From Marinoscillum sp. (lineage in GTDB: Bacteria > Bacteroidota > Bacteroidia > Cytophagales > Cyclobacteriaceae): DNA of 64,000 nt. Below the pieces are notes generated by a model. It was not told the origin of the DNA, did no database searches, and saw only the letters and a program-made list of their open reading frames with translations. Positions 1 to 64,000 of this stretch are shown one piece after another. Numbering within the stretch: position 1 is the first letter of the stretch; every line of letters starts with the position of its first letter. The position numbers and the translations under genes are program-made. The stretch spans positions 62,001 through 126,000 of the forward strand of contig JAMWZA010000001.1 of NCBI GenBank assembly GCA_024305105.1, in the 5' to 3' direction.

Positions 1-840
1 TGTGACTAAACCCGCCTGATCCCCTTTTCGCAAGGCAATGTCCGAAATCACTAGCGATGCATTAATGGAATAATCCAGCAACGTCATTTGCTCAAAAGGC
101 ATTTTCATGGCCCTGCTTTTATCAATCAGACAATAGACATTTTGAGCGCGCTCATCGATGTAGTGATTGGTCATCAAATGTCCCCGACGAGCAGTAGCCG
201 CCCAATTCACATTGCGGGGATCGTCACCCATCACATAGTCTTTGATGGTATCAAATTCTTTGCTATTTCCCAAACGTCTAATGAGCTTCTGGCCTTGCAT
301 GGTCAGATTTTGAGAGATCGCCATCAACTCATACTGATGCATCTTGACATACGATGGATACACTTTTACCTCCTCAGGGGCACCTGACTTCACCTTGCGC
401 TGCAACAAGCCAATGGCGGTACTAATGAGTAGAATCGTATTTCCAAAATGGTACTCCCCTCGCTTGGTAGGCCTTAGCGAATAGCTGAGTGACTTTGATT
501 CTAACTTTAAGATTTCCTGAATCACTACGAAGTTTCGCATCTGAAACTGAGGTGGTGCTTCGTCCCTGACCTCCACTAGCACATTTAAGTCATAACGACT
601 CTCCAGTTCCAAAATGATTTCATTTTCGTCACCATTGGACAATCGATCACTCACTATTCTTCGAGCAGTCACTTTCCCTCGTAAATAAAGTAAGTAACTA
701 TCCATCAGTAGTGCGAAACCACATGCTCCTGCTGCTATTTTGGTTAGCAAATAAACATGTTCAAAATACTGACCAAAGACAAATGCGATGATCAAACCCG
801 TGAGCAGATAGTAAAATCGATTTGTAACGAAAACCTTCAC
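1..840 (-). CDS. DUF58 domain protein (3' part outside window)
   Basis: The visible 280 codons begin with a GTG at 840 placed directly after the stop codon of the MoxR gene. Two membrane segments lie in about residues 8-50. They are followed by the DUF58 hallmark stretch with GDDPRNVNWAATAR and an ERAQNVYCLIDKS segment that resembles the metal-binding start of a von Willebrand A-like fold. The reading frame is open to the window edge, so the C-terminus is missing. DUF58 proteins are regularly encoded next to MoxR ATPases and are thought to act with them in assembling or activating membrane or periplasmic complexes; the substrate is unknown. It is the last visible gene of a minus-strand operon. 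Family assignment is firm, function is inferred. Confidence 0.85.
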   Translation of the reverse strand, partial: MKVFVTNRFYYLLTGLIIAFVFGQYFEHVYLLTKIAAGACGFALLMDSYLLYLRGKVTARRIVSDRLSNGDENEIILELESRYDLNVLVEVRDEAPPQFQMRNFVVIQEILKLESKSLSYSLRPTKRGEYHFGNTILLISTAIGLLQRKVKSGAPEEVKVYPSYVKMHQYELMAISQNLTMQGQKLIRRLGNSKEFDTIKDYVMGDDPRNVNWAATARRGHLMTNHYIDERAQNVYCLIDKSRAMKMPFEQMTLLDYSINASLVISDIALRKGDQAGLVT

Positions 841-1812
841 TTAGTTTGGCACTTCTACTTGCTGAACAATCTGTTGGGTAACCTCTTCCACACTAATCCC
901 CTGCAGCTCTGCCTCTGGTGTTAGCTGTATGCGGTGCTCGATCACCGGTCTTAGTAGAAACTGTAGATCATCGGGTGTCACAAAATCCCGACCCTTCATG
1001 GCAGCATAGGCTTTTGAGGAATTTAGCAGGTCAATAGAAGCTCTTGGAGAGGCTCCCAGGTACAGCGATGGGTGGCTTCTCGTCTGTGCTATGAGCTCAG
1101 CGATGTATTTCAGTAATGAATCCTTCACCGTGATATCGGCAAGGTTCTTTCTGAGTTCAATGGCCTCCTCTTTGGTGACTACTTCGCTGATGAACTCAAG
1201 TTTCTTGAACCCAGAAGTTTGGTTCTGTAAACTCAGGATCTTTGTCTCATCTTCCGTGCTGGGATACCCCACATTGATCTTAAATAAGAATCGATCCAAC
1301 TGTGCCTCAGGTAAGCGATAGGTTCCCTCCTGCTCTATGGGGTTTTGGGTAGCCATCACCATAAACAGATCCTCCATGGTATAGACCGTACCATCGTTGG
1401 TAATCTGCCCTTCTTCCATCACTTCAAAAAGCGCTGATTGGGTCTTGGCTGGCGCACGATTGATCTCATCGATGAGTACCAAATTCGAAAAAATTGGCCC
1501 TGACTTGAATTCGAATGAGGTATTCTTTGGATTGAAAATAGAAGTCCCTAAAATATCGGAAGGCATCAAATCCGGTGTAAACTGAATCCGTTTAAAATCA
1601 GCTTTGGTCATGGTTGCCAATAGTCGAGCGGTCAATGTCTTGGCCACCCCGGGAACTCCTTCAATCAATACATGACCTCCGGCAAAAAATGCAGTAAGGA
1701 GTAAGTCCAATAGCTGCTCCTGACCAACAAGCGCTTTTTGAGCCTCTTCTTTTAACTGTGAGATCTTTTCTGAAAAAGCCTTCAGATCTATTCTGTTCGT
1801 AAATTCTGACAT
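841..1812 (-). CDS. MoxR family AAA+ ATPase
   Basis: This 323-residue protein has the MoxR/AAA_3 layout: Walker A GVPGVAKT at 52-59, Walker B LVLIDEIN at 111-118, a sensor-1 stretch MATQNPIEQEGTYRLPEAQLD and a C-terminal lid domain with the GASPRAS motif. MoxR ATPases are chaperone-like enzymes that insert cofactors or remodel partner proteins, usually with DUF58 or VWA partners. Here it sits between DUF4350 (upstream, adjacent without a gap) and DUF58 (downstream, adjacent), so the three are almost certainly co-translated. Cytoplasmic. Length is normal for the family. The target of the ATPase is not visible from sequence. Confidence 0.93.
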   Translation of the reverse strand: MSEFTNRIDLKAFSEKISQLKEEAQKALVGQEQLLDLLLTAFFAGGHVLIEGVPGVAKTLTARLLATMTKADFKRIQFTPDLMPSDILGTSIFNPKNTSFEFKSGPIFSNLVLIDEINRAPAKTQSALFEVMEEGQITNDGTVYTMEDLFMVMATQNPIEQEGTYRLPEAQLDRFLFKINVGYPSTEDETKILSLQNQTSGFKKLEFISEVVTKEEAIELRKNLADITVKDSLLKYIAELIAQTRSHPSLYLGASPRASIDLLNSSKAYAAMKGRDFVTPDDLQFLLRPVIEHRIQLTPEAELQGISVEEVTQQIVQQVEVPN

Positions 1813-2949
1813 CTATTTTATGTTAAACTTTTCAATTTTTTCATTTAGCTCAGTGAGCATCTTTTCTGATACCACACCGCCGTTTTTTACGTGCTGGATG
1901 ATCTCAAAAGTCTGTATAACCGCTGATTTTTTCACTCCGGTCTTTGATGACAATTGAGCATAAGCCTCTTCGCTAAACAGCTCTTTCATATAGTACTTTT
2001 CCCTGATTGACTTTAAAAAGTGACTGATCAACTTTTGTGCAGCAGAAGCATGTTTACCTTCACGATGGTACAGTCCACCCATCGTCTGAATAAACAAGAG
2101 CGTGGTGTTCGTTCTGGGATCCGGCAATGGAATAACACGCTGCTTTCTGCGACTTCCAATAATCAACAGCACCATAACTCCCAATAATGTTAAGTTAAGT
2201 GCCCAGCGCAATGGAGCCTGAGAAATCAAATACCGAAGTGGCGTTTGAGACTCCATCCTGCCACTGTGGTAATACCGATTGTAAACGATGCTACCCGTGT
2301 TTAAGAGATTCAACGCCATTGCTGGTAGTTTCAAGCCATCTGATTTCAACAGTCCATAATTGGTAAAAGCAAGTGGCACGGTGGTCAGCACCAGTCTACC
2401 CTCTCCAAAGTCTTTATAAATCAAAACGGGTTTTTTATTGCTAGCTCCAACCGTCCAAGTAGAGTCCTTCTCAAATGCCGTAAGTAACAATCTACCTGGA
2501 TAATACGCTGCCTCTTCTCCAAAACTCACTTTTAGTGAATCTATTGGATTCATAGAAGATGGCTCAAAAAATTCATTATCCTGCTCAAGACCGAGCGAAT
2601 CTAAAAACTCCTCTGAAAAATAACTAGCCCCAATCAAGACATCAGACCCATGAGCTATTTTGTGCATCAGCACACGTACATCCTCAGTCGATGGAGCAAA
2701 TTCAGTCGCTAAAACCAATACTTGTTCGGTGGTGTCTCCCAATTCATAAATCGTCTGAAAAGACAAATCTTTTGATTCAAAGAAGTCATCTAGTCGCTCG
2801 TATAAAACATATCCACCGTAAGGTTGCTTATCCTTCTGAGAAAAGGTAGGTACCCAAACCAGTTCCTCAGGCCTGTACTGCTCTACCACCACATAAAGGA
2901 TAAAGAAGACAGCTAAAAATAGATAAAGTCGTTTTTCCCGTTTGCTCAT
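1813..2949 (-). CDS. DUF4350 domain membrane protein
   Basis: The protein has 378 residues: an N-terminal membrane anchor at about 8-22, an extracytoplasmic domain of about 220 residues with the DUF4350 look (LATEFAPSTEDVR, then GSDVLIGASYFSEEF), a second membrane helix near residue 245 (NLTLLGVMVLLIIGS), and a cytoplasmic tail starting RRKQRVIPLPDPRTN. Its start overlaps the DUF4129 gene by 4 bp. DUF4350 proteins recur in MoxR/DUF58/DUF4129 operons and may be inactive GATase-like sensors; this is family knowledge and the biochemical role is unknown. The C-terminal tail probably contacts the MoxR ATPase, by inference from topology and gene order. Confidence 0.8.
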   Translation of the reverse strand: MSKREKRLYLFLAVFFILYVVVEQYRPEELVWVPTFSQKDKQPYGGYVLYERLDDFFESKDLSFQTIYELGDTTEQVLVLATEFAPSTEDVRVLMHKIAHGSDVLIGASYFSEEFLDSLGLEQDNEFFEPSSMNPIDSLKVSFGEEAAYYPGRLLLTAFEKDSTWTVGASNKKPVLIYKDFGEGRLVLTTVPLAFTNYGLLKSDGLKLPAMALNLLNTGSIVYNRYYHSGRMESQTPLRYLISQAPLRWALNLTLLGVMVLLIIGSRRKQRVIPLPDPRTNTTLLFIQTMGGLYHREGKHASAAQKLISHFLKSIREKYYMKELFSEEAYAQLSSKTGVKKSAVIQTFEIIQHVKNGGVVSEKMLTELNEKIEKFNIK

Positions 2950-3626
2950 GCCCTGACTGATTCTACCAGTTTCACACTTTGGTCCAGGTTTACCTTATCG
3001 GCAGCATATTCCCCGTACCAGGTCATTTCAAATAAGTTGACCAGATCAGAAAAAGGTTTTTGTTTATCCCCAGGCAGTTCATCCACATAGTCGAGCGGAG
3101 CTTTCCATGGGTTGATCTTGACGACCTCAGATTGATGCAAGTCATTGAGACACTTCAAAAACAAGTAACGTATAGCCAGTTGATAATCTCCAGCTGCTTT
3201 ACTTTCCTCTAGCAGTCGATTAAAATCTACCTGATCATCGCCGGTAACAGCAACCCCAGCAGGTGCGAATGTTTTGGTGTTTCGTTCGATAACCGACCCA
3301 TAGCGGTATTTTAGAATATAGTATACCACAGCCAATACAACCAAAACAACTAACAATCGAAAGATGAAAGGCCACCAGTTTTCCAACCCAGAGGACTGAA
3401 AAAAAGAACCAAGCATTTCCATGAAATACAGGATCAACAGCGCAATTACTGAATCGGATTTGGCATAATCAGTTGAGTAATCAAATGTTGGGTCAGCCTG
3501 ATATTCGGCAAAGGCCGATTGATCAAATTGTCTTAACTCTTCGGTTCCGGATAGTTCGAACCCTGAAGTGAAAAAAGCTATGGCTAGAAATAGAACGAAA
3601 CTAACTAAGGTTCTCAAAGTCTTCAA
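2946..3626 (-). CDS. DUF4129 domain membrane protein
   Basis: A 226-residue protein with a signal-like N-terminal helix (MKTLRTLVSFVLFLAIAFF), a second membrane helix near 87-105 (FRLLVVLVVLAVVYYILKY) and a C-terminal cytoplasmic domain of about 100 residues with the DUF4129 pattern (AIRYLFLKCLNDL, then WKAPLDYVDELP and ending in TWYGEYAAD). It overlaps the upstream membrane-protein gene by 26 bp and the downstream DUF4350 gene by 4 bp, which indicates translational coupling. Co-occurrence with MoxR, DUF58 and DUF4350 is usual in Bacteroidota and Actinobacteria. Function unknown; a membrane scaffold for the MoxR system is an inference. Confidence 0.8.
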   Translation of the reverse strand: MKTLRTLVSFVLFLAIAFFTSGFELSGTEELRQFDQSAFAEYQADPTFDYSTDYAKSDSVIALLILYFMEMLGSFFQSSGLENWWPFIFRLLVVLVVLAVVYYILKYRYGSVIERNTKTFAPAGVAVTGDDQVDFNRLLEESKAAGDYQLAIRYLFLKCLNDLHQSEVVKINPWKAPLDYVDELPGDKQKPFSDLVNLFEMTWYGEYAADKVNLDQSVKLVESVRA

Positions 3627-4470
3627 TTTGACTTTTAAGTCCTGTTCCTTCCATACGCTCTGACAGGTTAAAGTATTGGAATGAAAGCGCCATAATGGGA
3701 ACGAGGTATGAACAATACGACCCTACTGTTGAAAAAGCAGTCATCAAGCTACCATACCAGGTATCGAAGCTTTGGAACATTGAAAAAGGATCACTCTCCA
3801 ACGACTCCTGATTGGTAAAGAAATCAGCAAACAAAACGATGTAGGAAGGAATGGCGAAGAGAAAGCCTATCAAGAACGCGATGATTCCAGAAACAATCAT
3901 AAGTCCAAAAGTACTCCACCACTTTCCCCGAATCAATTTAAACGATTTGCTAAAAGCATCACTCACCGAAATATCTTCAAACATATAAATGGAAGCAGAA
4001 AGACTGGTAGCCACCATCAAATATATCCCCGGAATGATAAGAAAAATCATCCCCACAATAGATACCAACCCACACAGAAACATCAACCCGATCAGTCCTA
4101 AAACATATTTGGAAGATAACTTAATCAGATCCATTGGCTCATGCTTCCTACCAGCATCGGCTTCCTTAATGTAGGTACAAATAACCGCTATTAGAAATGA
4201 GTAAGCCACCAGGACTACCGCCAAATTGACCATATTGGTCGCTTGAGCCTGCATCATAAACTCCAATGACTGTTCAGGGCTATCCATCATATTGCCCAAC
4301 CCTCCCATCATCCAGGAAGTGATGATTGCATAGATAACGCCCATTGGAATGGCTATTATAAGAATCGGTTTGATCAATCCAGAGAAATGCTCACGGATGT
4401 AATCAATAGTAATGTTCATTTTTTGACTAAAGTCACGCTGACGGTACAGAACGAATTTCTGATCTGACAT
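3601..4470 (-). CDS. Multi-pass membrane protein of the MoxR-associated cluster
   Basis: I chose the ATG at 4470 (MSDQKFVLYRQRDFSQ) because homologues in this context as I remember them start with a short basic stretch containing RQRDFSQK just before the first helix; a longer frame reaching 4512 would add only a poorly conserved extension. The 289-residue product has an amphipathic N-terminus and about six membrane helices (IKPILIIAIPMGVIYAII, VNLAVVLVAYSFLIAVI, and others). It resembles the DUF975/glycerophosphodiester-phosphodiesterase membrane-domain type of integral protein. Its start lies 38 bp inside the SpoIIM-family gene and its end 26 bp inside the DUF4129 gene. No catalytic motif is evident. 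Role unknown, likely structural in the same membrane complex. Confidence 0.7.
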   Translation of the reverse strand: MSDQKFVLYRQRDFSQKMNITIDYIREHFSGLIKPILIIAIPMGVIYAIITSWMMGGLGNMMDSPEQSLEFMMQAQATNMVNLAVVLVAYSFLIAVICTYIKEADAGRKHEPMDLIKLSSKYVLGLIGLMFLCGLVSIVGMIFLIIPGIYLMVATSLSASIYMFEDISVSDAFSKSFKLIRGKWWSTFGLMIVSGIIAFLIGFLFAIPSYIVLFADFFTNQESLESDPFSMFQSFDTWYGSLMTAFSTVGSYCSYLVPIMALSFQYFNLSERMEGTGLKSQIEDFENLS

Positions 4471-5413
4471 ATTTATGTAGGTTAGGTAGTATAAACGAAT
4501 AGAAAATAACAATCAACGCAGACACTACGATGATGGCTAGTTTAATTAAAAACGGCCACTCGGTATGTCTGGTGATAAATGACTCAATAAACCCAGCCAC
4601 TATAAAGAATGGCACTAAGCTTAATACAATTTTCAAACCCTTTTTGGCTCCTTTTTGGAAGCTATGACCTCTGGGGTAAGTCCCTGGAAATAACAATGAA
4701 TGGCCCATTACCAAGCCGGCTCCTCCGGCTATTACGATGGCACTGAGCTCCAATGTACCATGCACCCAAATGGTCATAATCGTTTCATCGAATAAGCCAT
4801 TCTGAAAAAACAAGCAATGAAATGCTCCGACCATTATGCCATTTGAAAATAGGATATATCCAGTTCCAATAGAGAAGAAAATTCCCATAGCAAAGGCCAA
4901 AAGTGAAACTCGAATATTGTTGATGGTAATTCCGAAAAACATCATCCCTTCAGAAGTCTGTTTGTAAACAGCCATGGGATCTCCATTTTCAATATTCTCA
5001 AGCGTCATATTGACGTACTGGTCTCCAAGAATTAACCGAATGAATGTCTGATCATTGGCGGCTGAAAGTGCTCCAATAGCAATCCCTACTGAGAAGATGA
5101 TTAATGAGTACAACAGATACTTGTAGGAAGAATGCAACACTTCTGGCAGCTCGTATTTCCAATACCGGACAAACCGATTGGTCTTTTCAGGTTTGTTGCG
5201 GTAAATGAGGGTATGAACTTTGAGGGTAAGTCCATTTAAGTAGACTACCAGATCAGTGTCAGGATATTTAGCACGTGCAAAAGCTAAATCCTCTGTAAGG
5301 TGTACATATAACTCTGAGAGTTCATCCGCAGATAAACGCTCAATGTTGGTGAGTTTCTTTTCAAAACCCAGCCATTTGTCCTCATTTACTTTTACAAAAA
5401 GTCCTTGGCGCAT
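4433..5413 (-). CDS. Stage II sporulation protein M (SpoIIM) family membrane protein
   Basis: The 326-residue product has an N-terminal cytoplasmic helical region (MRQGLFVKVNEDKW) followed by five or six membrane helices, with the SpoIIM-family NNIRVSLLAFAMGIFFSIGTG segment and the conserved WVHGTLELSAIVIAGGAGL motif. In Bacillus SpoIIM works in peptidoglycan remodelling during engulfment, but in non-sporulating Bacteroidota the family is found in the RDD/MoxR/DUF58 neighbourhood with unknown function. It is the first gene of the minus-strand operon and is divergent from the RDD gene with only 41 bp between the starts. Confidence 0.88.
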   Translation of the reverse strand: MRQGLFVKVNEDKWLGFEKKLTNIERLSADELSELYVHLTEDLAFARAKYPDTDLVVYLNGLTLKVHTLIYRNKPEKTNRFVRYWKYELPEVLHSSYKYLLYSLIIFSVGIAIGALSAANDQTFIRLILGDQYVNMTLENIENGDPMAVYKQTSEGMMFFGITINNIRVSLLAFAMGIFFSIGTGYILFSNGIMVGAFHCLFFQNGLFDETIMTIWVHGTLELSAIVIAGGAGLVMGHSLLFPGTYPRGHSFQKGAKKGLKIVLSLVPFFIVAGFIESFITRHTEWPFLIKLAIIVVSALIVIFYSFILPNLHKYVRSEIRSVPSA

Positions 5414-5454
5414 ATCTTAGCGATGAATGCGACAAAATAACAAGGCTTTCAGTT

Positions 5455-6147
5455 ATGACAAAATTTATTACCAATCAAAATATTGAAATAAACCTGGAAC
5501 TGGCAAGTCTTGGTGACCGCATTCTGGCTACTTTACTGGATTTGTTCATTATTGGTTGTTATTTCTTTTTGGTGGGATTGCTTAGTGTACAAGTCGGTGA
5601 CGATAGTGGTTTGGTGTGGATTTTCTTTGCCATCCCCGCAATGCTCTATTCGCTGTTATTCGAACACTTCATGCAGGGCCAGTCTCCTGGCAAGCATGTT
5701 CGGGACATTAAAGTAGTAAAACTAGATGGAGGAGCACCAGGTATTGGCAACTACCTACTCAGATGGCTTATTCGTCCATTAGATATTTTGTTCTATGGAG
5801 CTGTGGCGGTACTCTCCATCACTTTATCCAGAAACGGTCAACGATTAGGAGATCTCGCTGCTGGCACTACAGTGATCAAAACAAAAGAACGTGAATCGAT
5901 CAACAGCATTAAAACTCTGAAAAAAGACTCAGATTATCAGATCCAGTTTCCTCAGGTGAAAAGACTCAGTGATAAGCAAGTCAATCTGATTCGCAAGTCG
6001 CTAAAAATTGGTGTAGATGGCCTAAATTATGAGGCAATTAGCCAACTCACAGATAAAGTAAAAGAAATTCTACAGGTGACATCTGATCTGCCTAACGTCA
6101 AGTTTTTGTATACGATTATCGCTGATTACGAACACCTGGATAAGTAA
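5455..6147 (+). CDS. RDD family membrane protein
   Basis: A 230-residue protein with the RDD domain in residues 10-150: the first helix carries the LGDRILATLLDLFII signature (with the Arg and Asp pair), a second helix lies at about 55-75, and GQSPGKHVRDIKVV and RLGDLAAGTTVIK are the typical conserved ends. The remaining 80 residues form a charged cytoplasmic tail (RLSDKQVNLIRKSLKIG). RDD proteins are small integral membrane proteins, some linked to transport or stress tolerance; the function here is unknown. It is divergent from the SpoIIM-family gene and forms part of the same conserved module. It ends in a shared hairpin terminator. Confidence 0.88.
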   Translation: MTKFITNQNIEINLELASLGDRILATLLDLFIIGCYFFLVGLLSVQVGDDSGLVWIFFAIPAMLYSLLFEHFMQGQSPGKHVRDIKVVKLDGGAPGIGNYLLRWLIRPLDILFYGAVAVLSITLSRNGQRLGDLAAGTTVIKTKERESINSIKTLKKDSDYQIQFPQVKRLSDKQVNLIRKSLKIGVDGLNYEAISQLTDKVKEILQVTSDLPNVKFLYTIIADYEHLDK

Positions 6148-6148
6148 A

Positions 6149-6180
6149 AAAGGCCATCTCCTATTCAAGAAATGGCCTTT
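6149..6180 (-). terminator. Bidirectional-type hairpin terminator between RDD gene and hslV
   Basis: An inverted repeat of AAAGGCCAT (6149-6157) and ATGGCCTTT (6172-6180) encloses a 14-nt loop. Read on the minus strand it is followed by a run of seven U, which fits intrinsic termination of hslV transcripts. Because it starts directly after the RDD stop codon, it can also close the plus-strand transcript, though no U-run follows on that side. Confidence 0.75.
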
Positions 6181-6309
6181 ACGCAACCGTGCTATTCAAT
6201 GACAATTCGTCTAATTGCTCTCCTAGCTAACTGTCCGTAAAGCTATTTGAGCTAATCCTTCTGTTCAATACCGAAATAAAGGTATTTGGACCTACGTATT
6301 AACCGCAAA
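6181..6309. other. Non-coding gap between terminator and hslV stop
   Basis: About 130 bp without a convincing frame. On the minus strand, which would be the 3' untranslated region of hslV, a small hairpin of AATACC and GGTATT can form near 6275-6295. I see no tRNA or known small RNA here. Confidence 0.3.
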
Positions 6310-6846
6310 CTAAAGCGTCTCTACTACTAAATTATGATTGGTGTAAATACAGATGTCTGCTGCGATGTTCAAGCTCTCACGTACCATTTCTTCTGCGGTA
6401 AGGTTGGTGGCATGACGCTTCAAACCCATTGCAGCTGAGCGGGCATACATGCTTCCCGAACCAATGGACGCTACATCGTCATCAGGCTCGAGCACATCGC
6501 CTGTACCTGATATAACCAGAATTTCGTTTTTATCAGCTACGATCATCATGGCTTCCAACCTCCTCAGGTAGCGGTCGGTACGCCAGTCCTTCGCCAATTC
6601 GACAGCTGCTCTTTTCATGTTACCCGTATAAGTCGCTAGCTTTTCATCCAATCGCTCAAGAAGGGTAAACGCATCGGCAGTAGATCCAGCAAAGCCTGTT
6701 ATGATCTTTCCATCTTGCAACTTTCGGATTTTCTTCACATTGCTTTTTGCCACGGTATTACCCATCGTTGCCTGACCGTCCGCCCCGATAGCGATCTGAC
6801 CATTGTGCTTTATAGCGATGACAGTTGTCGATTTGATTTTCTCCAT
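6310..6846 (-). CDS. hslV: ATP-dependent protease peptidase subunit HslV
   Basis: HslV is the threonine-peptidase ring of the cytoplasmic HslUV (ClpQY) proteasome-like protease. I start it at the ATG at 6846, giving [16 protein letters not shown]; longer frames add residues encoded inside the upstream terminator. The catalytic Thr would be the first of the TT pair (residue 7), exposed after removal of a six-residue propeptide, slightly longer than the single Met removed in Escherichia coli. Conserved stretches [34 protein letters not shown] and ICIYTNHN match the family over the whole 178 residues. hslU is not adjacent, which is common in this phylum. Confidence 0.95.
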
Positions 6847-6864
6847 TTTTTGTATAATGCTTAT

Positions 6865-6901
6865 AAAATAAAAATGTCCCGTCATTTCATAACGGGACAT
6901 T
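6865..6901 (-). terminator. Intrinsic terminator after PDH E2 gene
   Basis: AATGTCCCGT (6873-6882) pairs perfectly with ACGGGACATT (6892-6901) across a 9-nt loop, and on the minus strand the stem is followed by a U-rich tract (ATTTTTATTTTA type). It begins 20 bp after the E2 stop codon and separates that gene from hslV. Confidence 0.85.
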
Positions 6902-6920
6902 CAATTTATGGTTTGTCTTA

Positions 6921-8570
6921 TTAAATCAATATCCTAACAGGATCTTCGATGAATCCTTTCAATGTTTTCAGGAATGAAGCACCAACAGCACCATCTACCG
7001 TTCTGTGGTCACAAGTAAGCGTTACTTTCATGCGATTACCTGGTACGATCTGGCCATCTTTCACAACCGGAACCTGATTGATAGCACCAACTGCTAGTAT
7101 ACATGATTCCGGAGCATTGATAATCGAAGTGAATTCCTCGATTCCAAACATCCCAAGATTCGAAACGGTAAACGTATTTCCCTGCATTTCATCAGGAGTC
7201 ACTTTCTTGGCTTTGGCCTTCTGTGCAAATTCCTTCACCTCAGTGGAAATGTGCGCCAGACTCTTATTGTCTGCAAACTTCACTACAGGCACGATCAATC
7301 CATCTTCGATAGCCATGGCCACACCTACGTGAATGTGATCATTTTTGCGAATACTCTTAGACTCTTCCATCCAATACGTGTTCACATCAGGATGCTGTCT
7401 CAAAGCAGCAGCCACTGCTTTAATCACAATGTCATTAAATGATATTTTAACAGGAGCTAACTCATTGATACTCTTACGAGCCTCAATCGTCTTGTCCATA
7501 TCGATATCCATGGTCAGGTAAAAGTGCGGAGCGCCAAACTGGCTCTTCATTAAGCCTTTGGTGATCGCTTTTCTCATCTGAGATGCAGGCACATCAGTAT
7601 AACTCTCTTCGCCTACGACCTTAGGTAGGTTAACTACTGCTGCACCTTCTTTTCCTTTACTTTCGGCTGCTGGCGCAGAAGCAGGAGCTTGTGAAGGTTT
7701 GAAATCCTCCACATCTTTCTTTACGATTCGTCCTCCGTCGCCACTTCCAGGAATTTGACCTAAGTCGTAACCTTTTTCTTCAGCAATCTTTTTAGCCAAT
7801 GGCGAAGCTTTGATTCTTCCTCCATCGGTCGTTGTTTCTTGAGTTGATTGGGCAGTAGGAGCAGATGATGAAGCACTTGTGCTTTCCTCTTTCTTTTCCG
7901 ATTTGTCTTCTGATTTTTTAGAACCACCTGAAGATTCTGCCTTCAGCAATGTTTTCCAATCGGCATCTTTTTCACCGATGATCGCAATGACACCATCAAT
8001 TGGTACTGATCCGCCATCCTCTATGGCAATATGAAGAAGAGTTCCATCTTCATAGGCTTCCAGTTCCATGGTGGCCTTATCCGTTTCTACTTCTGCCAGA
8101 ATATCTCCAGCCTCTACAGTATCTCCTTCTTTCTTTAACCACTGAGCGATTACCCCTTCTTCCATGGTATCACTCATCTTCGGCATTCTGATCACCGAAG
8201 CATTGATATCCGACGTATCTACTGATTCACTAGCTTCTTCCTCAGAACTCTCTTCCTCCTTGGCTTCTTCAGAATCCGCAGATCCGTTTGAACCGCTTTC
8301 AAGATCCTTGAGCAATCCCTTAATATCTTCTCCCTTTTCTCCGATGATGGCAATTACGCCATCCACAGCAACAGCTTCCTGCTCCTGCACTCCTATATGT
8401 AACAGCACCCCGTCCTGGTATGATTCCAGTTCCATGGTTGCTTTATCCGTTTCAACTTCAGCTAGTACATCACCAGATTCTACTTCGTCACCTTCTTTTT
8501 TTATCCAAGACGCTATGACACCCTCTTCCATGGTATCACTCATCTTTGGCATTCTGATTACTTCAGCCAT
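6921..8570 (-). CDS. pdhC: Pyruvate dehydrogenase E2 (dihydrolipoamide acetyltransferase) with two lipoyl domains
   Basis: This 549-residue enzyme transfers the acetyl group from lipoamide to CoA in the pyruvate dehydrogenase complex. Domain order: lipoyl domain 1 (about 1-80, lipoylated Lys43 in ETDKATM), acidic Ser/Glu linker, lipoyl domain 2 (about 125-202, Lys165 in the same motif), an Ala/Ser/Lys-rich linker, a peripheral subunit-binding domain (ASPLAKKIAEEKG) and the catalytic acyltransferase domain ending in DHRTVDGA, with His522 and Asp526 of the CAT-type active site. The first lipoyl copy matches the second closely, indicating internal duplication. The E1 genes are not in the window. 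A canonical promoter precedes it and a strong terminator follows, so it appears monocistronic. Confidence 0.95.
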   Translation of the reverse strand: MAEVIRMPKMSDTMEEGVIASWIKKEGDEVESGDVLAEVETDKATMELESYQDGVLLHIGVQEQEAVAVDGVIAIIGEKGEDIKGLLKDLESGSNGSADSEEAKEEESSEEEASESVDTSDINASVIRMPKMSDTMEEGVIAQWLKKEGDTVEAGDILAEVETDKATMELEAYEDGTLLHIAIEDGGSVPIDGVIAIIGEKDADWKTLLKAESSGGSKKSEDKSEKKEESTSASSSAPTAQSTQETTTDGGRIKASPLAKKIAEEKGYDLGQIPGSGDGGRIVKKDVEDFKPSQAPASAPAAESKGKEGAAVVNLPKVVGEESYTDVPASQMRKAITKGLMKSQFGAPHFYLTMDIDMDKTIEARKSINELAPVKISFNDIVIKAVAAALRQHPDVNTYWMEESKSIRKNDHIHVGVAMAIEDGLIVPVVKFADNKSLAHISTEVKEFAQKAKAKKVTPDEMQGNTFTVSNLGMFGIEEFTSIINAPESCILAVGAINQVPVVKDGQIVPGNRMKVTLTCDHRTVDGAVGASFLKTLKGFIEDPVRILI

Positions 8571-8606
8571 TTTATAAGCGTTATTTTTACCCTAACAAAT
8601 CAAATC

Positions 8607-8636
8607 CAAAGTTAATCTATGTGGGTTTTTCTCCAA
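8607..8636 (-). promoter_or_regulatory. Bacteroidota-type promoter of the PDH E2 gene
   Basis: On the minus strand TTG (8636-8634) is separated by 19 bp from TAACTTTG (8614-8607), matching the -33 TTG and -7 TAnnTTTG elements of the main Bacteroidota sigma factor. The -7 box lies 36 bp before the ATG. Confidence 0.6.
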
Positions 8637-8707
8637 CATATCTTAATCTTTTAATTTGGCTTTTAAATTAAATACAAAAACCAATATAAAGTTTTCAAAA
8701 TTTTTCA

Positions 8708-9664
8708 ATGCCTGCTTCAGACAATTATTCTTATAAACGACCAAAAAGGTTCATCTCAGGACATTTGGAAACAATCTATCCGGCCCTTTTCAGAAAGGTA
8801 AAGGGGTTAGTACCCGCTGAAAGAGAGCGATTGATAGTATCTGATGGTGACTTTCTGGATCTGGACTGGCGGAAACAGCGCAGTAAAAAGCTGGTAATAA
8901 TCCAACACGGACTGGAAGGAGCCAGTGACCGATCGTATGTATTGGGTATGACCAAACACTTTTTTAATCATGGGTATGATGTGTTGGCATGGAATTTTAG
9001 AGGATGCAGTGGCGAGATGAACCGAGCAGTCCGATTTTACCATAGCGGCGCCACAGATGACCTGGCTGAAGTGGTTGATCATGCCTTGCCTAATTACCAA
9101 AACGTCTATTTAGTAGGCTTCAGTTTAGGAGGAAACATGACGCTAAAATACCTTGGTGAAGCTAACCGAAGTTCTAAGATAAAAGCAGCAGTTGCTGTTA
9201 GTACACCTTTGGACTTAAGCAGAGGAGCTGATAACTTAAGCACCACTCGCGGTAAAATTTATGAGCGCCGTTTTCTAGGAACACTCATCAAAAAAGTACG
9301 AGACAAGGCAGAAGCAATGCCTGGAAAAATAGATACAAAGCCCTTAGAAAAAATTAAGACGATCAGGGAGTTTGATGACTTTTTTACCTCCAAACTGCAT
9401 GGTTTCAAAGACGCATCGGACTATTATGAGAAATGTAGTAGTAAATACTTTCTTCAAGACATTCAAGTCCCAACGCTGATATTAAATGCAAAAAATGATC
9501 CATTTCTAACTCCAGAAAGCCTGGATCATAACCTGACTCGAGATCTACCTAATGTAACTTTAGAGACAACCGCCCATGGTGGCCATGTCGGCTTTATAAG
9601 CATCAATCCAGAAAAAGTCTATTGGTCTGAGCGAAAGGCTTTGGAATTTTGCCAGCAAGTGTAG
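8708..9664 (+). CDS. YheT family alpha/beta hydrolase
   Basis: A 318-residue cytoplasmic hydrolase of the YheT/ABHD1-3 group. The oxyanion-hole HG lies at 67-68 (IIQHGLEGA), the AWNFRGCSGE motif at 94-103, the nucleophile elbow GFSLGGN with Ser139, the acid Asp in NAKNDPF at about 263 and the His in GGHVGF at about 293, so the triad is complete. Family members hydrolyse medium- to long-chain esters; the physiological substrate is unknown. It is followed after 34 bp by the SRAP-like gene and may be co-transcribed with it. Confidence 0.88.
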   Translation: MPASDNYSYKRPKRFISGHLETIYPALFRKVKGLVPAERERLIVSDGDFLDLDWRKQRSKKLVIIQHGLEGASDRSYVLGMTKHFFNHGYDVLAWNFRGCSGEMNRAVRFYHSGATDDLAEVVDHALPNYQNVYLVGFSLGGNMTLKYLGEANRSSKIKAAVAVSTPLDLSRGADNLSTTRGKIYERRFLGTLIKKVRDKAEAMPGKIDTKPLEKIKTIREFDDFFTSKLHGFKDASDYYEKCSSKYFLQDIQVPTLILNAKNDPFLTPESLDHNLTRDLPNVTLETTAHGGHVGFISINPEKVYWSERKALEFCQQV

Positions 9665-9698
9665 CTATGCACTGAAAGCATTGCTATCTTTCCGCTTA

Positions 9699-10397
9699 AT
9701 GTACGATAGATACACCATGTTTTGCGAGCGTCCAGAGTTGGAGAAATTCATGAGTGCCGAGCTTCCGGTAGATGATTTTTCTTCTTACAATGCCGCACCT
9801 ACTCAGCCACTGCCCGTGGTTGCTGTCAATCGCAAGGATATGATTCAGTTCTTTCATTGGGGGCAAACCAAACAGATGGCGAATAACAAAACGCTCTCAC
9901 CCAGACTTTTTAACCTCACCAGTGATAGTGCCTTTCAGCGTCCCGCGTACAAGAGAGCCATACAAAATGCGCGTTGTTTGATCGCTGCAAATGGTTTTTA
10001 TGTCTGGAAACAAGTCAGTAAAAAGCAAAAAGTTCCTTACTTCTGTTATTACCAATATCACACTGCTTTTGGGATAGCAGGAGTTTATGAGGAGTTTGAA
10101 GATTTGGAAGGAAAATCATCGCATACATTCAACATGATCACCGTACCAGCCGGGAATAAATTAGGCGCTTATAGTGATGACATGCCAGCTATACTCACCA
10201 AAAAAATGGCCGATCATTGGCTGGAGGATGACCTTTCCCTCGATACGGCGGAATCGTTACTCACAGAGGTAACTGACGACAAGCTTTTAATGCATGCGGT
10301 AAGTCCTCGTATCACCGAATTGGAAAACAACGACGACTCGTTGATCCAACCCGCTGCACCCTCCGACCAATTCGGCAACTACACCCTTTTTAGCTAA
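9699..10397 (+). CDS. SRAP-fold (YedK/HMCES-like) protein lacking the catalytic residues
   Basis: The fold is that of SOS-response-associated SRAP proteins, which covalently trap abasic sites in single-stranded DNA. Landmarks: YNAAPTQPLPVV at 30-41, FNLTSDSAFQRPAYKRA at 71-87, RCLIAANGFYVW at 92-103 and a YSDDMPAIL segment at 158-166. The ATG at 9699 aligns with the family start MCGR but reads MYDR, so Cys2 is Tyr; the catalytic Glu of GFYEW is Val102; the His of HxRMP is Ser159. Only the Asn (residue 72) seems kept. A TTG 18 bp upstream could also be used but would not restore Cys2. Frame and conserved body are intact over 232 residues, so it is not a pseudogene; it may bind DNA without crosslinking. 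Confidence 0.8.
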   Translation: MYDRYTMFCERPELEKFMSAELPVDDFSSYNAAPTQPLPVVAVNRKDMIQFFHWGQTKQMANNKTLSPRLFNLTSDSAFQRPAYKRAIQNARCLIAANGFYVWKQVSKKQKVPYFCYYQYHTAFGIAGVYEEFEDLEGKSSHTFNMITVPAGNKLGAYSDDMPAILTKKMADHWLEDDLSLDTAESLLTEVTDDKLLMHAVSPRITELENNDDSLIQPAAPSDQFGNYTLFS

Positions 10398-10418
10398 TTC
10401 ACCCACATAATTCATTTA

Positions 10419-10469
10419 GTCTTCATTTAAGAATTAAATATTTAATTATATTTGGTCTTCATTTAAGAA
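10419..10469 (+). promoter_or_regulatory. Promoter with paired direct repeats upstream of padR
   Basis: Two identical copies of GTCTTCATTTAAGAA lie at 10419-10433 and 10455-10469, 36 bp apart. Between them is a perfect 16-bp palindrome AATTAAATATTTAATT (10432-10447) and a TATATTTG -7 box (10447-10454). The second repeat covers the predicted transcription start. This is a plausible autoregulatory operator for the PadR protein. Confidence 0.55.
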
Positions 10470-10477
10470 ACAAAGTA

Positions 10478-10798
10478 ATGAAAGGCACATACCTGGGCGA
10501 ATTTCAAGAGATCGTTTTACTCACCATTATTGTACTTAATGAAAATGCATATGGTGTCTCTATACAAGACGAAATAGAGGAACGAACCAAAAGATCGGTG
10601 AGCCGAGGTGCTTTACATACCGCACTCACTCGTCTGGAAGAAAAGGGATTCATTCAATCCGAGTACGGTGGAGCCACTTCTGAAAGAGGTGGCCGACGAA
10701 AACGTTTTTATCAGGTGACAAGCCTCGGAAGAGATGCTCTAAATGAAGCGAAGAGTGTACGCGACGAATTGTGGAACCTTATCCCTCAAGGGCAATGA
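10478..10798 (+). CDS. PadR family transcriptional regulator
   Basis: A 106-residue winged-helix protein: YGVSIQDEIEERT, then RGALHTALTRLEEKGFIQSE and the wing RGGRRKRFYQVTSLGRDAL are the PadR signature. It lacks a long C-terminal helical domain, so it belongs to the short PadR-s2 class. Its stop codon overlaps the ATG of the FtsX-type permease by 4 bp, the usual arrangement in Bacteroidota where such regulators control a neighbouring permease. It probably represses its own operon through the repeats upstream of 10478. The inducing ligand is unknown. Confidence 0.92.
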   Translation: MKGTYLGEFQEIVLLTIIVLNENAYGVSIQDEIEERTKRSVSRGALHTALTRLEEKGFIQSEYGGATSERGGRRKRFYQVTSLGRDALNEAKSVRDELWNLIPQGQ

Positions 10799-13386
10799 GT
10801 TTTCCAAACCCACCAAAATTCTTAGCAAAAATCTTGCGATCGCTCTGCAGAGAGCCTTTTTATGAAGAGTTGCAAGGCGATCTGGAAGAACGTTTCTACA
10901 GAGACTGCAAGGACAATGGTCCAAGTAAAGCACGAAGGAAATACAATCTGGAGATAATCAAACTCCTGAGACCTTCTGTTATTAAATCCCCTCAAAATCC
11001 GCTCCCCATGAATCAATTAGGCATTTTTAAAAACTACTTCACCGTATCTCTAAGGAACTTAAAAAGACAAAAACTCTTTTCAACCATCAACATCGTAGGT
11101 CTTGCCATCAGTATGGCTGTAGGGCTTATTACCATTTCATTTATCACCGAAATGGAAAATTATGACACTTTTCATAACAAGGCCAATCGAATCTACCGGG
11201 TCACGACTACACGCACTAACCATCTTGATCAGAGCAATGAGTATGCCTCTACGTCACTACTCGCCGGTCAGAAACTAGCTGATGAATACAGCAGTGCTGA
11301 AGAAGTAATCCAAATCTATAAAGGTATGTGGGGTGATCTGGAAAGGGACGAAAAGCTTTACCGTTTCACCGGCCATTATGTGTCTTCCAATTACTTCAAC
11401 GTATTTTCCTTCCCGCTGATTTCTGGCAATCCTGAAACGGTACTGACCGAACCCAATTCCATCGTTCTTACAGAAAAACTCGCATTAAAAATCTTCCAAT
11501 CAGTCGATGTATTAGGGAATACCATCAAATTCAAAAAAGGCACTTACACCATTACAGGAATACTCGAAGACTTTCCAAAAAACTCACATATACAAGTAGA
11601 TGCACTTGCTTCTATTAGCACGTTGAAAAAGGATGAAGAATATTCTCATAATTGGGAATGGGCAACCATGTGGAGTAGTTATGTGTATTTGCTACTTCCA
11701 GAAGATGGCAATCCTGAGATGATTAAAAAACACCTGGCTGATATTTCAAAACAGGAAAACGAAAAAGCATCAACATTCTCCATGCACCTGCATCTGGAGC
11801 CAATGAAGGATGTATTCCCTGGTGATGGTAAGTACAACGAAATCGGACCAACCATGACTCGGTCGTACATTCAGCAGATCATTATTCTAACGCTCATTGT
11901 ACTGTTTTCTGCATGTTTTAATTATGCCAACCTAAGCATAGCTCGTTCTCTAAAACGAGCCAAAGAAATTGGCATTAGAAAGGTAATCGGCGCCCGTCGT
12001 GGACAGGTTTTTAACCAATTCATTATTGAAGCCATTCTCGTTGCATTGTTCTCTTTGGTCATTGCGGTTGGGCTATTCATGATCATCCGGCCCTACTTTA
12101 TTGATTTAACTTACTCCACCAGGCAAACAACAACTTTGGAGCTCACCCCGGAGCTTGTCTTGTATTTCATAGCATTCGCTACAATCGTGGGAATACTTGC
12201 AGGTCTTATTCCATCCAGTCTCATGTCAGGGTTTAAACCAATCACTATTCTGAAAGGCATGTCGATAAAAGGTGATCGAGGAATAAGTCTACGCAAAGTC
12301 ATGGTAGCCGTACAGTTTATTTTATCCATAGGTCTTGCAACACTGGTTTATCTCACAGAGAAGCAATACCGCTATGCACTGAATTATGACCTGGGGTTCA
12401 ACACGGAAAATATTCTCAATGTAGAAGTGCAAGGCAATGACCCGGAAATCTTAAAGACTGCCTTCAGCCAAGTTCCTGAAATAATCAGTATTTCCCAGTC
12501 AGCCTTCATTCCAAGTATAGGCAATACGAATTCGGACCATGCACGACTCTTAGATGACGCAGATAGTTTTCCTACCTACACTAACTATGTTGACGTAAAT
12601 TATTTGAAAAACCTCGGCCATGAGGTCATCGCTGGCTCCAATTTCACTGATGGGGCTTCCAGTGATCAAATCATTGTGAATGAATCCTTTCTAAGAAAAT
12701 TTGGCATTCAATCACCTGATGAAGCGATTGGTAAAAGGGTGCGGTATTATCAGAACAATCGAACCGTCATCGGAGTGGTGAAGGATTTTAATTACGGCAC
12801 TATTTACAACCGCATTGAGCCTTTTGCCTTCCAATTCAACGAAGACCGTTTTGACAATCTCAATTTCAAAATTCAAAGCAAGGACATGGTATCCACACTT
12901 GAGAAACTAGACAAAATCTGGAGTGAAATCGATCCAAACCATGAATTGGAAGCTTCGTTCTATAACCAGCAAATACAGGACTATTATCAGCATCTGGAAG
13001 CCAAAACCAAAATGTATGGGTTGCTGGCCTTTATTGCTATCTCCATATCGCTATTGGGTATGTTCGGAATGGTCGTTTATACCACCGAGGTGAAGATGAA
13101 AGAGTTGACCATTAGAAAAGTCCTTGGTGCTGAGCTTGTTAACCTAATCGTGATCATCTCGAAGAACTTCAGTTGGTTGTTTTTAATTGCTACATGCATC
13201 GCTCTACCCACGAGCTACTACTTGTATAAAAACCTGACAGAGGGTATTGTTCATCAAATGGAGTTCAATGTGTTCGAACTTATACTCGGGGCGTTACCTA
13301 TTTTTATTATTGGATGTGTGATCGTGCTTTCACAAACGATTAAAGCCGCCAGAATGAACCCAGCTAAAACACTACGGGATGAATAG
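10795..13386 (+). CDS. FtsX-type ABC permease with N-terminal permease prefix domain
   Basis: The ATG at 10795 (MSFPNPPKFLAKIL) overlaps the PadR stop and is preferred to a frame start at 10771 inside padR. Of 864 residues, the first 70 form the permease prefix domain (FYEELQGDLEERFYRD), followed by a membrane helix (LFSTINIVGLAISMAVGLI), a MacB-type periplasmic domain, three helices of the first FtsX domain (ending near KEIGIRKVIGARRGQ), a second periplasmic domain and a second FtsX domain with KMKELTIRKVLGAE. The duplicated IRKVxGA motif is the coupling site for an ATPase, which is not encoded here. Likely a MacB-like export or envelope-stress permease; substrate unknown. Confidence 0.9.
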   Translation: MSFPNPPKFLAKILRSLCREPFYEELQGDLEERFYRDCKDNGPSKARRKYNLEIIKLLRPSVIKSPQNPLPMNQLGIFKNYFTVSLRNLKRQKLFSTINIVGLAISMAVGLITISFITEMENYDTFHNKANRIYRVTTTRTNHLDQSNEYASTSLLAGQKLADEYSSAEEVIQIYKGMWGDLERDEKLYRFTGHYVSSNYFNVFSFPLISGNPETVLTEPNSIVLTEKLALKIFQSVDVLGNTIKFKKGTYTITGILEDFPKNSHIQVDALASISTLKKDEEYSHNWEWATMWSSYVYLLLPEDGNPEMIKKHLADISKQENEKASTFSMHLHLEPMKDVFPGDGKYNEIGPTMTRSYIQQIIILTLIVLFSACFNYANLSIARSLKRAKEIGIRKVIGARRGQVFNQFIIEAILVALFSLVIAVGLFMIIRPYFIDLTYSTRQTTTLELTPELVLYFIAFATIVGILAGLIPSSLMSGFKPITILKGMSIKGDRGISLRKVMVAVQFILSIGLATLVYLTEKQYRYALNYDLGFNTENILNVEVQGNDPEILKTAFSQVPEIISISQSAFIPSIGNTNSDHARLLDDADSFPTYTNYVDVNYLKNLGHEVIAGSNFTDGASSDQIIVNESFLRKFGIQSPDEAIGKRVRYYQNNRTVIGVVKDFNYGTIYNRIEPFAFQFNEDRFDNLNFKIQSKDMVSTLEKLDKIWSEIDPNHELEASFYNQQIQDYYQHLEAKTKMYGLLAFIAISISLLGMFGMVVYTTEVKMKELTIRKVLGAELVNLIVIISKNFSWLFLIATCIALPTSYYLYKNLTEGIVHQMEFNVFELILGALPIFIIGCVIVLSQTIKAARMNPAKTLRDE

Positions 13387-13471
13387 TAACCTTAATTGTG
13401 CCTTCATAGCCTAAAACAGACCATTCATCGATGAGTGAATGATTTATTCTCGTTCATCTAACTATATTCCT

Positions 13472-13519
13472 TGTTAACCAACAAACACCTGATTTCAAGC
13501 AGGTTAACAGCTAATATTG
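13472..13519 (+). promoter_or_regulatory. Inverted repeat and -7-like box before PorE-like gene 1
   Basis: TGTTAACC (13472-13479) and GGTTAACA (13502-13509) are exact reverse complements 30 bp apart, each containing the palindrome GTTAAC. A TAATATTG box (13512-13519, one mismatch from TAnnTTTG) follows. The pair could be a two-site operator; this is unproven. Confidence 0.35.
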
Positions 13520-13541
13520 TATGTAGTAAAAGAAGGTTGCA

Positions 13542-15596
13542 ATGATGAGGTTAACATATTTAACAGCATTGGCCCTATTCCTGATATCAAACATCAGCAC
13601 TGGCCAAAACAAGGAAAAATTATACAAACGCGGAATCGACGCATTCTACAAAGAAGATTTTGAGGCGGCCATCTATCATTTTGAAGAAATCGAGTCCACC
13701 GGAAAATCTTTTAAGGACTCCGAATACAGACTTGAGATTTCCTATTTGATCTTACCACAGCACCGCGAGCGATCTCTCGCTAAAATGATCAGGTTCTATG
13801 AGTTCAAGTCCAAAAATGACAAGTTTTTTCATTACTGGATGGGACGTATTTACGCCAATCGATACATGTTTCCAGAAGCAGTAAACTCGTGGAATAACTT
13901 TCTAAGTAGAAAAGGTTATAAAAGTGAAGAAATAGAGGAAGAAACCAGAGATTATATAGCAGAAACAGAACAACTAGTCTCCTTTTTTGATAACCCAGAC
14001 AACTTCGAAGTTCATCGGCTAGAAGGCCCCATAAATACTGAATTTGCTGAAACCACCCCTGTTTACTCAGAGGAAAAAGACGAGCTACTATTTGCCTCCA
14101 ACAGACAATCACCTGACAAGGATGAGTTCAAAATATACCATGCAAAAGGCAATGACACCGGGTGGTCTGCCCCTACACCACTTGATATATTGGGTACATT
14201 CGAACGTGATCAGGCCAACGTAGAGGTGGTAAACGAAGATGGTAAATTATTCATCTATCAGGATGTTCATAAAGGAGATCTTTTCTACAGCCAACCCAAC
14301 GCTAACGGGTGGACAAAACCTGTAGAATTTGATAGCGAAATCACTTCTACCCATTTAGAGTCTCATTTTTATATTAATGAACACGAAGACCGCATCATTT
14401 TCGCAGCAGAGGGAAAGAAAACCGGTCTCGACTTAATGGAGTCGTTTAGAAACCCTGAAACAGGAGAATGGGAAAAACCACATCCTTTTGGCCTAAATAT
14501 CAATTCAGAATTCAACGAGGACAGCCCTTTTCTTTCGCATGATGAGTCTCGGTTTTATTTTCTATCTGATCGCCCAGGTGGTGTTGGCGGATACGATGTG
14601 TACGTTTCTACCTTCGATGACGCAACCAACCTTTGGTCTGAACCAGTCAACATGGGATGGCCAATAAATTCACCTGATGATGAAATTCATTTCAAAATGA
14701 ATCCTGATGAAAACTCTGGTTACTTCAGTTCTAATAGAATCCATTCCAAAGGGGATTTTGACATCTTCTTTTTCTGGTCAATAGAAAAAACAAAAATTAA
14801 AGGCAGAGTCATCAATGCGCTTACGCAACAGCCCGTCACTAAAGGGGAAATACGTTTCCACCCGTCGCAATACCTGGATGAGTACTTTAGATCTCCGTTG
14901 GATTCGACCGGAAGGTATAATACAGAACTTATCTCTGATGAAGTTTTCAGAGTTGAGGTCATTAACAGCATCGACACATTAATGACTGAACAATTTGAAG
15001 TTCATGACGCCAAAGGTGCCTCCATCACACACTACAAGGATTTCTATGTGATTCCTAAGGACATATCTAACGAGGAACGGTTAGCCCTCGAAAAGAAGTA
15101 TAAAAACCAACCTGAACCTACTCAAACCAATCAGTTGAAGAGTGCATCAGATGACATAGCCTTAAATGAACCAGTTGAAGTAGTGAAACCAAAAGAATCA
15201 CTCACCAGTAAAGTTTCTAATTCCAGGACAGTTCGAAATAACGAGCCGATTCGTAATCAAATCTATGTCGGGAATATCTACTTTGAGTATGGAACAAGCA
15301 TCATCACTGAAGCATCACTACCCAGACTCAATCAAATACTGGATTACCTAAACGACAATCCAAAACACGAGATTGAGATCGCTGGACACACAGACAACAT
15401 TGGTAATGAGCGTGTCAATCAGTTAGTCTCTCAAAACAGAGCATTGGAAGCTAAGAAATGGCTCGTTGAAAATGGTATCGAAAGCTCCCGGATTACTTCA
15501 GTTGGATATGGATCCAAACAACCATTGGCGTCCAATGATGATGAAGTAAATGGCAGGGCTCTCAACAGAAGAATTGAAATCAAGTTGGTCAATTAA
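13542..15596 (+). CDS. PorE-like TPR/PD40/OmpA envelope protein 1
   Basis: A 684-residue exported protein. The signal peptide ends near STGQ (residue 22). Residues 25-150 form TPR-like helices (YKRGIDAFYKEDFEAAIYHFEEI), 160-415 a PD40/WD40-like propeller with repeated blades such as LLFASNRQSPDKDE and FYFLSDRPGGVGGYDVY, 420-500 a carboxypeptidase-regulatory-like domain (IKGRVINALTQQPVTKGEIRF), and 565-684 an OmpA C-terminal peptidoglycan-binding domain with IAGHTDNIGNERVN and NRRIEIKL. This is the domain order of PorE, a T9SS component that anchors the machinery to peptidoglycan. Unlike PorE it has no lipobox. It heads a tandem of three paralogues. Whether it serves the T9SS is inferred. Confidence 0.85.
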   Translation: MMRLTYLTALALFLISNISTGQNKEKLYKRGIDAFYKEDFEAAIYHFEEIESTGKSFKDSEYRLEISYLILPQHRERSLAKMIRFYEFKSKNDKFFHYWMGRIYANRYMFPEAVNSWNNFLSRKGYKSEEIEEETRDYIAETEQLVSFFDNPDNFEVHRLEGPINTEFAETTPVYSEEKDELLFASNRQSPDKDEFKIYHAKGNDTGWSAPTPLDILGTFERDQANVEVVNEDGKLFIYQDVHKGDLFYSQPNANGWTKPVEFDSEITSTHLESHFYINEHEDRIIFAAEGKKTGLDLMESFRNPETGEWEKPHPFGLNINSEFNEDSPFLSHDESRFYFLSDRPGGVGGYDVYVSTFDDATNLWSEPVNMGWPINSPDDEIHFKMNPDENSGYFSSNRIHSKGDFDIFFFWSIEKTKIKGRVINALTQQPVTKGEIRFHPSQYLDEYFRSPLDSTGRYNTELISDEVFRVEVINSIDTLMTEQFEVHDAKGASITHYKDFYVIPKDISNEERLALEKKYKNQPEPTQTNQLKSASDDIALNEPVEVVKPKESLTSKVSNSRTVRNNEPIRNQIYVGNIYFEYGTSIITEASLPRLNQILDYLNDNPKHEIEIAGHTDNIGNERVNQLVSQNRALEAKKWLVENGIESSRITSVGYGSKQPLASNDDEVNGRALNRRIEIKLVN

Positions 15597-15626
15597 CAAT
15601 TTCGCTGACACACACTTCTGACTAGG

Positions 15627-15642
15627 GTTATTTTTAAATAAC
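15627..15642. promoter_or_regulatory. 16-bp palindrome between PorE-like genes 1 and 2
   Basis: GTTATTTTTAAATAAC is a perfect palindrome 24 bp before the second paralogue. It could be a regulatory site; it has no U-run and is AT-rich, so it is a poor terminator. Confidence 0.3.
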
Positions 15643-15665
15643 TTGTGACAAAATGTGATTAAAGG

Positions 15666-17198
15666 ATGAAAAGCTCACAAGTATACAATCAGTTAAGATT
15701 AACCATTACCGCACTGACCATTTTTTGGTCCCTAAGTACTTACGGCCAAAAAGAAGTGCGTCTGTACGACAAAGCGGAAGAATTTCTAAAAAACCATCGC
15801 TACTCTGAAGCACTCAATAACTACAACGAAGTTCAGGAAATAAGCCCAGATTTCGGGGACGTACCCTACAAAATCAGTATTACCTCCTATCTATCCGGTA
15901 AGAAAGATGATGATAGTGTATCAGATTACCTTCAGTTCGAAAACACGTATGGTAGCACAGATGATCATTATTACTATTGGCTTGGTCAGATTCACCTTAG
16001 AAGATATGAGTTAGATAAAGCCACTGCAGCTTTTGAAAAATTCCAGCAAAACGCAGGGTATACTGGTGGTGCTGACACAGAAGAGTCTGCTGAAAAGATC
16101 GCTCATGCAGTACAGTTAAAGAACTACTTTGATAACCCAGACAACTACTCCATCCACCAACTCGAAAGTCCAGTCAATTCTGCTTCGGCCGAATTAAGTC
16201 CAGTCTATTTTGAAGAAAAGAAAGAACTACTATTCGCATCCAACAGAGGTAAAAGTGGCGAATCGCCTTTTGTGATCTATTATGCCAAAAGTGGAGCCAA
16301 TGGATGGGAAAAGCCCGTAGAAATTCCAAACCTTGGGAATTTCAGTCGTAAAAACGCCAACATTGAAGTAGTGAATGACGATGGAAAACTATTCCTGTTC
16401 AGTGATGACAAAGGTGGTGACCTATTCTACAGTCAGGCATCCGGCACCCGATGGACCACACCAGTTGAATTCGACGCACGAGTATCCAACAACCATTTGG
16501 CTTCTCATTTTTTCATCAATGAGCATGAAGATCGGATCATTTTTGCTTCGGATGAAGGTAGTGATGGATTGGACATTTATGAATCCTTCAAAGATCCTGA
16601 ATCTGGAAAATGGAGCAGGCCAAGTCCGTTTTATAGTTCTGTAAATTCTGAATTCAACGAGGACAGCCCTTACCTATCTCCGGATGAGTCTACCCTTTAC
16701 TTCTGCTCCGACAGACCAGGAGGCATCGGAGGGTATGATGTCTACGTATCTAAATATAATTCTGAAAATTTTAGTTGGTCAGAGCCGGAAAATATGGGAT
16801 GGCCCATCAACTCTCCTAATGACGAGTTTCACTTCAAAATGAACTTTGATCAGACCTCTGGTTACTTTGTTTCCAATCGGCTGCATACCAAAGGAGATTA
16901 TGACATCTACTTCTTCTGGGAGGTAGAAAAAGTGCAAGTACAGGGCAGAATTTTTGACAACCAGATCAAGGGACCTTTAACAAATGCTGAAATCCGATTT
17001 CACCCAAGCCAATACCTGGATGAGTACTTTGGATCTACTATTGACAATACCGGCCGGTACAGTACTAAAATCATTTCTGACGAGATTTTCAAAGTAGAAA
17101 TCTTGTTGGGTGGACAAATAATACACGAAGAAAGATTTGAAATACACGATACCTCAGGAGAACCGACAACACATATAAAAGACTTCTCTGTGAGGTAG
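15666..17198 (+). CDS. PorE-like TPR/PD40 protein 2, without OmpA domain
   Basis: The 510-residue paralogue has a signal peptide (through STYGQ), TPR-like helices, the same PD40 propeller (LLFASNRGKSGESPF; LYFCSDRPGGIGGYDVY) and the regulatory-like domain (VQGRIFDNQIKGPLTNAEIRF). It stops at THIKDFSVR, exactly where gene 1 enters the linker to its OmpA domain. A clean stop without remnant coding sequence downstream suggests a stable domain loss rather than a recent frameshift. It could act as a soluble periplasmic partner of the two full-length neighbours. Sequence is closer to gene 1 than to gene 3. Function inferred only. Confidence 0.82.
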   Translation: MKSSQVYNQLRLTITALTIFWSLSTYGQKEVRLYDKAEEFLKNHRYSEALNNYNEVQEISPDFGDVPYKISITSYLSGKKDDDSVSDYLQFENTYGSTDDHYYYWLGQIHLRRYELDKATAAFEKFQQNAGYTGGADTEESAEKIAHAVQLKNYFDNPDNYSIHQLESPVNSASAELSPVYFEEKKELLFASNRGKSGESPFVIYYAKSGANGWEKPVEIPNLGNFSRKNANIEVVNDDGKLFLFSDDKGGDLFYSQASGTRWTTPVEFDARVSNNHLASHFFINEHEDRIIFASDEGSDGLDIYESFKDPESGKWSRPSPFYSSVNSEFNEDSPYLSPDESTLYFCSDRPGGIGGYDVYVSKYNSENFSWSEPENMGWPINSPNDEFHFKMNFDQTSGYFVSNRLHTKGDYDIYFFWEVEKVQVQGRIFDNQIKGPLTNAEIRFHPSQYLDEYFGSTIDNTGRYSTKIISDEIFKVEILLGGQIIHEERFEIHDTSGEPTTHIKDFSVR

Positions 17199-17243
17199 TA
17201 GTTTATCCATCACCGCCTTTGATCGTCTAGCACAAAGATCATT

Positions 17244-19187
17244 ATGATGAATAAATTTGTTTTTGTACTTGTATTCTTATGCATTGCTCAGATTTCGAAT
17301 GCCCAATCAAAAAGGCAGCAACTGAAGAAAATGGGCACCGTTTTTTATCAGGAGGACTTCAAGGAGATCTTGGACATGTGTGTCCAGTTCCAAAAAGAAC
17401 ATCCGAATGAGACGGACCATCTGTATTATCAATACATAGCGGAGATGCTTACATTTGATCGTGGTGGTGACATTTCACGGTTACTTGAGTTTGAAGCGAG
17501 CAAGGGTAAAACCGACAAGTTTTACAACTACTGGCTAGGGCGAATCCACCTAAGTAGATATGAATTTGAAGACGCCAGAGAACACCTGCAGGCGTTTCTG
17601 GAATTGGATGTATACAAATCAGCCATCATCATGCGCGAAACCCGTGACATGCTGAAAACAATAGATAAGGCGATTCCCTATTACAACGACCCTGATGAGT
17701 ACGAAGTAGAGCGGTTGCCCGAAGGGATTAATACCATCTACTCAGAAATATCACCTGCGTTTTTCAATGGTCATGAAGAGTTGATTTTTGCATCCAATAG
17801 AAACCCCGAAGACTCCCACCATGAGGCAGAATACTATACCATTTATCATTCGGAGAAAAAGGGTTCTCTTTGGTCTGATCCTGCTCCGCTAATTGTACTG
17901 GGAGCATTTAGCTACGAAAACGCCAAGGTAGAAGTTTTGAATAATGACAACCGGCTTTACTTCTATAGTTCCAAAGACGGTGGGAATCTGATGTATAGCG
18001 AATACGATAAGAACTCCTGGAGTCTACCTCGTGAGTTTGACTCTAAACTGAAAAACAGGCATGTGGAGTCTCATTTTTTCATCAACGATCAGGAAAACTA
18101 TGTGCTTTTCGTAAAAAATAAGGACATCTGGGAAACGAGACTTTCGAACGGAGAATGGACCATCCCCCAACGAATTAATGGTAAGGTGAACTCCATTTAT
18201 GAAGAAGAAAGCCCATTTCTTTCGCATTCAGGCAACATTCTTTACTTCAGCTCTGACCGACCATCCTCTATGGGTGGTTATGATGTGTACAGGTCAGAGT
18301 TTGATAGTACACGAATGGAATGGAAAGAAGCCGTCAACATGGGGTTTCCAATAAATACCATAGACAATGATATCAACTTTGAGGTGACACCAAGTGACCA
18401 GAGTGGCTACTTGAGTTCGAACCGACTACACTCAGTAGGTGAATACGACCTTTACTACTTCCACAAGGAAGATAAAATTCCCGTGCGTGGAGTCGTTACC
18501 GATCTTAACACAGGTCGTCCTGCCAGAGGTGTGGAAGTTCGTTTCCTACCTGTAGTATATGAAGATGAAGTCTTTAGAAATACCACTAATGAGAAAGGTG
18601 AATTCACCGTAAACGTCTTCAACCGGGAAAAATTTGAAACGGAGATTCGAATCAGTGGTGAAACATTGTACCGGGGAGAGTTTGAAAGTTACATCCCAAC
18701 TGACAAACCGGACCTAAACCTAAACTTTGAAGTACGTGTTCCCGAGCATTTAAAACCGAAAACGAATTATGCCACGCTGTACCAGGGTGCAAAAGAGGAT
18801 AGTGATGTGGATCTGGAGATGCTTGGCAGTAAATTTCGTGGTGGTCGCAAAGCGGTCATTAATAATATTTACTTCGATTTTCAATCCGCTCATATCAAAT
18901 CTGAATCGTGGGAAGTATTGAGTAGAATTTATGTGCTCATGCTTAAATCTCCAGATCTCGTAGTGGAAATAGGTGGACATACGGATAATATCGGCACCCA
19001 CGAGTACAACATGGATCTTTCCCAAAAACGAGCTGAGTCTGTGAGACAATACCTCATCAGTGAAGGAGTTTCACCCGACAGGTTGAAAGCAGTGGGCTAT
19101 GGCGAGTTACTCCCTCTAGCCAGCAACGACGATGAGGAAAACGGCCGTGAACTCAATAGAAGAATAGAAATACGCGTGTTGGAGTAA
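17244..19187 (+). CDS. PorE-like TPR/PD40/OmpA envelope protein 3
   Basis: A 647-residue protein with a signal peptide ending near ISNAQ (residue 21), a TPR-like region (YYQYIAEMLTFDRGGDISRL), a PD40 propeller (LIFASNRNPEDSH; LYFSSDRPSSMGGYDVY), a regulatory-like beta domain (VRGVVTDLNTGRPARGVEVRF) and an OmpA C-terminal domain with IGGHTDNIGTHEYN and NRRIEIRVLE. It is the most divergent of the three paralogues, with a shorter linker before the OmpA domain. Periplasmic, bound to peptidoglycan by the OmpA domain. It is 45 bp after gene 2, so the three probably form one transcript. Confidence 0.85.
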   Translation: MMNKFVFVLVFLCIAQISNAQSKRQQLKKMGTVFYQEDFKEILDMCVQFQKEHPNETDHLYYQYIAEMLTFDRGGDISRLLEFEASKGKTDKFYNYWLGRIHLSRYEFEDAREHLQAFLELDVYKSAIIMRETRDMLKTIDKAIPYYNDPDEYEVERLPEGINTIYSEISPAFFNGHEELIFASNRNPEDSHHEAEYYTIYHSEKKGSLWSDPAPLIVLGAFSYENAKVEVLNNDNRLYFYSSKDGGNLMYSEYDKNSWSLPREFDSKLKNRHVESHFFINDQENYVLFVKNKDIWETRLSNGEWTIPQRINGKVNSIYEEESPFLSHSGNILYFSSDRPSSMGGYDVYRSEFDSTRMEWKEAVNMGFPINTIDNDINFEVTPSDQSGYLSSNRLHSVGEYDLYYFHKEDKIPVRGVVTDLNTGRPARGVEVRFLPVVYEDEVFRNTTNEKGEFTVNVFNREKFETEIRISGETLYRGEFESYIPTDKPDLNLNFEVRVPEHLKPKTNYATLYQGAKEDSDVDLEMLGSKFRGGRKAVINNIYFDFQSAHIKSESWEVLSRIYVLMLKSPDLVVEIGGHTDNIGTHEYNMDLSQKRAESVRQYLISEGVSPDRLKAVGYGELLPLASNDDEENGRELNRRIEIRVLE

Positions 19188-19236
19188 GCGTTTTTGCTAA
19201 GGTGGGTTATATTAGCAAGTCTAAAAGCTAAACAAC

Positions 19237-20244
19237 ATGTACACCTCACGCATCAAAGGAATAGGCCACTATGTCCCTGAAAACGTAGTTACCAATAAAG
19301 ATCTGGAACAGTTCATGGAAACCACCGATGAGTGGATTCAAGAACGCACAGGAATAAAAGAACGCCGATGGATCGACCCAAAAACAGACGACATGCCGTC
19401 TACCATGGGAACGAAAGCGGCGAAAATCGCTATTGAGAATGCTGGCCTTACACCTGATGATATCGACTTCATTGTCTTTGCTACCTTAAGTCCGGACTAC
19501 TACTTTCCAGGACCAGGGGTTCAGGTTCAAGAACAACTTGGCATTAGAGAAATCGGCGCACTGGATGTTCGAAACCAATGCAGTGGATTTATCTACGGAC
19601 TATCTGTAGCCGATCAATTCGTCAAAACCGGAATGTATAAAAACGTCCTGGTCATCGGTAGTGAATACCATTCGGGTGGATTGGAAAAATCAACTCGTGG
19701 CAGAGGCGTTACGGTCATCTTTGGAGATGGAGCCGGAGCAGTTGTTCTTTCCAGATCGGAAGACGATAAAAAAGGCATCCTATCCACACATCTACACTCT
19801 GAAGGTAAGCATGCCAAAGAATTGGCATTGATTGGTCCAGCGACCAACCGATGGGTGGATAAAATCATGGATGAACAAGATCCAGATGATACCAGCTATT
19901 ACCCGTACATGAATGGAAATTTTGTTTTCAAGCACGCCGTGACCCGGTTTAGTGAAGTGATCCATGAGGCCCTGATGACCAACGGATACAAACCCGAAGA
20001 CATCAATATGCTCATTCCTCATCAGGCCAATCTTCGAATTAGCCAGTTCATTCAGAAACAAATGCGCTTGGGAGATGACCAGGTTTACAACAATATCATG
20101 CGCTATGGCAACACTACGGCAGCTTCTATTCCTATCGCTTTAAGTGAAGCACATCTGGAAGGGAAGATCAAAGAAGGTGATCTGGTCTGTATGGCAGCTT
20201 TTGGTAGTGGATTTACCTGGGCCTCTGCATTAATTAAGTGGTAA
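19237..20244 (+). CDS. fabH: 3-oxoacyl-ACP synthase III (KAS III)
   Basis: FabH condenses acetyl- or branched acyl-CoA with malonyl-ACP to start fatty-acid synthesis. The 335-residue protein has the Cys115 nucleophile in NQCSGF, His262 in PHQANLRI and Asn292 in YGNTTAASIP, so the Cys-His-Asn triad is complete. The N-terminus YTSRIKGIGHYVPENVVTN and the WIQERTGIKERRW stretch are typical. It is slightly longer than Escherichia coli FabH because of an insert with MDEQDPDDTSYY near 211-222, found in the ketoacyl-ACP synthase III variants that also act in specialised pathways. It is followed after 1 bp by a hypothetical gene, so it may start an operon rather than serve only bulk lipid synthesis. 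Confidence 0.9.
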   Translation: MYTSRIKGIGHYVPENVVTNKDLEQFMETTDEWIQERTGIKERRWIDPKTDDMPSTMGTKAAKIAIENAGLTPDDIDFIVFATLSPDYYFPGPGVQVQEQLGIREIGALDVRNQCSGFIYGLSVADQFVKTGMYKNVLVIGSEYHSGGLEKSTRGRGVTVIFGDGAGAVVLSRSEDDKKGILSTHLHSEGKHAKELALIGPATNRWVDKIMDEQDPDDTSYYPYMNGNFVFKHAVTRFSEVIHEALMTNGYKPEDINMLIPHQANLRISQFIQKQMRLGDDQVYNNIMRYGNTTAASIPIALSEAHLEGKIKEGDLVCMAAFGSGFTWASALIKW

Positions 20245-20245
20245 C

Positions 20246-20839
20246 ATGACACCAACCGATGAAGAGCTTGCAATTTTAGCAGACAACCATTTTTTGAAAG
20301 TCAAAAATGATGTTTCGAAAAAGGTTATCGCATACCTATCCGAAATCGAGCGAGCTCTTCATCACCAAATACAACAATCTGATTTTCCTTTCCCAGAGGG
20401 ATCTTTTCTTAAAGCAGGTAAAATCGCCAAGGGTGAGCAATACAAGGGTTTACCCTATTTTATACTAGACTATCCACGACTTTTTACGCACGAAGAGGTC
20501 TTTGCTTTTAGAAACATGCTTTGGTGGGGACACCACTATAGCGCTACACTTCACTTAAAAGGCCCGAAATTAGACAGGCACGCAGAAAAAATTACTGAAA
20601 ACTTATTGCGCGAAAAAGATGTTTATTTCTGTGTGAATGAGCAGCCATGGGATTACCATTTTGAACCCAACAATTACCTTAAAATCAAAGACTTAGGAAA
20701 AATTGATATCCTTCATCAAATGAAGACAAACGGGTTCATTAAAATCAGTAATTTTATCCCATTGGATCAATGGAATGAATTTTCTTCATTCACTTTAACC
20801 TGTTTTGCCCGATTTTTGAAGTGCGTTAATACCATATGA
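20246..20839 (+). CDS. Conserved hypothetical protein
   Basis: A 197-residue soluble protein I cannot name. It has no signal peptide or membrane helix. Visible features are an N-terminal helix region with EIERALHHQIQQSDF, a central FILDYPRLFTHEEVFAFRNMLWWGHHYSATLHL segment rich in aromatic residues and His, and a short basic C-terminus. The start ATG follows the fabH stop by 1 bp, and its stop overlaps the ATG of the next gene by 4 bp, so all three are co-translated. The context suggests a shared, unknown envelope or lipid role. Confidence 0.75.
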   Translation: MTPTDEELAILADNHFLKVKNDVSKKVIAYLSEIERALHHQIQQSDFPFPEGSFLKAGKIAKGEQYKGLPYFILDYPRLFTHEEVFAFRNMLWWGHHYSATLHLKGPKLDRHAEKITENLLREKDVYFCVNEQPWDYHFEPNNYLKIKDLGKIDILHQMKTNGFIKISNFIPLDQWNEFSSFTLTCFARFLKCVNTI

Positions 20840-22152
20840 GGAAATTACTACTATTCGCTTTCAACCTATTCGTCATTACTTGCCTCTTTGCACAAGAGGA
20901 AATGATCACTCCTGACGAAAAACTCTTTGATGCCGATACCATGGAGGATGGTGGATATGTTTCCAGATACCCTGATGGCAATGTGTTATATGTTGGTAAA
21001 ATTAAGGACGGAAAAAAAGAAGGCATATGGAAGTACTATTACCCCAATGGTGCACTGCATGAAGTCATTACGTTCAAAAATGGCGAACGAAATGGCAACA
21101 GTCGTAAACTTGACCAATATGGTGTCATCATCAATGAGACTACCTACAAGAGCAACATCCTGGACGGGCCATATCTGGAGTTTTACGAAGATGGGTCTTT
21201 AGCATTGAAGGGGCATTATGCCACTGGAAAAAAAGACAGCACATGGATTGAATACTCTCCGCAAGGCGATGTGAATTACATCAAAGAATACAATTTAGGT
21301 AAACCAGACGGTAAATGGACCTACACCTACTCATTCGGGCGGGTTCAGGCAGAAGAGTTTTACAAAAACGGAATTAAAACCGGAACATGGAAAGAATACT
21401 ACCCAAATAACCGGGTAAGCAAGCAGTATAGTTTCAAAAATGGACTTTTGGATGGCCCGTACAAAGAATACTTCGAAAATGGGGCTTCTAGTGTTGAAGG
21501 AACTTATAAAATGGGATTAAAAACCGGAAAATGGTTAAGCTTTATCGAACCTGAAAAACTCTACTCTATCGGGGACTATGGAAATGATCTGAGAACAGGA
21601 CTATGGAAATACTTTAAACCCAATGGTGCTCTTGATTATGAAGGAAAGTATAAAAATGGACTAAAAGAGGGTCAGTGGATTTATTACCATGACTCTGGTA
21701 AACCACGAATGATTGGTAGTTATGTTCTCAATGAAAAGGATGGGCTATGGGGAATGTTTTATGAAAACGAACAGCTTAAAGCAGAACAGATGTGGAAACT
21801 CGGAGCACTTATAGAAGCAAGTCCATTCTTCACTCCCCGTGGCGAAGAACTAACATCAGGTGATCTAACAAATGGTAATGGAAAATACTACATGTACTAT
21901 GAAGACGGAACTATCCAATCGGACGAAATCTACCGCAACGGCCTACTTCATGGAGATGCAAAATACTACTTTGAAGATGGCTCGCTGCAAGCCACTGGTT
22001 CATATATCAATGGACTAAAAACAGGAACCTGGCAGGAATACAATGAAAAAGGCCGAATCATTTCAGAAGGCAATTATGTCGCTGGAGAAATGTCCGGTAC
22101 ATGGCGTTTTTTCAATAGCCGTGGCAAGCTGGTAGAAACAGTGGACTATTGA
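20836..22152 (+). CDS. MORN/YwqK-type repeat protein, exported
   Basis: The 438-residue protein has a signal peptide (LLLFAFNLFVITCLFAQ) and then about 16 copies of a roughly 23-residue repeat with the pattern GxWxxYYxxGxLxxxxxYxxG, for example GIWKYYYPNGALHEV, GTWKEYYPNNRVSKQ and GKYYMYYEDGTIQSD. This is the MORN-like repeat found in proteins annotated as YwqK-family antitoxins, which form long beta sheets. Most such Bacteroidota proteins are surface or periplasmic and of unknown function; the antitoxin label should not be taken literally. It overlaps the preceding gene by ATGA and converges with the hydrolase gene, overlapping its end by 7 bp. Confidence 0.85.
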   Translation: MRKLLLFAFNLFVITCLFAQEEMITPDEKLFDADTMEDGGYVSRYPDGNVLYVGKIKDGKKEGIWKYYYPNGALHEVITFKNGERNGNSRKLDQYGVIINETTYKSNILDGPYLEFYEDGSLALKGHYATGKKDSTWIEYSPQGDVNYIKEYNLGKPDGKWTYTYSFGRVQAEEFYKNGIKTGTWKEYYPNNRVSKQYSFKNGLLDGPYKEYFENGASSVEGTYKMGLKTGKWLSFIEPEKLYSIGDYGNDLRTGLWKYFKPNGALDYEGKYKNGLKEGQWIYYHDSGKPRMIGSYVLNEKDGLWGMFYENEQLKAEQMWKLGALIEASPFFTPRGEELTSGDLTNGNGKYYMYYEDGTIQSDEIYRNGLLHGDAKYYFEDGSLQATGSYINGLKTGTWQEYNEKGRIISEGNYVAGEMSGTWRFFNSRGKLVETVDY

Positions 22153-22979
22153 GCTAGATCAAGGAGTGCTTCTTCAATGGCATTTGGCTGACCCCACGGA
22201 ATAAAATGATTCGCTCCCTCGAGATAGCGAATATCCACTAACGAATCATTGATCATACGTCTTGCAAACTCAGCATTCTCTTTCGGGACCAACATATCCT
22301 TAGTTCCCTGAATCACGATCGTCGGGACACTGATTCGATCCCAAAGAGGTAACATCTCTTCTAGCTCCTGCCTCAACGGTAAAATTTCTTCATTGCTCAC
22401 CCAAAAATCAGTTGGCGTCAACCACCCTCCCACTTTGCTATCTATCCAGGTTCTGTACCACTCATATTTCTCCTGCTCCGGGTCGATGGATGGAGCTACG
22501 AGTACCAGTCCTTGTGTCAACTCTGGATAATCCATTGCCAATCGAGCAATCACAGGTCCTCCCAACGAGTGACCTACCAGCACAATCCGCTGATGATGAA
22601 AAGCCTTCAATACTTGAGCAAGTAGGTATGCCTGTCTTTCTAAACCCGGCTCTGGCCGTCCTCGATCTGACAGTCCATAACCTGGCCGGTCCACAGAGAT
22701 CATATCAAAATACTGGAGCAGTGTATCGCTTTTCATGAAATCTGCAAAAGCACTCCATGAACCGGGTGACCCATGAACAAACACTACAAGATTGGGACGA
22801 TTGTTAAGGATATGCACATAATGCATGTGATTTGAATATACTTCAATCGTAGTGCTTTCTGGCTGAAAGGACGCCTCCGAAAACTCTTCCTGCATTTCAG
22901 ACGGGTCCATGCTAAAATCAATGCAACTGGAAAGTGATAAGGTCAAAATCAATAAGGCACCAAGACGTATCATTAGCAT
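22146..22979 (-). CDS. Alpha/beta hydrolase lipoprotein
   Basis: A 277-residue exported hydrolase. The lipobox LSSC places the lipidated Cys at residue 19. The HG oxyanion motif lies in VFVHGSPGSW, the nucleophile in LVGHSLGGP, the acid in QGTKDMLVP and the His in GANHFIP, so the triad is complete. It resembles the proline-iminopeptidase and esterase branch of the fold; no substrate can be named. It is divergent from the sulfotransferase-like gene, with 55 bp between the two start codons. Confidence 0.87.
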   Translation of the reverse strand: MLMIRLGALLILTLSLSSCIDFSMDPSEMQEEFSEASFQPESTTIEVYSNHMHYVHILNNRPNLVVFVHGSPGSWSAFADFMKSDTLLQYFDMISVDRPGYGLSDRGRPEPGLERQAYLLAQVLKAFHHQRIVLVGHSLGGPVIARLAMDYPELTQGLVLVAPSIDPEQEKYEWYRTWIDSKVGGWLTPTDFWVSNEEILPLRQELEEMLPLWDRISVPTIVIQGTKDMLVPKENAEFARRMINDSLVDIRYLEGANHFIPWGQPNAIEEALLDLAQ

Positions 22980-23034
22980 TCGAAACGCTCATTGCACATT
23001 TTAGTTTAATTTGGGTCATCAGAAAAGTGCTTCT

Positions 23035-23742
23035 ATGATTCTAAACCTAATATCCTCACCGCGCAACATCTCCACGGCTACCATGTATTCGTTCGCAAAC
23101 CATGGAGCCTTTAAAGTCATGGACGAACCCTTCTATGGCTATTATCTGAACCTTACGAATGCAGATCACCCCGGTAAAGAAGAGATCATCCAAAGCCAAC
23201 CCACCGCTGCTGCAGAGGTCATTGAATGGATTAACAAAACAAAGGAAGAATTTGGTCAGGTGTTTATTAAAAACATGGCGCATCACTTGATAGAAATGGA
23301 TCTGGGCTTTCTTAAACAATATCAAAATATCTTGTTAATCAGAGATCCTGAGCAACTCATTACCTCATTTGCAAAGGTTATTCCCAATCCTAAAATGACC
23401 GATATTGGTGTAAAGCGTCAATATGATATCTACGAATTTTTAGGTGGTGAGTGTGTCATTCTGGATTCCAATGAAGTACTGAAAAACCCAGAAAAAGTAC
23501 TCATCAAACTCTTTGATCAACTAGATGTACCATTCAATTCCAACATGTTGCACTGGAATAAAGGAGCGTTACCTGAAGATGGTATTTGGGCTAAATACTG
23601 GTACAACAACGTTCACAATTCCACCGGTTTCTCCAAAAGAATAACCCGAAAAAAAATCTTTCCCTCGCATTGTCAGAAATTGCTGAGCGAATCAATTCAA
23701 TACTACCAAAAACTTTACAAATACGCGATTAAAGCTGATTAA
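23035..23742 (+). CDS. Sulfotransferase-like P-loop protein
   Basis: I start at the ATG at 23035 (MILNLISSPRNIS); a TTG at 23011 would add eight unconserved residues. The 235-residue protein has a 5'-phosphosulfate-binding-like loop LISSPRNISTATMYSF and a 3'-phosphate-binding-like IRDPEQLITSFAKV segment. It belongs to the sulfotransferase-like group that, in plants, is fused to a branched-chain aminotransferase-like domain. The aminotransferase homologue is encoded at 25787 in the same window. The usual Lys of the 5' loop is absent (SSPRNIST), so sulfuryl transfer is uncertain; it may be a nucleotide-binding or kinase-like relative. No signal peptide. Confidence 0.78.
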   Translation: MILNLISSPRNISTATMYSFANHGAFKVMDEPFYGYYLNLTNADHPGKEEIIQSQPTAAAEVIEWINKTKEEFGQVFIKNMAHHLIEMDLGFLKQYQNILLIRDPEQLITSFAKVIPNPKMTDIGVKRQYDIYEFLGGECVILDSNEVLKNPEKVLIKLFDQLDVPFNSNMLHWNKGALPEDGIWAKYWYNNVHNSTGFSKRITRKKIFPSHCQKLLSESIQYYQKLYKYAIKAD

Positions 23743-23833
23743 TTTGACTTAACAGATACTTAGTTATTTGTTAACCCAATGAAGAATCCACAAGTGCATG
23801 TCTGGGTCTAGTTTCGTGGAAAATTAGCATCTC

Positions 23834-24658
23834 ATGAAACCAGCATTTTCAAGCTTATTCACCATTCTTTTACTAATCAGCTGTAATCAAAGTAGCACTG
23901 ACACTTATGAAATCAAACTAAAAGGAAGTGAGTCCATGCATGGAGTATTTCTTGACTTGAAGAAAGATTTTGAAAAGACCCATGCAAACATCCATGTCAC
24001 CATCGAAGGTGGAGGTAGTAGAACGGGACTAGACGCAATCAAAGACCATCAAGCCGATATTGGGTTATCCTCCTTTGAATTTAATCTGGACCGGGAACTT
24101 GGAGCCAATCATTCAGTAAAAGAAAAAGTAGTCGCGTATGATGGGATCGTATTAATTGCCAATGAAAACAACCCTTTGGATTCTTTGACAGACGATCAGG
24201 TACACTCTATTTATCAGGGAGAGGTGTTTGACTGGAATCAACTCGGTGGAAAACCGGGAACCATTGTTCCAATCATACGGGATGAAAACTCAGGAACCCA
24301 GCGTTTCTTTACCAGCCACTTCAACATCGAATCAATAACCAGATCTGCAGTGGTTTCTGCAGAAAACAAGGAGATTTTATCCAAAGTACAGGGAGATGTC
24401 AATGCCATAGGCTTTATTGGTTTCGCTTATTTCTCACAGGGAGTACACGATTTAAGGTTAGCTACTGAAGACTCAAATGGCTATCGCTCTCCCACCAAAA
24501 GAAATCTGCTCAATAACTCATATCCACTAAAAAGGGGTCTTCGCGTTTATTACACACTAGAGAATGACGATGCGGTAAAATCATTCATCAATTATCTGGA
24601 CAGTAAATCAGCAAAAGCCATCATCGAATCTTATGGACTAATTACCCTGAATCCTTAA
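23834..24658 (+). CDS. PstS-like substrate-binding lipoprotein
   Basis: A 274-residue periplasmic binding protein with lipobox LISC (Cys17). The PBP-like fold shows in IKLKGSESMHGVFLDLKKDFEKTH at the start, a GGGSRTGLDAI phosphate-type anion loop, and DENSGTQRFF, which in PstS proteins contacts phosphate. No pstA, pstB or pstC genes lie nearby, so it may be an orphan sensor or scavenging protein rather than part of a complete transporter. It converges with the GH130-like gene, with a 4-bp overlap of coding ends. It may bind phosphate or a related anion; that is by family only. Confidence 0.82.
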   Translation: MKPAFSSLFTILLLISCNQSSTDTYEIKLKGSESMHGVFLDLKKDFEKTHANIHVTIEGGGSRTGLDAIKDHQADIGLSSFEFNLDRELGANHSVKEKVVAYDGIVLIANENNPLDSLTDDQVHSIYQGEVFDWNQLGGKPGTIVPIIRDENSGTQRFFTSHFNIESITRSAVVSAENKEILSKVQGDVNAIGFIGFAYFSQGVHDLRLATEDSNGYRSPTKRNLLNNSYPLKRGLRVYYTLENDDAVKSFINYLDSKSAKAIIESYGLITLNP

Positions 24659-25755
24659 AACCCATCTCTGGACTGTCCGGATACTGCTACGGCAATTTTG
24701 GAGTCCGCTGTTCCATAGTAGAGAAACCATTTATTCTGATAATAACTGAGCCCTTCAATAAAGCAGACATTATTCACCTGTCCGGTGATCTCATACGATT
24801 TATCAGGAGTGAAAAAGTAATCAGTAGATCTGTTAATCAATTGAGTAGGGTCGTCCATACTAAACAATGCCTGACCTGCACTATAAGTACCATCTGCCAA
24901 ACTTGAATCTCCCTGACTAAGCCTATTTCGACTGTTATATATTAGTAACACTCCTTTATCCGTAATCATAGCGGGAGGTCCGGGCTCTACCAAATCACTA
25001 TCAAATTTCCCTTTTCTAGGAGAAAGCACCTTCCGCCAATCACCTTCATCATTCATTATCGGATTCCAATGTATTAAGTCGTCAGATGTGGCGATAAACA
25101 AGTCTGTATCTCCGAAATACATCCAATAGGAGCCATTAACCGTCTTTGCTACAAGTTGATTTCCCTTTAAGGTGCTCACTATTGCTCCAGACTTTGACCA
25201 GCTATTGACATCCGTCGAATCCTTAAAAACCGATCCATGTTTTACCCATGTTCGAAGGTCATTACTAGTGGCCACAAGAAGTCTGGCAAGGTTTCCATCA
25301 TAAGCAGTATAGGTCATCACATAAGTCCCATCTTCTCGCAAAACAATTCGTGGATCTTCAGCACCCCCCTCCCATTCGTATTTTTTTAACGCGTCGTTGT
25401 TGGGATAGAATACTGGCTTTGCTAATCGCTCAAATTGGACCCCATCCAGAGAGTAAGCCAAACCAATCCTGGAAGTGCCGTTAAACTTCCCAACAAAATC
25501 CTCCGCACGATATAGCATGAAGAGTGTATCCTCTTTTACCACCGAAGCAGGATTAAAAACATCCTTCCCCTCCCACCTGACTGACGCACCACTTATGGGA
25601 TCAGTAAAGCGAGTGGTCGTGTCTGGTAGTAAGATAGGATTGACATCATCAGCCTTTTCAAACCCGCGCAATTGCCAGCTATCGTTATCTGAAGATTTCT
25701 TTGGCGCACAGCTAAAGATGAGTACCAGCGTGAGGAGTTGTATGGATTTTCTCAT
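24655..25755 (-). CDS. GH130-like glycosidase/phosphorylase lipoprotein
   Basis: I use the ATG at 25755 (MRKSIQLLTLVLIFSC), which gives a lipobox at FSC. The 366-residue product has a five-bladed propeller with VFNPASVVKEDTLFMLYRAED, YEWEGGAEDPRIVLREDGTYV (the EDPR motif carries the GH130 catalytic Asp) and the final FLYYGTADSKIAVAV. This fits GH130 mannoside phosphorylases and beta-1,2-mannosidases; GH43 is the alternative. Export as a lipoprotein argues for hydrolysis rather than phosphorolysis. The gene is divergent from the aminotransferase with 31 bp between starts. Substrate unknown. Confidence 0.75.
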   Translation of the reverse strand: MRKSIQLLTLVLIFSCAPKKSSDNDSWQLRGFEKADDVNPILLPDTTTRFTDPISGASVRWEGKDVFNPASVVKEDTLFMLYRAEDFVGKFNGTSRIGLAYSLDGVQFERLAKPVFYPNNDALKKYEWEGGAEDPRIVLREDGTYVMTYTAYDGNLARLLVATSNDLRTWVKHGSVFKDSTDVNSWSKSGAIVSTLKGNQLVAKTVNGSYWMYFGDTDLFIATSDDLIHWNPIMNDEGDWRKVLSPRKGKFDSDLVEPGPPAMITDKGVLLIYNSRNRLSQGDSSLADGTYSAGQALFSMDDPTQLINRSTDYFFTPDKSYEITGQVNNVCFIEGLSYYQNKWFLYYGTADSKIAVAVSGQSRDGF

Positions 25756-25786
25756 AATTTTCAGATTCATCGTAAACAAAGACAGA

Positions 25787-26695
25787 ATGCTTCAAGAATT
25801 TAACCCAAAAAATGCAAACATTCAGATATGGGTGGGAAATAGCCTGGTTCCCCGACAGGACGCCAAAATATCCGTATTTGATTCTTCGGTGCAAGGTGGT
25901 GACGCGGTTTGGGAAGGCTTAAGACGCTATAAAGAAGGATTATTTTGTCTGGACAGACATCTGGACCGGATGTACGAGTCAGCCAAAGCCCTGGCGTTCA
26001 CTGAGGTTCCGGAACGCTCATTCATAAAAAGTGCCATCAAACAAACCTTAGAATCCAATGGCATGACACATGACACACACATCCGGCTTACACTAACACG
26101 CGGAGAAAAAGTGACTTCTGGAATGGATCCAAGGGTGAATCAATCAGGACCTTGTCTAATCGTCTTGGCCGAATGGAAACCTTTGGTTTACGACAATGAG
26201 AATGGCATCAAGGTTATTACCAGCACTCAGCGCAGAAACAATCCTCAGTTTCTTGATAGCAAAATACATCACAACAACCTCCTGAATAATATACTGGCAA
26301 AGATTCAGGCGAACTTTGCTGGAGTAGATGCAGCGATCCAGCTGGACCATCAGGGATTTGTAGCTGAGCTAAATGACACCAACCTGTTTATGGCTAAAGA
26401 TGGAGTACTTTACACTCCATATGCTGATGCTTGCTTACACGGCATAACCCGTGGACTGGTCTTGGAAGTAGCAGAAAAAGAACAAATCAAAGCTCAGGAG
26501 AAAAATTTGAGCCTGGTGGAATTCTACAATGCAGATGAAGTCTTCGCTACTGGCACGATGGGAGAACTAACTCCTGTCCATGAAATAGATGGTAGACCTG
26601 TTGAAAACAAAACAGGAATTAAACTCAGAGCAAGACTACAAGAGGCATTCTCTAAGCAAATTCCTGATTTATGTGAACAACTGTGCGTAATCTAG
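25787..26695 (+). CDS. Class IV PLP aminotransferase (branched-chain aminotransferase-like)
   Basis: The ATG at 25787 (MLQEFNPKNANIQIWVG) is chosen; the frame is open further upstream but that part is antisense to the GH130-like gene. The 302-residue fold-type IV enzyme has VWEGLRRYKEGLFCLDRHLDRM, the PLP lysine as Lys159 in FLDSKIHHNNLL, GFVAELNDTNLF and the ATGTMGELTPV stretch. Closest in type are D-amino-acid or branched-chain aminotransferase-like proteins, and it looks like the C-terminal half of the plant sulfotransferase/BCAT-like fusions. Its partner domain is encoded at 23035. Substrate cannot be told from sequence. Confidence 0.85.
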   Translation: MLQEFNPKNANIQIWVGNSLVPRQDAKISVFDSSVQGGDAVWEGLRRYKEGLFCLDRHLDRMYESAKALAFTEVPERSFIKSAIKQTLESNGMTHDTHIRLTLTRGEKVTSGMDPRVNQSGPCLIVLAEWKPLVYDNENGIKVITSTQRRNNPQFLDSKIHHNNLLNNILAKIQANFAGVDAAIQLDHQGFVAELNDTNLFMAKDGVLYTPYADACLHGITRGLVLEVAEKEQIKAQEKNLSLVEFYNADEVFATGTMGELTPVHEIDGRPVENKTGIKLRARLQEAFSKQIPDLCEQLCVI

Positions 26696-28152
26696 ATATT
26701 CGGTGACCACACACTGTAGCCGTTTGGAGGGCATTGGATTTTTACCCAGCCTCCACTTTGTGTGGTGGGAATCCATCCAGAATTGCCCGTAAAATCTTTT
26801 ATCTGTGTACTATTCCAGTTGGTTGGCACCCAGCGTTCTACCCAGTTGCTGGAATTGTTTATATAAACGACCAACCCAGGATTACCACCATAACCATTTC
26901 TTCTAGCAATGTATTCATCATTATCAGTATAGAGAATACTCGTATTTCCTGTGGCTTTGTTGTTATGAATCCAGATGAGGTTGTCCAATTTACTTTTGTC
27001 CAACCAGGATTCATAATCCTGATAGAATACACAAGGATACCCTTCATGAGTTAATATGTATGCATAAGCAAGCATCTTATTCCATATCTCATCAGTATCA
27101 TGGTTGGTTACAAAAGTCACTGCTTTATACGAATTACGCTTCCACATCATGTCGTCATTCAGGAGATTCAGATTACCTCCGTCAAAAGCATCGTTCATTT
27201 TATAATAGGCAGCAAAATCAAAAACAGAACTATTGGCTTCATTGGCCCACCAGTTTAAGTAATCCACATTTGAATCCCATAGTTCACCTACCGAAAAACC
27301 TCCCACGTTACTGTTCCAGGTACTGATTACCCATGGAGCAAAGCCCTTTACATAGTCGAATCTCCACCCATCGAAGCCCATCACATTCTTGTAATACTTA
27401 CCAACTGCATCAGACCGACCCCATAGCCAATCTTGCACATGTGGCACTTCATGGCACATATCTGCAAATCCACCAAATACACCTTCATCATTTCCGTGAA
27501 CCCAATTGGGGTGAAAATCATGCTGGCTTCTGGGAAATTTTCCTGAGGCCACTCCTGTGTAATCGGTATAGGTATTGGTGCCGGTATATTGATTTGCTTC
27601 TGATGCACCACCACTATTGTGATTCAACACAATGTCAGCATAAACTTCCATATTTTCAGAATGCGCCGCTGAAATCAACGACTGTAATTCTGTCTTAGAG
27701 CCAAATCGTGTTTCCACCGTTCCATTTTGATTGAAGTCCCCAAAATCATAATAGTCAGTTGGGTCATACCCCATAGAATAAGGACCGTTTTGTGCTTTGG
27801 ATACCGGTGGTAGCCAAATGGCATTGATTCCTGCACTGGACCAGGCTGCTGTTTTACTTTCCACTACCTCCCACCAGGTACCTCCTGCTGGCACGTCCCA
27901 GTAAAAACCCTGCATCATCACTCCGCCACCTGGACCGGCTGTATATCGAGCATTTGACGCGTTTGTCTGAGTAGAAAATGGCCGCCCATCATGTGTCGTA
28001 ACATCTACAACTTCGATCGCTCGTTGAGCTTCAAGGAGTTCGTTTTCACCAGACTGTTCTTCACATGACCATATCAGCGTTAAGAGCGTTAGGGCAAAAA
28101 TTGATCGCCAAAAAACGGATAGTAAATTTTTTAATTGTGTTTTCATCATCAT
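26692..28152 (-). CDS. Alpha-amylase GH13, outer-membrane or periplasmic lipoprotein
   Basis: A 486-residue endo-acting starch hydrolase. Translation probably starts at one of three consecutive ATGs at 28152-28146. The lipobox WSC puts the lipidated Cys at about residue 30. The catalytic barrel has the nucleophile Asp266 in GWRFDYVKG, the acid/base Glu290 in SVGELWD and the transition-state Asp352 in VTNHDTDE. The start MMQGFYWDVPAGG and GYDPTDYYDFGDF resemble the bacterial liquefying (GH13_5-like) or archaeal-type amylases. No CBM or sorting domain follows. It lies 79 bp after the T9SS amylase in one operon and its stop overlaps the aminotransferase end by 4 bp on the other strand. Confidence 0.92.
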   Translation of the reverse strand: MMMKTQLKNLLSVFWRSIFALTLLTLIWSCEEQSGENELLEAQRAIEVVDVTTHDGRPFSTQTNASNARYTAGPGGGVMMQGFYWDVPAGGTWWEVVESKTAAWSSAGINAIWLPPVSKAQNGPYSMGYDPTDYYDFGDFNQNGTVETRFGSKTELQSLISAAHSENMEVYADIVLNHNSGGASEANQYTGTNTYTDYTGVASGKFPRSQHDFHPNWVHGNDEGVFGGFADMCHEVPHVQDWLWGRSDAVGKYYKNVMGFDGWRFDYVKGFAPWVISTWNSNVGGFSVGELWDSNVDYLNWWANEANSSVFDFAAYYKMNDAFDGGNLNLLNDDMMWKRNSYKAVTFVTNHDTDEIWNKMLAYAYILTHEGYPCVFYQDYESWLDKSKLDNLIWIHNNKATGNTSILYTDNDEYIARRNGYGGNPGLVVYINNSSNWVERWVPTNWNSTQIKDFTGNSGWIPTTQSGGWVKIQCPPNGYSVWSPNI

Positions 28153-28231
28153 TGAAGTTTGATTTATTAATAGGAATAAATCATCATAGCGGATTAGGGC
28201 CTTATATTGCAAACAGACCACATGGCATGAA

Positions 28232-30274
28232 TTACCGGACAATAAGTTTTTTCGTAAACACCTCACCATCAACACTTAGCCGTACGATGTACATCGCTTT
28301 GGATGGTGGCAATTGGCTTGCATACAAGATCACCTGATGATCTCCAATCTCCGCTTGTTGATCTAGAACCCGAATGTTTTGTCCGGAAGCATTGAACACT
28401 TCCAGTTGTACATGTGCAGCTTCTTCCAACCGGAATGAAACACGAGCCTCTTCGAAGAATGGGTTAGGGTAAACCGACAGCTCACCTACCGTAAAAGATG
28501 CTGTTCTGGCACTTCCAGACCAACTACCATTCTGCCAATAGGCCTCTGGTCCACAGGTGTACAGGTCCGAAGTTTGGCCTCCGCCATTGTAGCTAAAAAT
28601 GACATTGGAACAATCTGACTGTATGGTAACTGCGTTCCATCCATTACCTGCACTGTTCATAACAGCACCGGGCCAGCCTCCTAACAAAGCACCATTGGCA
28701 TCCCACGCATAGCAATGTGTGTAACCTTGAGCATAAACTGTCATGGTGTTTCCCCCGCCACTAGTTGGGTCGGAAGCATACCACTGGCCATTGTAATAGT
28801 AAGGAGTACTATCACAGGTGTTTAAATCGGCAGTTTGGTTTCCACCATTGTTGCTGAAAATAACATTAGAACACTCTGCAGCAATGGTTACCTCGTTCCA
28901 ACCATTCGACCCTACGGTTAAGGCTGTCCCTGGCCAATTACCCAGTAATGGGTTTTGGTTATCATCCCAGGCATAGGCGTGGGTATAATTTTGTGAATAT
29001 ATGGTCATGGTAGACCCACCACCTCCTCCTGAGCCCTCTGCCCAGATAGCATAGTTGGTACCTGAAGCGGATAGCGTCCAGGTTCCTCCCATGCCTTCAG
29101 CAGATGGATCGCCCCAGTTGGAATAGCCCATTTTTATATATACCGTGTGGTTGTCACCATCAATTGAAGCTACATATAAGCCATTTTCACTGCGGTGAAC
29201 AGTCACTGGGCTTTGACTATGGATGCCTGCATCCTTACGGACGGCTATTAATGCTTTTATTTCGCTGGTAACACTTCCTCCCCACTCATACAAGTGACTC
29301 CAATAGACACACGGCACTCCGGGGTGTGTCAACAGGTAAGCATAAGCCTGGCCTACATTATTGCCATTCAATACGTTGTTGTTAGGATCGTAATCTGGCG
29401 TGTCATGATTCTCTATGAATGTGGTGTAGTTTTTAGGGTCCCAGCCGATTCCACCTGCAGGCGATCCCTGATAAGCCAGATACGAATAATTATTGTCCCG
29501 AATCACTCCTTTTAAAGCGTAGTAGGTAGAAAAGTCAAATGCGGTAGATCCAGTGGCGTCTATCCAGTCCTGAACAACTTGTTTGTCCTGACTCCAGTTT
29601 TCGCCAACAGAAAAAGTCGGATTGGAATGTCCATTGTAAACAGTGAAGTAGTACGGATCGAACCCATGCACAAAATCGTATCGCCAGCCATCGTAACCAA
29701 GCGATTTCAGGTTATCAAGAAAACCCTTGATATCGTTTTGGACAAACGTCTGCGTGTGGTCCACATCGCGTGCAGCAGCATATGGAGTTCCAGTATCGTA
29801 GTTACCTCTCAACCCCACAGAGCTGTAAGCAGGCTGACTCCAGACTTCATCATCAGCAGTGATTGAGTTCGTGCCCCAGGTAGGGTTAGTAAAGTCTACC
29901 CAGTTACTAGAACCAACACGGTGATTGATTACGATATCAGCAATTGCATCAATACCATGTCCATCCAGCGCTGACAACATGCTCTGATGCTCAGCAAGAG
30001 TCCCATAATTATTTGCAAAATTATTGAGCTCTCTGGGCAAATAACCCTCCAGCGAACCTGCATCACTTGGCGGTGGCAACCAAATCATATCAATGCCAGC
30101 AGCGCTCATATCCGAGGCTTTGGCCTCTACATATTCATACCAGTCTTCAGGGTAGTCGTGTGACGACTCCCAGTAGAAGCCCTGGAGTAAGACCCGATCA
30201 TCATTAGAAACCTGAGCCATCAGGAACAAGCTCAGGCCAATTAAACAAACAGTGAGTAACGTTTTTTTCATCAT
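28232..30274 (-). CDS. Secreted alpha-amylase (GH13_6-like) with two CBM26-like modules and T9SS sorting domain
   Basis: A 680-residue extracellular enzyme. The signal peptide ends near residue 20. The barrel is plant-type (QGFYWESSHDYPEDWYEYV; WLPPPSDAG; IADIVINHR), with Asp200 in GWRYDFVHG, Glu225 in SVGENWS and Asp291 in IENHDTPD. Two homologous starch-binding modules lie at about 423-500 and 511-588, each ending in a cysteine-bearing DLxTC segment after a glycine linker. The C-terminal 594-680 is a T9SS type A sorting domain (VYPNPFFEEA, KLIVR). It is divergent from the AraC-type sensor and is the first gene of the amylase operon. Two starts, 30274 or 30271, are equivalent. Confidence 0.93.
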   Translation of the reverse strand: MMKKTLLTVCLIGLSLFLMAQVSNDDRVLLQGFYWESSHDYPEDWYEYVEAKASDMSAAGIDMIWLPPPSDAGSLEGYLPRELNNFANNYGTLAEHQSMLSALDGHGIDAIADIVINHRVGSSNWVDFTNPTWGTNSITADDEVWSQPAYSSVGLRGNYDTGTPYAAARDVDHTQTFVQNDIKGFLDNLKSLGYDGWRYDFVHGFDPYYFTVYNGHSNPTFSVGENWSQDKQVVQDWIDATGSTAFDFSTYYALKGVIRDNNYSYLAYQGSPAGGIGWDPKNYTTFIENHDTPDYDPNNNVLNGNNVGQAYAYLLTHPGVPCVYWSHLYEWGGSVTSEIKALIAVRKDAGIHSQSPVTVHRSENGLYVASIDGDNHTVYIKMGYSNWGDPSAEGMGGTWTLSASGTNYAIWAEGSGGGGGSTMTIYSQNYTHAYAWDDNQNPLLGNWPGTALTVGSNGWNEVTIAAECSNVIFSNNGGNQTADLNTCDSTPYYYNGQWYASDPTSGGGNTMTVYAQGYTHCYAWDANGALLGGWPGAVMNSAGNGWNAVTIQSDCSNVIFSYNGGGQTSDLYTCGPEAYWQNGSWSGSARTASFTVGELSVYPNPFFEEARVSFRLEEAAHVQLEVFNASGQNIRVLDQQAEIGDHQVILYASQLPPSKAMYIVRLSVDGEVFTKKLIVR

Positions 30275-30423
30275 AATTTGGAATTAGGTATATCAAAAGT
30301 TTAACATGACCCTGAAATTCCACTATAAAAACACGCTGTTCGCTTCATTTTATAAATTGATACTTTAATAATTGATTGATTGTCCTATTATTAATCCTTC
30401 AGATAGTAACTTTTATTTTCGAT

Positions 30424-30444
30424 TAATTTTGTGAGATTCACAAA
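30424..30444 (+). promoter_or_regulatory. -7 box and overlapping palindrome at the CBM-AraC regulator start
   Basis: TAATTTTG at 30424-30431 fits TAnnTTTG, and the perfect palindrome TTTGTGAGATTCACAAA spans 30428-30444, covering the expected transcription start 18 bp before the GTG codon. It has the look of an autoregulatory operator. The half site TTTGTGA resembles CRP half sites but the spacing of 3 is too short for CRP. Confidence 0.5.
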
Positions 30445-30461
30445 CAACCTAACTAGCAGCG

Positions 30462-31958
30462 GTGAACAACAAGGGATTTTTATGCATTCTATTTCTTGCC
30501 ATCTGCCTATGTGGATTAGCTAAACCAATCAGTAGGTACAATACCACAATCATCATTGAGCAGGTGCCCTCCAACACCCCGCATGATGCTTCGCTCTATC
30601 TTGCAAGCAATGTAGATGGTTGGTTACCTGATTTAGAAAATCGCCAATTTGAGCGATTGGCTGATGGCACTTACCAACTGAGAATCACACATGATACTGA
30701 TACGCTTAGTTTTAAAATAACCAGAGGTAATTGGGATGCAGTGGAAGCGAGAGATAATGGCCGTGCATTGCCGAACCGGGTACACTACATCAAACACACG
30801 GGTGAAGTTGTGAGAGTATCGGTAGAAGTTTGGGAAGATATTTCCATTGGCTCGTACACCATTCACATGTTTTTCTTACTGATTATGTCTATCCAGGGGT
30901 TCTTGCTAATAATTGCAATCAACACCATTCGCAATCAAAACAAACGTGCTAATTCCATTCTTTCAATTCTACTCGTATTGATCACTATTTCACTTTTAGG
31001 TCGTGCTTCCACTTTTGACCCGGACCTCTTTACCTGGCAACCGAAGTTGATCTTTGTCCCTGAACTCATTCTGTTTACCTATGGCCCTATTTTCTACCTC
31101 TACATCCAGAAACTTCTGGTAGTAGAAAAAACCCGAAATGTCTGGATCCATTTTATCCCAGCAGTTCTACAAATTGCCATCTATATCCCGTATTTATTGA
31201 TTGATGGTCAGGTACTGATCTATCTGATCATTGACAAAGAATTATTTCCGTATTTTGCGATTTCTGGTTTTATTTCCCTACTATTCAATGGGTTTTACTG
31301 GTGGAAATGCCGTGAGCTAATGATTAGATATGCGAACCAGGATCACTTATCTGAAAAACAAAATAAGTACCTCCGCTTTCTTAATGGCGTTCTCAATATC
31401 AAAGCAGTTTATCTCACACTATGGTTCGCTGCGGCGGTTATTTTCCTAACAGGTGAAATCTTCGAAACAGACCTGCTCTACATCTCTGAAAACCTGATCG
31501 ATGTACTCTGGCTATTATTCTCACTTATAATTTTTGCTTTGGCGTTTTATGCAGTGAAGCACCCAGAAGTACTGCGTGAAAAGAAGAAATATCAGGACAA
31601 CAAAATCAATCCAAACGAAATCAATCAGGTAAAAGACAAATTACTAGAGATACTCAACAAAGACAACCTGTATTTGAGACCTGATCTAACCCTCGAGAAT
31701 GTTGCTCATATGATTCCGACAGCTACCCACACGCTCTCCAGAGTCATCAATGAACAGTTTGATCAGAACTTCACCGAATTAATCAACACCTATAGAGTCA
31801 ATGCTTTCATAGAACGTATTGAATCCAACCCCAAAGATTCCTATTTAGAAGTGGCCTTAGCGGTAGGGTTTAATTCCAAACCCACCTTTAATCGTGCTTT
31901 CAAGAAAATCAAAAAATGCACTCCCAGAGAATATTTTAAGCACAGTAAGAATACTTGA
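30462..31958 (+). CDS. Membrane AraC-type regulator with starch-binding-like ectodomain
   Basis: A 498-residue one-component sensor. The GTG at 30462 is the only start giving a signal peptide (LCILFLAICLCGLAKPIS); a nearby ATG is out of frame. Residues 25-125 form a CBM20/AMPK-glycogen-binding-like beta domain (LYLASNVDGWLPDLENRQF; DTLSFKITRGNWDAVEA). About seven membrane helices follow (130-370), then an AraC HTH domain at about 395-495 with LTLENVAHMIPTATHTLSRVIN and YLEVALAVGFNSKPTFNRAF. It is divergent from the amylase operon, 187 bp away, and so most likely senses extracellular maltodextrin and activates these genes from the inner membrane. No dimerisation or kinase domain is seen. Confidence 0.85.
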   Translation: MNNKGFLCILFLAICLCGLAKPISRYNTTIIIEQVPSNTPHDASLYLASNVDGWLPDLENRQFERLADGTYQLRITHDTDTLSFKITRGNWDAVEARDNGRALPNRVHYIKHTGEVVRVSVEVWEDISIGSYTIHMFFLLIMSIQGFLLIIAINTIRNQNKRANSILSILLVLITISLLGRASTFDPDLFTWQPKLIFVPELILFTYGPIFYLYIQKLLVVEKTRNVWIHFIPAVLQIAIYIPYLLIDGQVLIYLIIDKELFPYFAISGFISLLFNGFYWWKCRELMIRYANQDHLSEKQNKYLRFLNGVLNIKAVYLTLWFAAAVIFLTGEIFETDLLYISENLIDVLWLLFSLIIFALAFYAVKHPEVLREKKKYQDNKINPNEINQVKDKLLEILNKDNLYLRPDLTLENVAHMIPTATHTLSRVINEQFDQNFTELINTYRVNAFIERIESNPKDSYLEVALAVGFNSKPTFNRAFKKIKKCTPREYFKHSKNT

Positions 31959-31972
31959 GTATCTTCGAGTCA

Positions 31973-32671
31973 ATGATCTATTTCTACCATCCAGACATCA
32001 ACGATGGTTCATTGGAACTCCCTGAAGATGAACATCAGCACTGTAGCCGAGTACTGCGTAAATCGGCTGGTGATGAAGTAGGGATATTTGACGGTAGAGG
32101 TGGTGAATTCCATGTGCGCTTAACCGAGGTTTCGAAGAAAAAAACACAGTTTGAGATCATAGAAAGGAAAAAGATGGACCGGAAGCCTTTTTACAATCAC
32201 ATCGCTATTGCCCCAACAAAGAACACCGACCGGATCGAGTGGTTTGTGGAAAAAGCTTGTGAACTGGGAGTGGATGAGATCAGTTTTATATTGACCAAAA
32301 ACTGCGAGCGCAATAAGCTGCGAATTGATCGATTGGAGAAGAAAGCTGTCAGTGCTTTGAAACAATCAAAGAATGGTTACCTCACGAAGATCAACGAATT
32401 AATCAAGATCAAAGATTTCATTTCTAAAGCACAAGCCGACTCTAAACACATTGCTGTGGTGGAACAAGGGCTTCCCTATTATGGCACCTTGATTGAGAAA
32501 CATGCTAATATTCTAACACTCATCGGACCGGAAGGAGATTTTACAGCTCAGGAATCTGAATTAGCTGAGGCAAGTGGTTTTCAAAAAGTCAGCCTTAGCA
32601 AGAGCGTGTTAAGAACAGAAACGGCCGGCCTCATGGCCAGCCATTTTGTTAATATGGTTAATGGGTTTTAG
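31973..32671 (+). CDS. rsmE: 16S rRNA (uracil-1498-N3)-methyltransferase RsmE
   Basis: The ATG at 31973 (MIYFYHPDINDGS) is preferred to a frame start at 31955 that overlaps the AraC gene. The 232-residue SPOUT enzyme has the N-terminal PUA-like part (EDEHQHCSRVLRKSAGDEV), AIAPTKNTDRIEWFVEKACELG, the trefoil-knot SAM site TLIGPEGDFTAQE and SLSKSVLRTETAG. It methylates U1498 of 16S rRNA in the small subunit. Length is normal. It converges with the giant surface-protein gene, whose stop codon overlaps its own by 4 bp. Confidence 0.94.
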   Translation: MIYFYHPDINDGSLELPEDEHQHCSRVLRKSAGDEVGIFDGRGGEFHVRLTEVSKKKTQFEIIERKKMDRKPFYNHIAIAPTKNTDRIEWFVEKACELGVDEISFILTKNCERNKLRIDRLEKKAVSALKQSKNGYLTKINELIKIKDFISKAQADSKHIAVVEQGLPYYGTLIEKHANILTLIGPEGDFTAQESELAEASGFQKVSLSKSVLRTETAGLMASHFVNMVNGF

Positions 32672-35600
32672 TGAGCAATGAGTCTAATTACTTGTTTATT
32701 CTCTCCCTGCACCACTATTAGGTAGAACAACCCTGACCCTATTTCTTCACTAAACTCAACCTTATAGTCTGCCAAACCCAGGGACGGTTCTGATTGCTTT
32801 CGGTTCAATACCCTGCCCGAAGCATCCAACAGCACAAACTGCAAGGCGCTAAGTTCATCGCCCGTCTGAACTCGCACATTGATCTCTGGGCCTACGATTG
32901 GGTTGGGATAAACTTCTACCTTCATTCCTTGATAATAGCTATCGTTATTAGCTACCACGATACCACTGTATTCAAACTGTCCATCATAATCAACCTGGCG
33001 CAGGCGATAATAGTTAATGCCTTTGAATGGCTGCTTATCTATGAACTGGTATGAAAGCAACTCGTTTGAGTCCCCAAAGCCTTTCACAGTACCGATCGTC
33101 TCAAACTCACCATCCTTATTAATTCGCTCTACTTCAAATCGATCATTGCTCTGCTCTGAGGCTGTTTGCCAATCCAATACCACCAGGCCTTCCTTGACGG
33201 TTGCTTTAAAATCAACCAGCTCTACTGGTAATGGCACTGGTTCATTGGAACCAAGTGTCACATAATTGGTACTAAAACTCAAATCTGTATCTGATATTAT
33301 GGACCCATTTCCTGAGGACATCCCTGAATAACTCAGGTTTCCGTTTCCATAACTGTCCCATGTTTCATCGACAGCATTCCAAACCATGACTCTTAAATAC
33401 TCCCATGCGTCTTGACTTGCTCCTGCATTGGTATCTCCATCCCAATATGGTCTAACATCAGCAGTGGCTGGAGAAGCTACATCTACCTCAAACAGGTCTT
33501 GTTTGAATACTACCGAATTCGCATCGTTCACCTCATCATTCCAGGTGGTAAAATCATAGGTAGCATTCACATTCGTTATTCTGGTGGATGTGGTTGGGTT
33601 TTCACTGTGGTATTGCACTGTCCAGTCCTTAGTACCGCCATATCCCTGGGTATTACTTACCGCAAATGGCAAATAAACTGTACCATCTCCCACAGGAAAA
33701 AACTGAACATCGGTACTGGTTTCTAATCGTCTAACTAATGGACCATCTACAAAAGTACTTGCGCTAAAGCTTCCAGTAATACTACCAGTATTTAGAATGA
33801 TTAAAGAGTTATCTGCATCCGTGGTGATAATACCGCTAGTCATAACCAGGTCCTCAACTTCCACGTTATCATCTCCTGCATTGATTACGGTAAGACCTGT
33901 ACTGTTATCCACTTCCAGTGACTGAATAGCTTGAGAACCCGTAAAAGAACCATCAATGGATTGCTGAGAAGACCCATCCATAACAATAAGCGCATTGTTA
34001 AAATCGCCATCAAAAGTGGCCGTAGCATCTTTAATGATATTTCCGGCCACATTCAGCGAAGTATTGTCTCCAAGCGTCAATGAACCACCATCAAGGATCT
34101 CCAGGTTCTCGCAAATATCAAATGAGGATCCATTGGTCAGCACCTTTTCTCCATCTCCTGATAAGATCAAGCGTCTTAATCGATCAAAAGGAAGCGCAAG
34201 ATCCACACTCTGTCCAGTTGATACATTGAGTTCAAAACCTCCACCAGTGGTACAGGCTTCATCTGCTTCAAAGGAAGTGTATTCGCCAGCAGGCAGTGAA
34301 TTAGTGTTAACCAATCGAAGTGTTCCATCACCCGTTAACGTTCCTAAATTGACACCCGAACCTGAAATAGTCAAGGTAGCACCTGATTCAATGGTTACTT
34401 TTCTAAATCTCCAGAATTGGTCTGTTAAGTTCAATATAAAATCTCCTGCGACCCTTAAATCCGGTGATTCGCCTAAAGTAGGCACTGTTCCTCCTGGCGC
34501 AGTATCATACGAACTTAAATCATTAATATCACCTTGTGTGGCAGTAGCTATGGTAACATATTCCGGTACTTCATCCGGTATAGCCCCTCCACACAAAGCC
34601 GTACTGGTATTGGAAACGACCGTTATTCCGGCCGTATATGTACCGGCCAGATCATCACTGGTAAAATCCGTATAATCGCCACTGATAAGGCTAAACTCGA
34701 TAACATTATTGACCTCATCAAACTGATCAGCACTATATCCCTTGTCCCAGGTAGAGCTAGCATCTAAAAGACGTGCAGGTGCATAGTTGGTGAGATCAAG
34801 GCCAAGTGTATTGTCTACCGCTTCCAAATTATTGGTATGATAGAGCCTTATGGAGCCATCAAAATCTTCGACATTAGCTGATCTAATCAGCCAATAGAAC
34901 TGAAGGATGTTGTCAACATCAACGAAATCCGGACCAATCTGGTAGTCTTCGCCAGATTCCATAATATCCTGATCCAAAGTAAGTTCTGTATCTGAATCGA
35001 TCACTGTTACCCTCGCATAAGTCTCATCTGTTACGTTCCCCACAACATCGCCCACAGTCACTGTACTGGTAAAATTCTGTCCAGCATCGATCAGTTTGTT
35101 GGCAGTAGTTCCTGTCGCAGTTCCCGTTTCATCTGGACTGATACAAACTTCATCGCCATCATCAGGTATGCCTCCGGCAATATCCTCAATCGGCTTGATA
35201 GTGATCTGATTATCATCCCCAGTGGAACCTGAAAGGTCGGTTACATTTACTTCCGCCGGAGTGTAGTAATTGAGTCCGATTGGGTATAAGTAAGACCCGG
35301 TAAATGAGTCACTGAATAACTTCCGAACTCCATTATCTGTAATACTCGCATTAACGGTAACCATGCTATTGGTATTGAAGTCTGATCTGGAGGTTCCGCC
35401 ACTACCATTTTCAAAAATGGCATCTTCATTCATGATCAAAAGATTACCTCCGATATTGAATACACCAGAACTTAGAATAATCTTATCATTAACTAGGAAG
35501 GTTTTACCATCTCCTGATATTTCTACACCATTCGAATTATCTACGGTCAACACACCAAATTCCCCTGAATCTACTGATGTGTCAAGATTTTGAGCGTCTC

Positions 35601-38600
35601 CTCCATTGAATACAATTCCAGGGCCTGCAGATGAGCTGGTATGAATAGCATCATGAACCATGTCACCTTCTACATTGACAGCTGAAGTACCAGTGGCGAC
35701 TGTTCCATCTAATAAACTCAAATCATTCTCAATAGTAATCTCCTTACCCACTGTTAGGGTTCCTGAACCTGCCTTTTCTAGATTGAAGAAATCCGAAGTT
35801 CCTGTACCCAAAATTTGCTGTGCTGAACCTGAAGGAAAATAGGTGGTCTGTTGGTTGATGTCCGTACCACCGTTAATATAGGTTCCATCATTGTCAAAAT
35901 CTCCATTTACGGTAAAATCATATCCGTTGGCATCAAATGTTCCTCCAGTTTCAACTTGTAGAGCGTTAATCTCTAAGTCTGTATTGTAAATTTTCGCAGT
36001 GGGGCTATTATTTCCAGTCACTAAAAGACTACTCAAACCTACGTTGGAGTCAATACCAATATCGTCTTGATTGGCCGGTGTATCTGGGCTTCCGATGGTT
36101 ATGGTCGAGCCAGTCACATCCACATCATCTGCATCAGGTTTGATGATCAATGAACCCACCGTTGAAGACCCATTTTCACGAACGACTGTAAACTCACCTC
36201 CAGTAAGGTTGAACTCGCTTCCACTATTAATTACTTCAAAAACTCCACGCGTGGACGCTGGAGCAGCTTCTATACCAAATCGTGCTATACCGCCACTCTG
36301 TGTGTAATTAAGCAAACCATTGACGGCTGTCAGTTTTCTACGGACCTGTGATCCAACAAGTAGAAACCCATCCGTTACTTCGATTACAGCGTTATCAGAT
36401 GACCCGTATTCGATAAAATTATTTCCATTATCGCCTGTAATGGACATATCCAACGTACCACCGGATATTCTCAACAACCCGTCTAATATGATTCCAGTAT
36501 CATCACCAGAAACAGTTACAGTACCTTGTTTAATTTCAAGTCCACCGGAACCAGAAGTGGCCTGTGAATTCAAAGTATTCGGAAGGTAAAAATTACCTGT
36601 TGATGCATCGGTTAAATTAAAGTTAACAGCAGCGTCAATAACAAGCAATCCATTCAATATCTCAATTGGCTGTATTCCGCTTGTTCCAGGATCTGTTACT
36701 GTGAATATGTCTGGAATTGTGAAAGTATTGGTTGTATCTGAACCTTTATTCATTTGAATCTTATACAGATCCATTGTAATGCCCGCATTATCTGTAACTC
36801 TATGATCACCAGTACCAGTCAATTCAAGAACCACATTAGTTCCTGAAGAAGCGAGATCGAAAGTGGTTGCATTATCAAAAGTTATATTACCATTAACCCT
36901 TAAGGTATGTATGTCGACTCCAGAATTTTCTACGGAAATGCTATTTGGGTTTGAATCACTGCCTCCGAACATGTGTATATCTAAGCACTCCAACGTAAGA
37001 TTACTTCCTACATCGATAAACTCAATAAACCCTTCTTGATTGGAGCCGACTAACACAGCAGAATCAATTGTTAAATTATTGGCGAGTTGGAAAGTCACAT
37101 TATTATCAATCAGCATATTTTTAGCGTTGACCTCTTTTCCAAATTGAAAAAACCGATTAGCATTTCCGCCAAATGTTCTAAAAGTTGGATACTCATCAAA
37201 ATCGTTGACTACTGTAGTACCATTCGCCTGGATCCAAAAGAACCATCCGTTGTCAGAATCAGCTGCGAACTCACCAATATCAGCAATGATTGTTCCAAAA
37301 TTTGCAGGATTAGGCCCAACATCCTGAACCATTTCTCCTCGGCCAGTTATTTCACCTGCAGTAAAGGTGATTCCTGAGCTTACTCTTATACGAGACATAT
37401 CTGTGACATTCAGGGCAGTCCCGCCATCTCTTGAGTCGAATTCCACTTTTGCTACTTCTGTGTCTCCCTGCGAACCGTCGATTCTTATTTGATGTCTACC
37501 ATCTCCTGTCTTGGAATAAGAGCCCCCTGATAGGGAGTTAACATATTCGCTTCCTACAACAACAACGTCTCCAGCACCCGGAATACTTCCAGCTGGTGCT
37601 CCAATATGCTTATCCACAGCGTCTATCGACCAATTATTGGTACTTTGCCACTCCCACCAAGACCCATCTGTTGCTCTACTGTAGTAAACTGTGGGGCTAC
37701 CATCAAATCGCGCACTCTCCCCAGCAGTATAATTGGCTTCCTCCAGAGTGAATCCAGTTCCTGGCCATGGAGTACTCCAATTATTATCAACATTGCCTTG
37801 ATTGTACAAGCCATCACCGGTACCCGTATCAATTTCATCGTTGGCATCATCTCCACTTGCATCCTGATTGATGCCATTAAACATGATAATATTCGCGGGA
37901 TTTGTTCCAACAATGTTTCCGGCATTCCCAGTGGCACCACCATCTTTGACCGCCTGATCAGTGCCATCATCTGATCGAGTGTAACCACCACTATTTAGTA
38001 CTTTACCCGGCACATAGTTTGTTTCGTCTCCAGCATCTATGTCATTATCGTCATATTGAAAAATCCACGATACTTCCGGCAAGCCAGCATCGAAACCTTC
38101 TGTAGAAACTCTCCAGTAATAAGATAGAACATCTCCTCCGGACAAATCTGTGGTCTGCAATACCTTATCAACCACTCGTACAGTCACGTACTCATCCCCA
38201 TCATAGGTCACTCCGGCATCATCGACCACATGCATGACTGCTGGGGTGTATCGTTCATCCGAATTAGCCTCAGTACCTATGGGAAACCACAATCTGTCTG
38301 GCGTATTGTAAACCTGACCATCTACATAGTAAGATGCTCGATCTACTATATTAATTTCTTCTGTATAATTGGCGTCAGGAAATGAAGGTGTAGCACTTTC
38401 GTAAAGCGTAAGTGATCTCGGAAGTTTGATTGAAAGACCACCATCAGAAGCATTCCCAGCCATTCGGATGTAGTCCGATGTAGAATAAACTCCCTGACCA
38501 CCGACCTGAGGAATAAAGCCACTGGAAGACAAATCCAAAAATTCGAAAACATCAACTTTAAGATTATTTGTTCCAATATCAATCACACCGGCAGCATACT

Positions 38601-41600
38601 GTAGCCTTCCTACCGTAATATCACTGGTTAGCGCAATCTCGAATCCAGCATTATTTATCTCTAAATTTCCGAAACCAGCTCCTTCAGTTGAATTGATCGT
38701 CACGTCATTGCTAGCCCGAATATTAACAGTCCCCTCTTTTCTAGTAGTTCCATCTTCATAAACGAAGCATTGTCCCTGATTGGTGATTGACCCTAACAAA
38801 TACATCCCGTAACCTGCCGGATCCCCCACCGTACCAAAGTCGGTTCCATCACCTTCGGTGAGTTGTAGTGTACTCAGAGGGTCATTTTGATTAAGTGTAC
38901 CGCTAAGCAGCTGGAATTCATTCGTAACGACTACCAATCTCACAGCGTACCTACTCAGATTTTTACCTCCACCTGATGTCTTGTAAAGGCTCGCATTGCC
39001 TCCGGGACTTCCATCTCCTTTACCTGGTGATTTGGCTGCCAGATATAGTACTGCATCTTCTTTATCAATCACCCAGTTGTAAAAGGGTAACGTATATATT
39101 CCATAAGTCTCATCTCCAGAACCAAAGCCCGATGGCCATGGCCCGGAATCCGGATATTCAAATTCCACTAATGCGTTGGTGTACGTAGTAATATCACCAA
39201 TATACAACACGGCATTTTCATCTCCATTCATCGTTACCGTTGCACTTCCGTCATTGTCACTGCCATCCCAGGCCCAGACATCCAATACTCCACTATCTTC
39301 GATATATAAGTCTCCACCTACCTTTAAATTCACACAGTTATTACCTGGACACAAATCAAGATAGCCTCCATAGGTATTAGAACCAGACGTTCTGGTTGTG
39401 CTCGTTACAATGGTGAGATCATTGAGCACTTTCACATCTGGGTCGGTAATGGTACGATCATCTGCACCCCCAGGACCATTAAGCAATGTTTGTGAAGTTA
39501 TTTTAGCCGTGGTATTGGTACTGCTGTTCCGAATCTTCAGGTTCCAGAACGGCGCATTTGAAGCAACTATTGAATTTCCTGCGACCGAAGAGTAAACATT
39601 AACCGTACCTCCTGTCACACTGATATTATCTGGATCCGAATTAATGAAAATCAAACCAGCACCTGTATCATCTTTGACATTCAGCGTTCCTCCAGTCATG
39701 GTAAAAGCATTTCCCTCATAAGTCAATGCAAACCGAGCATAGTCTCCGTTTGCAGACCCTGCTGCTTGTCCAAGTACAGGACTCTCTCCTGCAGAGTAAT
39801 CCCATACGTTCACTGTTCCCCCTGTTTGTTGATAACCTCCCTGGGCAGCACTCCCCTGTACGGATGTCCTAATCTGGCTTACCCAAACCTGACCTCCTGA
39901 CACGTTGATTTGGCCTGCATCTCTAGTTGTTATACCACTACCGGACGGTACTTCCAGAATCCCCGCAACTACCTCGATTATCCCATATGGAGTAACAGCG
40001 GCGCCTCCCGTTTTCGTAACTTTTCCACCATTCACTATTAGTTTGGCGTTTGCTCCGATGGAGTAATTACCGGTTGTATTTAATCTTACACTCACATTCG
40101 TACCTAAACTAGCAGTGCCTGTGATTAAAGCAAAAGCATTATTATTGTCACCAGGGTCGTCTACATCACCATCTACATTATCATTGGCAAAACCTGTTAA
40201 TATAAAATTGGCTGGATCATCAGCCTGGATATTGGCTGTAAAATCAATCGATCCTTTCACTATTTCTATTCGGTAAAAATAGGTGAGTCCATTGCAGTCT
40301 ATCTGCTGATCTGAATTGATCGAAACAAGGTTTAAATCGACCACTCCATTGGTAGACTCACTACCGTAATTGGCTGTTGTCCTATTCGAAAACTGGGCCG
40401 TTCCCTCGTTGAGAAAATCACCGTAAAGATTGAATTCATGCCTGGCACTACTAGCTGGAACATTTGCTGTAGTAACCCGACCATCCTGTGTACCTCCATT
40501 AGACTCTACAGAGAAGTCACCCAAAACAGTAAATATTCTGTTGGTTCCAGAGCCATCGCCAAATTGAAAGGTCCCGAACCTAACATCAAAATCACCATTA
40601 ATAGTCAAATCTGCACCTAGTTCAACAATATCCGTATTATTGTCCAATCTAATCCGCACATCCTTGAAAATCCGATCCTGATTAAATGTAAAACCGGTAC
40701 CACGTACCTGCAATAGCCCTCCGTTCGCCGGATTACCAAAACCATTAGACCCAATGGTGTTGCCGTCAGGAAAATTACTTGCTCCACCATTTCCGCTGAT
40801 TCGAATAATTCCCTGTCCATTGATAAGATTAAAATCATGCCCTGTGGAAGTGGTTATATCCAGTGTTCCATCCACAGTCACACTTGCCACAGTAAGGTTA
40901 TTAGTAGTCGATTGGATGGTGACTGTTTTACCGTTTCTGATCACCACATCGTCTTCTACATCTGGTACTTCATCCATCGGGTTGTTGGGAATTGGTGCTG
41001 ATCCTGCATCCAGTGTCCAGGTATCAGAATCTGACCAGTCACCATTCTGAAGTACGTACCATGTTCGCGAGGTTATCTGTGTTCCTTTACCAAGCGTATA
41101 GTAACCGGACCTTAACCTGCTTGAAGGAATAGATACCACCACCTGATCGGTATTCTCTATCGCATATGAATTAGCAAAAACTCTCGTAAAATCATCTGCA
41201 GTAGTACTTCTATAGAGTAAGACGAAATCAGTCGATGCTCCGCTCAGCGTAAGGCCAGCTTCGCTGAAATCGAAGCGAAAGTTTGTTTCAATGCTGGCTG
41301 CGTCCACCACCCCATTTTGACTGGTTTCAATATAAAAATCCTTTGCCCACCTTTCGGTCACGTCCACTCCATCTACATTGGCAGTCACTCCATCAGCATG
41401 AGCGGTTCCAGCATCGTGAGCTACAAAAGTGAATTCATTCGTATCATCTAGTTTGTCAGTGGCTTCAAGTTGTAACCCACTGCTAAATCCTGATGCAGCA
41501 TGGAGGGCCGAACCATCTTCTGTTCCAACTCCTCGCATGTCGGCGGTATAGTTAGCATCGAAATCTGCATAATTACCAAAGAAATCACTCGTGATAGTTA

Positions 41601-42369
41601 CACCATATTTCTCGGCCAGATAATTCTCCAGCACAATGCGTTCACCACCATTTAGTGCATCTCGATAAACAATAATTTCAGCAATATCTCCGTCAAAAAA
41701 CCGTCCATCTCCATCATTAAATTCACCGATTAAAATATCTTCTGTCCGATCGGGTATTGAAACATTCGAACCAGTACTACCTTCTGCGTCTGAGTTTACA
41801 AACATTTTAACCGACCCTCCGGAAAGCGATGCGTCTACGGTCATAGATGCTATATATGGGTTTCCAGCTGAGGCCACACCACCGGATCCACCTACTGAAG
41901 TAGCACCGGCATAACCAAACATGTTGAAACCGGAGTTGTAAAACATGGTCCATGACCTGCTACCTCCTCCCGAACTAAGCCTCTTGGAAATGATTGCTCT
42001 TGTATCAGTAGTTCCAGTATTGAAAACAGTGATCACCGTGAATTCGGAAGAGTTGTCCAATAAGTTGGTCGTTGCATCGTCATCGGCTATGACTAGTTGC
42101 TCATCAACAATACCTGCAAATGACAAATACTGATTTCCTCCAATAGTGGTGAGGGTTACGACATTGGTTCCATCTGCTATATCAATAGCGTCAAAACCAT
42201 TACCAGACTTGTCAGACCATGTAAACCCATCGGATAGAGGTCCTGTCAAATCATTGGCTTCCAGCCAGATTATATTGTTAGCCCCAACTCCTGCAGGTCC
42301 ATTCTGGGAATAACCAAAAAATATTGAGACAATAAATAAAAGTCCTGTTAATGGCGTCTTAAGTAACAT
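32668..42369 (-). CDS. Giant T9SS-secreted surface protein (3233 residues)
   Basis: The protein starts with a signal peptide (LKTPLTGLLFIVSIFFGYS), then a LamG/concanavalin-like domain (about 25-250; AGVGANNIIWLEANDLTG, FDGDIAEIIVYRDALNG). The bulk consists of beta-rich repeat segments with patterns such as GTLDITTSTGHDF and TIESGATLTISG, including two stretches near 440-560 and 1430-1530 that resemble G8-like folds after a TWYVLQNGDWSDSDTW or SWWEWQSTNNWS opening. The last 85 residues form a T9SS type A sorting domain (KVEVYPNPIVGPE to VIRLIAH). It is acidic, Asp/Asn/Gly rich. The likely role is a surface adhesin or a gliding or substrate-contact protein. Fragments of other frames inside it are shadows. 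Confidence 0.85.
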   Translation of the reverse strand: MLLKTPLTGLLFIVSIFFGYSQNGPAGVGANNIIWLEANDLTGPLSDGFTWSDKSGNGFDAIDIADGTNVVTLTTIGGNQYLSFAGIVDEQLVIADDDATTNLLDNSSEFTVITVFNTGTTDTRAIISKRLSSGGGSRSWTMFYNSGFNMFGYAGATSVGGSGGVASAGNPYIASMTVDASLSGGSVKMFVNSDAEGSTGSNVSIPDRTEDILIGEFNDGDGRFFDGDIAEIIVYRDALNGGERIVLENYLAEKYGVTITSDFFGNYADFDANYTADMRGVGTEDGSALHAASGFSSGLQLEATDKLDDTNEFTFVAHDAGTAHADGVTANVDGVDVTERWAKDFYIETSQNGVVDAASIETNFRFDFSEAGLTLSGASTDFVLLYRSTTADDFTRVFANSYAIENTDQVVVSIPSSRLRSGYYTLGKGTQITSRTWYVLQNGDWSDSDTWTLDAGSAPIPNNPMDEVPDVEDDVVIRNGKTVTIQSTTNNLTVASVTVDGTLDITTSTGHDFNLINGQGIIRISGNGGASNFPDGNTIGSNGFGNPANGGLLQVRGTGFTFNQDRIFKDVRIRLDNNTDIVELGADLTINGDFDVRFGTFQFGDGSGTNRIFTVLGDFSVESNGGTQDGRVTTANVPASSARHEFNLYGDFLNEGTAQFSNRTTANYGSESTNGVVDLNLVSINSDQQIDCNGLTYFYRIEIVKGSIDFTANIQADDPANFILTGFANDNVDGDVDDPGDNNNAFALITGTASLGTNVSVRLNTTGNYSIGANAKLIVNGGKVTKTGGAAVTPYGIIEVVAGILEVPSGSGITTRDAGQINVSGGQVWVSQIRTSVQGSAAQGGYQQTGGTVNVWDYSAGESPVLGQAAGSANGDYARFALTYEGNAFTMTGGTLNVKDDTGAGLIFINSDPDNISVTGGTVNVYSSVAGNSIVASNAPFWNLKIRNSSTNTTAKITSQTLLNGPGGADDRTITDPDVKVLNDLTIVTSTTRTSGSNTYGGYLDLCPGNNCVNLKVGGDLYIEDSGVLDVWAWDGSDNDGSATVTMNGDENAVLYIGDITTYTNALVEFEYPDSGPWPSGFGSGDETYGIYTLPFYNWVIDKEDAVLYLAAKSPGKGDGSPGGNASLYKTSGGGKNLSRYAVRLVVVTNEFQLLSGTLNQNDPLSTLQLTEGDGTDFGTVGDPAGYGMYLLGSITNQGQCFVYEDGTTRKEGTVNIRASNDVTINSTEGAGFGNLEINNAGFEIALTSDITVGRLQYAAGVIDIGTNNLKVDVFEFLDLSSSGFIPQVGGQGVYSTSDYIRMAGNASDGGLSIKLPRSLTLYESATPSFPDANYTEEINIVDRASYYVDGQVYNTPDRLWFPIGTEANSDERYTPAVMHVVDDAGVTYDGDEYVTVRVVDKVLQTTDLSGGDVLSYYWRVSTEGFDAGLPEVSWIFQYDDNDIDAGDETNYVPGKVLNSGGYTRSDDGTDQAVKDGGATGNAGNIVGTNPANIIMFNGINQDASGDDANDEIDTGTGDGLYNQGNVDNNWSTPWPGTGFTLEEANYTAGESARFDGSPTVYYSRATDGSWWEWQSTNNWSIDAVDKHIGAPAGSIPGAGDVVVVGSEYVNSLSGGSYSKTGDGRHQIRIDGSQGDTEVAKVEFDSRDGGTALNVTDMSRIRVSSGITFTAGEITGRGEMVQDVGPNPANFGTIIADIGEFAADSDNGWFFWIQANGTTVVNDFDEYPTFRTFGGNANRFFQFGKEVNAKNMLIDNNVTFQLANNLTIDSAVLVGSNQEGFIEFIDVGSNLTLECLDIHMFGGSDSNPNSISVENSGVDIHTLRVNGNITFDNATTFDLASSGTNVVLELTGTGDHRVTDNAGITMDLYKIQMNKGSDTTNTFTIPDIFTVTDPGTSGIQPIEILNGLLVIDAAVNFNLTDASTGNFYLPNTLNSQATSGSGGLEIKQGTVTVSGDDTGIILDGLLRISGGTLDMSITGDNGNNFIEYGSSDNAVIEVTDGFLLVGSQVRRKLTAVNGLLNYTQSGGIARFGIEAAPASTRGVFEVINSGSEFNLTGGEFTVVRENGSSTVGSLIIKPDADDVDVTGSTITIGSPDTPANQDDIGIDSNVGLSSLLVTGNNSPTAKIYNTDLEINALQVETGGTFDANGYDFTVNGDFDNDGTYINGGTDINQQTTYFPSGSAQQILGTGTSDFFNLEKAGSGTLTVGKEITIENDLSLLDGTVATGTSAVNVEGDMVHDAIHTSSSAGPGIVFNGGDAQNLDTSVDSGEFGVLTVDNSNGVEISGDGKTFLVNDKIILSSGVFNIGGNLLIMNEDAIFENGSGGTSRSDFNTNSMVTVNASITDNGVRKLFSDSFTGSYLYPIGLNYYTPAEVNVTDLSGSTGDDNQITIKPIEDIAGGIPDDGDEVCISPDETGTATGTTANKLIDAGQNFTSTVTVGDVVGNVTDETYARVTVIDSDTELTLDQDIMESGEDYQIGPDFVDVDNILQFYWLIRSANVEDFDGSIRLYHTNNLEAVDNTLGLDLTNYAPARLLDASSTWDKGYSADQFDEVNNVIEFSLISGDYTDFTSDDLAGTYTAGITVVSNTSTALCGGAIPDEVPEYVTIATATQGDINDLSSYDTAPGGTVPTLGESPDLRVAGDFILNLTDQFWRFRKVTIESGATLTISGSGVNLGTLTGDGTLRLVNTNSLPAGEYTSFEADEACTTGGGFELNVSTGQSVDLALPFDRLRRLILSGDGEKVLTNGSSFDICENLEILDGGSLTLGDNTSLNVAGNIIKDATATFDGDFNNALIVMDGSSQQSIDGSFTGSQAIQSLEVDNSTGLTVINAGDDNVEVEDLVMTSGIITTDADNSLIILNTGSITGSFSASTFVDGPLVRRLETSTDVQFFPVGDGTVYLPFAVSNTQGYGGTKDWTVQYHSENPTTSTRITNVNATYDFTTWNDEVNDANSVVFKQDLFEVDVASPATADVRPYWDGDTNAGASQDAWEYLRVMVWNAVDETWDSYGNGNLSYSGMSSGNGSIISDTDLSFSTNYVTLGSNEPVPLPVELVDFKATVKEGLVVLDWQTASEQSNDRFEVERINKDGEFETIGTVKGFGDSNELLSYQFIDKQPFKGINYYRLRQVDYDGQFEYSGIVVANNDSYYQGMKVEVYPNPIVGPEINVRVQTGDELSALQFVLLDASGRVLNRKQSEPSLGLADYKVEFSEEIGSGLFYLIVVQGENKQVIRLIAH

Positions 42370-42531
42370 GCGTTGTTCGGTTGATTGTTACACTAATCGT
42401 AAATATGAACGCTTAGCAAACTAAGTACTGAATTGTAAGTTCTTAAATGCAAACTGATTTAGGAAAAAAATATCGATGAGTGTGGCTAAATAGGACTTAT
42501 TTAAGGAGAATATGGAGATTATTGCCCTATT

Positions 42532-43389
42532 TTATTCATCCAACCTCCTGTAAGTGGACACATATCTGATCGTATCCTGAATAAAATAGTTGACTTGAAA
42601 AGTGCTGGTTGAAAAAGAGGTGAACTGTAATTTCGGAACGGCATCACCGCTCAAAGTCGCTTGGTTAGAGAAGTAACCATCATCAGATTTGAGTTCAATA
42701 ATACCATAATCAGTGGTTTTTAAGTCTGTACAATTCTTCCCCTCAGGCTCCAAATACTCAAGCCTCAAATCATTCGATTCAGGATAAAATTTAAAGTAAG
42801 TCACATCGTTGCAGCTGTCTATAGAAATGTTCCTCCCATCAACCCCTAAAGTTTGCAATTCCCAAGTCCTACCGACAGATTCTGTTCCACCCAGAATTCG
42901 TCGAGCCTGACGGCTCAAATAACCGTTTTTGATCGGCTCCAGGTAAACGTCATAACTTATACCATCGGAATTGTAAGAAACGTTTAAACCTCCAGCTGTA
43001 ATCTCATGGACGTACATGGTTCGCATTGATCCGTTTTGTTGTTCTAAATACAACGTATCGGTGAATAGGCTATTGGCATTTCCGCTTGCTCTCAAACTTC
43101 CCATAACCAACGTATCAAAAAACATGCATTCTTCATCAAAAATGAGTTGATAAGCTGAAATGGAGTCTGATGTAATCATTTCAAATTGCCACCTCACGGA
43201 ATCCGCACATTCTGCAACGGATTGTGTTTCCCCATTCAATGATAATTGCTCAATTAGCCATGTTTTCCTGTCATCATTGGTTAGCATATACTCTACCTGA
43301 TAGGGAAAAAACCCACTTGGGAAATATTCATCTTCACATGATGTAATACATACAGCAAAGACTACCAGATAGTGTATATACTTTTTCAA
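42532..43389 (-). CDS. Lipoprotein with duplicated lipocalin-like domain
   Basis: A 285-residue exported protein with lipobox ITSC at about residue 17. Two related units follow: the first with RKTWLIEQLSLNGETQSV and a cysteine-bearing SVRWQFEM strand, the second with GRTWELQTLGVDGRNISID and a TYFKFYPES strand. The W, the central Gly-Asx turn and the Cys positions coincide, suggesting an internal duplication of a Bacteroidota lipocalin-like fold. I do not recognise it further. It lies 1 bp after the tex stop on the same strand, so it is probably co-transcribed with tex. No partner clue otherwise. Confidence 0.75.
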   Translation of the reverse strand: MKKYIHYLVVFAVCITSCEDEYFPSGFFPYQVEYMLTNDDRKTWLIEQLSLNGETQSVAECADSVRWQFEMITSDSISAYQLIFDEECMFFDTLVMGSLRASGNANSLFTDTLYLEQQNGSMRTMYVHEITAGGLNVSYNSDGISYDVYLEPIKNGYLSRQARRILGGTESVGRTWELQTLGVDGRNISIDSCNDVTYFKFYPESNDLRLEYLEPEGKNCTDLKTTDYGIIELKSDDGYFSNQATLSGDAVPKLQFTSFSTSTFQVNYFIQDTIRYVSTYRRLDE

Positions 43390-43390
43390 A

Positions 43391-45622
43391 TTAACTTCCG
43401 AATTTACCTTTTAACATGGCCAACTTCGCCTGAAGATCACCTTCAGGTTCTTTCTCTTGTCTCTTTTTTTGCTTAGGAGCTGGCTTACCAAAAGGATCAG
43501 ACTTCATGGAAAGCGATATGCGCTTTCTTGGCACATCCACTTCCATGACGGTGACCATCACTTTTTGTTGCAGTTTCACTGCAGCAGCAGGATCAGAAAC
43601 AAAGCTATCAGAAAGGTGGCTTACATGTACCAATCCATCCTGATGAACTCCCACATCTACAAACGCACCAAACTTAGTAATATTGGTCACTATCCCTGGC
43701 AACTTCATGCCAATGCTCAAATCCTTGATCTCATGCACATTATCTGCAAAAGCAAATGCCTCAAACTGTTCACGTGGATCTCTACCTGGTTTTGCCAATT
43801 CGTCTATGATATCCTTTAAGGTTGGTAAACCTACCGTATCGCTCACATACTTTTTTAAGTCAATACGACTTCTTAGGTTTTTGTCCTTGACCAGATCTTC
43901 CACAGAGCAACCCAGGTCCTTAGCCATCGCATTCACTGTTTCGTATCTTTCCGGGTGCACAGCACTTTCATCCAACAAATTAGCAGCACCCTTTATTCGC
44001 AAGAAACCTGCAGCCTGTTCGTATGCTTTATCTCCCAATCTTGGAATGGTTTTTAGCTCACTTCTACTTTTGAATGCTCCATTCTCATTACGGTGCTTGA
44101 CTATGTTTTCGGCTAATTGTGGACCTAATCCAGAAACATACGTGAGCAACTGCTTACTAGCGGTGTTTAGTTCTACCCCTACCCCGTTTACACAACTCAT
44201 CACCACATCATCTAATGAGTGTTTCAGTTCATTTTGATCCACATCATGCTGGTATTGACCCACACCAATAGACTTGGCATCAATTTTAACCAATTCAGCG
44301 AGTGGGTCCATCATTCTACGACCAATGGAAACGGAACCTCTTACAGTTACATCGTAATCTTTAAACTCTTCTCTTGCCACTTCTGAAGCCGAATATATCG
44401 AAGCTCCACTCTCATTAACCATCGCTATAATGATATTTCCAGGCAAGCCAATGCTTTTGACAAATTGCTCCGTCTCACGACTTGCTGTTCCATTACCTAT
44501 GGCAATTGCTTCAATGTTGTGTTTTTGAGCCAACGCTAATACAATAGCCGCCGAAGTTTGCACGTCTTTTCTTGGCTCAGTTGGATATATGGCAGTATGC
44601 TCCAATAGTTTGCCTTGCCGATCCAGACAGACCACTTTACAGCCCGTTCTAAAACCAGGGTCAATGGCCATAACCGCTTTCTGTCCCAATGGTGCAGCCA
44701 TCAAAAGCTGCTTTAAGTTTTCTGCAAAGACAGATATGGCCTCCAGATCAGCCGCCTTCTTGCTTTCAAGACGAGCTTCTGTCTCGATACTCGGTTTTAT
44801 CAATCGCTTGTAGGAGTCTTTCAGCGCAATTTCTACTTGTTCAGAAGCGGCATTCTGTCCTTGTACAAACATCCTACCCAATGTATCAAAAGCCATGTCT
44901 TCAGGAATGGACGTATCCATTATGAGGATGCCTTCTCGCTCACCACGACGTATCGCCAGTAAGCGGTGCGAAGGAATATCTTTGAGGTTCTCTTCCCATT
45001 CGAAGTAGTCTTTGTACTTCTGCCCTTCTTGTTCTTTGCCTTTCAGCACGCGAGAAGCTACGACACCTTCAGACTTAAATATTCCACGGATTTTCTTTCT
45101 AGCTTCTGCATCTTCACTGATCCACTCAGCCATGATATCTCTGGCACCTTGTAATGCTGCGTTAACATCCTCTACCCCTTTCTCTTCACTGATAAATTGC
45201 TCAGCTTCCTGTTCTGGCATGGAACCTCCTTGCTCCCAAAGGACTTTTGCCAATGGCTCCAGACCTTTCTCCTTAGCCACCGAAGCACGTGTTTTTCTTT
45301 TCGGCTTGTAAGGCAAATACAAGTCTTCCAGCACAGTCATCGTTTCAGCAGCATCTATTTTAGCCTTCAATTCAGGGGTGAGTTTCTCCTGCTCATCAAT
45401 CGATTTTAGAATAGCCTCTCTTCGTTTATCTAAATCCCGAAGCTGTGCCAGACGATCACGTACATTGGCCACCTCTACTTCATCCATAGAACCTGTCAGC
45501 TCTTTTCGGTATCGAGAAATAAATGGAACGGTTGCTCCTTCATCCAGAAGCTTAATAGTTGCATCTACAAATCGAGACTGCAACGATAATTCTTGGGCTA
45601 TCTTAGCTGTGTAGTTTGTCAT
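43391..45622 (-). CDS. tex: Tex family S1 RNA-binding protein
   Basis: A 743-residue cytoplasmic protein of the Tex/YhgF family: N-terminal helical part (VPFISRYRKELTGSMDEVEVANVRD), a RuvC-like YqgF domain (MAIDPGFRTGCKVVCLD; AIAIGNGTASRETEQFV), helix-hairpin-helix modules (LLTYVSGLGPQLAENIVKHR) and an S1 domain near 655-725 (LPGIVTNITKFGAFVDVGVHQDGLVHVSH). Tex binds nucleic acids and is implicated in transcription and rRNA processing. Length is normal. It is divergent from the TlpA-like gene. Its promoter shares a 24-bp element with the dnaN promoter (see findings). Confidence 0.94.
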   Translation of the reverse strand: MTNYTAKIAQELSLQSRFVDATIKLLDEGATVPFISRYRKELTGSMDEVEVANVRDRLAQLRDLDKRREAILKSIDEQEKLTPELKAKIDAAETMTVLEDLYLPYKPKRKTRASVAKEKGLEPLAKVLWEQGGSMPEQEAEQFISEEKGVEDVNAALQGARDIMAEWISEDAEARKKIRGIFKSEGVVASRVLKGKEQEGQKYKDYFEWEENLKDIPSHRLLAIRRGEREGILIMDTSIPEDMAFDTLGRMFVQGQNAASEQVEIALKDSYKRLIKPSIETEARLESKKAADLEAISVFAENLKQLLMAAPLGQKAVMAIDPGFRTGCKVVCLDRQGKLLEHTAIYPTEPRKDVQTSAAIVLALAQKHNIEAIAIGNGTASRETEQFVKSIGLPGNIIIAMVNESGASIYSASEVAREEFKDYDVTVRGSVSIGRRMMDPLAELVKIDAKSIGVGQYQHDVDQNELKHSLDDVVMSCVNGVGVELNTASKQLLTYVSGLGPQLAENIVKHRNENGAFKSRSELKTIPRLGDKAYEQAAGFLRIKGAANLLDESAVHPERYETVNAMAKDLGCSVEDLVKDKNLRSRIDLKKYVSDTVGLPTLKDIIDELAKPGRDPREQFEAFAFADNVHEIKDLSIGMKLPGIVTNITKFGAFVDVGVHQDGLVHVSHLSDSFVSDPAAAVKLQQKVMVTVMEVDVPRKRISLSMKSDPFGKPAPKQKKRQEKEPEGDLQAKLAMLKGKFGS

Positions 45623-45625
45623 ATG

Positions 45626-45649
45626 GATTTCTATTGGGCGCCAAAAATA
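45626..45649 (-). promoter_or_regulatory. tex promoter with element shared with dnaN
   Basis: On the minus strand a TATTTTTG box (45649-45642) is followed by GCGCCCAAT and GAAATC just before the ATG. The same layout, 20 of 24 bases identical, occurs before dnaN at 53724-53747. It fits TAnnTTTG with a GC-rich discriminator and a very short leader. Confidence 0.55.
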
Positions 45650-45714
45650 TCATTTCTGGGAATTTATTAGAAAGGATTGCGTTAGGAATCTAGTATAAAT
45701 TTATCGAAACATTC

Positions 45715-46311
45715 ATGTCGAAAAAGTCTTACAGAAGAGAACTCACTGAGTGGCTGATTATTGTGGTCGTTGGCCTCACCCTTTACTTCACCGGCCTGCA
45801 CACCGAAGCTATTGGCTTGGTGCAACGTGGTTTGCTCGCTACAGGTATCATTCAACCAGACAAAGTCGAAGATACTCGCTATGCAGATTACAATTTTTAT
45901 TTGACAAACATTTCTGGTCGTCGGCTTTCATTCGAAGAATTCAAAGGACAAACGATCTTCTTAAACTTCTGGGCTACGTGGTGTCCTCCATGTATAGCTG
46001 AAATGCCGGATATAGAAGATCTGTATCAGAAAAAAGGGCAAGAAGTGGCTTTCGTGATGATCTCACTGGACGAGAACAGAGATAAAGCAAGAGCCTTTGT
46101 CGACCGAAAAGGATACGACTTGCCGATTTATTTTTTGGAATCGGGGTTACCCAATACATACGATACGCATTCCATCCCTACTACATATGTGATTTCTCCC
46201 TCTGGCAAACTGGTAGTGGAAAATCATGGTATGGCTAAATATGATTCTGAGAGCTTTCGATTGCTCCTGGATCAGTTAAATCAGTCAGCAATCAACAGCT
46301 TACCCAACTGA
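45715..46311 (+). CDS. TlpA-like membrane-anchored thioredoxin protein
   Basis: A 198-residue protein with one N-terminal membrane helix (LIIVVVGLTLYFTGLHT, about 14-30) and a periplasmic thioredoxin domain with the active site WCPPC at Cys90 and Cys93, then SIPTTYVISPSGKLVVENHG carrying the cis-Pro. TlpA/ResA-like proteins reduce disulfides in the envelope, for example for cytochrome c or outer-membrane protein maturation. It sits alone; its coding end overlaps the end of the convergent glycerate kinase gene by 31 bp. No specific partner is evident. Confidence 0.88.
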   Translation: MSKKSYRRELTEWLIIVVVGLTLYFTGLHTEAIGLVQRGLLATGIIQPDKVEDTRYADYNFYLTNISGRRLSFEEFKGQTIFLNFWATWCPPCIAEMPDIEDLYQKKGQEVAFVMISLDENRDKARAFVDRKGYDLPIYFLESGLPNTYDTHSIPTTYVISPSGKLVVENHGMAKYDSESFRLLLDQLNQSAINSLPN

Positions 46312-47399
46312 TACGCCGTACGTTCCAGGTTTTGATAAGTGTATTTCATAGCCTTGTCAAGCTCTACCGGAGCATGAACTATAGGAAGGATTACATCAAA
46401 ATTGTCTAGTGGATTTAGCTCTGTATTAACTCCTCCTGATAAACCGATTACCCTAAGGCCGGATTCTTTGCCCAAACGTGCCACCAATCCAGGACCTTTT
46501 CCATAATTAGTCTGTTGATCAATTCGTCCCTCACCAGTAATCAGCACATCTGCTTGACTCAGGTGTTCATGAAAACCAGCCCACTCTAGAATTTGATCAG
46601 CTCCTGCTATCAGCTCCGCCTGAAGCAAACCATGAAGAATGGCAGCAACTCCACCAGCAGCTCCTCCATGTTTAAGATCATGTACATGTGTGCCGTTTAA
46701 CTCCTCTATCAAGTCAGCTAGATTTTTAAAAGCATCGTTAAACCAATGAACATCACGTTCTTCACATCCTTTTTGTGGACCAAAAACGGCGGCAGCTCCC
46801 TTCTCCCCTATTAACGGATTGGTTACATCACATAATATGATAATCTTGCACTGATCTGTGACTTCTGTCAGCACTTCAGTTTCCATACGATCGATTCGTT
46901 GCAGATCGGACGGTTTGGGATTCTTGATGATTTTTTCCCCATCATAAAACTTCACGCCCAAAGCAGCCAAAATTCCCAGCGCTCCATCAACTGACGCACT
47001 TCCTCCGATGGTCAGGTAAATCTTGGTCGCTCCATGCGATAAAGCAGTCTGAATTAGCTCACCTGTACCAAAGGTCGTGGCAGTCCAGGGATCCAGTTCA
47101 CCAATTAACCGAATACCTGATGCTTCCGCCAATTCGATTACCGCAAACCGACTTTCATCATGCCATCCATAAGTAGCAGTCACCCGATTCTCCATTGGTC
47201 CCTCCACTTCTTTGGTATACAATTCTGCTCCGAGGTATTTGACAATTACTCCCAGAGAACCATCACCTCCATCGGCGATTGGTAGTTGCACCGTCTCGAT
47301 TTGATCAGAGGCCTCTCTAAGCCCTCGGTCGATCGCTTCTGCAGCATCCTCCGCACCTAGTGCGCCTTTAAAAGCGTTGGGACAAATAAGTATCTTCAT
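46281..47399 (-). CDS. glxK: Glycerate kinase (GlxK/GarK type)
   Basis: The 372-residue enzyme phosphorylates D-glycerate with ATP to 2-phosphoglycerate. Family marks are ICPNAFKGALGAEDAA at the start, PIADGGDGSLGV, EVEGPMENRVTATYGWH, TIGGSASVDGALGILAALG, and the late DVLITGEGRIDQQTNYGKGP with LSGG. Cytoplasmic; usual length. It follows sixA directly: its ATG is adjacent to the sixA stop. Convergent overlap with the TlpA-like gene is 31 bp. It could feed glycerate into glycolysis; no other glyoxylate gene is near. Confidence 0.92.
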   Translation of the reverse strand: MKILICPNAFKGALGAEDAAEAIDRGLREASDQIETVQLPIADGGDGSLGVIVKYLGAELYTKEVEGPMENRVTATYGWHDESRFAVIELAEASGIRLIGELDPWTATTFGTGELIQTALSHGATKIYLTIGGSASVDGALGILAALGVKFYDGEKIIKNPKPSDLQRIDRMETEVLTEVTDQCKIIILCDVTNPLIGEKGAAAVFGPQKGCEERDVHWFNDAFKNLADLIEELNGTHVHDLKHGGAAGGVAAILHGLLQAELIAGADQILEWAGFHEHLSQADVLITGEGRIDQQTNYGKGPGLVARLGKESGLRVIGLSGGVNTELNPLDNFDVILPIVHAPVELDKAMKYTYQNLERTAYQLGKLLIAD

Positions 47400-47873
47400 T
47401 TACAAATAGGATTGAATTTTACCGTTCCCTTTTGAAACTTCATTCCAGTCATCAATTTCGAAAACCAACTGAACCAATTGTCCGGGCACCATGCCTACGT
47501 AAGCTCGACCAGTCATGTACTCCACCAAATAACTCAGTCCAGGATTATGTCCGATAACCAATAAACGCTCCACTGAGGACTCAACTGAGGCAATTAGCTT
47601 AAACAAAAACTGTACGGAAGCTTCATATATTCCTTCTACATATTCCAGAGGGGAATTAATGCTCAAGTTTTCAACAAGAATTGAACAGGTCTCTTTCGTT
47701 CGTACAGCCGGGCTCACTAACAATTTATTTGGCTCAAAACTTTTTGATTTGAGGTTAATTGAAAGTTGTTCTATACCTTCGATTCCTAATGAACTGAGCG
47801 GTCGGTCAAAGTCGTTCATTTGATAACCACCTGACGCATGACCATGTCTCAATAAAAAAAGTTTCTTAACCAT
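47400..47873 (-). CDS. sixA: SixA-type phosphohistidine phosphatase
   Basis: A 157-residue member of the histidine phosphatase (phosphoglycerate-mutase-like) family. The RHG motif lies at residues 9-11 (LFLLRHGHASGG), KLLVSPAVRTKETCSI holds the second Arg and the motif VIGHNPGLSYLVEYM holds the second catalytic His. SixA dephosphorylates phosphohistidine in His-Asp phosphorelay or PTS proteins in Escherichia coli; whether it does here is unknown. It forms a two-gene unit with glycerate kinase. Confidence 0.85.
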   Translation of the reverse strand: MVKKLFLLRHGHASGGYQMNDFDRPLSSLGIEGIEQLSINLKSKSFEPNKLLVSPAVRTKETCSILVENLSINSPLEYVEGIYEASVQFLFKLIASVESSVERLLVIGHNPGLSYLVEYMTGRAYVGMVPGQLVQLVFEIDDWNEVSKGNGKIQSYL

Positions 47874-47995
47874 TTATATAATATTGTGTTAAGCGAATAT
47901 GGTGTCCTTAAAGATACCCTGACACTGTAGACCGTCCAATTCTTTAGGGAATTAATAAATTTTAAAGATATTTACCGCCTTAAAAAATTTAAAAC

Positions 47996-50329
47996 ATGGC
48001 AAAAAACCTGGTTATAGTAGAGTCACCGGCAAAAGCGAAAACGATAGAGGGTTATTTGGGTAAGGATTACCAGGTAAAATCATCCTATGGTCACGTACGA
48101 GATCTTCCGAAGGGTGATTTCGCAATAGATATTGAGAATGGATTTGAACCTACCTATAAGGTTTCATCTGATAAAAAGGATGTCATTAAAGAATTGAAAA
48201 AACTGGCCAAAGAGTCAGAAACAATCTTCCTTGCATCGGATGATGACCGTGAAGGAGAGGCGATTTCCTGGCACCTGCACAAGGCGCTGGAACTAGATGA
48301 TGCGAAAACAAGACGCATTGTTTTTCGGGAAATCACCAAAAATGCGATTCAGAATGCGATTGAGAACCCAAGAGGTATCGATGAGGATTTAGTTAATGCA
48401 CAGCAAGCAAGACGAATTCTTGATAGGCTCGTGGGGTATGAACTTTCTCCTGTGCTTTGGAAAAAAATTCAGGCAGGATTATCCGCAGGTCGGGTACAAT
48501 CGGTGGCCGTACGCATGGTAGTGGAGCGCGAGCGTGAGATTGATCAATTCACTCCTACTTCGAGCTTTAAAGTAACTGCTCTTTTTGATCTGGGCAATGG
48601 AAAAATCCTTAAAGCAGAACTACCGAAGAAATTTTCTAATGAAGGAGACGCTCTTGCATTCTTAGAAAGTTGCAAACCGGCTGAGTTCAATATTGAAAAC
48701 CTCGAGACCAAGCCAGCTAAAAAATCACCGGCACCTCCTTTCACCACTTCTACCCTACAGCAGGAAGCCAGTAGAAAACTAAGTTTCCCGGTTACTTTAA
48801 CCATGTCTGTAGCTCAGAAGCTTTATGAAGCAGGTAAAATATCGTACATGAGAACAGACTCCGTAAATCTGTCTAATGACGCGATAGCCAGTGCCAAAGG
48901 AGAAATCACCAAAGCTTTTGGTTCAGAATTCTTTAAGGAAAGACATTTCAAAACGAAGAGTCAGGGAGCTCAAGAGGCTCACGAAGCAATACGGCCTACC
49001 AACTTTGCAGTACAGAATGCAGGTAAGGATGACAAAGAGCAAAGACTGTATGAGCTTATCTGGAAACGAGCCATTGCCTCTCAGATGGCAGAAGCTCAGT
49101 TGGAAAAAACGACAGCCACTATTGGCATTAGTACCAATGATGACAAACTGGTGGCAAGGGGAGAAGTGATCAAGTTTGAAGGATTCCTTAAAGTTTATAT
49201 AGAATCCACTGATGATGAAGACGATGAAGAGCAGGCAGGGATGCTTCCTCCTCTGAATGTAGGTCAGGAACTGGACTTAAAAAGCATGCTAGCCAAGGAA
49301 GGCTTCACGCGTCATCCACCGAGATACACGGAAGCCAGTCTGGTGAAAAAATTAGAAGAAATGGGTATTGGTCGTCCTTCAACCTATGCTCCGACCATCT
49401 CTACGATTATCAAGCGAAACTATATCGCCAAAGAAAACCGCGATGGTCATGAGCGAAACTACCGCGAAGTACATCTGGCAGGTGGGGATATCAATACAGT
49501 AACCAATACAGAAATCACTGGAGCGGAAAAAAACAAACTCTTCCCTACCAATACCGCCATGGTAGTAAACGACTTCCTGGTAGAGCATTTTCCCAATGTG
49601 ATTGACTTTTCGTTTACGGCAAAAGTTGAACAGGAATTTGATGATATCGCTCAGGGTAAGATAGGCTGGAGAGATATGATTAAGGCTTTCTATGGAGGGT
49701 TTCACACCAAAATCGAAAGCACCGAACAGCTCAAAAGATCAGAAGTCAAAGCTGGTCGGGAGCTTGGGACGGATCCTAAAACGGGCAAAACAATTACAGC
49801 CAAGCTGGGTAAATATGGAGCATACGTACAACTCGGTGAAATGCCTGAAGACGAAGAGGAAGGAGAAAAGCCTCAATTCGCAAGTCTGAGACATGGTCAA
49901 CTGATAGAAAGCATCACACTGGAAGAAGCCGTGGAGCTTTTCAAACTACCTCGTGAATTGGGTGAATTTGAAGGTGACATGATGACGGCAGCTATTGGAA
50001 GATACGGTCCATACATTCGTCATGCTGGTAAATTTGCATCTCTAAAACCAGAACAAGATCCTTTATCAATCACTGAAGAGGAGGCCATTGCATTGATTCT
50101 CGAAAAGAGAGAGCAAGATGCCAATAAGTACATCAAAACCTTCGATGAAGATGAGAATGTAATGGTCTTAAATGGACGATATGGCCCATACATCAAGTTT
50201 GGAAAGAAAAACGTTAAAATTCCAAAAGATAAAAAACCAGAAGAACTGACTTTCGAAGAGTGTAAAGAACTCGCTGATAAAGCACCAGAAAAGAAAAGAG
50301 GTGGTTTTAAGCGCAAGGCAAAAAAATAA
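47996..50329 (+). CDS. topA: DNA topoisomerase I (type IA)
   Basis: The 777-residue enzyme relaxes negative supercoils. The Toprim domain opens at VIVESPAKAKTIEGYLG with the metal motif SDDDREGE at 81-88; the catalytic tyrosine is Tyr284 in ISYMRTDSVNLS. After the core, the four-cysteine zinc fingers of the Escherichia coli enzyme are absent; three repeats of the IGRYGPYI/LGKYGAYV type (about 605, 665 and 725) form the C-terminal DNA-binding part, followed by a lysine-rich tail. This C-terminus is normal for Bacteroidota. The ECF sigma gene follows after 47 bp on the same strand. Confidence 0.96.
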   Translation: MAKNLVIVESPAKAKTIEGYLGKDYQVKSSYGHVRDLPKGDFAIDIENGFEPTYKVSSDKKDVIKELKKLAKESETIFLASDDDREGEAISWHLHKALELDDAKTRRIVFREITKNAIQNAIENPRGIDEDLVNAQQARRILDRLVGYELSPVLWKKIQAGLSAGRVQSVAVRMVVEREREIDQFTPTSSFKVTALFDLGNGKILKAELPKKFSNEGDALAFLESCKPAEFNIENLETKPAKKSPAPPFTTSTLQQEASRKLSFPVTLTMSVAQKLYEAGKISYMRTDSVNLSNDAIASAKGEITKAFGSEFFKERHFKTKSQGAQEAHEAIRPTNFAVQNAGKDDKEQRLYELIWKRAIASQMAEAQLEKTTATIGISTNDDKLVARGEVIKFEGFLKVYIESTDDEDDEEQAGMLPPLNVGQELDLKSMLAKEGFTRHPPRYTEASLVKKLEEMGIGRPSTYAPTISTIIKRNYIAKENRDGHERNYREVHLAGGDINTVTNTEITGAEKNKLFPTNTAMVVNDFLVEHFPNVIDFSFTAKVEQEFDDIAQGKIGWRDMIKAFYGGFHTKIESTEQLKRSEVKAGRELGTDPKTGKTITAKLGKYGAYVQLGEMPEDEEEGEKPQFASLRHGQLIESITLEEAVELFKLPRELGEFEGDMMTAAIGRYGPYIRHAGKFASLKPEQDPLSITEEEAIALILEKREQDANKYIKTFDEDENVMVLNGRYGPYIKFGKKNVKIPKDKKPEELTFEECKELADKAPEKKRGGFKRKAKK

Positions 50330-50376
50330 GCCTTCACTTTTGTAAGAAAGATATATCAATCATCATCTAACCTATT

Positions 50377-50847
50377 GTGTCCGAACTATTCTTTAAATCA
50401 TTCGTGACTGAAAATATGGGAGTAATCACCCATATCTGTAGAGCATACGCAGCGAATGAAGAAGAATTAAAGGATTTGATACAAGAGGTGACCATCCAAT
50501 TATGGAAATCTCACCAAAAGTTTAAAGGTAACTCGAAAATATCCACATGGGTATATCGAGTAACCTTGAACGTCTGTCTGGCTATTAATCGAAAGAAAAA
50601 GATCGATACTGAACCAATGAGCAGTGTCGACTATGAAGAAGACACAGACCATACAGAGCGCGAACAAATTGAGATGCTCTATCGGGCCATTAGGCAGCTA
50701 AAAGAAAGTGAAAGAGCGATCATCTTATTGTATCTAGAGAAGAAAAGCTATCAGGAAATCAGTGAAATTCTGGGAATAACCGTTTCGAATGTAGGTGTGA
50801 AAGTGAACCGATTAAAAGATAAACTGAAGACAATGATCAATGGCTAA
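50377..50847 (+). CDS. ECF-type RNA polymerase sigma factor
   Basis: A 156-residue sigma-70 family factor that starts with a GTG at 50377 (MSELFFKSFVTENMGVITHIC). Region 2 shows in DLIQEVTIQLWKSHQKFKG and STWVYRVTLNVCLAINRKKK; region 4 in AIILLYLEKKSYQEISEILG and NVGVKVNRLKDKLKTM. It is followed immediately, with an 8-bp overlap, by a membrane protein that fits an anti-sigma role. The signal and regulon are not evident. Read-through from topA is possible because only 47 bp separate them and no terminator is seen. Confidence 0.9.
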   Translation: MSELFFKSFVTENMGVITHICRAYAANEEELKDLIQEVTIQLWKSHQKFKGNSKISTWVYRVTLNVCLAINRKKKIDTEPMSSVDYEEDTDHTEREQIEMLYRAIRQLKESERAIILLYLEKKSYQEISEILGITVSNVGVKVNRLKDKLKTMING

Positions 50848-51433
50848 GGATATTGACATCATAGCGCTTTGGGATAAGGGGAAACAGTTAGATTCTTCCC
50901 CAGAAATTGACATAGATAAAGCCATCTCATCCAAGTCAAAAGGAACACTCTATTGGATCAAGCTGATTTTAACCATTGAATTCTGGATCAATACTATTGC
51001 ATTACCTCTATTTGTATATTTTCTCATAATTCAGGACAAAGACTATATCTGGGGAGGACTGGCGGTCTTCATTACCATCCTTTACCTTTTTTATTATCAA
51101 TTCCTTATCGGACAGATCAAAGGGTTTAGTTTGGAAGAGGATGTTCGGACAAGCCTGAAAAAACTTTATGGTTATCTGAAATTTTTTCTACTCCACTACA
51201 AAGTGGTCATTTGGGTTTCACTAGCCATAGGTCTTCTAAAAGGTTTCATTGAAGATGTACCCCAACAGTCTACACCGGAGCAGATGGCCAAACCAATGTT
51301 TTGGATAGTAACAATAGCCGTTTCAATTTTCCTTGCAAGTATTGTAGGTGCAGTCATGCACTTGATGGTTCACCTTATATACGGTCGTAAAATCAAACGA
51401 CTCAAAAAACTGGTTAAGGAATTTTCAAATTAG
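50840..51433 (+). CDS. Membrane protein, probable anti-sigma partner
   Basis: A 197-residue protein whose start codon lies inside the sigma gene. The N-terminal 40 residues are cytoplasmic (DIIALWDKGKQLDSSP) and are the likely sigma-binding part; then come four hydrophobic segments (IKLILTIEFWINTIALPLFVYFL, WGGLAVFITILYLFYYQ and a pair near 120-170) and a basic tail (YGRKIKRLKKLVKEF). I see no zinc-binding HxxxC motif of classical anti-sigma factors. The assignment rests on gene order, overlap and topology, not on a recognised domain. Confidence 0.6.
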   Translation: MAKDIDIIALWDKGKQLDSSPEIDIDKAISSKSKGTLYWIKLILTIEFWINTIALPLFVYFLIIQDKDYIWGGLAVFITILYLFYYQFLIGQIKGFSLEEDVRTSLKKLYGYLKFFLLHYKVVIWVSLAIGLLKGFIEDVPQQSTPEQMAKPMFWIVTIAVSIFLASIVGAVMHLMVHLIYGRKIKRLKKLVKEFSN

Positions 51434-51439
51434 AGCACC

Positions 51440-52504
51440 TCAAACCATTTTGAGATGCTCTTCTAAAGAATGTATCGTCGCATCAACGACCAGTTCATAA
51501 AATGGCTCTGGATTATTATCTAACTGCACGGACTTCAGCGCCTTGTAATAAGCCAGTCTGCTCTCTCCATCACCTTTTATATGAGTCAAAGAGTACCCAT
51601 TTTGAAGTAAGACCATATTCATAAGCAATCGTGAAGTCCTACCATTTCCATCAATAAACGGATGAATACTTACCAGTCGTTCATGAACCTCAGCGGCCAT
51701 GATTATCGGATGAAGACGTTTCTTTTGTTTATTGAAGTAACTAAAGAAGTCCTCCATCAACTTTTCAATCATATAAATCTGAGCAGGTTCATGTTTACTT
51801 CCAGAAATCCGAACGGGAACAGACCGATAAACACCCGCGTTCTTCGTATCCACACCTTTAAGAATCAACCGGTGCAAATCCAACACATTACGTTTAGTCA
51901 ATCCAACCTCATCACCCACTAACTCTTCTAGAAAATTTAATGCATCTACATGATTTACCGCCTCCAGATGCTCGCGCATAGATTTCCCACTAATGGTCAA
52001 TCCCTCATTTACGACGAGTTGTGTCTCCTGTAGAGTGAGTGTATTTCCCTCGATACGATTGCTCTCAAAAGTATTTTCTACCTGGAAATACTCCTTCATC
52101 TTCAGGAGCTGGGTATGATTCAAGGGTCTTTTTGCCTGCCATTCGGTTTTCAACTCATCAGCATACCGAATTCGATCGATTATGGTATCACTTACCACCG
52201 GCAGGTCATAAGTCTTGGATGCCATTAGGTATTCTATTCGACTCTCAGCAAGAATTAATGCCTCTCTGGCTTCCGGTTGGTACGCAACCAAACGTACTAC
52301 CTTCTCCGCCAGCCACTCTGCTTTCACCTCATTCTTATCCAGATTCAGCGTCGCAACAAGTTGATCCAACTGAAATTCTGTAGGTATGCGGTTACCACTT
52401 TCAAAACGGCTGATCAGTGTCGCATCCACATCAAGCTTGTTAGCTAACTCTCTGGCTTTTATCCCACGACTTGTTCTCGCATGTTTCAAAATATCAGCTA
52501 ACAT
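51440..52504 (-). CDS. HTH-Fic protein
   Basis: A 354-residue protein. Residues 6-60 are a Cro/CI-type helix-turn-helix (KARELANKLDVDATLISRFESG). Residues 125-340 are a Fic domain with the active motif HPFIDGNGRTSR (281-292). The inhibitory motif SNRIEGN at 148-154 matches the (S/T)xxxE(G/N) consensus N-terminal to the Fic core (class II), so AMPylation should be self-restrained until relieved. Fic proteins transfer AMP to protein hydroxyls. The fused HTH suggests direct autoregulation at the operator seen at 52523-52539. No separate antitoxin gene is present. Confidence 0.93.
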   Translation of the reverse strand: MLADILKHARTSRGIKARELANKLDVDATLISRFESGNRIPTEFQLDQLVATLNLDKNEVKAEWLAEKVVRLVAYQPEAREALILAESRIEYLMASKTYDLPVVSDTIIDRIRYADELKTEWQAKRPLNHTQLLKMKEYFQVENTFESNRIEGNTLTLQETQLVVNEGLTISGKSMREHLEAVNHVDALNFLEELVGDEVGLTKRNVLDLHRLILKGVDTKNAGVYRSVPVRISGSKHEPAQIYMIEKLMEDFFSYFNKQKKRLHPIIMAAEVHERLVSIHPFIDGNGRTSRLLMNMVLLQNGYSLTHIKGDGESRLAYYKALKSVQLDNNPEPFYELVVDATIHSLEEHLKMV

Positions 52505-52522
52505 AACTTGCCTATAAATATC

Positions 52523-52539
52523 ATGACAAATTTAGTCAT
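52523..52539. promoter_or_regulatory. Imperfect palindrome before the HTH-Fic gene
   Basis: ATGACAAATTTAGTCAT is a 17-bp near-perfect inverted repeat (seven of eight pairs match) 19 bp upstream of the Fic start codon. It is a candidate operator for the fused HTH domain. Confidence 0.45.
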
Positions 52540-52555
52540 CTTAAAATTAAAACAA

Positions 52556-52579
52556 AAACCGGTTAATAATAACCGGTTT
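52556..52579 (-). terminator. dnaN terminator
   Basis: AAACCGGTTA (52556-52565) pairs perfectly with TAACCGGTTT (52570-52579) across a 4-nt loop; on the minus strand the stem runs into TTGTTTTAATTTT. It lies 11 bp after the dnaN stop. Confidence 0.85.
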
Positions 52580-52589
52580 GAATTTCTTC

Positions 52590-53714
52590 TTATACGTAAT
52601 TATTCAACATCACTGGCATCACGAGCAATAAGATATCTTCGTTTTCATCCTGCTCTACTGGCAAGATAATTCCAGCTCTGTTAGGCGCATTCAGTTTTAA
52701 CGTTATTTCTTTCGCATCTACGTTATTCAGCATTTCAATAAGAAACTTCGCGTTGAATCCGATTTCAATATCCTCACCATCATGCTCACAAGAAAGTCTT
52801 TCGTTTGCTTCGTTTGAGAAGTCAAGGTCTTCTGCAGAAATCATTAATTCGCTACCAGTGATCTTCAGACGAACCTGATGGGTCGTTTTATTGGCATAGA
52901 TCGCGATACGTTTCAATGAACTCAACAATTCCGCTTTGTTGATATTCATTGCATTCTCATTATCTGAAGGAATCACGTTATCATAATCAGGGAAACGCTC
53001 ATCGATCAAGCGACAAATCATTTTAACGTTATTGAAACTGAAGAATGCATTGGATGCATTAAACTCAAGGTTCACATTCGTGTTTTCGGATGGAAGTGTA
53101 GCTTTTAACAGCGTTAGTGCTTTCCTCGGTATGATCATGCTATGCGCCATATCCGATGCTACGTCTACTCTTCTGTAGCGAATCAATCTGTGGCTATCAG
53201 TAGCAACAAATGTCGTATTCGTCTCATCCAATTTGATGTAAACACCAGTCATCGCTGGGCGCAACTCGTCGTTACTCGTAGCATAAATTGTGCTGTTGAT
53301 CGCCTGAGCCATTACTCCAGAAGACATATTTACAGAATAACCGTCCGACACGGTAGGTATTTTTGGAAAATCTGTTGCATTCTCGCCCGAGAGCTTATAG
53401 CGTCCATTGTCCGAATTGATCTCAATACTGTAAGTGTCAGCATCAATGGAGAAAGTCACCGGCTGTTCTGGTAAGTTTCTCAATGTTTCCAACAATATTT
53501 TGGCCGGAATAGCAATGTTGCCATCCTCTTTTGCTTCCACTTCTAATTCAGTGATCATACTCGTTTGTAGATCAGAAGCTGTAATAGTCAATGTACCATC
53601 GCTAATTTCAAACAAGAAGTTTTCAAGAATAGGCACAACAGGATTTGTCGTGATTACTCCATTTATTGCTGAAAGTTGCTTAAGTAGATAAGATGATGAT
53701 ACTATAAATTTCAT
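52590..53714 (-). CDS. dnaN: DNA polymerase III beta subunit (sliding clamp)
   Basis: The 374-residue clamp has three repeated domains. The N-terminal MKFIVSSSYLLKQLSAINGVI, the central AINSTIYATSNDELRPAMTGVYI and the C-terminal ILLVMPVMLNNYV are typical; the last matches the MPM motif next to the protein-binding pocket. It ties the polymerase to DNA. Here it follows the DUF4340 gene and the gld genes on the same strand, separated by 69 bp and with its own promoter-like element. dnaA is not adjacent, which is usual in Bacteroidota. Confidence 0.97.
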   Translation of the reverse strand: MKFIVSSSYLLKQLSAINGVITTNPVVPILENFLFEISDGTLTITASDLQTSMITELEVEAKEDGNIAIPAKILLETLRNLPEQPVTFSIDADTYSIEINSDNGRYKLSGENATDFPKIPTVSDGYSVNMSSGVMAQAINSTIYATSNDELRPAMTGVYIKLDETNTTFVATDSHRLIRYRRVDVASDMAHSMIIPRKALTLLKATLPSENTNVNLEFNASNAFFSFNNVKMICRLIDERFPDYDNVIPSDNENAMNINKAELLSSLKRIAIYANKTTHQVRLKITGSELMISAEDLDFSNEANERLSCEHDGEDIEIGFNAKFLIEMLNNVDAKEITLKLNAPNRAGIILPVEQDENEDILLLVMPVMLNNYV

Positions 53715-53723
53715 TCGCGTCGA

Positions 53724-53747
53724 GATTTCAATTGGGCGTCAAATTTA
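53724..53747 (-). promoter_or_regulatory. dnaN promoter with element shared with tex
   Basis: On the minus strand TAAATTTG (53747-53740) fits the -7 consensus and is followed by ACGCCCAAT and GAAATC, 10 bp before the ATG. The same ordered pieces precede tex at 45626-45649. No TTG at the usual -33 spacing is seen. Confidence 0.55.
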
Positions 53748-53783
53748 AGAACAAAAATTGAGATTTGAAGACATCTAAACAAC

Positions 53784-54686
53784 TCAGTCTGTCTGCTTAA
53801 AATCTTTATTGCTCAAAAGGATTTGTGACATGCGCTGATCATCAACCACAAACAGCGACTCATCATATGTCATCACTAAAAAAATACGGTCTCCCTCCAT
53901 CTTAGGGAAGATTTCCAACATGATTGGTAAATCGGAATTGATAGACTCGATGGTCAATGTAGCAAACGAAGGTTTGGTAGATAAACTATCATATTCCTTT
54001 ATTCTACCTGGACTTAGCCATTCATTAACCTGAAAGTATTGAAACTGATTCAAATACGCTACCACTTTATTGGAATCCAATTGCTGAACTCCTTCCATGA
54101 TAAAAAAGTCGTCATCAAACTCAATCTCCAGGTCTTCGCTTGTTTCGTCTCGATAATCAAGTGTCAGCTTCTGAATAGTCCTCCAGCTTTCATTCATCAC
54201 GACTCGATCCCGCCATTGATCTTTGTTTAACTCAAATACACCTCCAACATATTCATTGTATCCTGGTATTTGAACCTGATAGACTTCCTCCTCTCCTTTC
54301 ATGGAGAAATAGGTTCTTGTTTTCGTGGGATTACCCCAAACAGTAAACTCCATCGGATCTTCACCTAGCAAAGCAACACTCACTCCTTCTCCAACCGGAA
54401 TATCTACTGGCTTCTGAACTCTCACTCTTTTTAAAATGGAAAAAAGCAACGTGTTGAGTGACGGATCCATCCGATACTCACCATTTATAAGCCAGATATC
54501 TCTACCCGACCTGGTAAACTCCATATCATTCAGCTTTATGGAAGCAATGCTAGAAGTGTCCCGTACGACAAATTTTTCCTCATCAAATGATATGCCCAGT
54601 GACTTCTTTCCCATAAACAGAAAGAGGACATTCACGAGGAGAAGAATTAATAATATAAGAATCAAATAACGAACCTTACCCTTCAT
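53784..54686 (-). CDS. DUF4340 domain protein of the gld operon
   Basis: A 300-residue protein with one N-terminal membrane helix (LILILLILLLVNVLFLF) and a periplasmic region with the DUF4340 pattern (WLINGEYRMDPSLNTLLFSIL; VYQVQIPGYNEYVGGVFEL). DUF4340 proteins are found beside GldG-type ABC components, as here: the gldG stop is 1 bp away. The likely role is a membrane-anchored accessory of the Gld ABC transporter. No catalytic residue is known for the family. Confidence 0.82.
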   Translation of the reverse strand: MKGKVRYLILILLILLLVNVLFLFMGKKSLGISFDEEKFVVRDTSSIASIKLNDMEFTRSGRDIWLINGEYRMDPSLNTLLFSILKRVRVQKPVDIPVGEGVSVALLGEDPMEFTVWGNPTKTRTYFSMKGEEEVYQVQIPGYNEYVGGVFELNKDQWRDRVVMNESWRTIQKLTLDYRDETSEDLEIEFDDDFFIMEGVQQLDSNKVVAYLNQFQYFQVNEWLSPGRIKEYDSLSTKPSFATLTIESINSDLPIMLEIFPKMEGDRIFLVMTYDESLFVVDDQRMSQILLSNKDFKQTD

Positions 54687-54687
54687 A

Positions 54688-56370
54688 TCAATACTTGTTT
54701 GATCGCTTTCTTAAATAAATCTTCACCAGACCAAACGCCAAGAGCAGCAGCACGGGAAGCACCAGGTTAATCACCTGCCACTTCATTCTTTCAGACTTTA
54801 TTTTCACCTTGTTGAGTGGTCTGATTTTTACTTCTTTTGATCTTGTCTGAATCAATCCGTCTTCATCCACCAGATAGTCAATAATATTCATTACCAGCGC
54901 CTCATTGGCAAAATTATTACGACTATAAGGTTCAGATCCCAACGGCAAAGGCTGACCAGAATCCGGACTTAACTCATTGGTAATCAAGTTACCATCTGCT
55001 ACTATCACAATCTTACTCAGCTCACCATCTTCCAGTTTGGCAGTATTTCTAAACCCAATCGGAGCAAATCGATTTTTATAAAGTGATGCAAAGTTGCCTT
55101 CCAGTAGATAACCCATCACCTGTGGGCCTGCCTGAAACCTGTCTGGACTAAGCGTTCCTCTTAAGTCATTTAAACTAACTTCCACTGGATAGCCAATTAC
55201 TTTTGAATTGGCAGAACTGGAAAATAGCGGATACTTCTTCACGTTTTCAGCTTTCACTGTATCTATGGAAGAGGCCATTTTTAACATAACTGCATCCATA
55301 TTCCTCACTATAGGGTGATTGCCATAATTGGTAATCACCGGAAAATACGGCCAGTCCAACATTGTGATTTGTGGCTGATCTCCAATGTTCCCGGTAATCA
55401 CTGGCAATGTTCCGGCATTCAAGTCAGCTACATAATTCTGATTGATGCGAACACCATATTTAAAAAGCAGGTCTTCTAAATTGGTTTGGACTGGTATGGC
55501 CACTGAGCTACTCGATAACGCACTGTCAATATTGATACTGAGCACATCCAGAAAAAATGCCAGTCGGCCTCCTTTCATCACGTACTGATCCAGAAGGAAT
55601 TTTTCCTGATCAGTAAACGCTTGGCTTGGCTTGGTAATCAGGAGCAGATCATACCCGACAATAGGCGTATTTTTCTCTGGTAAATTCACTTTAAAAAGAT
55701 CGTATTTAGATAGCACCAGATTGGTCAGCCCTCCTAAAAAAGTAGAATCTGGTTCACCATGACCAACTACAAGACCTATTCGTTTTCTTCTGGAGTCCAC
55801 CAGCTGCTGTATCGTACTCGCAAACTCATACTCAAGACCTTCTATAGACTGGTTAATGATTTGCTCTGAACCACCAGCTCTGTTGCCTTTCAACAAGTTT
55901 ACGGCAAGTTCACTTCCCTGATAGGTCACTATAGCACCTGGAAAAATCATTCGCTGCGTATTCTGACCATCCTTAGCAAAAGTGAGGTTCGTCGGTTGAA
56001 TTCCTTGATTGATTAAACCTTGGAAAAACTGATTTCTAGCCTGATTGCTCTTAGCAAGAGACGGATCCACAAAGCGAACATCAAAATTACCGGGAGTATA
56101 TATGGCAAACTCTTCCAGTAGCTCGCGAATGGATTTTTGAAAACGTAAAAAGTTCGATGGCAGCTCTCCAGCCAAATACACCTCCATGACCACATCGTTC
56201 TCAAGCCTTCCTAACAGATTCTTAGTAGGGTCAGATATACTATATCGCTGTTCTTCGGTCATATCCAAACGTATGGGGTATCGATCAGCGATCTGATAAA
56301 CCAACCAAACGAGCATTAGACCAATACCAAACCTTAAGAGTAATATGAATTGATGGTTACTTCGACTCAT
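54688..56370 (-). CDS. gldG: Gliding-motility ABC transporter substrate-binding component GldG
   Basis: A 560-residue protein with an N-terminal helix (FILLLRFGIGLMLVWLVYQI), the characteristic YPIRLDMTEEQRYSISDPTKNLL, a large periplasmic GATase-like domain (RRKRIGLVVGHGEPDSTFLG; YDLLLITKPSQAFTDQEKF) and a C-terminal helix (VINLVLPVLLLLAFGLVKIYL). GldA, GldF and GldG form an ABC transporter needed for gliding in Flavobacterium johnsoniae. It overlaps gldF by 4 bp. Confidence 0.93.
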   Translation of the reverse strand: MSRSNHQFILLLRFGIGLMLVWLVYQIADRYPIRLDMTEEQRYSISDPTKNLLGRLENDVVMEVYLAGELPSNFLRFQKSIRELLEEFAIYTPGNFDVRFVDPSLAKSNQARNQFFQGLINQGIQPTNLTFAKDGQNTQRMIFPGAIVTYQGSELAVNLLKGNRAGGSEQIINQSIEGLEYEFASTIQQLVDSRRKRIGLVVGHGEPDSTFLGGLTNLVLSKYDLFKVNLPEKNTPIVGYDLLLITKPSQAFTDQEKFLLDQYVMKGGRLAFFLDVLSINIDSALSSSSVAIPVQTNLEDLLFKYGVRINQNYVADLNAGTLPVITGNIGDQPQITMLDWPYFPVITNYGNHPIVRNMDAVMLKMASSIDTVKAENVKKYPLFSSSANSKVIGYPVEVSLNDLRGTLSPDRFQAGPQVMGYLLEGNFASLYKNRFAPIGFRNTAKLEDGELSKIVIVADGNLITNELSPDSGQPLPLGSEPYSRNNFANEALVMNIIDYLVDEDGLIQTRSKEVKIRPLNKVKIKSERMKWQVINLVLPVLLLLAFGLVKIYLRKRSNKY

Positions 56371-57092
56371 TTTCGTGATCCTATTATTAGTTGAGTCAAT
56401 AAAAGCATGATAACAATTAAGCCAATAAAATAGACCGCATCCTTTATATCCAATAAACCTCTGCTAATGGAAGAGTAATGGGCCATTATCCCAAATTCTG
56501 AAATGAAATAGGACCAGTCGGCCCAGACATTAATAGAAGCTATCGAATCAATCCCTGTATAAAAAAAGAAGCACAGAAATGCGGATAAAATAAAAGAAAC
56601 GATCTGATTTCCTGTCAATGCAGAGGATAGAATTCCGATAGCGGTAAACACACCTCCCAGCAACACCAAACCAATGTAAGAGCCGGTGATTCCTGGAGTA
56701 TCCAAATTTCCCGGTGGATTCCCTAGACTACTCAGCGAATAGTAATAAATCAGAGTTGGAAGAACCGAAAAAAGCACTAGAAAAAAACCTGCCAAAAATT
56801 TACCCATTATAATCTGAGAATCTCTAAATGGCAGAGTCTGTAATAGTTCGATAGTTCCAGTCCGCTTCTCCTCAGCGAAAGATTTCATCGTAATGGCCGG
56901 AATCAAGAACATAAAAACATAGGGACCAAAACTAAAGAGCGGCTCCAATGACGCATAGCCATAATCCAGAATGTTGGTATCTGGAAAAACCCACATAAGC
57001 AGTCCAATTCCAACTAAAAAAACACCAATCACTACATAAGCGATTAGTGAATTCAGAAACTCATTGACCTCCTTTAGAAAAATACTGATCAT
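56367..57092 (-). CDS. gldF: Gliding-motility ABC permease GldF
   Basis: A 241-residue ABC-2 type permease with six membrane helices. Marks are FLKEVNEFLNSLIAYVVIGVFL, TMKSFAEEKRTGTIELLQTLP (the conserved coupling motif of ABC-2 permeases) and SQIIMGKFLAGFFLVLFSV. It overlaps gldG and gldA by 4 bp each, so the three are translationally coupled. Confidence 0.93.
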   Translation of the reverse strand: MISIFLKEVNEFLNSLIAYVVIGVFLVGIGLLMWVFPDTNILDYGYASLEPLFSFGPYVFMFLIPAITMKSFAEEKRTGTIELLQTLPFRDSQIIMGKFLAGFFLVLFSVLPTLIYYYSLSSLGNPPGNLDTPGITGSYIGLVLLGGVFTAIGILSSALTGNQIVSFILSAFLCFFFYTGIDSIASINVWADWSYFISEFGIMAHYSSISRGLLDIKDAVYFIGLIVIMLLLTQLIIGSRK

Positions 57093-57997
57093 GATTCCTT
57101 ACTCTGAGTTAGCCTGTGAAATATTTCCTCCAATGAGTTTTGGGCTTTGGTCAAACTAGAAAGCGGCAGATCGTGCTCTGAGGTAATTCGTAACAACTCC
57201 GCTCTCAAATCTGATCTATCTGACTCAATCAGGTAAGCATTCCTACCGGCACTTTTCAATGCAAACCCAGCTTCGTTGAATACAGACGAATCGATCGGTT
57301 TCTCAAATTCCATGATAATACCGGTGGTATTGCCCAAACCCTCTTTTAGCTTGATCAAATCATCATTGGCAACCAATGATCCTTTATCAATGATCACCAC
57401 CTGATCGCAAATCGCTTCCACCTCTTGCATAATGTGTGTAGACAGGATTACTGTTTTGTTCTCACCGATGTTTTTAATTACTTGTCGTATTTCCAGAATC
57501 TGATTTGGATCTAGTCCGGAAGTAGGTTCGTCCAGGATGAGCACCTTGGGATCATGAATCAACGATTTAGCCAACCCAACACGCTGGCGGTATCCTTTGG
57601 AAAGCTCAGACAGCTTTTTGCTTCGCTCTCGTTCCAGCCCTACCAAAGCGATCATTTCTTCCACCCTTCTTTTGCTCTTACTGAGGCCATAAGCACTCGC
57701 AATGAACTGTAGAAATTCACGTACATACATGTCCAGATAGAGCGGATTATGCTCCGGCAGATATCCAATGAGTCGCTTGGCTTGTATGGGATGCTCTTCC
57801 ACATCGATTCCGCAGACTGTAACTCGTCCGGCAGTTGGCCGGATGAAGCCTGTAGCCATTTTCATGGTTGTAGATTTTCCAGCACCATTGGGCCCGAGAA
57901 AACCAGTGATCATTCCCTCATTTGCTTCAAAGGAAATACCGTCTACGGCTTTTTGCTTTCCAAAAACTTTAGTTAGCTGCTGGATGGATACGGACAT
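57089..57997 (-). CDS. gldA: Gliding-motility ABC ATPase GldA
   Basis: A 302-residue ABC ATPase with Walker A GPNGAGKS at 35-42, the signature LSKGYRQRVGLAKSL, Walker B VLILDEPTSGLDP and a switch His in LSTHIMQEVE. The C-terminal 80 residues form the DUF4162-type extension. It drives the GldFG permease. It is followed by gldF and lies downstream of an SDR gene with only 3 bp between. Confidence 0.94.
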   Translation of the reverse strand: MSVSIQQLTKVFGKQKAVDGISFEANEGMITGFLGPNGAGKSTTMKMATGFIRPTAGRVTVCGIDVEEHPIQAKRLIGYLPEHNPLYLDMYVREFLQFIASAYGLSKSKRRVEEMIALVGLERERSKKLSELSKGYRQRVGLAKSLIHDPKVLILDEPTSGLDPNQILEIRQVIKNIGENKTVILSTHIMQEVEAICDQVVIIDKGSLVANDDLIKLKEGLGNTTGIIMEFEKPIDSSVFNEAGFALKSAGRNAYLIESDRSDLRAELLRITSEHDLPLSSLTKAQNSLEEIFHRLTQSKES

Positions 57998-58000
57998 AGG

Positions 58001-58702
58001 TTATTGCTTGCCTTTAGGTCTAAGTGGTCTAATCTCCAAATCTACAGGAAGATAATTAGGATGTGAATTTAAAAGATCAATTACAGATTTAGCAACGTCT
58101 TCTGGACGCATCATATTGTCATGCGCATCATACCCATCGATATCGTCGAAAAAATTAGTTTTAACACTCCCTGGATAAACATTGGTTACTTTAATTCCCC
58201 AGTCTCTCAATTCCATAAAAAGCGAATGACCGAAACCAGTCACTGCATGTTTTGTAGCAGCATAACCTGACATGTTCTTCACCGGGTTCAGGCCAGCTAT
58301 GGAGCTGACATTGACAATGTGTCCCTGGTCCATCTTTTTCATTTGTGGAACTACCGTTCGAGTGCAGTACATCAACCCATGTACATTCACATCAAACATT
58401 CCTTTCCAGTCTTCGAGCTCCAGTTCATCTATAGCACCAGCGACACCATAACCTGCATTGTTAATTAGAAAATGCACGTCTGCTCCAAATTTATCAACCG
58501 TTTCTTTGTATGCGCTCTCTACAGAATCCAAATCCGCAACATTCGTCTCCACAAAATAAAAGTTATCGTCCAGAAGTTCTGGTTGAGATCGACTCCAACC
58601 TGCCACCTTCACTCCTTCATCTAAAAGTTGTCTGGCAACCTCTAAACCAATCCCTTTACTTACTCCGGTTACAATAGCTACTTTTCCTTGTAGGTTTTCC
58701 AT
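58001..58702 (-). CDS. Short-chain dehydrogenase/reductase
   Basis: The ATG at 58702 (MENLQGKVAIVTGVSKGIG) is preferred over one at 58717. The 233-residue classical SDR has the glycine motif TGVSKGIG, NNAGYGVAG, the catalytic Ser in VNVSSIAG and YAATKHA with Tyr and Lys of the active site. It uses NAD(P)H; substrate unknown, close in type to 3-oxoacyl-ACP or sepiapterin-like reductases. It is the first gene of the gld operon, 3 bp before gldA, a recurring but unexplained association. Confidence 0.9.
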   Translation of the reverse strand: MENLQGKVAIVTGVSKGIGLEVARQLLDEGVKVAGWSRSQPELLDDNFYFVETNVADLDSVESAYKETVDKFGADVHFLINNAGYGVAGAIDELELEDWKGMFDVNVHGLMYCTRTVVPQMKKMDQGHIVNVSSIAGLNPVKNMSGYAATKHAVTGFGHSLFMELRDWGIKVTNVYPGSVKTNFFDDIDGYDAHDNMMRPEDVAKSVIDLLNSHPNYLPVDLEIRPLRPKGKQ

Positions 58703-58820
58703 ATTCCTGTTTTGCAATATTGTTTGATTTTGTCATGAATAACAACTTGGAGAACATCCCGCTCAGTAAAGAGTTCGCACATTCCTGATTTTTATTCTAT
58801 CCTTATCGGCCTACTTTTGC

Positions 58821-59351
58821 ATGATGATAACGATCGTGTGCTCCACCAACAGAAATGACGCCCTCTCCTTCCAAATCAGCCAGCTTTATCAGCAGTTGCT
58901 CACGGAGTATGATACCGAAAGTGAGATCATTAATCTCAATGACCTCCCACAAGATTTTGCTTTCTCCGCACTGTATGAAAACTCAGGGAAAAACGAGCAG
59001 TTCAACAGCTTCAGAAACCACATGAAAGAAGCTCAGAAATATGTTTTTGTCGTACCCGAATATAACGGCTCCTTTCCCGGAGTGCTTAAGGCGTTTATTG
59101 ATGGGCTGGAATACCCAAATACCTTTACAAACAAGAAATGTGCGCTGGTGGGTCTGTCTTCAGGAGTACAGGGAGGCGGTTTGGCGCTGAGTCACCTTAC
59201 AGACATCTTCAACTACTGTGGCATGCATGTTTTAGCGCTCAAACCCAAATTAGCGAGGATTGAAGCCAATATTGATGAGGACTTTCAGATTACAAATAAG
59301 CTCTATATGGAGTTGCTAAGAGAGCAAGCTCAGCAGTTGATTTCCTTTTAG
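58821..59351 (+). CDS. NADPH-dependent FMN reductase
   Basis: A 176-residue flavodoxin-like protein with the FMN loop CSTNRNDALSFQIS, the PEYNGSFPGVLKAFIDGL stretch that binds the flavin ring, and GVQGGGLALSHL. It may act as a quinone or azo reductase. It is divergent from the SDR gene. The ATGs at 58821 and 58824 are equivalent. Confidence 0.88.
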   Translation: MMITIVCSTNRNDALSFQISQLYQQLLTEYDTESEIINLNDLPQDFAFSALYENSGKNEQFNSFRNHMKEAQKYVFVVPEYNGSFPGVLKAFIDGLEYPNTFTNKKCALVGLSSGVQGGGLALSHLTDIFNYCGMHVLALKPKLARIEANIDEDFQITNKLYMELLREQAQQLISF

Positions 59352-59414
59352 GTACAAGTAATATTTCTTTAACCTGGCAACCTTTAAGTCCTCTTTACGA
59401 TTAATTAAAATACG

Positions 59415-59705
59415 ATGACGGCAGCCGGTTTCATGAAGGATATGATTAATTCAGCAAAGGGCAATAGATCTTTGCTTAAAGGAAATGATGCGTCTGCTTA
59501 TAAAAGTTTTGATGCACAATCGTACAGGGCTACGGCCACCAAAGCTCCTAAATTCAAAGCGTGTTCTAAGGAAGTTATCCTAAGTATCAGAGATCAGGTT
59601 TTAGCTGAAAACAATCAAGCTCAAAAAACCAAAAAACTGTTCATGGTACTTTCTGTGTCGCTTATCGGAATACTCGCCATTATACTTTTTACTCTGAAGT
59701 TTTAA
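59415..59705 (+). CDS. Small tail-anchored protein, twin 1
   Basis: A 96-residue protein I cannot name. The N-terminus is basic, with NRSLLKGNDASAYKSFDAQ near 20-40, a central VILSIRDQVLAENNQAQ helix and a single C-terminal membrane segment (LFMVLSVSLIGILAIILFTL, about 75-94). It shares layout and motif with the next gene, so the two arose by duplication. A cytoplasmic domain with a membrane tail is likely. Strand, spacing and repeats support a real gene. Confidence 0.7.
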   Translation: MTAAGFMKDMINSAKGNRSLLKGNDASAYKSFDAQSYRATATKAPKFKACSKEVILSIRDQVLAENNQAQKTKKLFMVLSVSLIGILAIILFTLKF

Positions 59706-59833
59706 ATCACAACAGCCTCCGTTCATGTTGGCTCTCTTGCATCGTTACAAAAACTGATAAAAATCAGAGAAGCTGACCATTTACTTCAGCTCAGTAATTG
59801 AACCTCATTTCATTCAATTTCGATTAACCTAAT

Positions 59834-60124
59834 ATGAAACGAGCAGTAGTAATAAAAGACACTATTAAGACCAATAACCTCAACAGGTCTTTGTTAATGG
59901 GTGGTGACGCAGGTACGTTCAATAGTTTCGATTTAGATGCTTATCTGACCAACCCTAAAGTTCGAAAACCTTTTAGTTTCAAAGAAGCAACTCCCGAACT
60001 GTTGATGAACATTCAACACGAACTACAAATCGAAAACCAAAGAGTATCCGTACTAATGAATGGAATATTTGTCCTCTCACTGCTAGCTGCCGGACTTTGT
60101 ATCGCTCTGACCTTGTGGGTTTGA
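59834..60124 (+). CDS. Small tail-anchored protein, twin 2
   Basis: A 96-residue paralogue of the previous gene: same length, NRSLLMGGDAGTFNSFDLDAY near 20-40, ELLMNIQHELQIENQ in the centre and a C-terminal membrane helix (GIFVLSLLAAGLCIALTLWV). The shared NRSLLxGxDAxxxxSFD motif defines the pair. Its end overlaps the convergent lactonase gene by 42 bp. Function unknown. Confidence 0.7.
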   Translation: MKRAVVIKDTIKTNNLNRSLLMGGDAGTFNSFDLDAYLTNPKVRKPFSFKEATPELLMNIQHELQIENQRVSVLMNGIFVLSLLAAGLCIALTLWV

Positions 60125-61225
60125 AGGTAGGAATTTCAAACAAACGGGCTTGGAAACAGTCATTTCACTCCCAGTGTACTCAAGCAAACCAGTTTCTTTA
60201 TCTCGTTTAAAAGACACAATATTGTCGGATTCCTGATTGGCGACTATCAAAAACTCATCATCAGGTGAAATCACAAAATTGCGGGGCCAATCGCCTCTTG
60301 TACTCTCTGTGCCTAGAAACTCCAAAGTAGCCGCAGAACCAACTTCAAAAATCGCAATACTCTGATGTCCACGATTCGATCCGTAAAGAAATTGTCCGTC
60401 GTTGCTAATATGAATATCTGCACAAAAGCTCTCACCATTAAAACCTTCAGGTAGCGTCGACTTGCGATCTACCTTTGTAAATGCTCCTGTAGTTGTATCA
60501 ACTGTTGCTGAGACTATGGTATTTGACAATTCATTGATAACAAACACCTGATCTTTAGTTGGATGAAAAGTCAGATGTCTCGGACCATCACCTGGCTCAA
60601 GCGATAGTGCTGTTGTCGCAGCACCCAATTTTCCCTCAGTGATTGGATAAGCTAATACCTGATCAATCCCCAGATCGATCACGTATAAAAATCGACCCTC
60701 TTTGGAAAACCTGGAAAAATGTGCATGTGGAGCATTTTGTCGTTCTTCATTTCGACTAGACCCATAATGCTGATAACTTTTGAACGCTTTTAGAATTCCG
60801 CCATTATCACTCAAACCAACAATTCCCCCATTTCCAGAACTGTAGTTGGCCACCGACAGCAGGTCATCGTGCACATCAACAAAGCAAGGGTGCTTCCCAT
60901 AAGATGGTACCTCATTGATCAAGCTCAATTTCCCCTCGTTATTCCATTGCCAGGCCGAAACCGTACCCGATTCGTCCTCTCCTACACTGTAAACGTTCTT
61001 TCCATCAGCAGCAATTGCCAAAAAAGAAGGATTAGAAGTCGCTGCTACCAATTCCGGATCTGCGAGCGCCCCAGTCTTTGTGGTGTAGCTCAATTGGTAA
61101 ATCCCATCACTTCCCGATCCAGTATAAGTACCAATCAGCAAATTAAACGTTTTCGGCATTTCGGGTTTTTCTGAACAAGCCACCATGGCAAAAAATAGAA
61201 TTAGAAAAGCAGGTATTAATCTCAT
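60083..61225 (-). CDS. Lactonase-family (6-phosphogluconolactonase-like) lipoprotein
   Basis: A 380-residue protein with lipobox VACS (Cys17) and a seven-bladed propeller of the YbhE/lactonase type: LLIGTYTGSGSDGIYQLSY, NAPHAHFSRFSKEGRFLYVIDLGIDQV, GDGPRHLTFHPTKDQVFVINELSNT and ISNDGQFLYGSNRGHQSI. Family members hydrolyse sugar lactones; a periplasmic lipoprotein would act on extracellular gluconolactone-type substrates. It is preceded by a long leader with a short ORF, a terminator and a regulatory palindrome (separate entries), so expression is probably controlled both at initiation and by attenuation. Confidence 0.86.
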   Translation of the reverse strand: MRLIPAFLILFFAMVACSEKPEMPKTFNLLIGTYTGSGSDGIYQLSYTTKTGALADPELVAATSNPSFLAIAADGKNVYSVGEDESGTVSAWQWNNEGKLSLINEVPSYGKHPCFVDVHDDLLSVANYSSGNGGIVGLSDNGGILKAFKSYQHYGSSRNEERQNAPHAHFSRFSKEGRFLYVIDLGIDQVLAYPITEGKLGAATTALSLEPGDGPRHLTFHPTKDQVFVINELSNTIVSATVDTTTGAFTKVDRKSTLPEGFNGESFCADIHISNDGQFLYGSNRGHQSIAIFEVGSAATLEFLGTESTRGDWPRNFVISPDDEFLIVANQESDNIVSFKRDKETGLLEYTGSEMTVSKPVCLKFLPSNPQGQSDTKSGS

Positions 61226-61261
61226 CGTTGAATTATTGAACTGGCAAGTTAACCAGCTCCA

Positions 61262-61292
61262 CCAAAAAAAGAAACCACCTCTTTTGAGGTGG
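61262..61292 (-). terminator. Terminator in the lactonase leader
   Basis: CCACCTC (61275-61281) pairs with GAGGTGG (61286-61292) across UUUU-type loop. On the minus strand the stem is followed by a U-rich run (complement of the A-run at 61264-61270). No upstream minus-strand gene exists, so it must act on a leader RNA that begins near 61435, 37 bp before the lactonase start. Confidence 0.7.
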
Positions 61293-61348
61293 CCCTTTTC
61301 CTAAACAACAATCTAACCAAACTTATTGCGATTCATTTTAAAACCTCA

Positions 61349-61396
61349 TCACCTCATCCATTGCTGACACACCATCTCTGCACAAGCAGTAGTCAT
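61349..61396 (-). other. Candidate 15-residue leader peptide MTTACAEMVCQQWMR
   Basis: An ATG at 61396 opens a 15-codon frame ending in TGA at 61349, within the presumed lactonase leader and 57 bp before the hairpin. It is the only short frame there of this length with a reasonable position, between the promoter-like TATGTTTG and the terminator. It has two Cys and one Trp. Whether it is translated is unproven. Confidence 0.4.
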
Positions 61397-61426
61397 AACT
61401 GCAAAACTCGTTCCACATTAAAACTA

Positions 61427-61450
61427 TTGTGTCTATAGGACACAAACATA
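61427..61450 (-). promoter_or_regulatory. Leader promoter and overlapping operator
   Basis: TATGTTTG on the minus strand (61450-61443) matches TAnnTTTG. It overlaps the perfect palindrome TTGTGTCTATAGGACACAA (61427-61445; arms of 7 around TATAG), which covers the predicted transcription start. A repressor bound here would block the lactonase leader. The palindrome lies 52 bp before the Nudix-regulator start on the other strand. Confidence 0.6.
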
Positions 61451-61497
61451 AGTAATTATTGGAATTTTCACCACCTTTGCTCTAAAACGAAGCGACA

Positions 61498-62241
61498 TTG
61501 AGAGATACAACCACCTTACAACCAGGCCTTTCTGTAGATTGTGTGATTTTCGGTTTTCACGAGAACGAGCTTAAGGTATTAATGCTCAAAATGAAGAAAA
61601 TGGGAAAATGGGCATTACCTGGAGGATTTGTAGACCGTGATAAAGATGTTGATACAGAAGCTAACAACGTTTTAAAGCGACGAACTGGGATCGAAAACAT
61701 CTTTCTTCATCAGTTTCATCTATTTGGTAAAGTGGATCGAAATAGGCCGAATCACGCATCCAACCTTCTGGACAATGGGTTGATTGATTCAAAATTTAAA
61801 AGTTGGTTTGAGCAACGATTCATCACAGTAGGTTACTACGCACTGGTAGAGTACGCCAATGTGCAGGCTCCAAAACCTGATCCTATTTCCGAAAAATGTG
61901 AATGGCTCCCAATAACGGAACTTCCAGAGCTAATTCTTGACCATCGACAAATTATCGTAAAAGCACACGAGACGCTAAAAAAAGAACTCAATCATCAACC
62001 CATTGGCTTAAACCTCTTACCAGAGAAATTCACCATGCCCGAACTTCAGGCACTTTACGAAACAGTGCTGGAGAAGAAGCTTGACAGAAGAAATTTTAGG
62101 AGAAAAATGCTGAGCTACGAGATATTGATCCAAACGAACGAACGACGACTTGGAGGTGCTCATAAAGCTCCAACCCTTTATCAGTTTGATAAACTAAAAT
62201 ACAAACAGGCGATAGACGGTGGACTAAAATCTGGATGGTGA
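61498..62241 (+). CDS. Nudix-type transcriptional regulator (NrtR/AraR-like)
   Basis: A 247-residue protein with a TTG start at 61498 (MRDTTTLQPGLSVDCV); no in-frame ATG precedes the conserved core. Residues 10-140 are a Nudix fold whose box (about 42-65) is degenerate: REUxEE reads NVLKRR and the first Glu is Lys, so no hydrolase activity is expected. Residues 150-247 are the winged-helix domain of NrtR proteins (PEKFTMPELQALYETVLEKKLDRRNFRRKML). In Bacteroides the relative AraR controls arabinose genes. The palindrome at 61427-61445 is the likely operator. The effector is unknown, plausibly a sugar or its lactone derivative. Confidence 0.87.
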   Translation: MRDTTTLQPGLSVDCVIFGFHENELKVLMLKMKKMGKWALPGGFVDRDKDVDTEANNVLKRRTGIENIFLHQFHLFGKVDRNRPNHASNLLDNGLIDSKFKSWFEQRFITVGYYALVEYANVQAPKPDPISEKCEWLPITELPELILDHRQIIVKAHETLKKELNHQPIGLNLLPEKFTMPELQALYETVLEKKLDRRNFRRKMLSYEILIQTNERRLGGAHKAPTLYQFDKLKYKQAIDGGLKSGW

Positions 62242-62278
62242 CCGATTGAAATCTGTCAGATTTTTTGCATATTCAACT

Positions 62279-62920
62279 ATGCACAACCAATACGTATCAG
62301 ATGAGGTTTCAGCTGTAATCGAGTTATATAAAGAAATGCCACAAACCTCCTCAGTACTTGAACTACTTAAGCAAAAAGCAGAACGTGTTTTTCAAGGGCA
62401 TCGTATTCGTAAAATGGGCGCATACGTAGAGATATCAAACGGTTTTCCTCCACTTTTTGGCAAAAGTATCGACGAAGTTTTCAAATATGACTTCACACGG
62501 CAGAACGCATACGAAGTAGCTAGCAAGATACACGGCTTTAATTCATGGGATGAAGGCGAACGTACCAACGCAGCATTAAACCCGGACTTTGAAAAGGCCG
62601 TTGATCTGATGCTGGCAGGAAACCTTGATGAACTAACAAGGCTTCTCGAAAAGCACCCTCAACTCATCTCAGAACAATCCGGATACCCGCATCATGCTAC
62701 TTTGCTCCACTACTGCGGTAGCAATGGAATAGAAACGGAACGACAAGTAGTACCTTACAATATCGCAGAAATCGCCCAAATACTGATCGACTTTGGAGCC
62801 AACAAATCTGCTAAAATGAATGTGTATGGCAGCCAGCATACCACTCTCGAACTAGCATCAACCAGCGCACACCCTAAACGAGCTGGACTTGAAAGGGAAC
62901 TCCTTAAAATCTTAAAGTAG
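62279..62920 (+). CDS. Ankyrin-like hypothetical protein
   Basis: I start at the ATG at 62279 (MHNQYVSDEVSAVIELY); a TTG at 62246 adds 11 residues of doubtful meaning. The 213-residue soluble protein has ankyrin-like C-terminal helices (ATLLHYCGSNGIETERQVVPYNIAEIAQILIDFGANKSAKM; TTLELASTSAHPKR). It lies 37 bp after the Nudix regulator and may be co-transcribed. No known function; protein-protein interaction is likely from the repeats. Confidence 0.7.
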   Translation: MHNQYVSDEVSAVIELYKEMPQTSSVLELLKQKAERVFQGHRIRKMGAYVEISNGFPPLFGKSIDEVFKYDFTRQNAYEVASKIHGFNSWDEGERTNAALNPDFEKAVDLMLAGNLDELTRLLEKHPQLISEQSGYPHHATLLHYCGSNGIETERQVVPYNIAEIAQILIDFGANKSAKMNVYGSQHTTLELASTSAHPKRAGLERELLKILK

Positions 62921-62923
62921 CAC

Positions 62924-62954
62924 TTGACGTTACAGTTAATTTTTCTTAGATTTA
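62924..62954 (+). promoter_or_regulatory. Promoter of the metalloprotease gene
   Basis: TTG (62924-62926) is separated by 20 bp from TAGATTTA (62947-62954), seven of eight bases of the TAnnTTTG element. The start codon is 22 bp further on. Confidence 0.45.
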
Positions 62955-62976
62955 ATCAAACCTAATTACAAAAATT

Positions 62977-63789
62977 ATGAAAAATTACTCACAAAAAACC
63001 AATCTCACTTTCATCATCTTGTTGATCTTAGGCATGGCCTGTCAGCAACAATCTGAACCAGCTGTTCCGCAATTGGAAAATGTCCCCAATGAGGTGCTTG
63101 ATCAGCTTGACGCCCTTGGATTTAATTCCAATGAAGTCAAACTATATGATGGCACCTTGTTCATCGAAGGAGACATTGCCATTAAAATGGTAGACCTAAA
63201 AGACCTTCGTCAGGGAAATCGATTACCTGTGGAAGAGCACTACAATACTGACAATCTCGTTAGTGGCTCTCCTAGAACAATCAATGTCTATGTAAACATG
63301 CCACAGAAGTACAAGGATGCTACAGACATTGCGATAAGCCGCTACAACACGGAAAGTTTAGATCTTACGTTTCAAAGAGTCAGTAGTTCGAGCTCAGCCG
63401 ACATTACAATCACTGCCTCTCCATGGTATTACTACTTCTTTGGGATTTTAGGATCTGCCGGTTTCCCAACCGCTTCTGGCGATCCACACAATCAGATATT
63501 GATGACCAGAGCTTATTACGATGGAGTAAGCAACATCAATGGACTAGCCACAACAATTGCTCACGAAATGGGTCACTGTATTGGATTTAGACACACAGAC
63601 TACATGGATAGAAGCTACAGCTGCGGTGGAGCTGCGGACAATGAAGGCGATGGTGGTGTTGGCGACAATTACATACCAGGAACGCCTTCAGGACCTGATG
63701 CCAACTCATGGATGCTGGCTTGTGGCAACCCTGAAGGAGACAGACCATTCACTTCCAATGATCAAATTGCACTTGATTATCTCTATTAA
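62977..63789 (+). CDS. M57-like (dual-action HEIGH) zinc metalloprotease lipoprotein
   Basis: A 270-residue secreted protease. The lipobox AC (Cys22 in GMACQQ) anchors it. The zinc site is HEMGHCIGFRH at 196-206, with His196, His200 and His206 as ligands and Glu197 as base. Upstream is INVYVNMPQKYKDATDIAI typical of HEIGH-domain proteins, and DRPFTSNDQIALDYLY closes the fold. It would cleave proteins at the cell surface. It lies alone, flanked by its promoter and a repeat-bearing terminator. Confidence 0.85.
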   Translation: MKNYSQKTNLTFIILLILGMACQQQSEPAVPQLENVPNEVLDQLDALGFNSNEVKLYDGTLFIEGDIAIKMVDLKDLRQGNRLPVEEHYNTDNLVSGSPRTINVYVNMPQKYKDATDIAISRYNTESLDLTFQRVSSSSSADITITASPWYYYFFGILGSAGFPTASGDPHNQILMTRAYYDGVSNINGLATTIAHEMGHCIGFRHTDYMDRSYSCGGAADNEGDGGVGDNYIPGTPSGPDANSWMLACGNPEGDRPFTSNDQIALDYLY

Positions 63790-63812
63790 TTTGTTCGTTC
63801 GATAGATCAGTA

Positions 63813-63951
63813 GAGGCAGTCTCAAAAGCTACTTTAAAATATCATTCCGACGAACGGAGGAATCTTACTCTTTTGGTTATCACTATTTCATTGTTTAAGA
63901 AAGATTTCTCCCAAGTCGAAATGACAGCTTTTGAGACTGCCTCTTTTTTTT
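63813..63951 (+). terminator. Long repeat-bearing hairpin terminator
   Basis: GAGGCAGTCTCAAAAGCT (63813-63830) pairs exactly with AGCTTTTGAGACTGCCTC (63926-63943) and is followed by eight T. The 95-bp interior holds a second, imperfect inverted pair around CATTCCGACGAACGGAGG and CTCCCAAGTCGAAATGAC, which resembles a dispersed intergenic repeat found in many Bacteroidota genomes. It closes the metalloprotease transcript. Confidence 0.7.
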
Positions 63952-63992
63952 ATTGCATAATTTCATAACTTTCTTTCATCTAATTAAGAATT

Positions 63993-64000
63993 ATGAAGAA
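63993..64000 (+). CDS. Possible start of a further gene, cut by the window end
   Basis: An ATG at about 63993 follows AT-rich sequence after the terminator and opens MK before the end of the window. Nothing more can be said. Confidence 0.25.

Follow-up and report, generated by a model that had tools for sequence, protein, structure and literature searches.

The locus raises the question of whether a single membrane protein could couple the sensing of starch fragments to transcription of the amylase genes beside it. The control systems described for polysaccharide loci of Bacteroides include SusR, hybrid two-component systems (HTCS), and sigma/anti-sigma pairs (PMC3878776, accessible in part). 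Coordinates given here (Table 1) are positions in the window, i.e., the whole 64-kb stretch of DNA analyzed, and residue numbers are those of the window regulator. Open reading frames and Pfam annotation bear out the layout of the original prediction: the regulator gene is divergent from a gene encoding a T9SS-sorted amylase, which is followed by one for a lipoprotein-type amylase. In the former enzyme, the catalytic and C domains of GH13 are accompanied by two CBM26 stretches and a tail for T9SS sorting. The latter likely starts at a run of ATG codons near 28152, followed by a lipobox, with both the start and the lipobox assigned by eye.

Table 1. Features of the regulator-amylase locus (window positions).
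Feature	Position	Strand	Basis or remark
Lipoprotein-type GH13 alpha-amylase	26692-28152	-	ORF listed to 28275; Pfam GH13
T9SS-sorted GH13 alpha-amylase, two CBM26 modules	28232-30274	-	ORF, Pfam
29-bp conserved block	30339-30367	.	22/29 positions invariant across six divergent intergenic regions
Predicted operator, near-palindromic core GCTTCATTTTATAAATTGATAC	30342-30363	.	Conservation, genome scan
7TM-AraC one-component regulator, CBM48/AMPK-type ectodomain (putative)	30462-31958	+	498 aa, GTG start
Ectodomain, residues 25-127 (about)	30534-30842	+	Domain limits, conservation, AMPK1_CBM profile match
Seven membrane helices, residues ~134-367	30861-31562	+	Hydropathy, positive-inside rule, low-confidence AF2 helices
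AraC-type DNA-binding domain HTH_18, residues 421-493	31722-31940	+	Pfam

The open reading frame, Pfam, and hydropathy agree that, as had been proposed, a signal peptide, a beta module of approximately 100 residues, seven membrane helices, and an AraC domain follow one another in a single chain. The C-terminal double helix-turn-helix that is the hallmark of AraC/XylS proteins was recognized as HTH_18 (E 1e-14; 55 bits against a cut-off of 33.6) and was present in all 15 family members run through Pfam. Mean hydropathy of 15 relatives places the centers of the membrane segments at residues 144, 175, 206, 238, 270, 318, and 357, with the N-terminal signal segment as an extra hydrophobic peak beyond these seven, and the alternating loop charges obey the positive-inside rule for a seven-helix topology with N-terminus out and C-terminus in. 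The segment at 206 consists of two close peaks that were merged, and that at 270 is the weakest. A low-confidence full-chain AF2 model (pLDDT 54, built from two sequences) contains, in matching order, an N-terminal helix, seven strands, seven long helices, and the AraC helices. The ectodomain should face the periplasm and not the cell exterior. Since an inner-membrane protein samples the periplasm, the regulator would sense imported or diffused oligosaccharide rather than extracellular starch, and the earlier proposal that it senses extracellular maltodextrin is corrected to periplasmic oligosaccharide.

The regulator shares features with several known receptors. 7TMR-DISM receptors combine seven helices and a beta-rich, carbohydrate-binding-like ectodomain with varied cytoplasmic outputs, and the window protein resembles them in its helices and ectodomain. 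At E ≤ 1, Pfam gave no hit in the window regulator to the 7TMR-DISM models, to a histidine kinase or receiver, or to DUF6377, which we take to be the SusR-like family; nor does any of these figure among the 25 families that Pfam listed across 15 members. On these Pfam results, membership was rejected for the 7TMR-DISM receptors, for HTCS (kinase and receiver domains absent), and for SusR (no DUF6377-type sequence). One DUF6377 protein over the cut-off is encoded on another contig of the same genome, alongside four weaker matches; the original description of a system without SusR therefore holds locally at the locus but not genome-wide. HTCS, which govern polysaccharide loci through a periplasmic glycan sensor and an AraC-type output (PMC3878776, accessible in part), resemble the regulator in this output and in the predicted periplasmic placement of its sensor. 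SusR of Bacteroides thetaiotaomicron senses maltose or maltooligosaccharide in the periplasm and binds DNA in the cytoplasm, according to the accessible parts of two sources (PMC3878776; PMC11633381). The regulator, as predicted from its sequence, would likewise exert membrane one-component control of starch genes. Contrary to the original suggestion of an unusual link, a one-component connection between periplasmic maltose and DNA has a precedent in SusR (PMC3878776). In contrast to SusR, whose DNA-binding part does not significantly resemble that of any other factor according to the same partly accessible source, the regulator has an AraC-type output, seven helices, and a CBM48-like sensor. 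What differs from SusR is therefore the protein family, the sensor module, and the membrane part.

The proposal of a CBM20/48-like ectodomain stood at the level of the family profile but not from the window sequence alone. Single-sequence searches of Pfam and the PDB with the ectodomain yielded no significant match, the sole Pfam hit of the window copy being X25 (E 0.074; 13.6 bits against a cut-off of 27); a family profile was therefore needed to see the CBM resemblance. In hhalign, a profile of 99 ectodomain copies matched the nine-row AMPK1_CBM profile at 95.6% with a score of 49.2 over 53 columns, a match that spans only about half of the module. For comparison, the accepted pair of AMPK1_CBM and CBM20 scores 32.4, the controls CBM26, CarboxypepD, and Por_Secre scored 16.2, 22.3, and 13.4 against the ectodomain profile, and five column shuffles of a 24-copy ectodomain profile scored 6.7–13.9 against two profiles. 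Thus, at profile level, the comparison with AMPK1_CBM did not indicate a fold unrelated to CBMs.

Weak Pfam matches of 24 single copies (E ≤ 1) comprised AMPK1_CBM (6), X25 (5), CBM53 (3), CBM48 (1), and CBM20 (1), with best E values of 0.014 for AMPK1_CBM and 0.0023 for CBM48; the same run also matched ten unrelated families, with one or two members each. AMPK1_CBM was matched by 6/15 full-length family members (best E 1.5e-5). A PDB search with the 24-copy profile returned weak matches only: an alpha-amylase ranked first (E 0.011), next came SGBPdex, pullulanase, and SusF with E values reaching 0.2, and after them ribosomal S2 and others. Foldseek gave no match at E ≤ 0.001 for a poor AF2 model of the ectodomain (two sequences only, pLDDT 49).

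Conservation within the module is pronounced: W54, E95, and W124 are invariant in 99/99 copies, and W91, N105, and R106 are conserved in 94–97% (W91 in 94%). In AMPK beta, two tryptophans stack on the sugar; in the alignment to the AMPK1_CBM profile, W54 and W91 fall on its FNxW and NGxW. These two residues do not discriminate, however, because the copies of the module found on PF00756 esterases also keep both. By profile-level homology, the ectodomain qualifies as a putative CBM48/AMPK-type module, sharing with CBM48, CBM20, and AMPK glycogen-binding modules the FNxW and RGxW tryptophans and an NR near the end; unlike them, the window copy lies far under the Pfam gathering score, and its glycan binding is presumptive. 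The family likewise recalls the CBM48-CE1 esterases of Bacteroidetes, in that a related module precedes PF00756 esterases, but the window module is fused to a 7TM-AraC regulator and not to an enzyme. A PDB search with one such esterase (L007), intended for a comparison of its tryptophans with those of known CBM48-CE1 structures, produced alignments in the enzyme part only.

We then compared the neighborhoods of related regulators. A GH13 gene lies within 9 kb of 42/59 ectodomain-bearing regulators, and within 1 kb of 31/59, compared to 0/17 ectodomain-less relatives (Fisher 6e-8 for 42/59 vs 0/17); the expected linkage is ~2.4% per 20-kb span, given seven GH13 places in the 5.76-Mb genome of the window. 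GH13 or SusE is present in 48/59 ectodomain-bearing loci and in none of the 17 ectodomain-less ones, two of which are short. The linked GH13 genes are of several types and occur in all four orientations. At eleven of the 59 loci, both GH13 and SusE are missing; contig ends truncate five of these but not the other six (L038, L040, L088, L089, L091, and L095). On the tree, a single change suffices to account for the ectodomain (branch support 65 by a quick method, with long-branch warnings), and the linkage contrast is therefore not built from independent events; 7TM-AraC relatives without the ectodomain are found in other parts of the phylum. The divergent regulator-amylase pair, when checked for conservation, proved to be kept in five close relatives. 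A divergent GH13 within 1 kb was found at six of the 59 loci, which form a close subclade, and among these six only the window locus carries both amylases together; tandem layouts are commoner. Genes for GH13, SusC, and SusE were identified with phmmer, using nine, three, and five seeds, respectively, and Pfam annotation of neighbors covered 40 proteins. The wide genome searches scored few candidates per genome, such that regulator counts are lower bounds. Second-copy regulators (G282:C166, G220:C97, G344:C420) and five ectodomain ORFs (G112:C126, G112:C40, G007:C25, G088:C1:459213, G002:C138) were left out; L146 and L147 are in the tree but were left out of the neighborhood counts.

The divergent intergenic regions contain a conserved block whose near-palindromic core is the predicted operator. 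Invariant positions make up 22/29 of the block, compared to 22/158 elsewhere in the same intergenic region. The core matches a single genome site with no mismatches, the next best carrying two, and is situated 68 bp upstream of the start codon of the T9SS-sorted amylase and, on the other side, 99 bp ahead of that of the regulator. The motif was found first in the six divergent loci, and the counts for other loci exclude these six. The best intergenic site fell inside a GH13/SusC promoter in 21 of the 40 held-out loci holding one, against 9.8 expected; it lay outside such promoters in 32/53 held-out loci (13/53 hold no such promoter). A site of score ≥16 is also present in 3/17 ectodomain-less loci. 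A genome-wide regulon was considered but rejected: beyond the single site, the number of matches at ≤3 mismatches (45 in total) is close to that in a backwards-read control (36).

We consider it probable that the regulator senses alpha-glucan in the periplasm and directly activates the neighboring amylases, acting as SusR does but belonging to a different family; within this reading, we infer the ligand and the regulation. The protein would be a one-component sensor in the inner membrane, with a periplasmic CBM48/AMPK-type domain that may bind maltodextrin freed by the amylases and seven helices that would transmit this change to the AraC domain in the cytoplasm. Judging from position and conservation, this domain would sit, probably as a dimer, on the palindrome and activate both amylase genes and perhaps its own. 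A point against this reading is that direct repeats are more frequent than palindromes among AraC-family sites. No relay kinase would intervene between sensing and DNA binding.

The main doubt concerns the ectodomain, given related CBM48 modules on esterases that lack starch binding (PMC8040265, accessible in part). The regulator might control the amylases while its CBM48-like domain serves as a spacer, a dimer clamp, or a binder of another ligand or protein, the membrane part taking the real input; we regard this as unlikely, albeit deserving serious attention. In the accessible part of that study, CBM48 modules of Dysgonomonas CE1 esterases showed no binding to any glycan tested, potato starch included, and clasped one another in a crystal dimer. 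The presence of the same module type on esterases here, and the existence of ectodomain-less 7TM-AraC proteins elsewhere in the phylum, are in line with such a role. However, the relatives retain one to three copies of the module per protein, with W54 constant and W91 nearly so, and across the 76 loci GH13 and SusE occur only beside ectodomain-bearing members. Moreover, the Dysgonomonas modules have few aromatics on their enzyme-packing face, which may not equal the W54/W91 face (PMC8040265, same part).

Compatible with a non-binding ectodomain, the regulator could also be a repressor relieved by maltodextrin instead of an activator, since its predicted site, placed between the two start codons, might obstruct either promoter. 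This seems distinctly improbable: members of the AraC family that control sugar genes mostly act as activators, and the spacings to the two start codons leave room for activator placement. It is less probable still that another factor (e.g., a LacI-type maltose regulator) uses the palindrome as its operator, with the 7TM-AraC gene being a mere neighbor or active elsewhere; LacI-type operators are typically palindromic and the genome encodes five LacI-type proteins, but a general maltose regulator would need sites at other GH13 genes and the single genome place with under two mismatches counts against one, related sites recur in promoters beside the regulator in held-out relatives, and none of the five LacI genes is in the window or on a GH13-bearing contig (a weak point in a genome of 296 contigs).

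The preferred reading remains that of a periplasmic sensor activating its neighboring amylases. Judged by titles and abstract openings of accessible papers, we found no description in the literature of a 7TM-AraC regulator with a CBM48-type ectodomain, and the accessible part of PMC10766802 describes none. The balance tips slightly toward these proteins forming a distinct seven-helix receptor class that couples a carbohydrate-binding module straight to a DNA-binding domain, with no kinase in between. The class would be a lineage of starch sensors belonging to one bacterial order, served by a conserved palindromic operator of its own, and may have arisen once from a broader stock of 7TM-AraC proteins lacking the ectodomain. 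It would represent a candidate further route for the control of polysaccharide loci, uniting a starch-binding-type sensor module, seven-helix signal transfer, and AraC output. The precise predicted operator and the 59 natural variants make the ligand, the helix signaling, and the DNA site each testable, and the system could yield a compact glycan-responsive switch for engineering.

The regulator carries its N-terminal ectodomain (about residues 25–127), seven membrane helices and an AraC-type DNA-binding domain in a single chain. Hydropathy averaged over 15 relatives places the seven membrane segments at centres 144, 175, 206, 238, 270, 318, and 357 (that at 206 being two close peaks merged), while the alternating loop charges in the same average put the C-terminus in the cytoplasm and whatever precedes the first helix on the periplasmic side. 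An AF2 model of low confidence (pLDDT 54, built from two sequences) runs from an N-terminal helix through a strand-rich region and seven long helices to those of the AraC domain. On the opposite strand, 188 bp from the regulator, lies a T9SS amylase of family GH13 with two CBM26 stretches, followed by a second GH13 amylase with a lipoprotein-type signal at its start, as read by eye. The anatomy given in the original prediction is thus borne out by the Pfam match to HTH_18, the seven hydropathy segments, and the two amylases opposite; its proposal of extracellular sensing is not, since, in a Gram-negative cell, a protein of the inner membrane is exposed to the periplasm rather than to the cell exterior.

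Coordinates of the regulator, its DNA-binding domain, and the predicted operator core
Feature	Position	Strand	Sequence	Remark
Regulator ORF	30462-31958	+		498 residues
HTH_18, AraC-type	regulator residues 421-493	+		Pfam
Predicted operator core, near palindrome	30342-30363		GCTTCATTTTATAAATTGATAC	from the 29-bp block of six loci

Other genes of the window also have counterparts in relatives. A GH130 protein near the amylase pair (24655-25779, minus strand) resembles the beta-1,2-mannosidase BT3780 (434 bits, below the 550 cut-off) and has counterparts near an amylase in loci L011 and L030. The regulator and RNA methyltransferase genes are closely followed by a 3233-aa ORF (32668-42369, minus strand), whose counterpart in L011 is 49% identical. 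The L011 record (PBTY01000053.1) is titled as a Rickettsiales MAG, but appears to be mislabelled and to come from a relative of the window's organism, because its 11 listed ORFs all have matches among the window proteins, in unchanged order (49–86% identity); it lacks the T9SS amylase.

A single ectodomain sequence gave no significant match in Pfam or PDB searches, and its kinship emerges at the level of profiles. Regulators contain one (19/59), two (38/59), or three (2/59) copies of the module, which is ~100 residues long, the window included, and a profile of 99 unique copies matched AMPK1_CBM in hhalign with a probability of 95.6% and a score of 49.2 in an alignment of 53 columns that covers roughly half the module; the AMPK1_CBM profile was made from nine domains of related genomes. 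The match to CBM20 was weaker (58%, score 29.0, 80 columns), against 32.4 for the accepted pair AMPK1_CBM–CBM20 in the same setting. Control profiles scored 16.2 (CBM26), 22.3 (CarboxypepD), and 13.4 (Por_Secre), and five column-shuffled versions of a 24-copy profile scored 6.7–13.9 against the two CBM profiles. Weak Pfam matches of single copies fell mostly to AMPK1_CBM, X25, and CBM53, with CBM48 and CBM20 once each, and also reached ten unrelated families, each hit by one or two members; in full-length regulators, the best AMPK1_CBM match among 15 members was 1.5e-5. Trp54 is invariant in the 99 copies and position 91 is tryptophan in 94%, these residues corresponding to the FNxW and NGxW tryptophans of the AMPK-type profile, which contact sugar in AMPK beta. 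The AF2 model of the ectodomain (two sequences) was poor and a fold search with it uninformative. At the profile level, the predicted CBM20/glycogen-binding-like ectodomain is supported.

We compared the neighbourhoods of 76 loci (window and L011 counted), 59 with the ectodomain and 17 encoding 7TM-AraC relatives without it. GH13 and SusE genes were called by phmmer from seeds. GH13 genes lay within 9 kb in 42/59 ectodomain loci, and within 1 kb in 31/59, compared to 0/17 ectodomain-less loci (9 kb); GH13 or SusE occurred in 48/59 and 0/17, respectively, two of the 17 loci being short (L022 and L042, 3.7 and 6.4 kb). By chance, a 20-kb window would contain GH13 in ~2.4% of cases, based on the seven GH13 places in the window's own genome. 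Pfam analysis of 40 neighbour proteins identified amylases, cyclomaltodextrinases, SusD, and SusE/F, with only unrelated neighbours in some loci. When loci were collapsed at 60% identity into 35 clusters, 26 of these included at least one locus with GH13, and in 24 every locus had it. Divergent GH13 within 1 kb was found in six of the 59 loci, i.e., the window, L011, and L030–L033. Conservation of the divergent pair extends to these five relatives for a GH13 gene but not for both amylases, which occur together in the window only (lipoprotein type alone in three loci, T9SS type alone in two). Elsewhere the usual arrangement is tandem, with GH13 preceding or following the regulator, and in one case it is convergent; such variety of arrangements and GH13 types argues for a kept function over simple inheritance of gene order. 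Eleven ectodomain loci have neither GH13 nor SusE: five are truncated by the end of a contig (L034, L080, L087, L107, L110), whereas the other six (L038, L040, L088, L089, L091, L095) are not. L087, L088, L089, and L091 form one tree group in which each genome carries a second regulator copy; the one retrieved (L118) adjoins GH13.

The window protein matched at least 14/148 genomes of the family (E ≤ 1e-40), and a 15-member profile (E ≤ 1e-60) at least 50/291 of the order (42 of these with ectodomain), 7/345 of the class, and 18/395 of the phylum, in overlapping draws with few candidates scored per genome. Among the matches of these draws from outside the order, two have the ectodomain (L146, L147) and the remainder are 7TM-AraC proteins without it. 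Several families of the phylum have such ectodomain-less proteins (e.g., L230–L243). The own genome has three AraC-type matches clustered within 10 kb (L002, L005, L006; G000:C79:36450-45635); the first, of 347 aa, aligns to the membrane and AraC parts but has no ectodomain. On the tree, the ectodomain requires one change only (branch support 65, quick method, long-branch warnings), and the contrast between loci with and without it therefore does not represent independent events.

A 29-bp block, invariant at 22 positions, is common to the six divergent intergenic regions, which otherwise align poorly (22/158 positions invariant in the rest of the window intergenic region). In L030, a 160-aa ORF without Pfam match separates the predicted site from the amylase, and the L099 counterpart of the core, GTGCCATTTTATAAAATGGCAC, is a perfect palindrome. 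The own genome contains the pattern once with 0 mismatches, the next best place having 2, and hence its other GH13 genes lack it. The 53 held-out ectodomain loci were scanned with a symmetrised matrix built on the sites of the six divergent loci. The best intergenic site fell in a GH13 or SusC promoter in 21, all among the 40 loci with such a promoter (9.8 expected by length; simulated P 5e-5, ignoring kinship of the loci). Sites next to the regulator included, the counts were 31/53 (19.0 expected) and, for ectodomain-less loci, 5/17 (3.5 expected); all 12 top-scoring held-out loci had such a site. Ectodomain-less L122, L127, and L131 had sites scoring 16 or more, and a longer matrix found, in L121 (10099) and L122 (8877), a site 49 bp upstream of the gene for the ectodomain-less 7TM-AraC protein itself, which could reflect an operator shared by the whole class, autoregulation, or chance.

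The most likely mechanism is maltodextrin sensing with direct activation of the amylases. Periplasmic maltodextrin would bind the CBM48-like module, the seven helices would carry the ligand-induced change onward, and the AraC domain, bound to the palindrome, would activate the amylases and may regulate its own gene. Chain anatomy, profile kinship, gene linkage, and the DNA site are results of the analysis; ligand, signal transfer, activation, and autoregulation are inferred. The main doubt is the ligand. The module also precedes PF00756 esterases in the own genome (29% identity over residues 12–127) and in relatives, both tryptophans being kept; such esterases are L007 1072-2850, L189, L193, L196, and L203 (PF00756 checked for L007 and L193). 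One study reports that CBM48 modules of Dysgonomonas CE1 esterases bound no glycan tested, starch included, and states that those of wtsFae1A and wtsFae1B lack starch binding (PMC8040265). What supports the starch reading is therefore the kinship of the profiles combined with gene linkage, not the module by itself. One copy also lies near the C-terminus of a protein with DUF4625 and bacterial Ig-type matches (L208 766-1842), lipoprotein-like at its N-terminus by eye.

In outline, the regulator resembles SusR, which is described as binding maltose in the periplasm and activating starch operons (PMC3878776; PMC11633381), with a DNA-binding part unlike that of other factors (PMC3878776). It differs in its AraC domain, seven helices, and CBM48-like sensor, and Pfam found no DUF6377 (SusR-like) match in it at E ≤ 1. 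Hybrid two-component systems likewise combine a periplasmic sensor with an AraC-type output, yet they contain a kinase and a receiver domain, neither of which the regulator has. The claim of independence from both systems thus stands for the protein itself, though not fully for the genome, which encodes one DUF6377 protein over the cut-off; neither this nor any of five LacI-type proteins shares a contig with a GH13 gene, which is weak evidence given the 296 contigs of the assembly. The layout is also that of 7TMR-DISM receptors. No 7TMR-DISM model matched the window protein, nor did one figure among the 25 families recorded for 15 members, and our literature search, based on titles and abstract openings, found no published description of such a regulator. 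It is a variation on membrane one-component regulation rather than a categorically new principle. The evidence is nevertheless stronger than the sequence alone could offer the original prediction: the architecture, the starch neighbourhood, and the probable operator are found again in relatives that belong to several families within one order.
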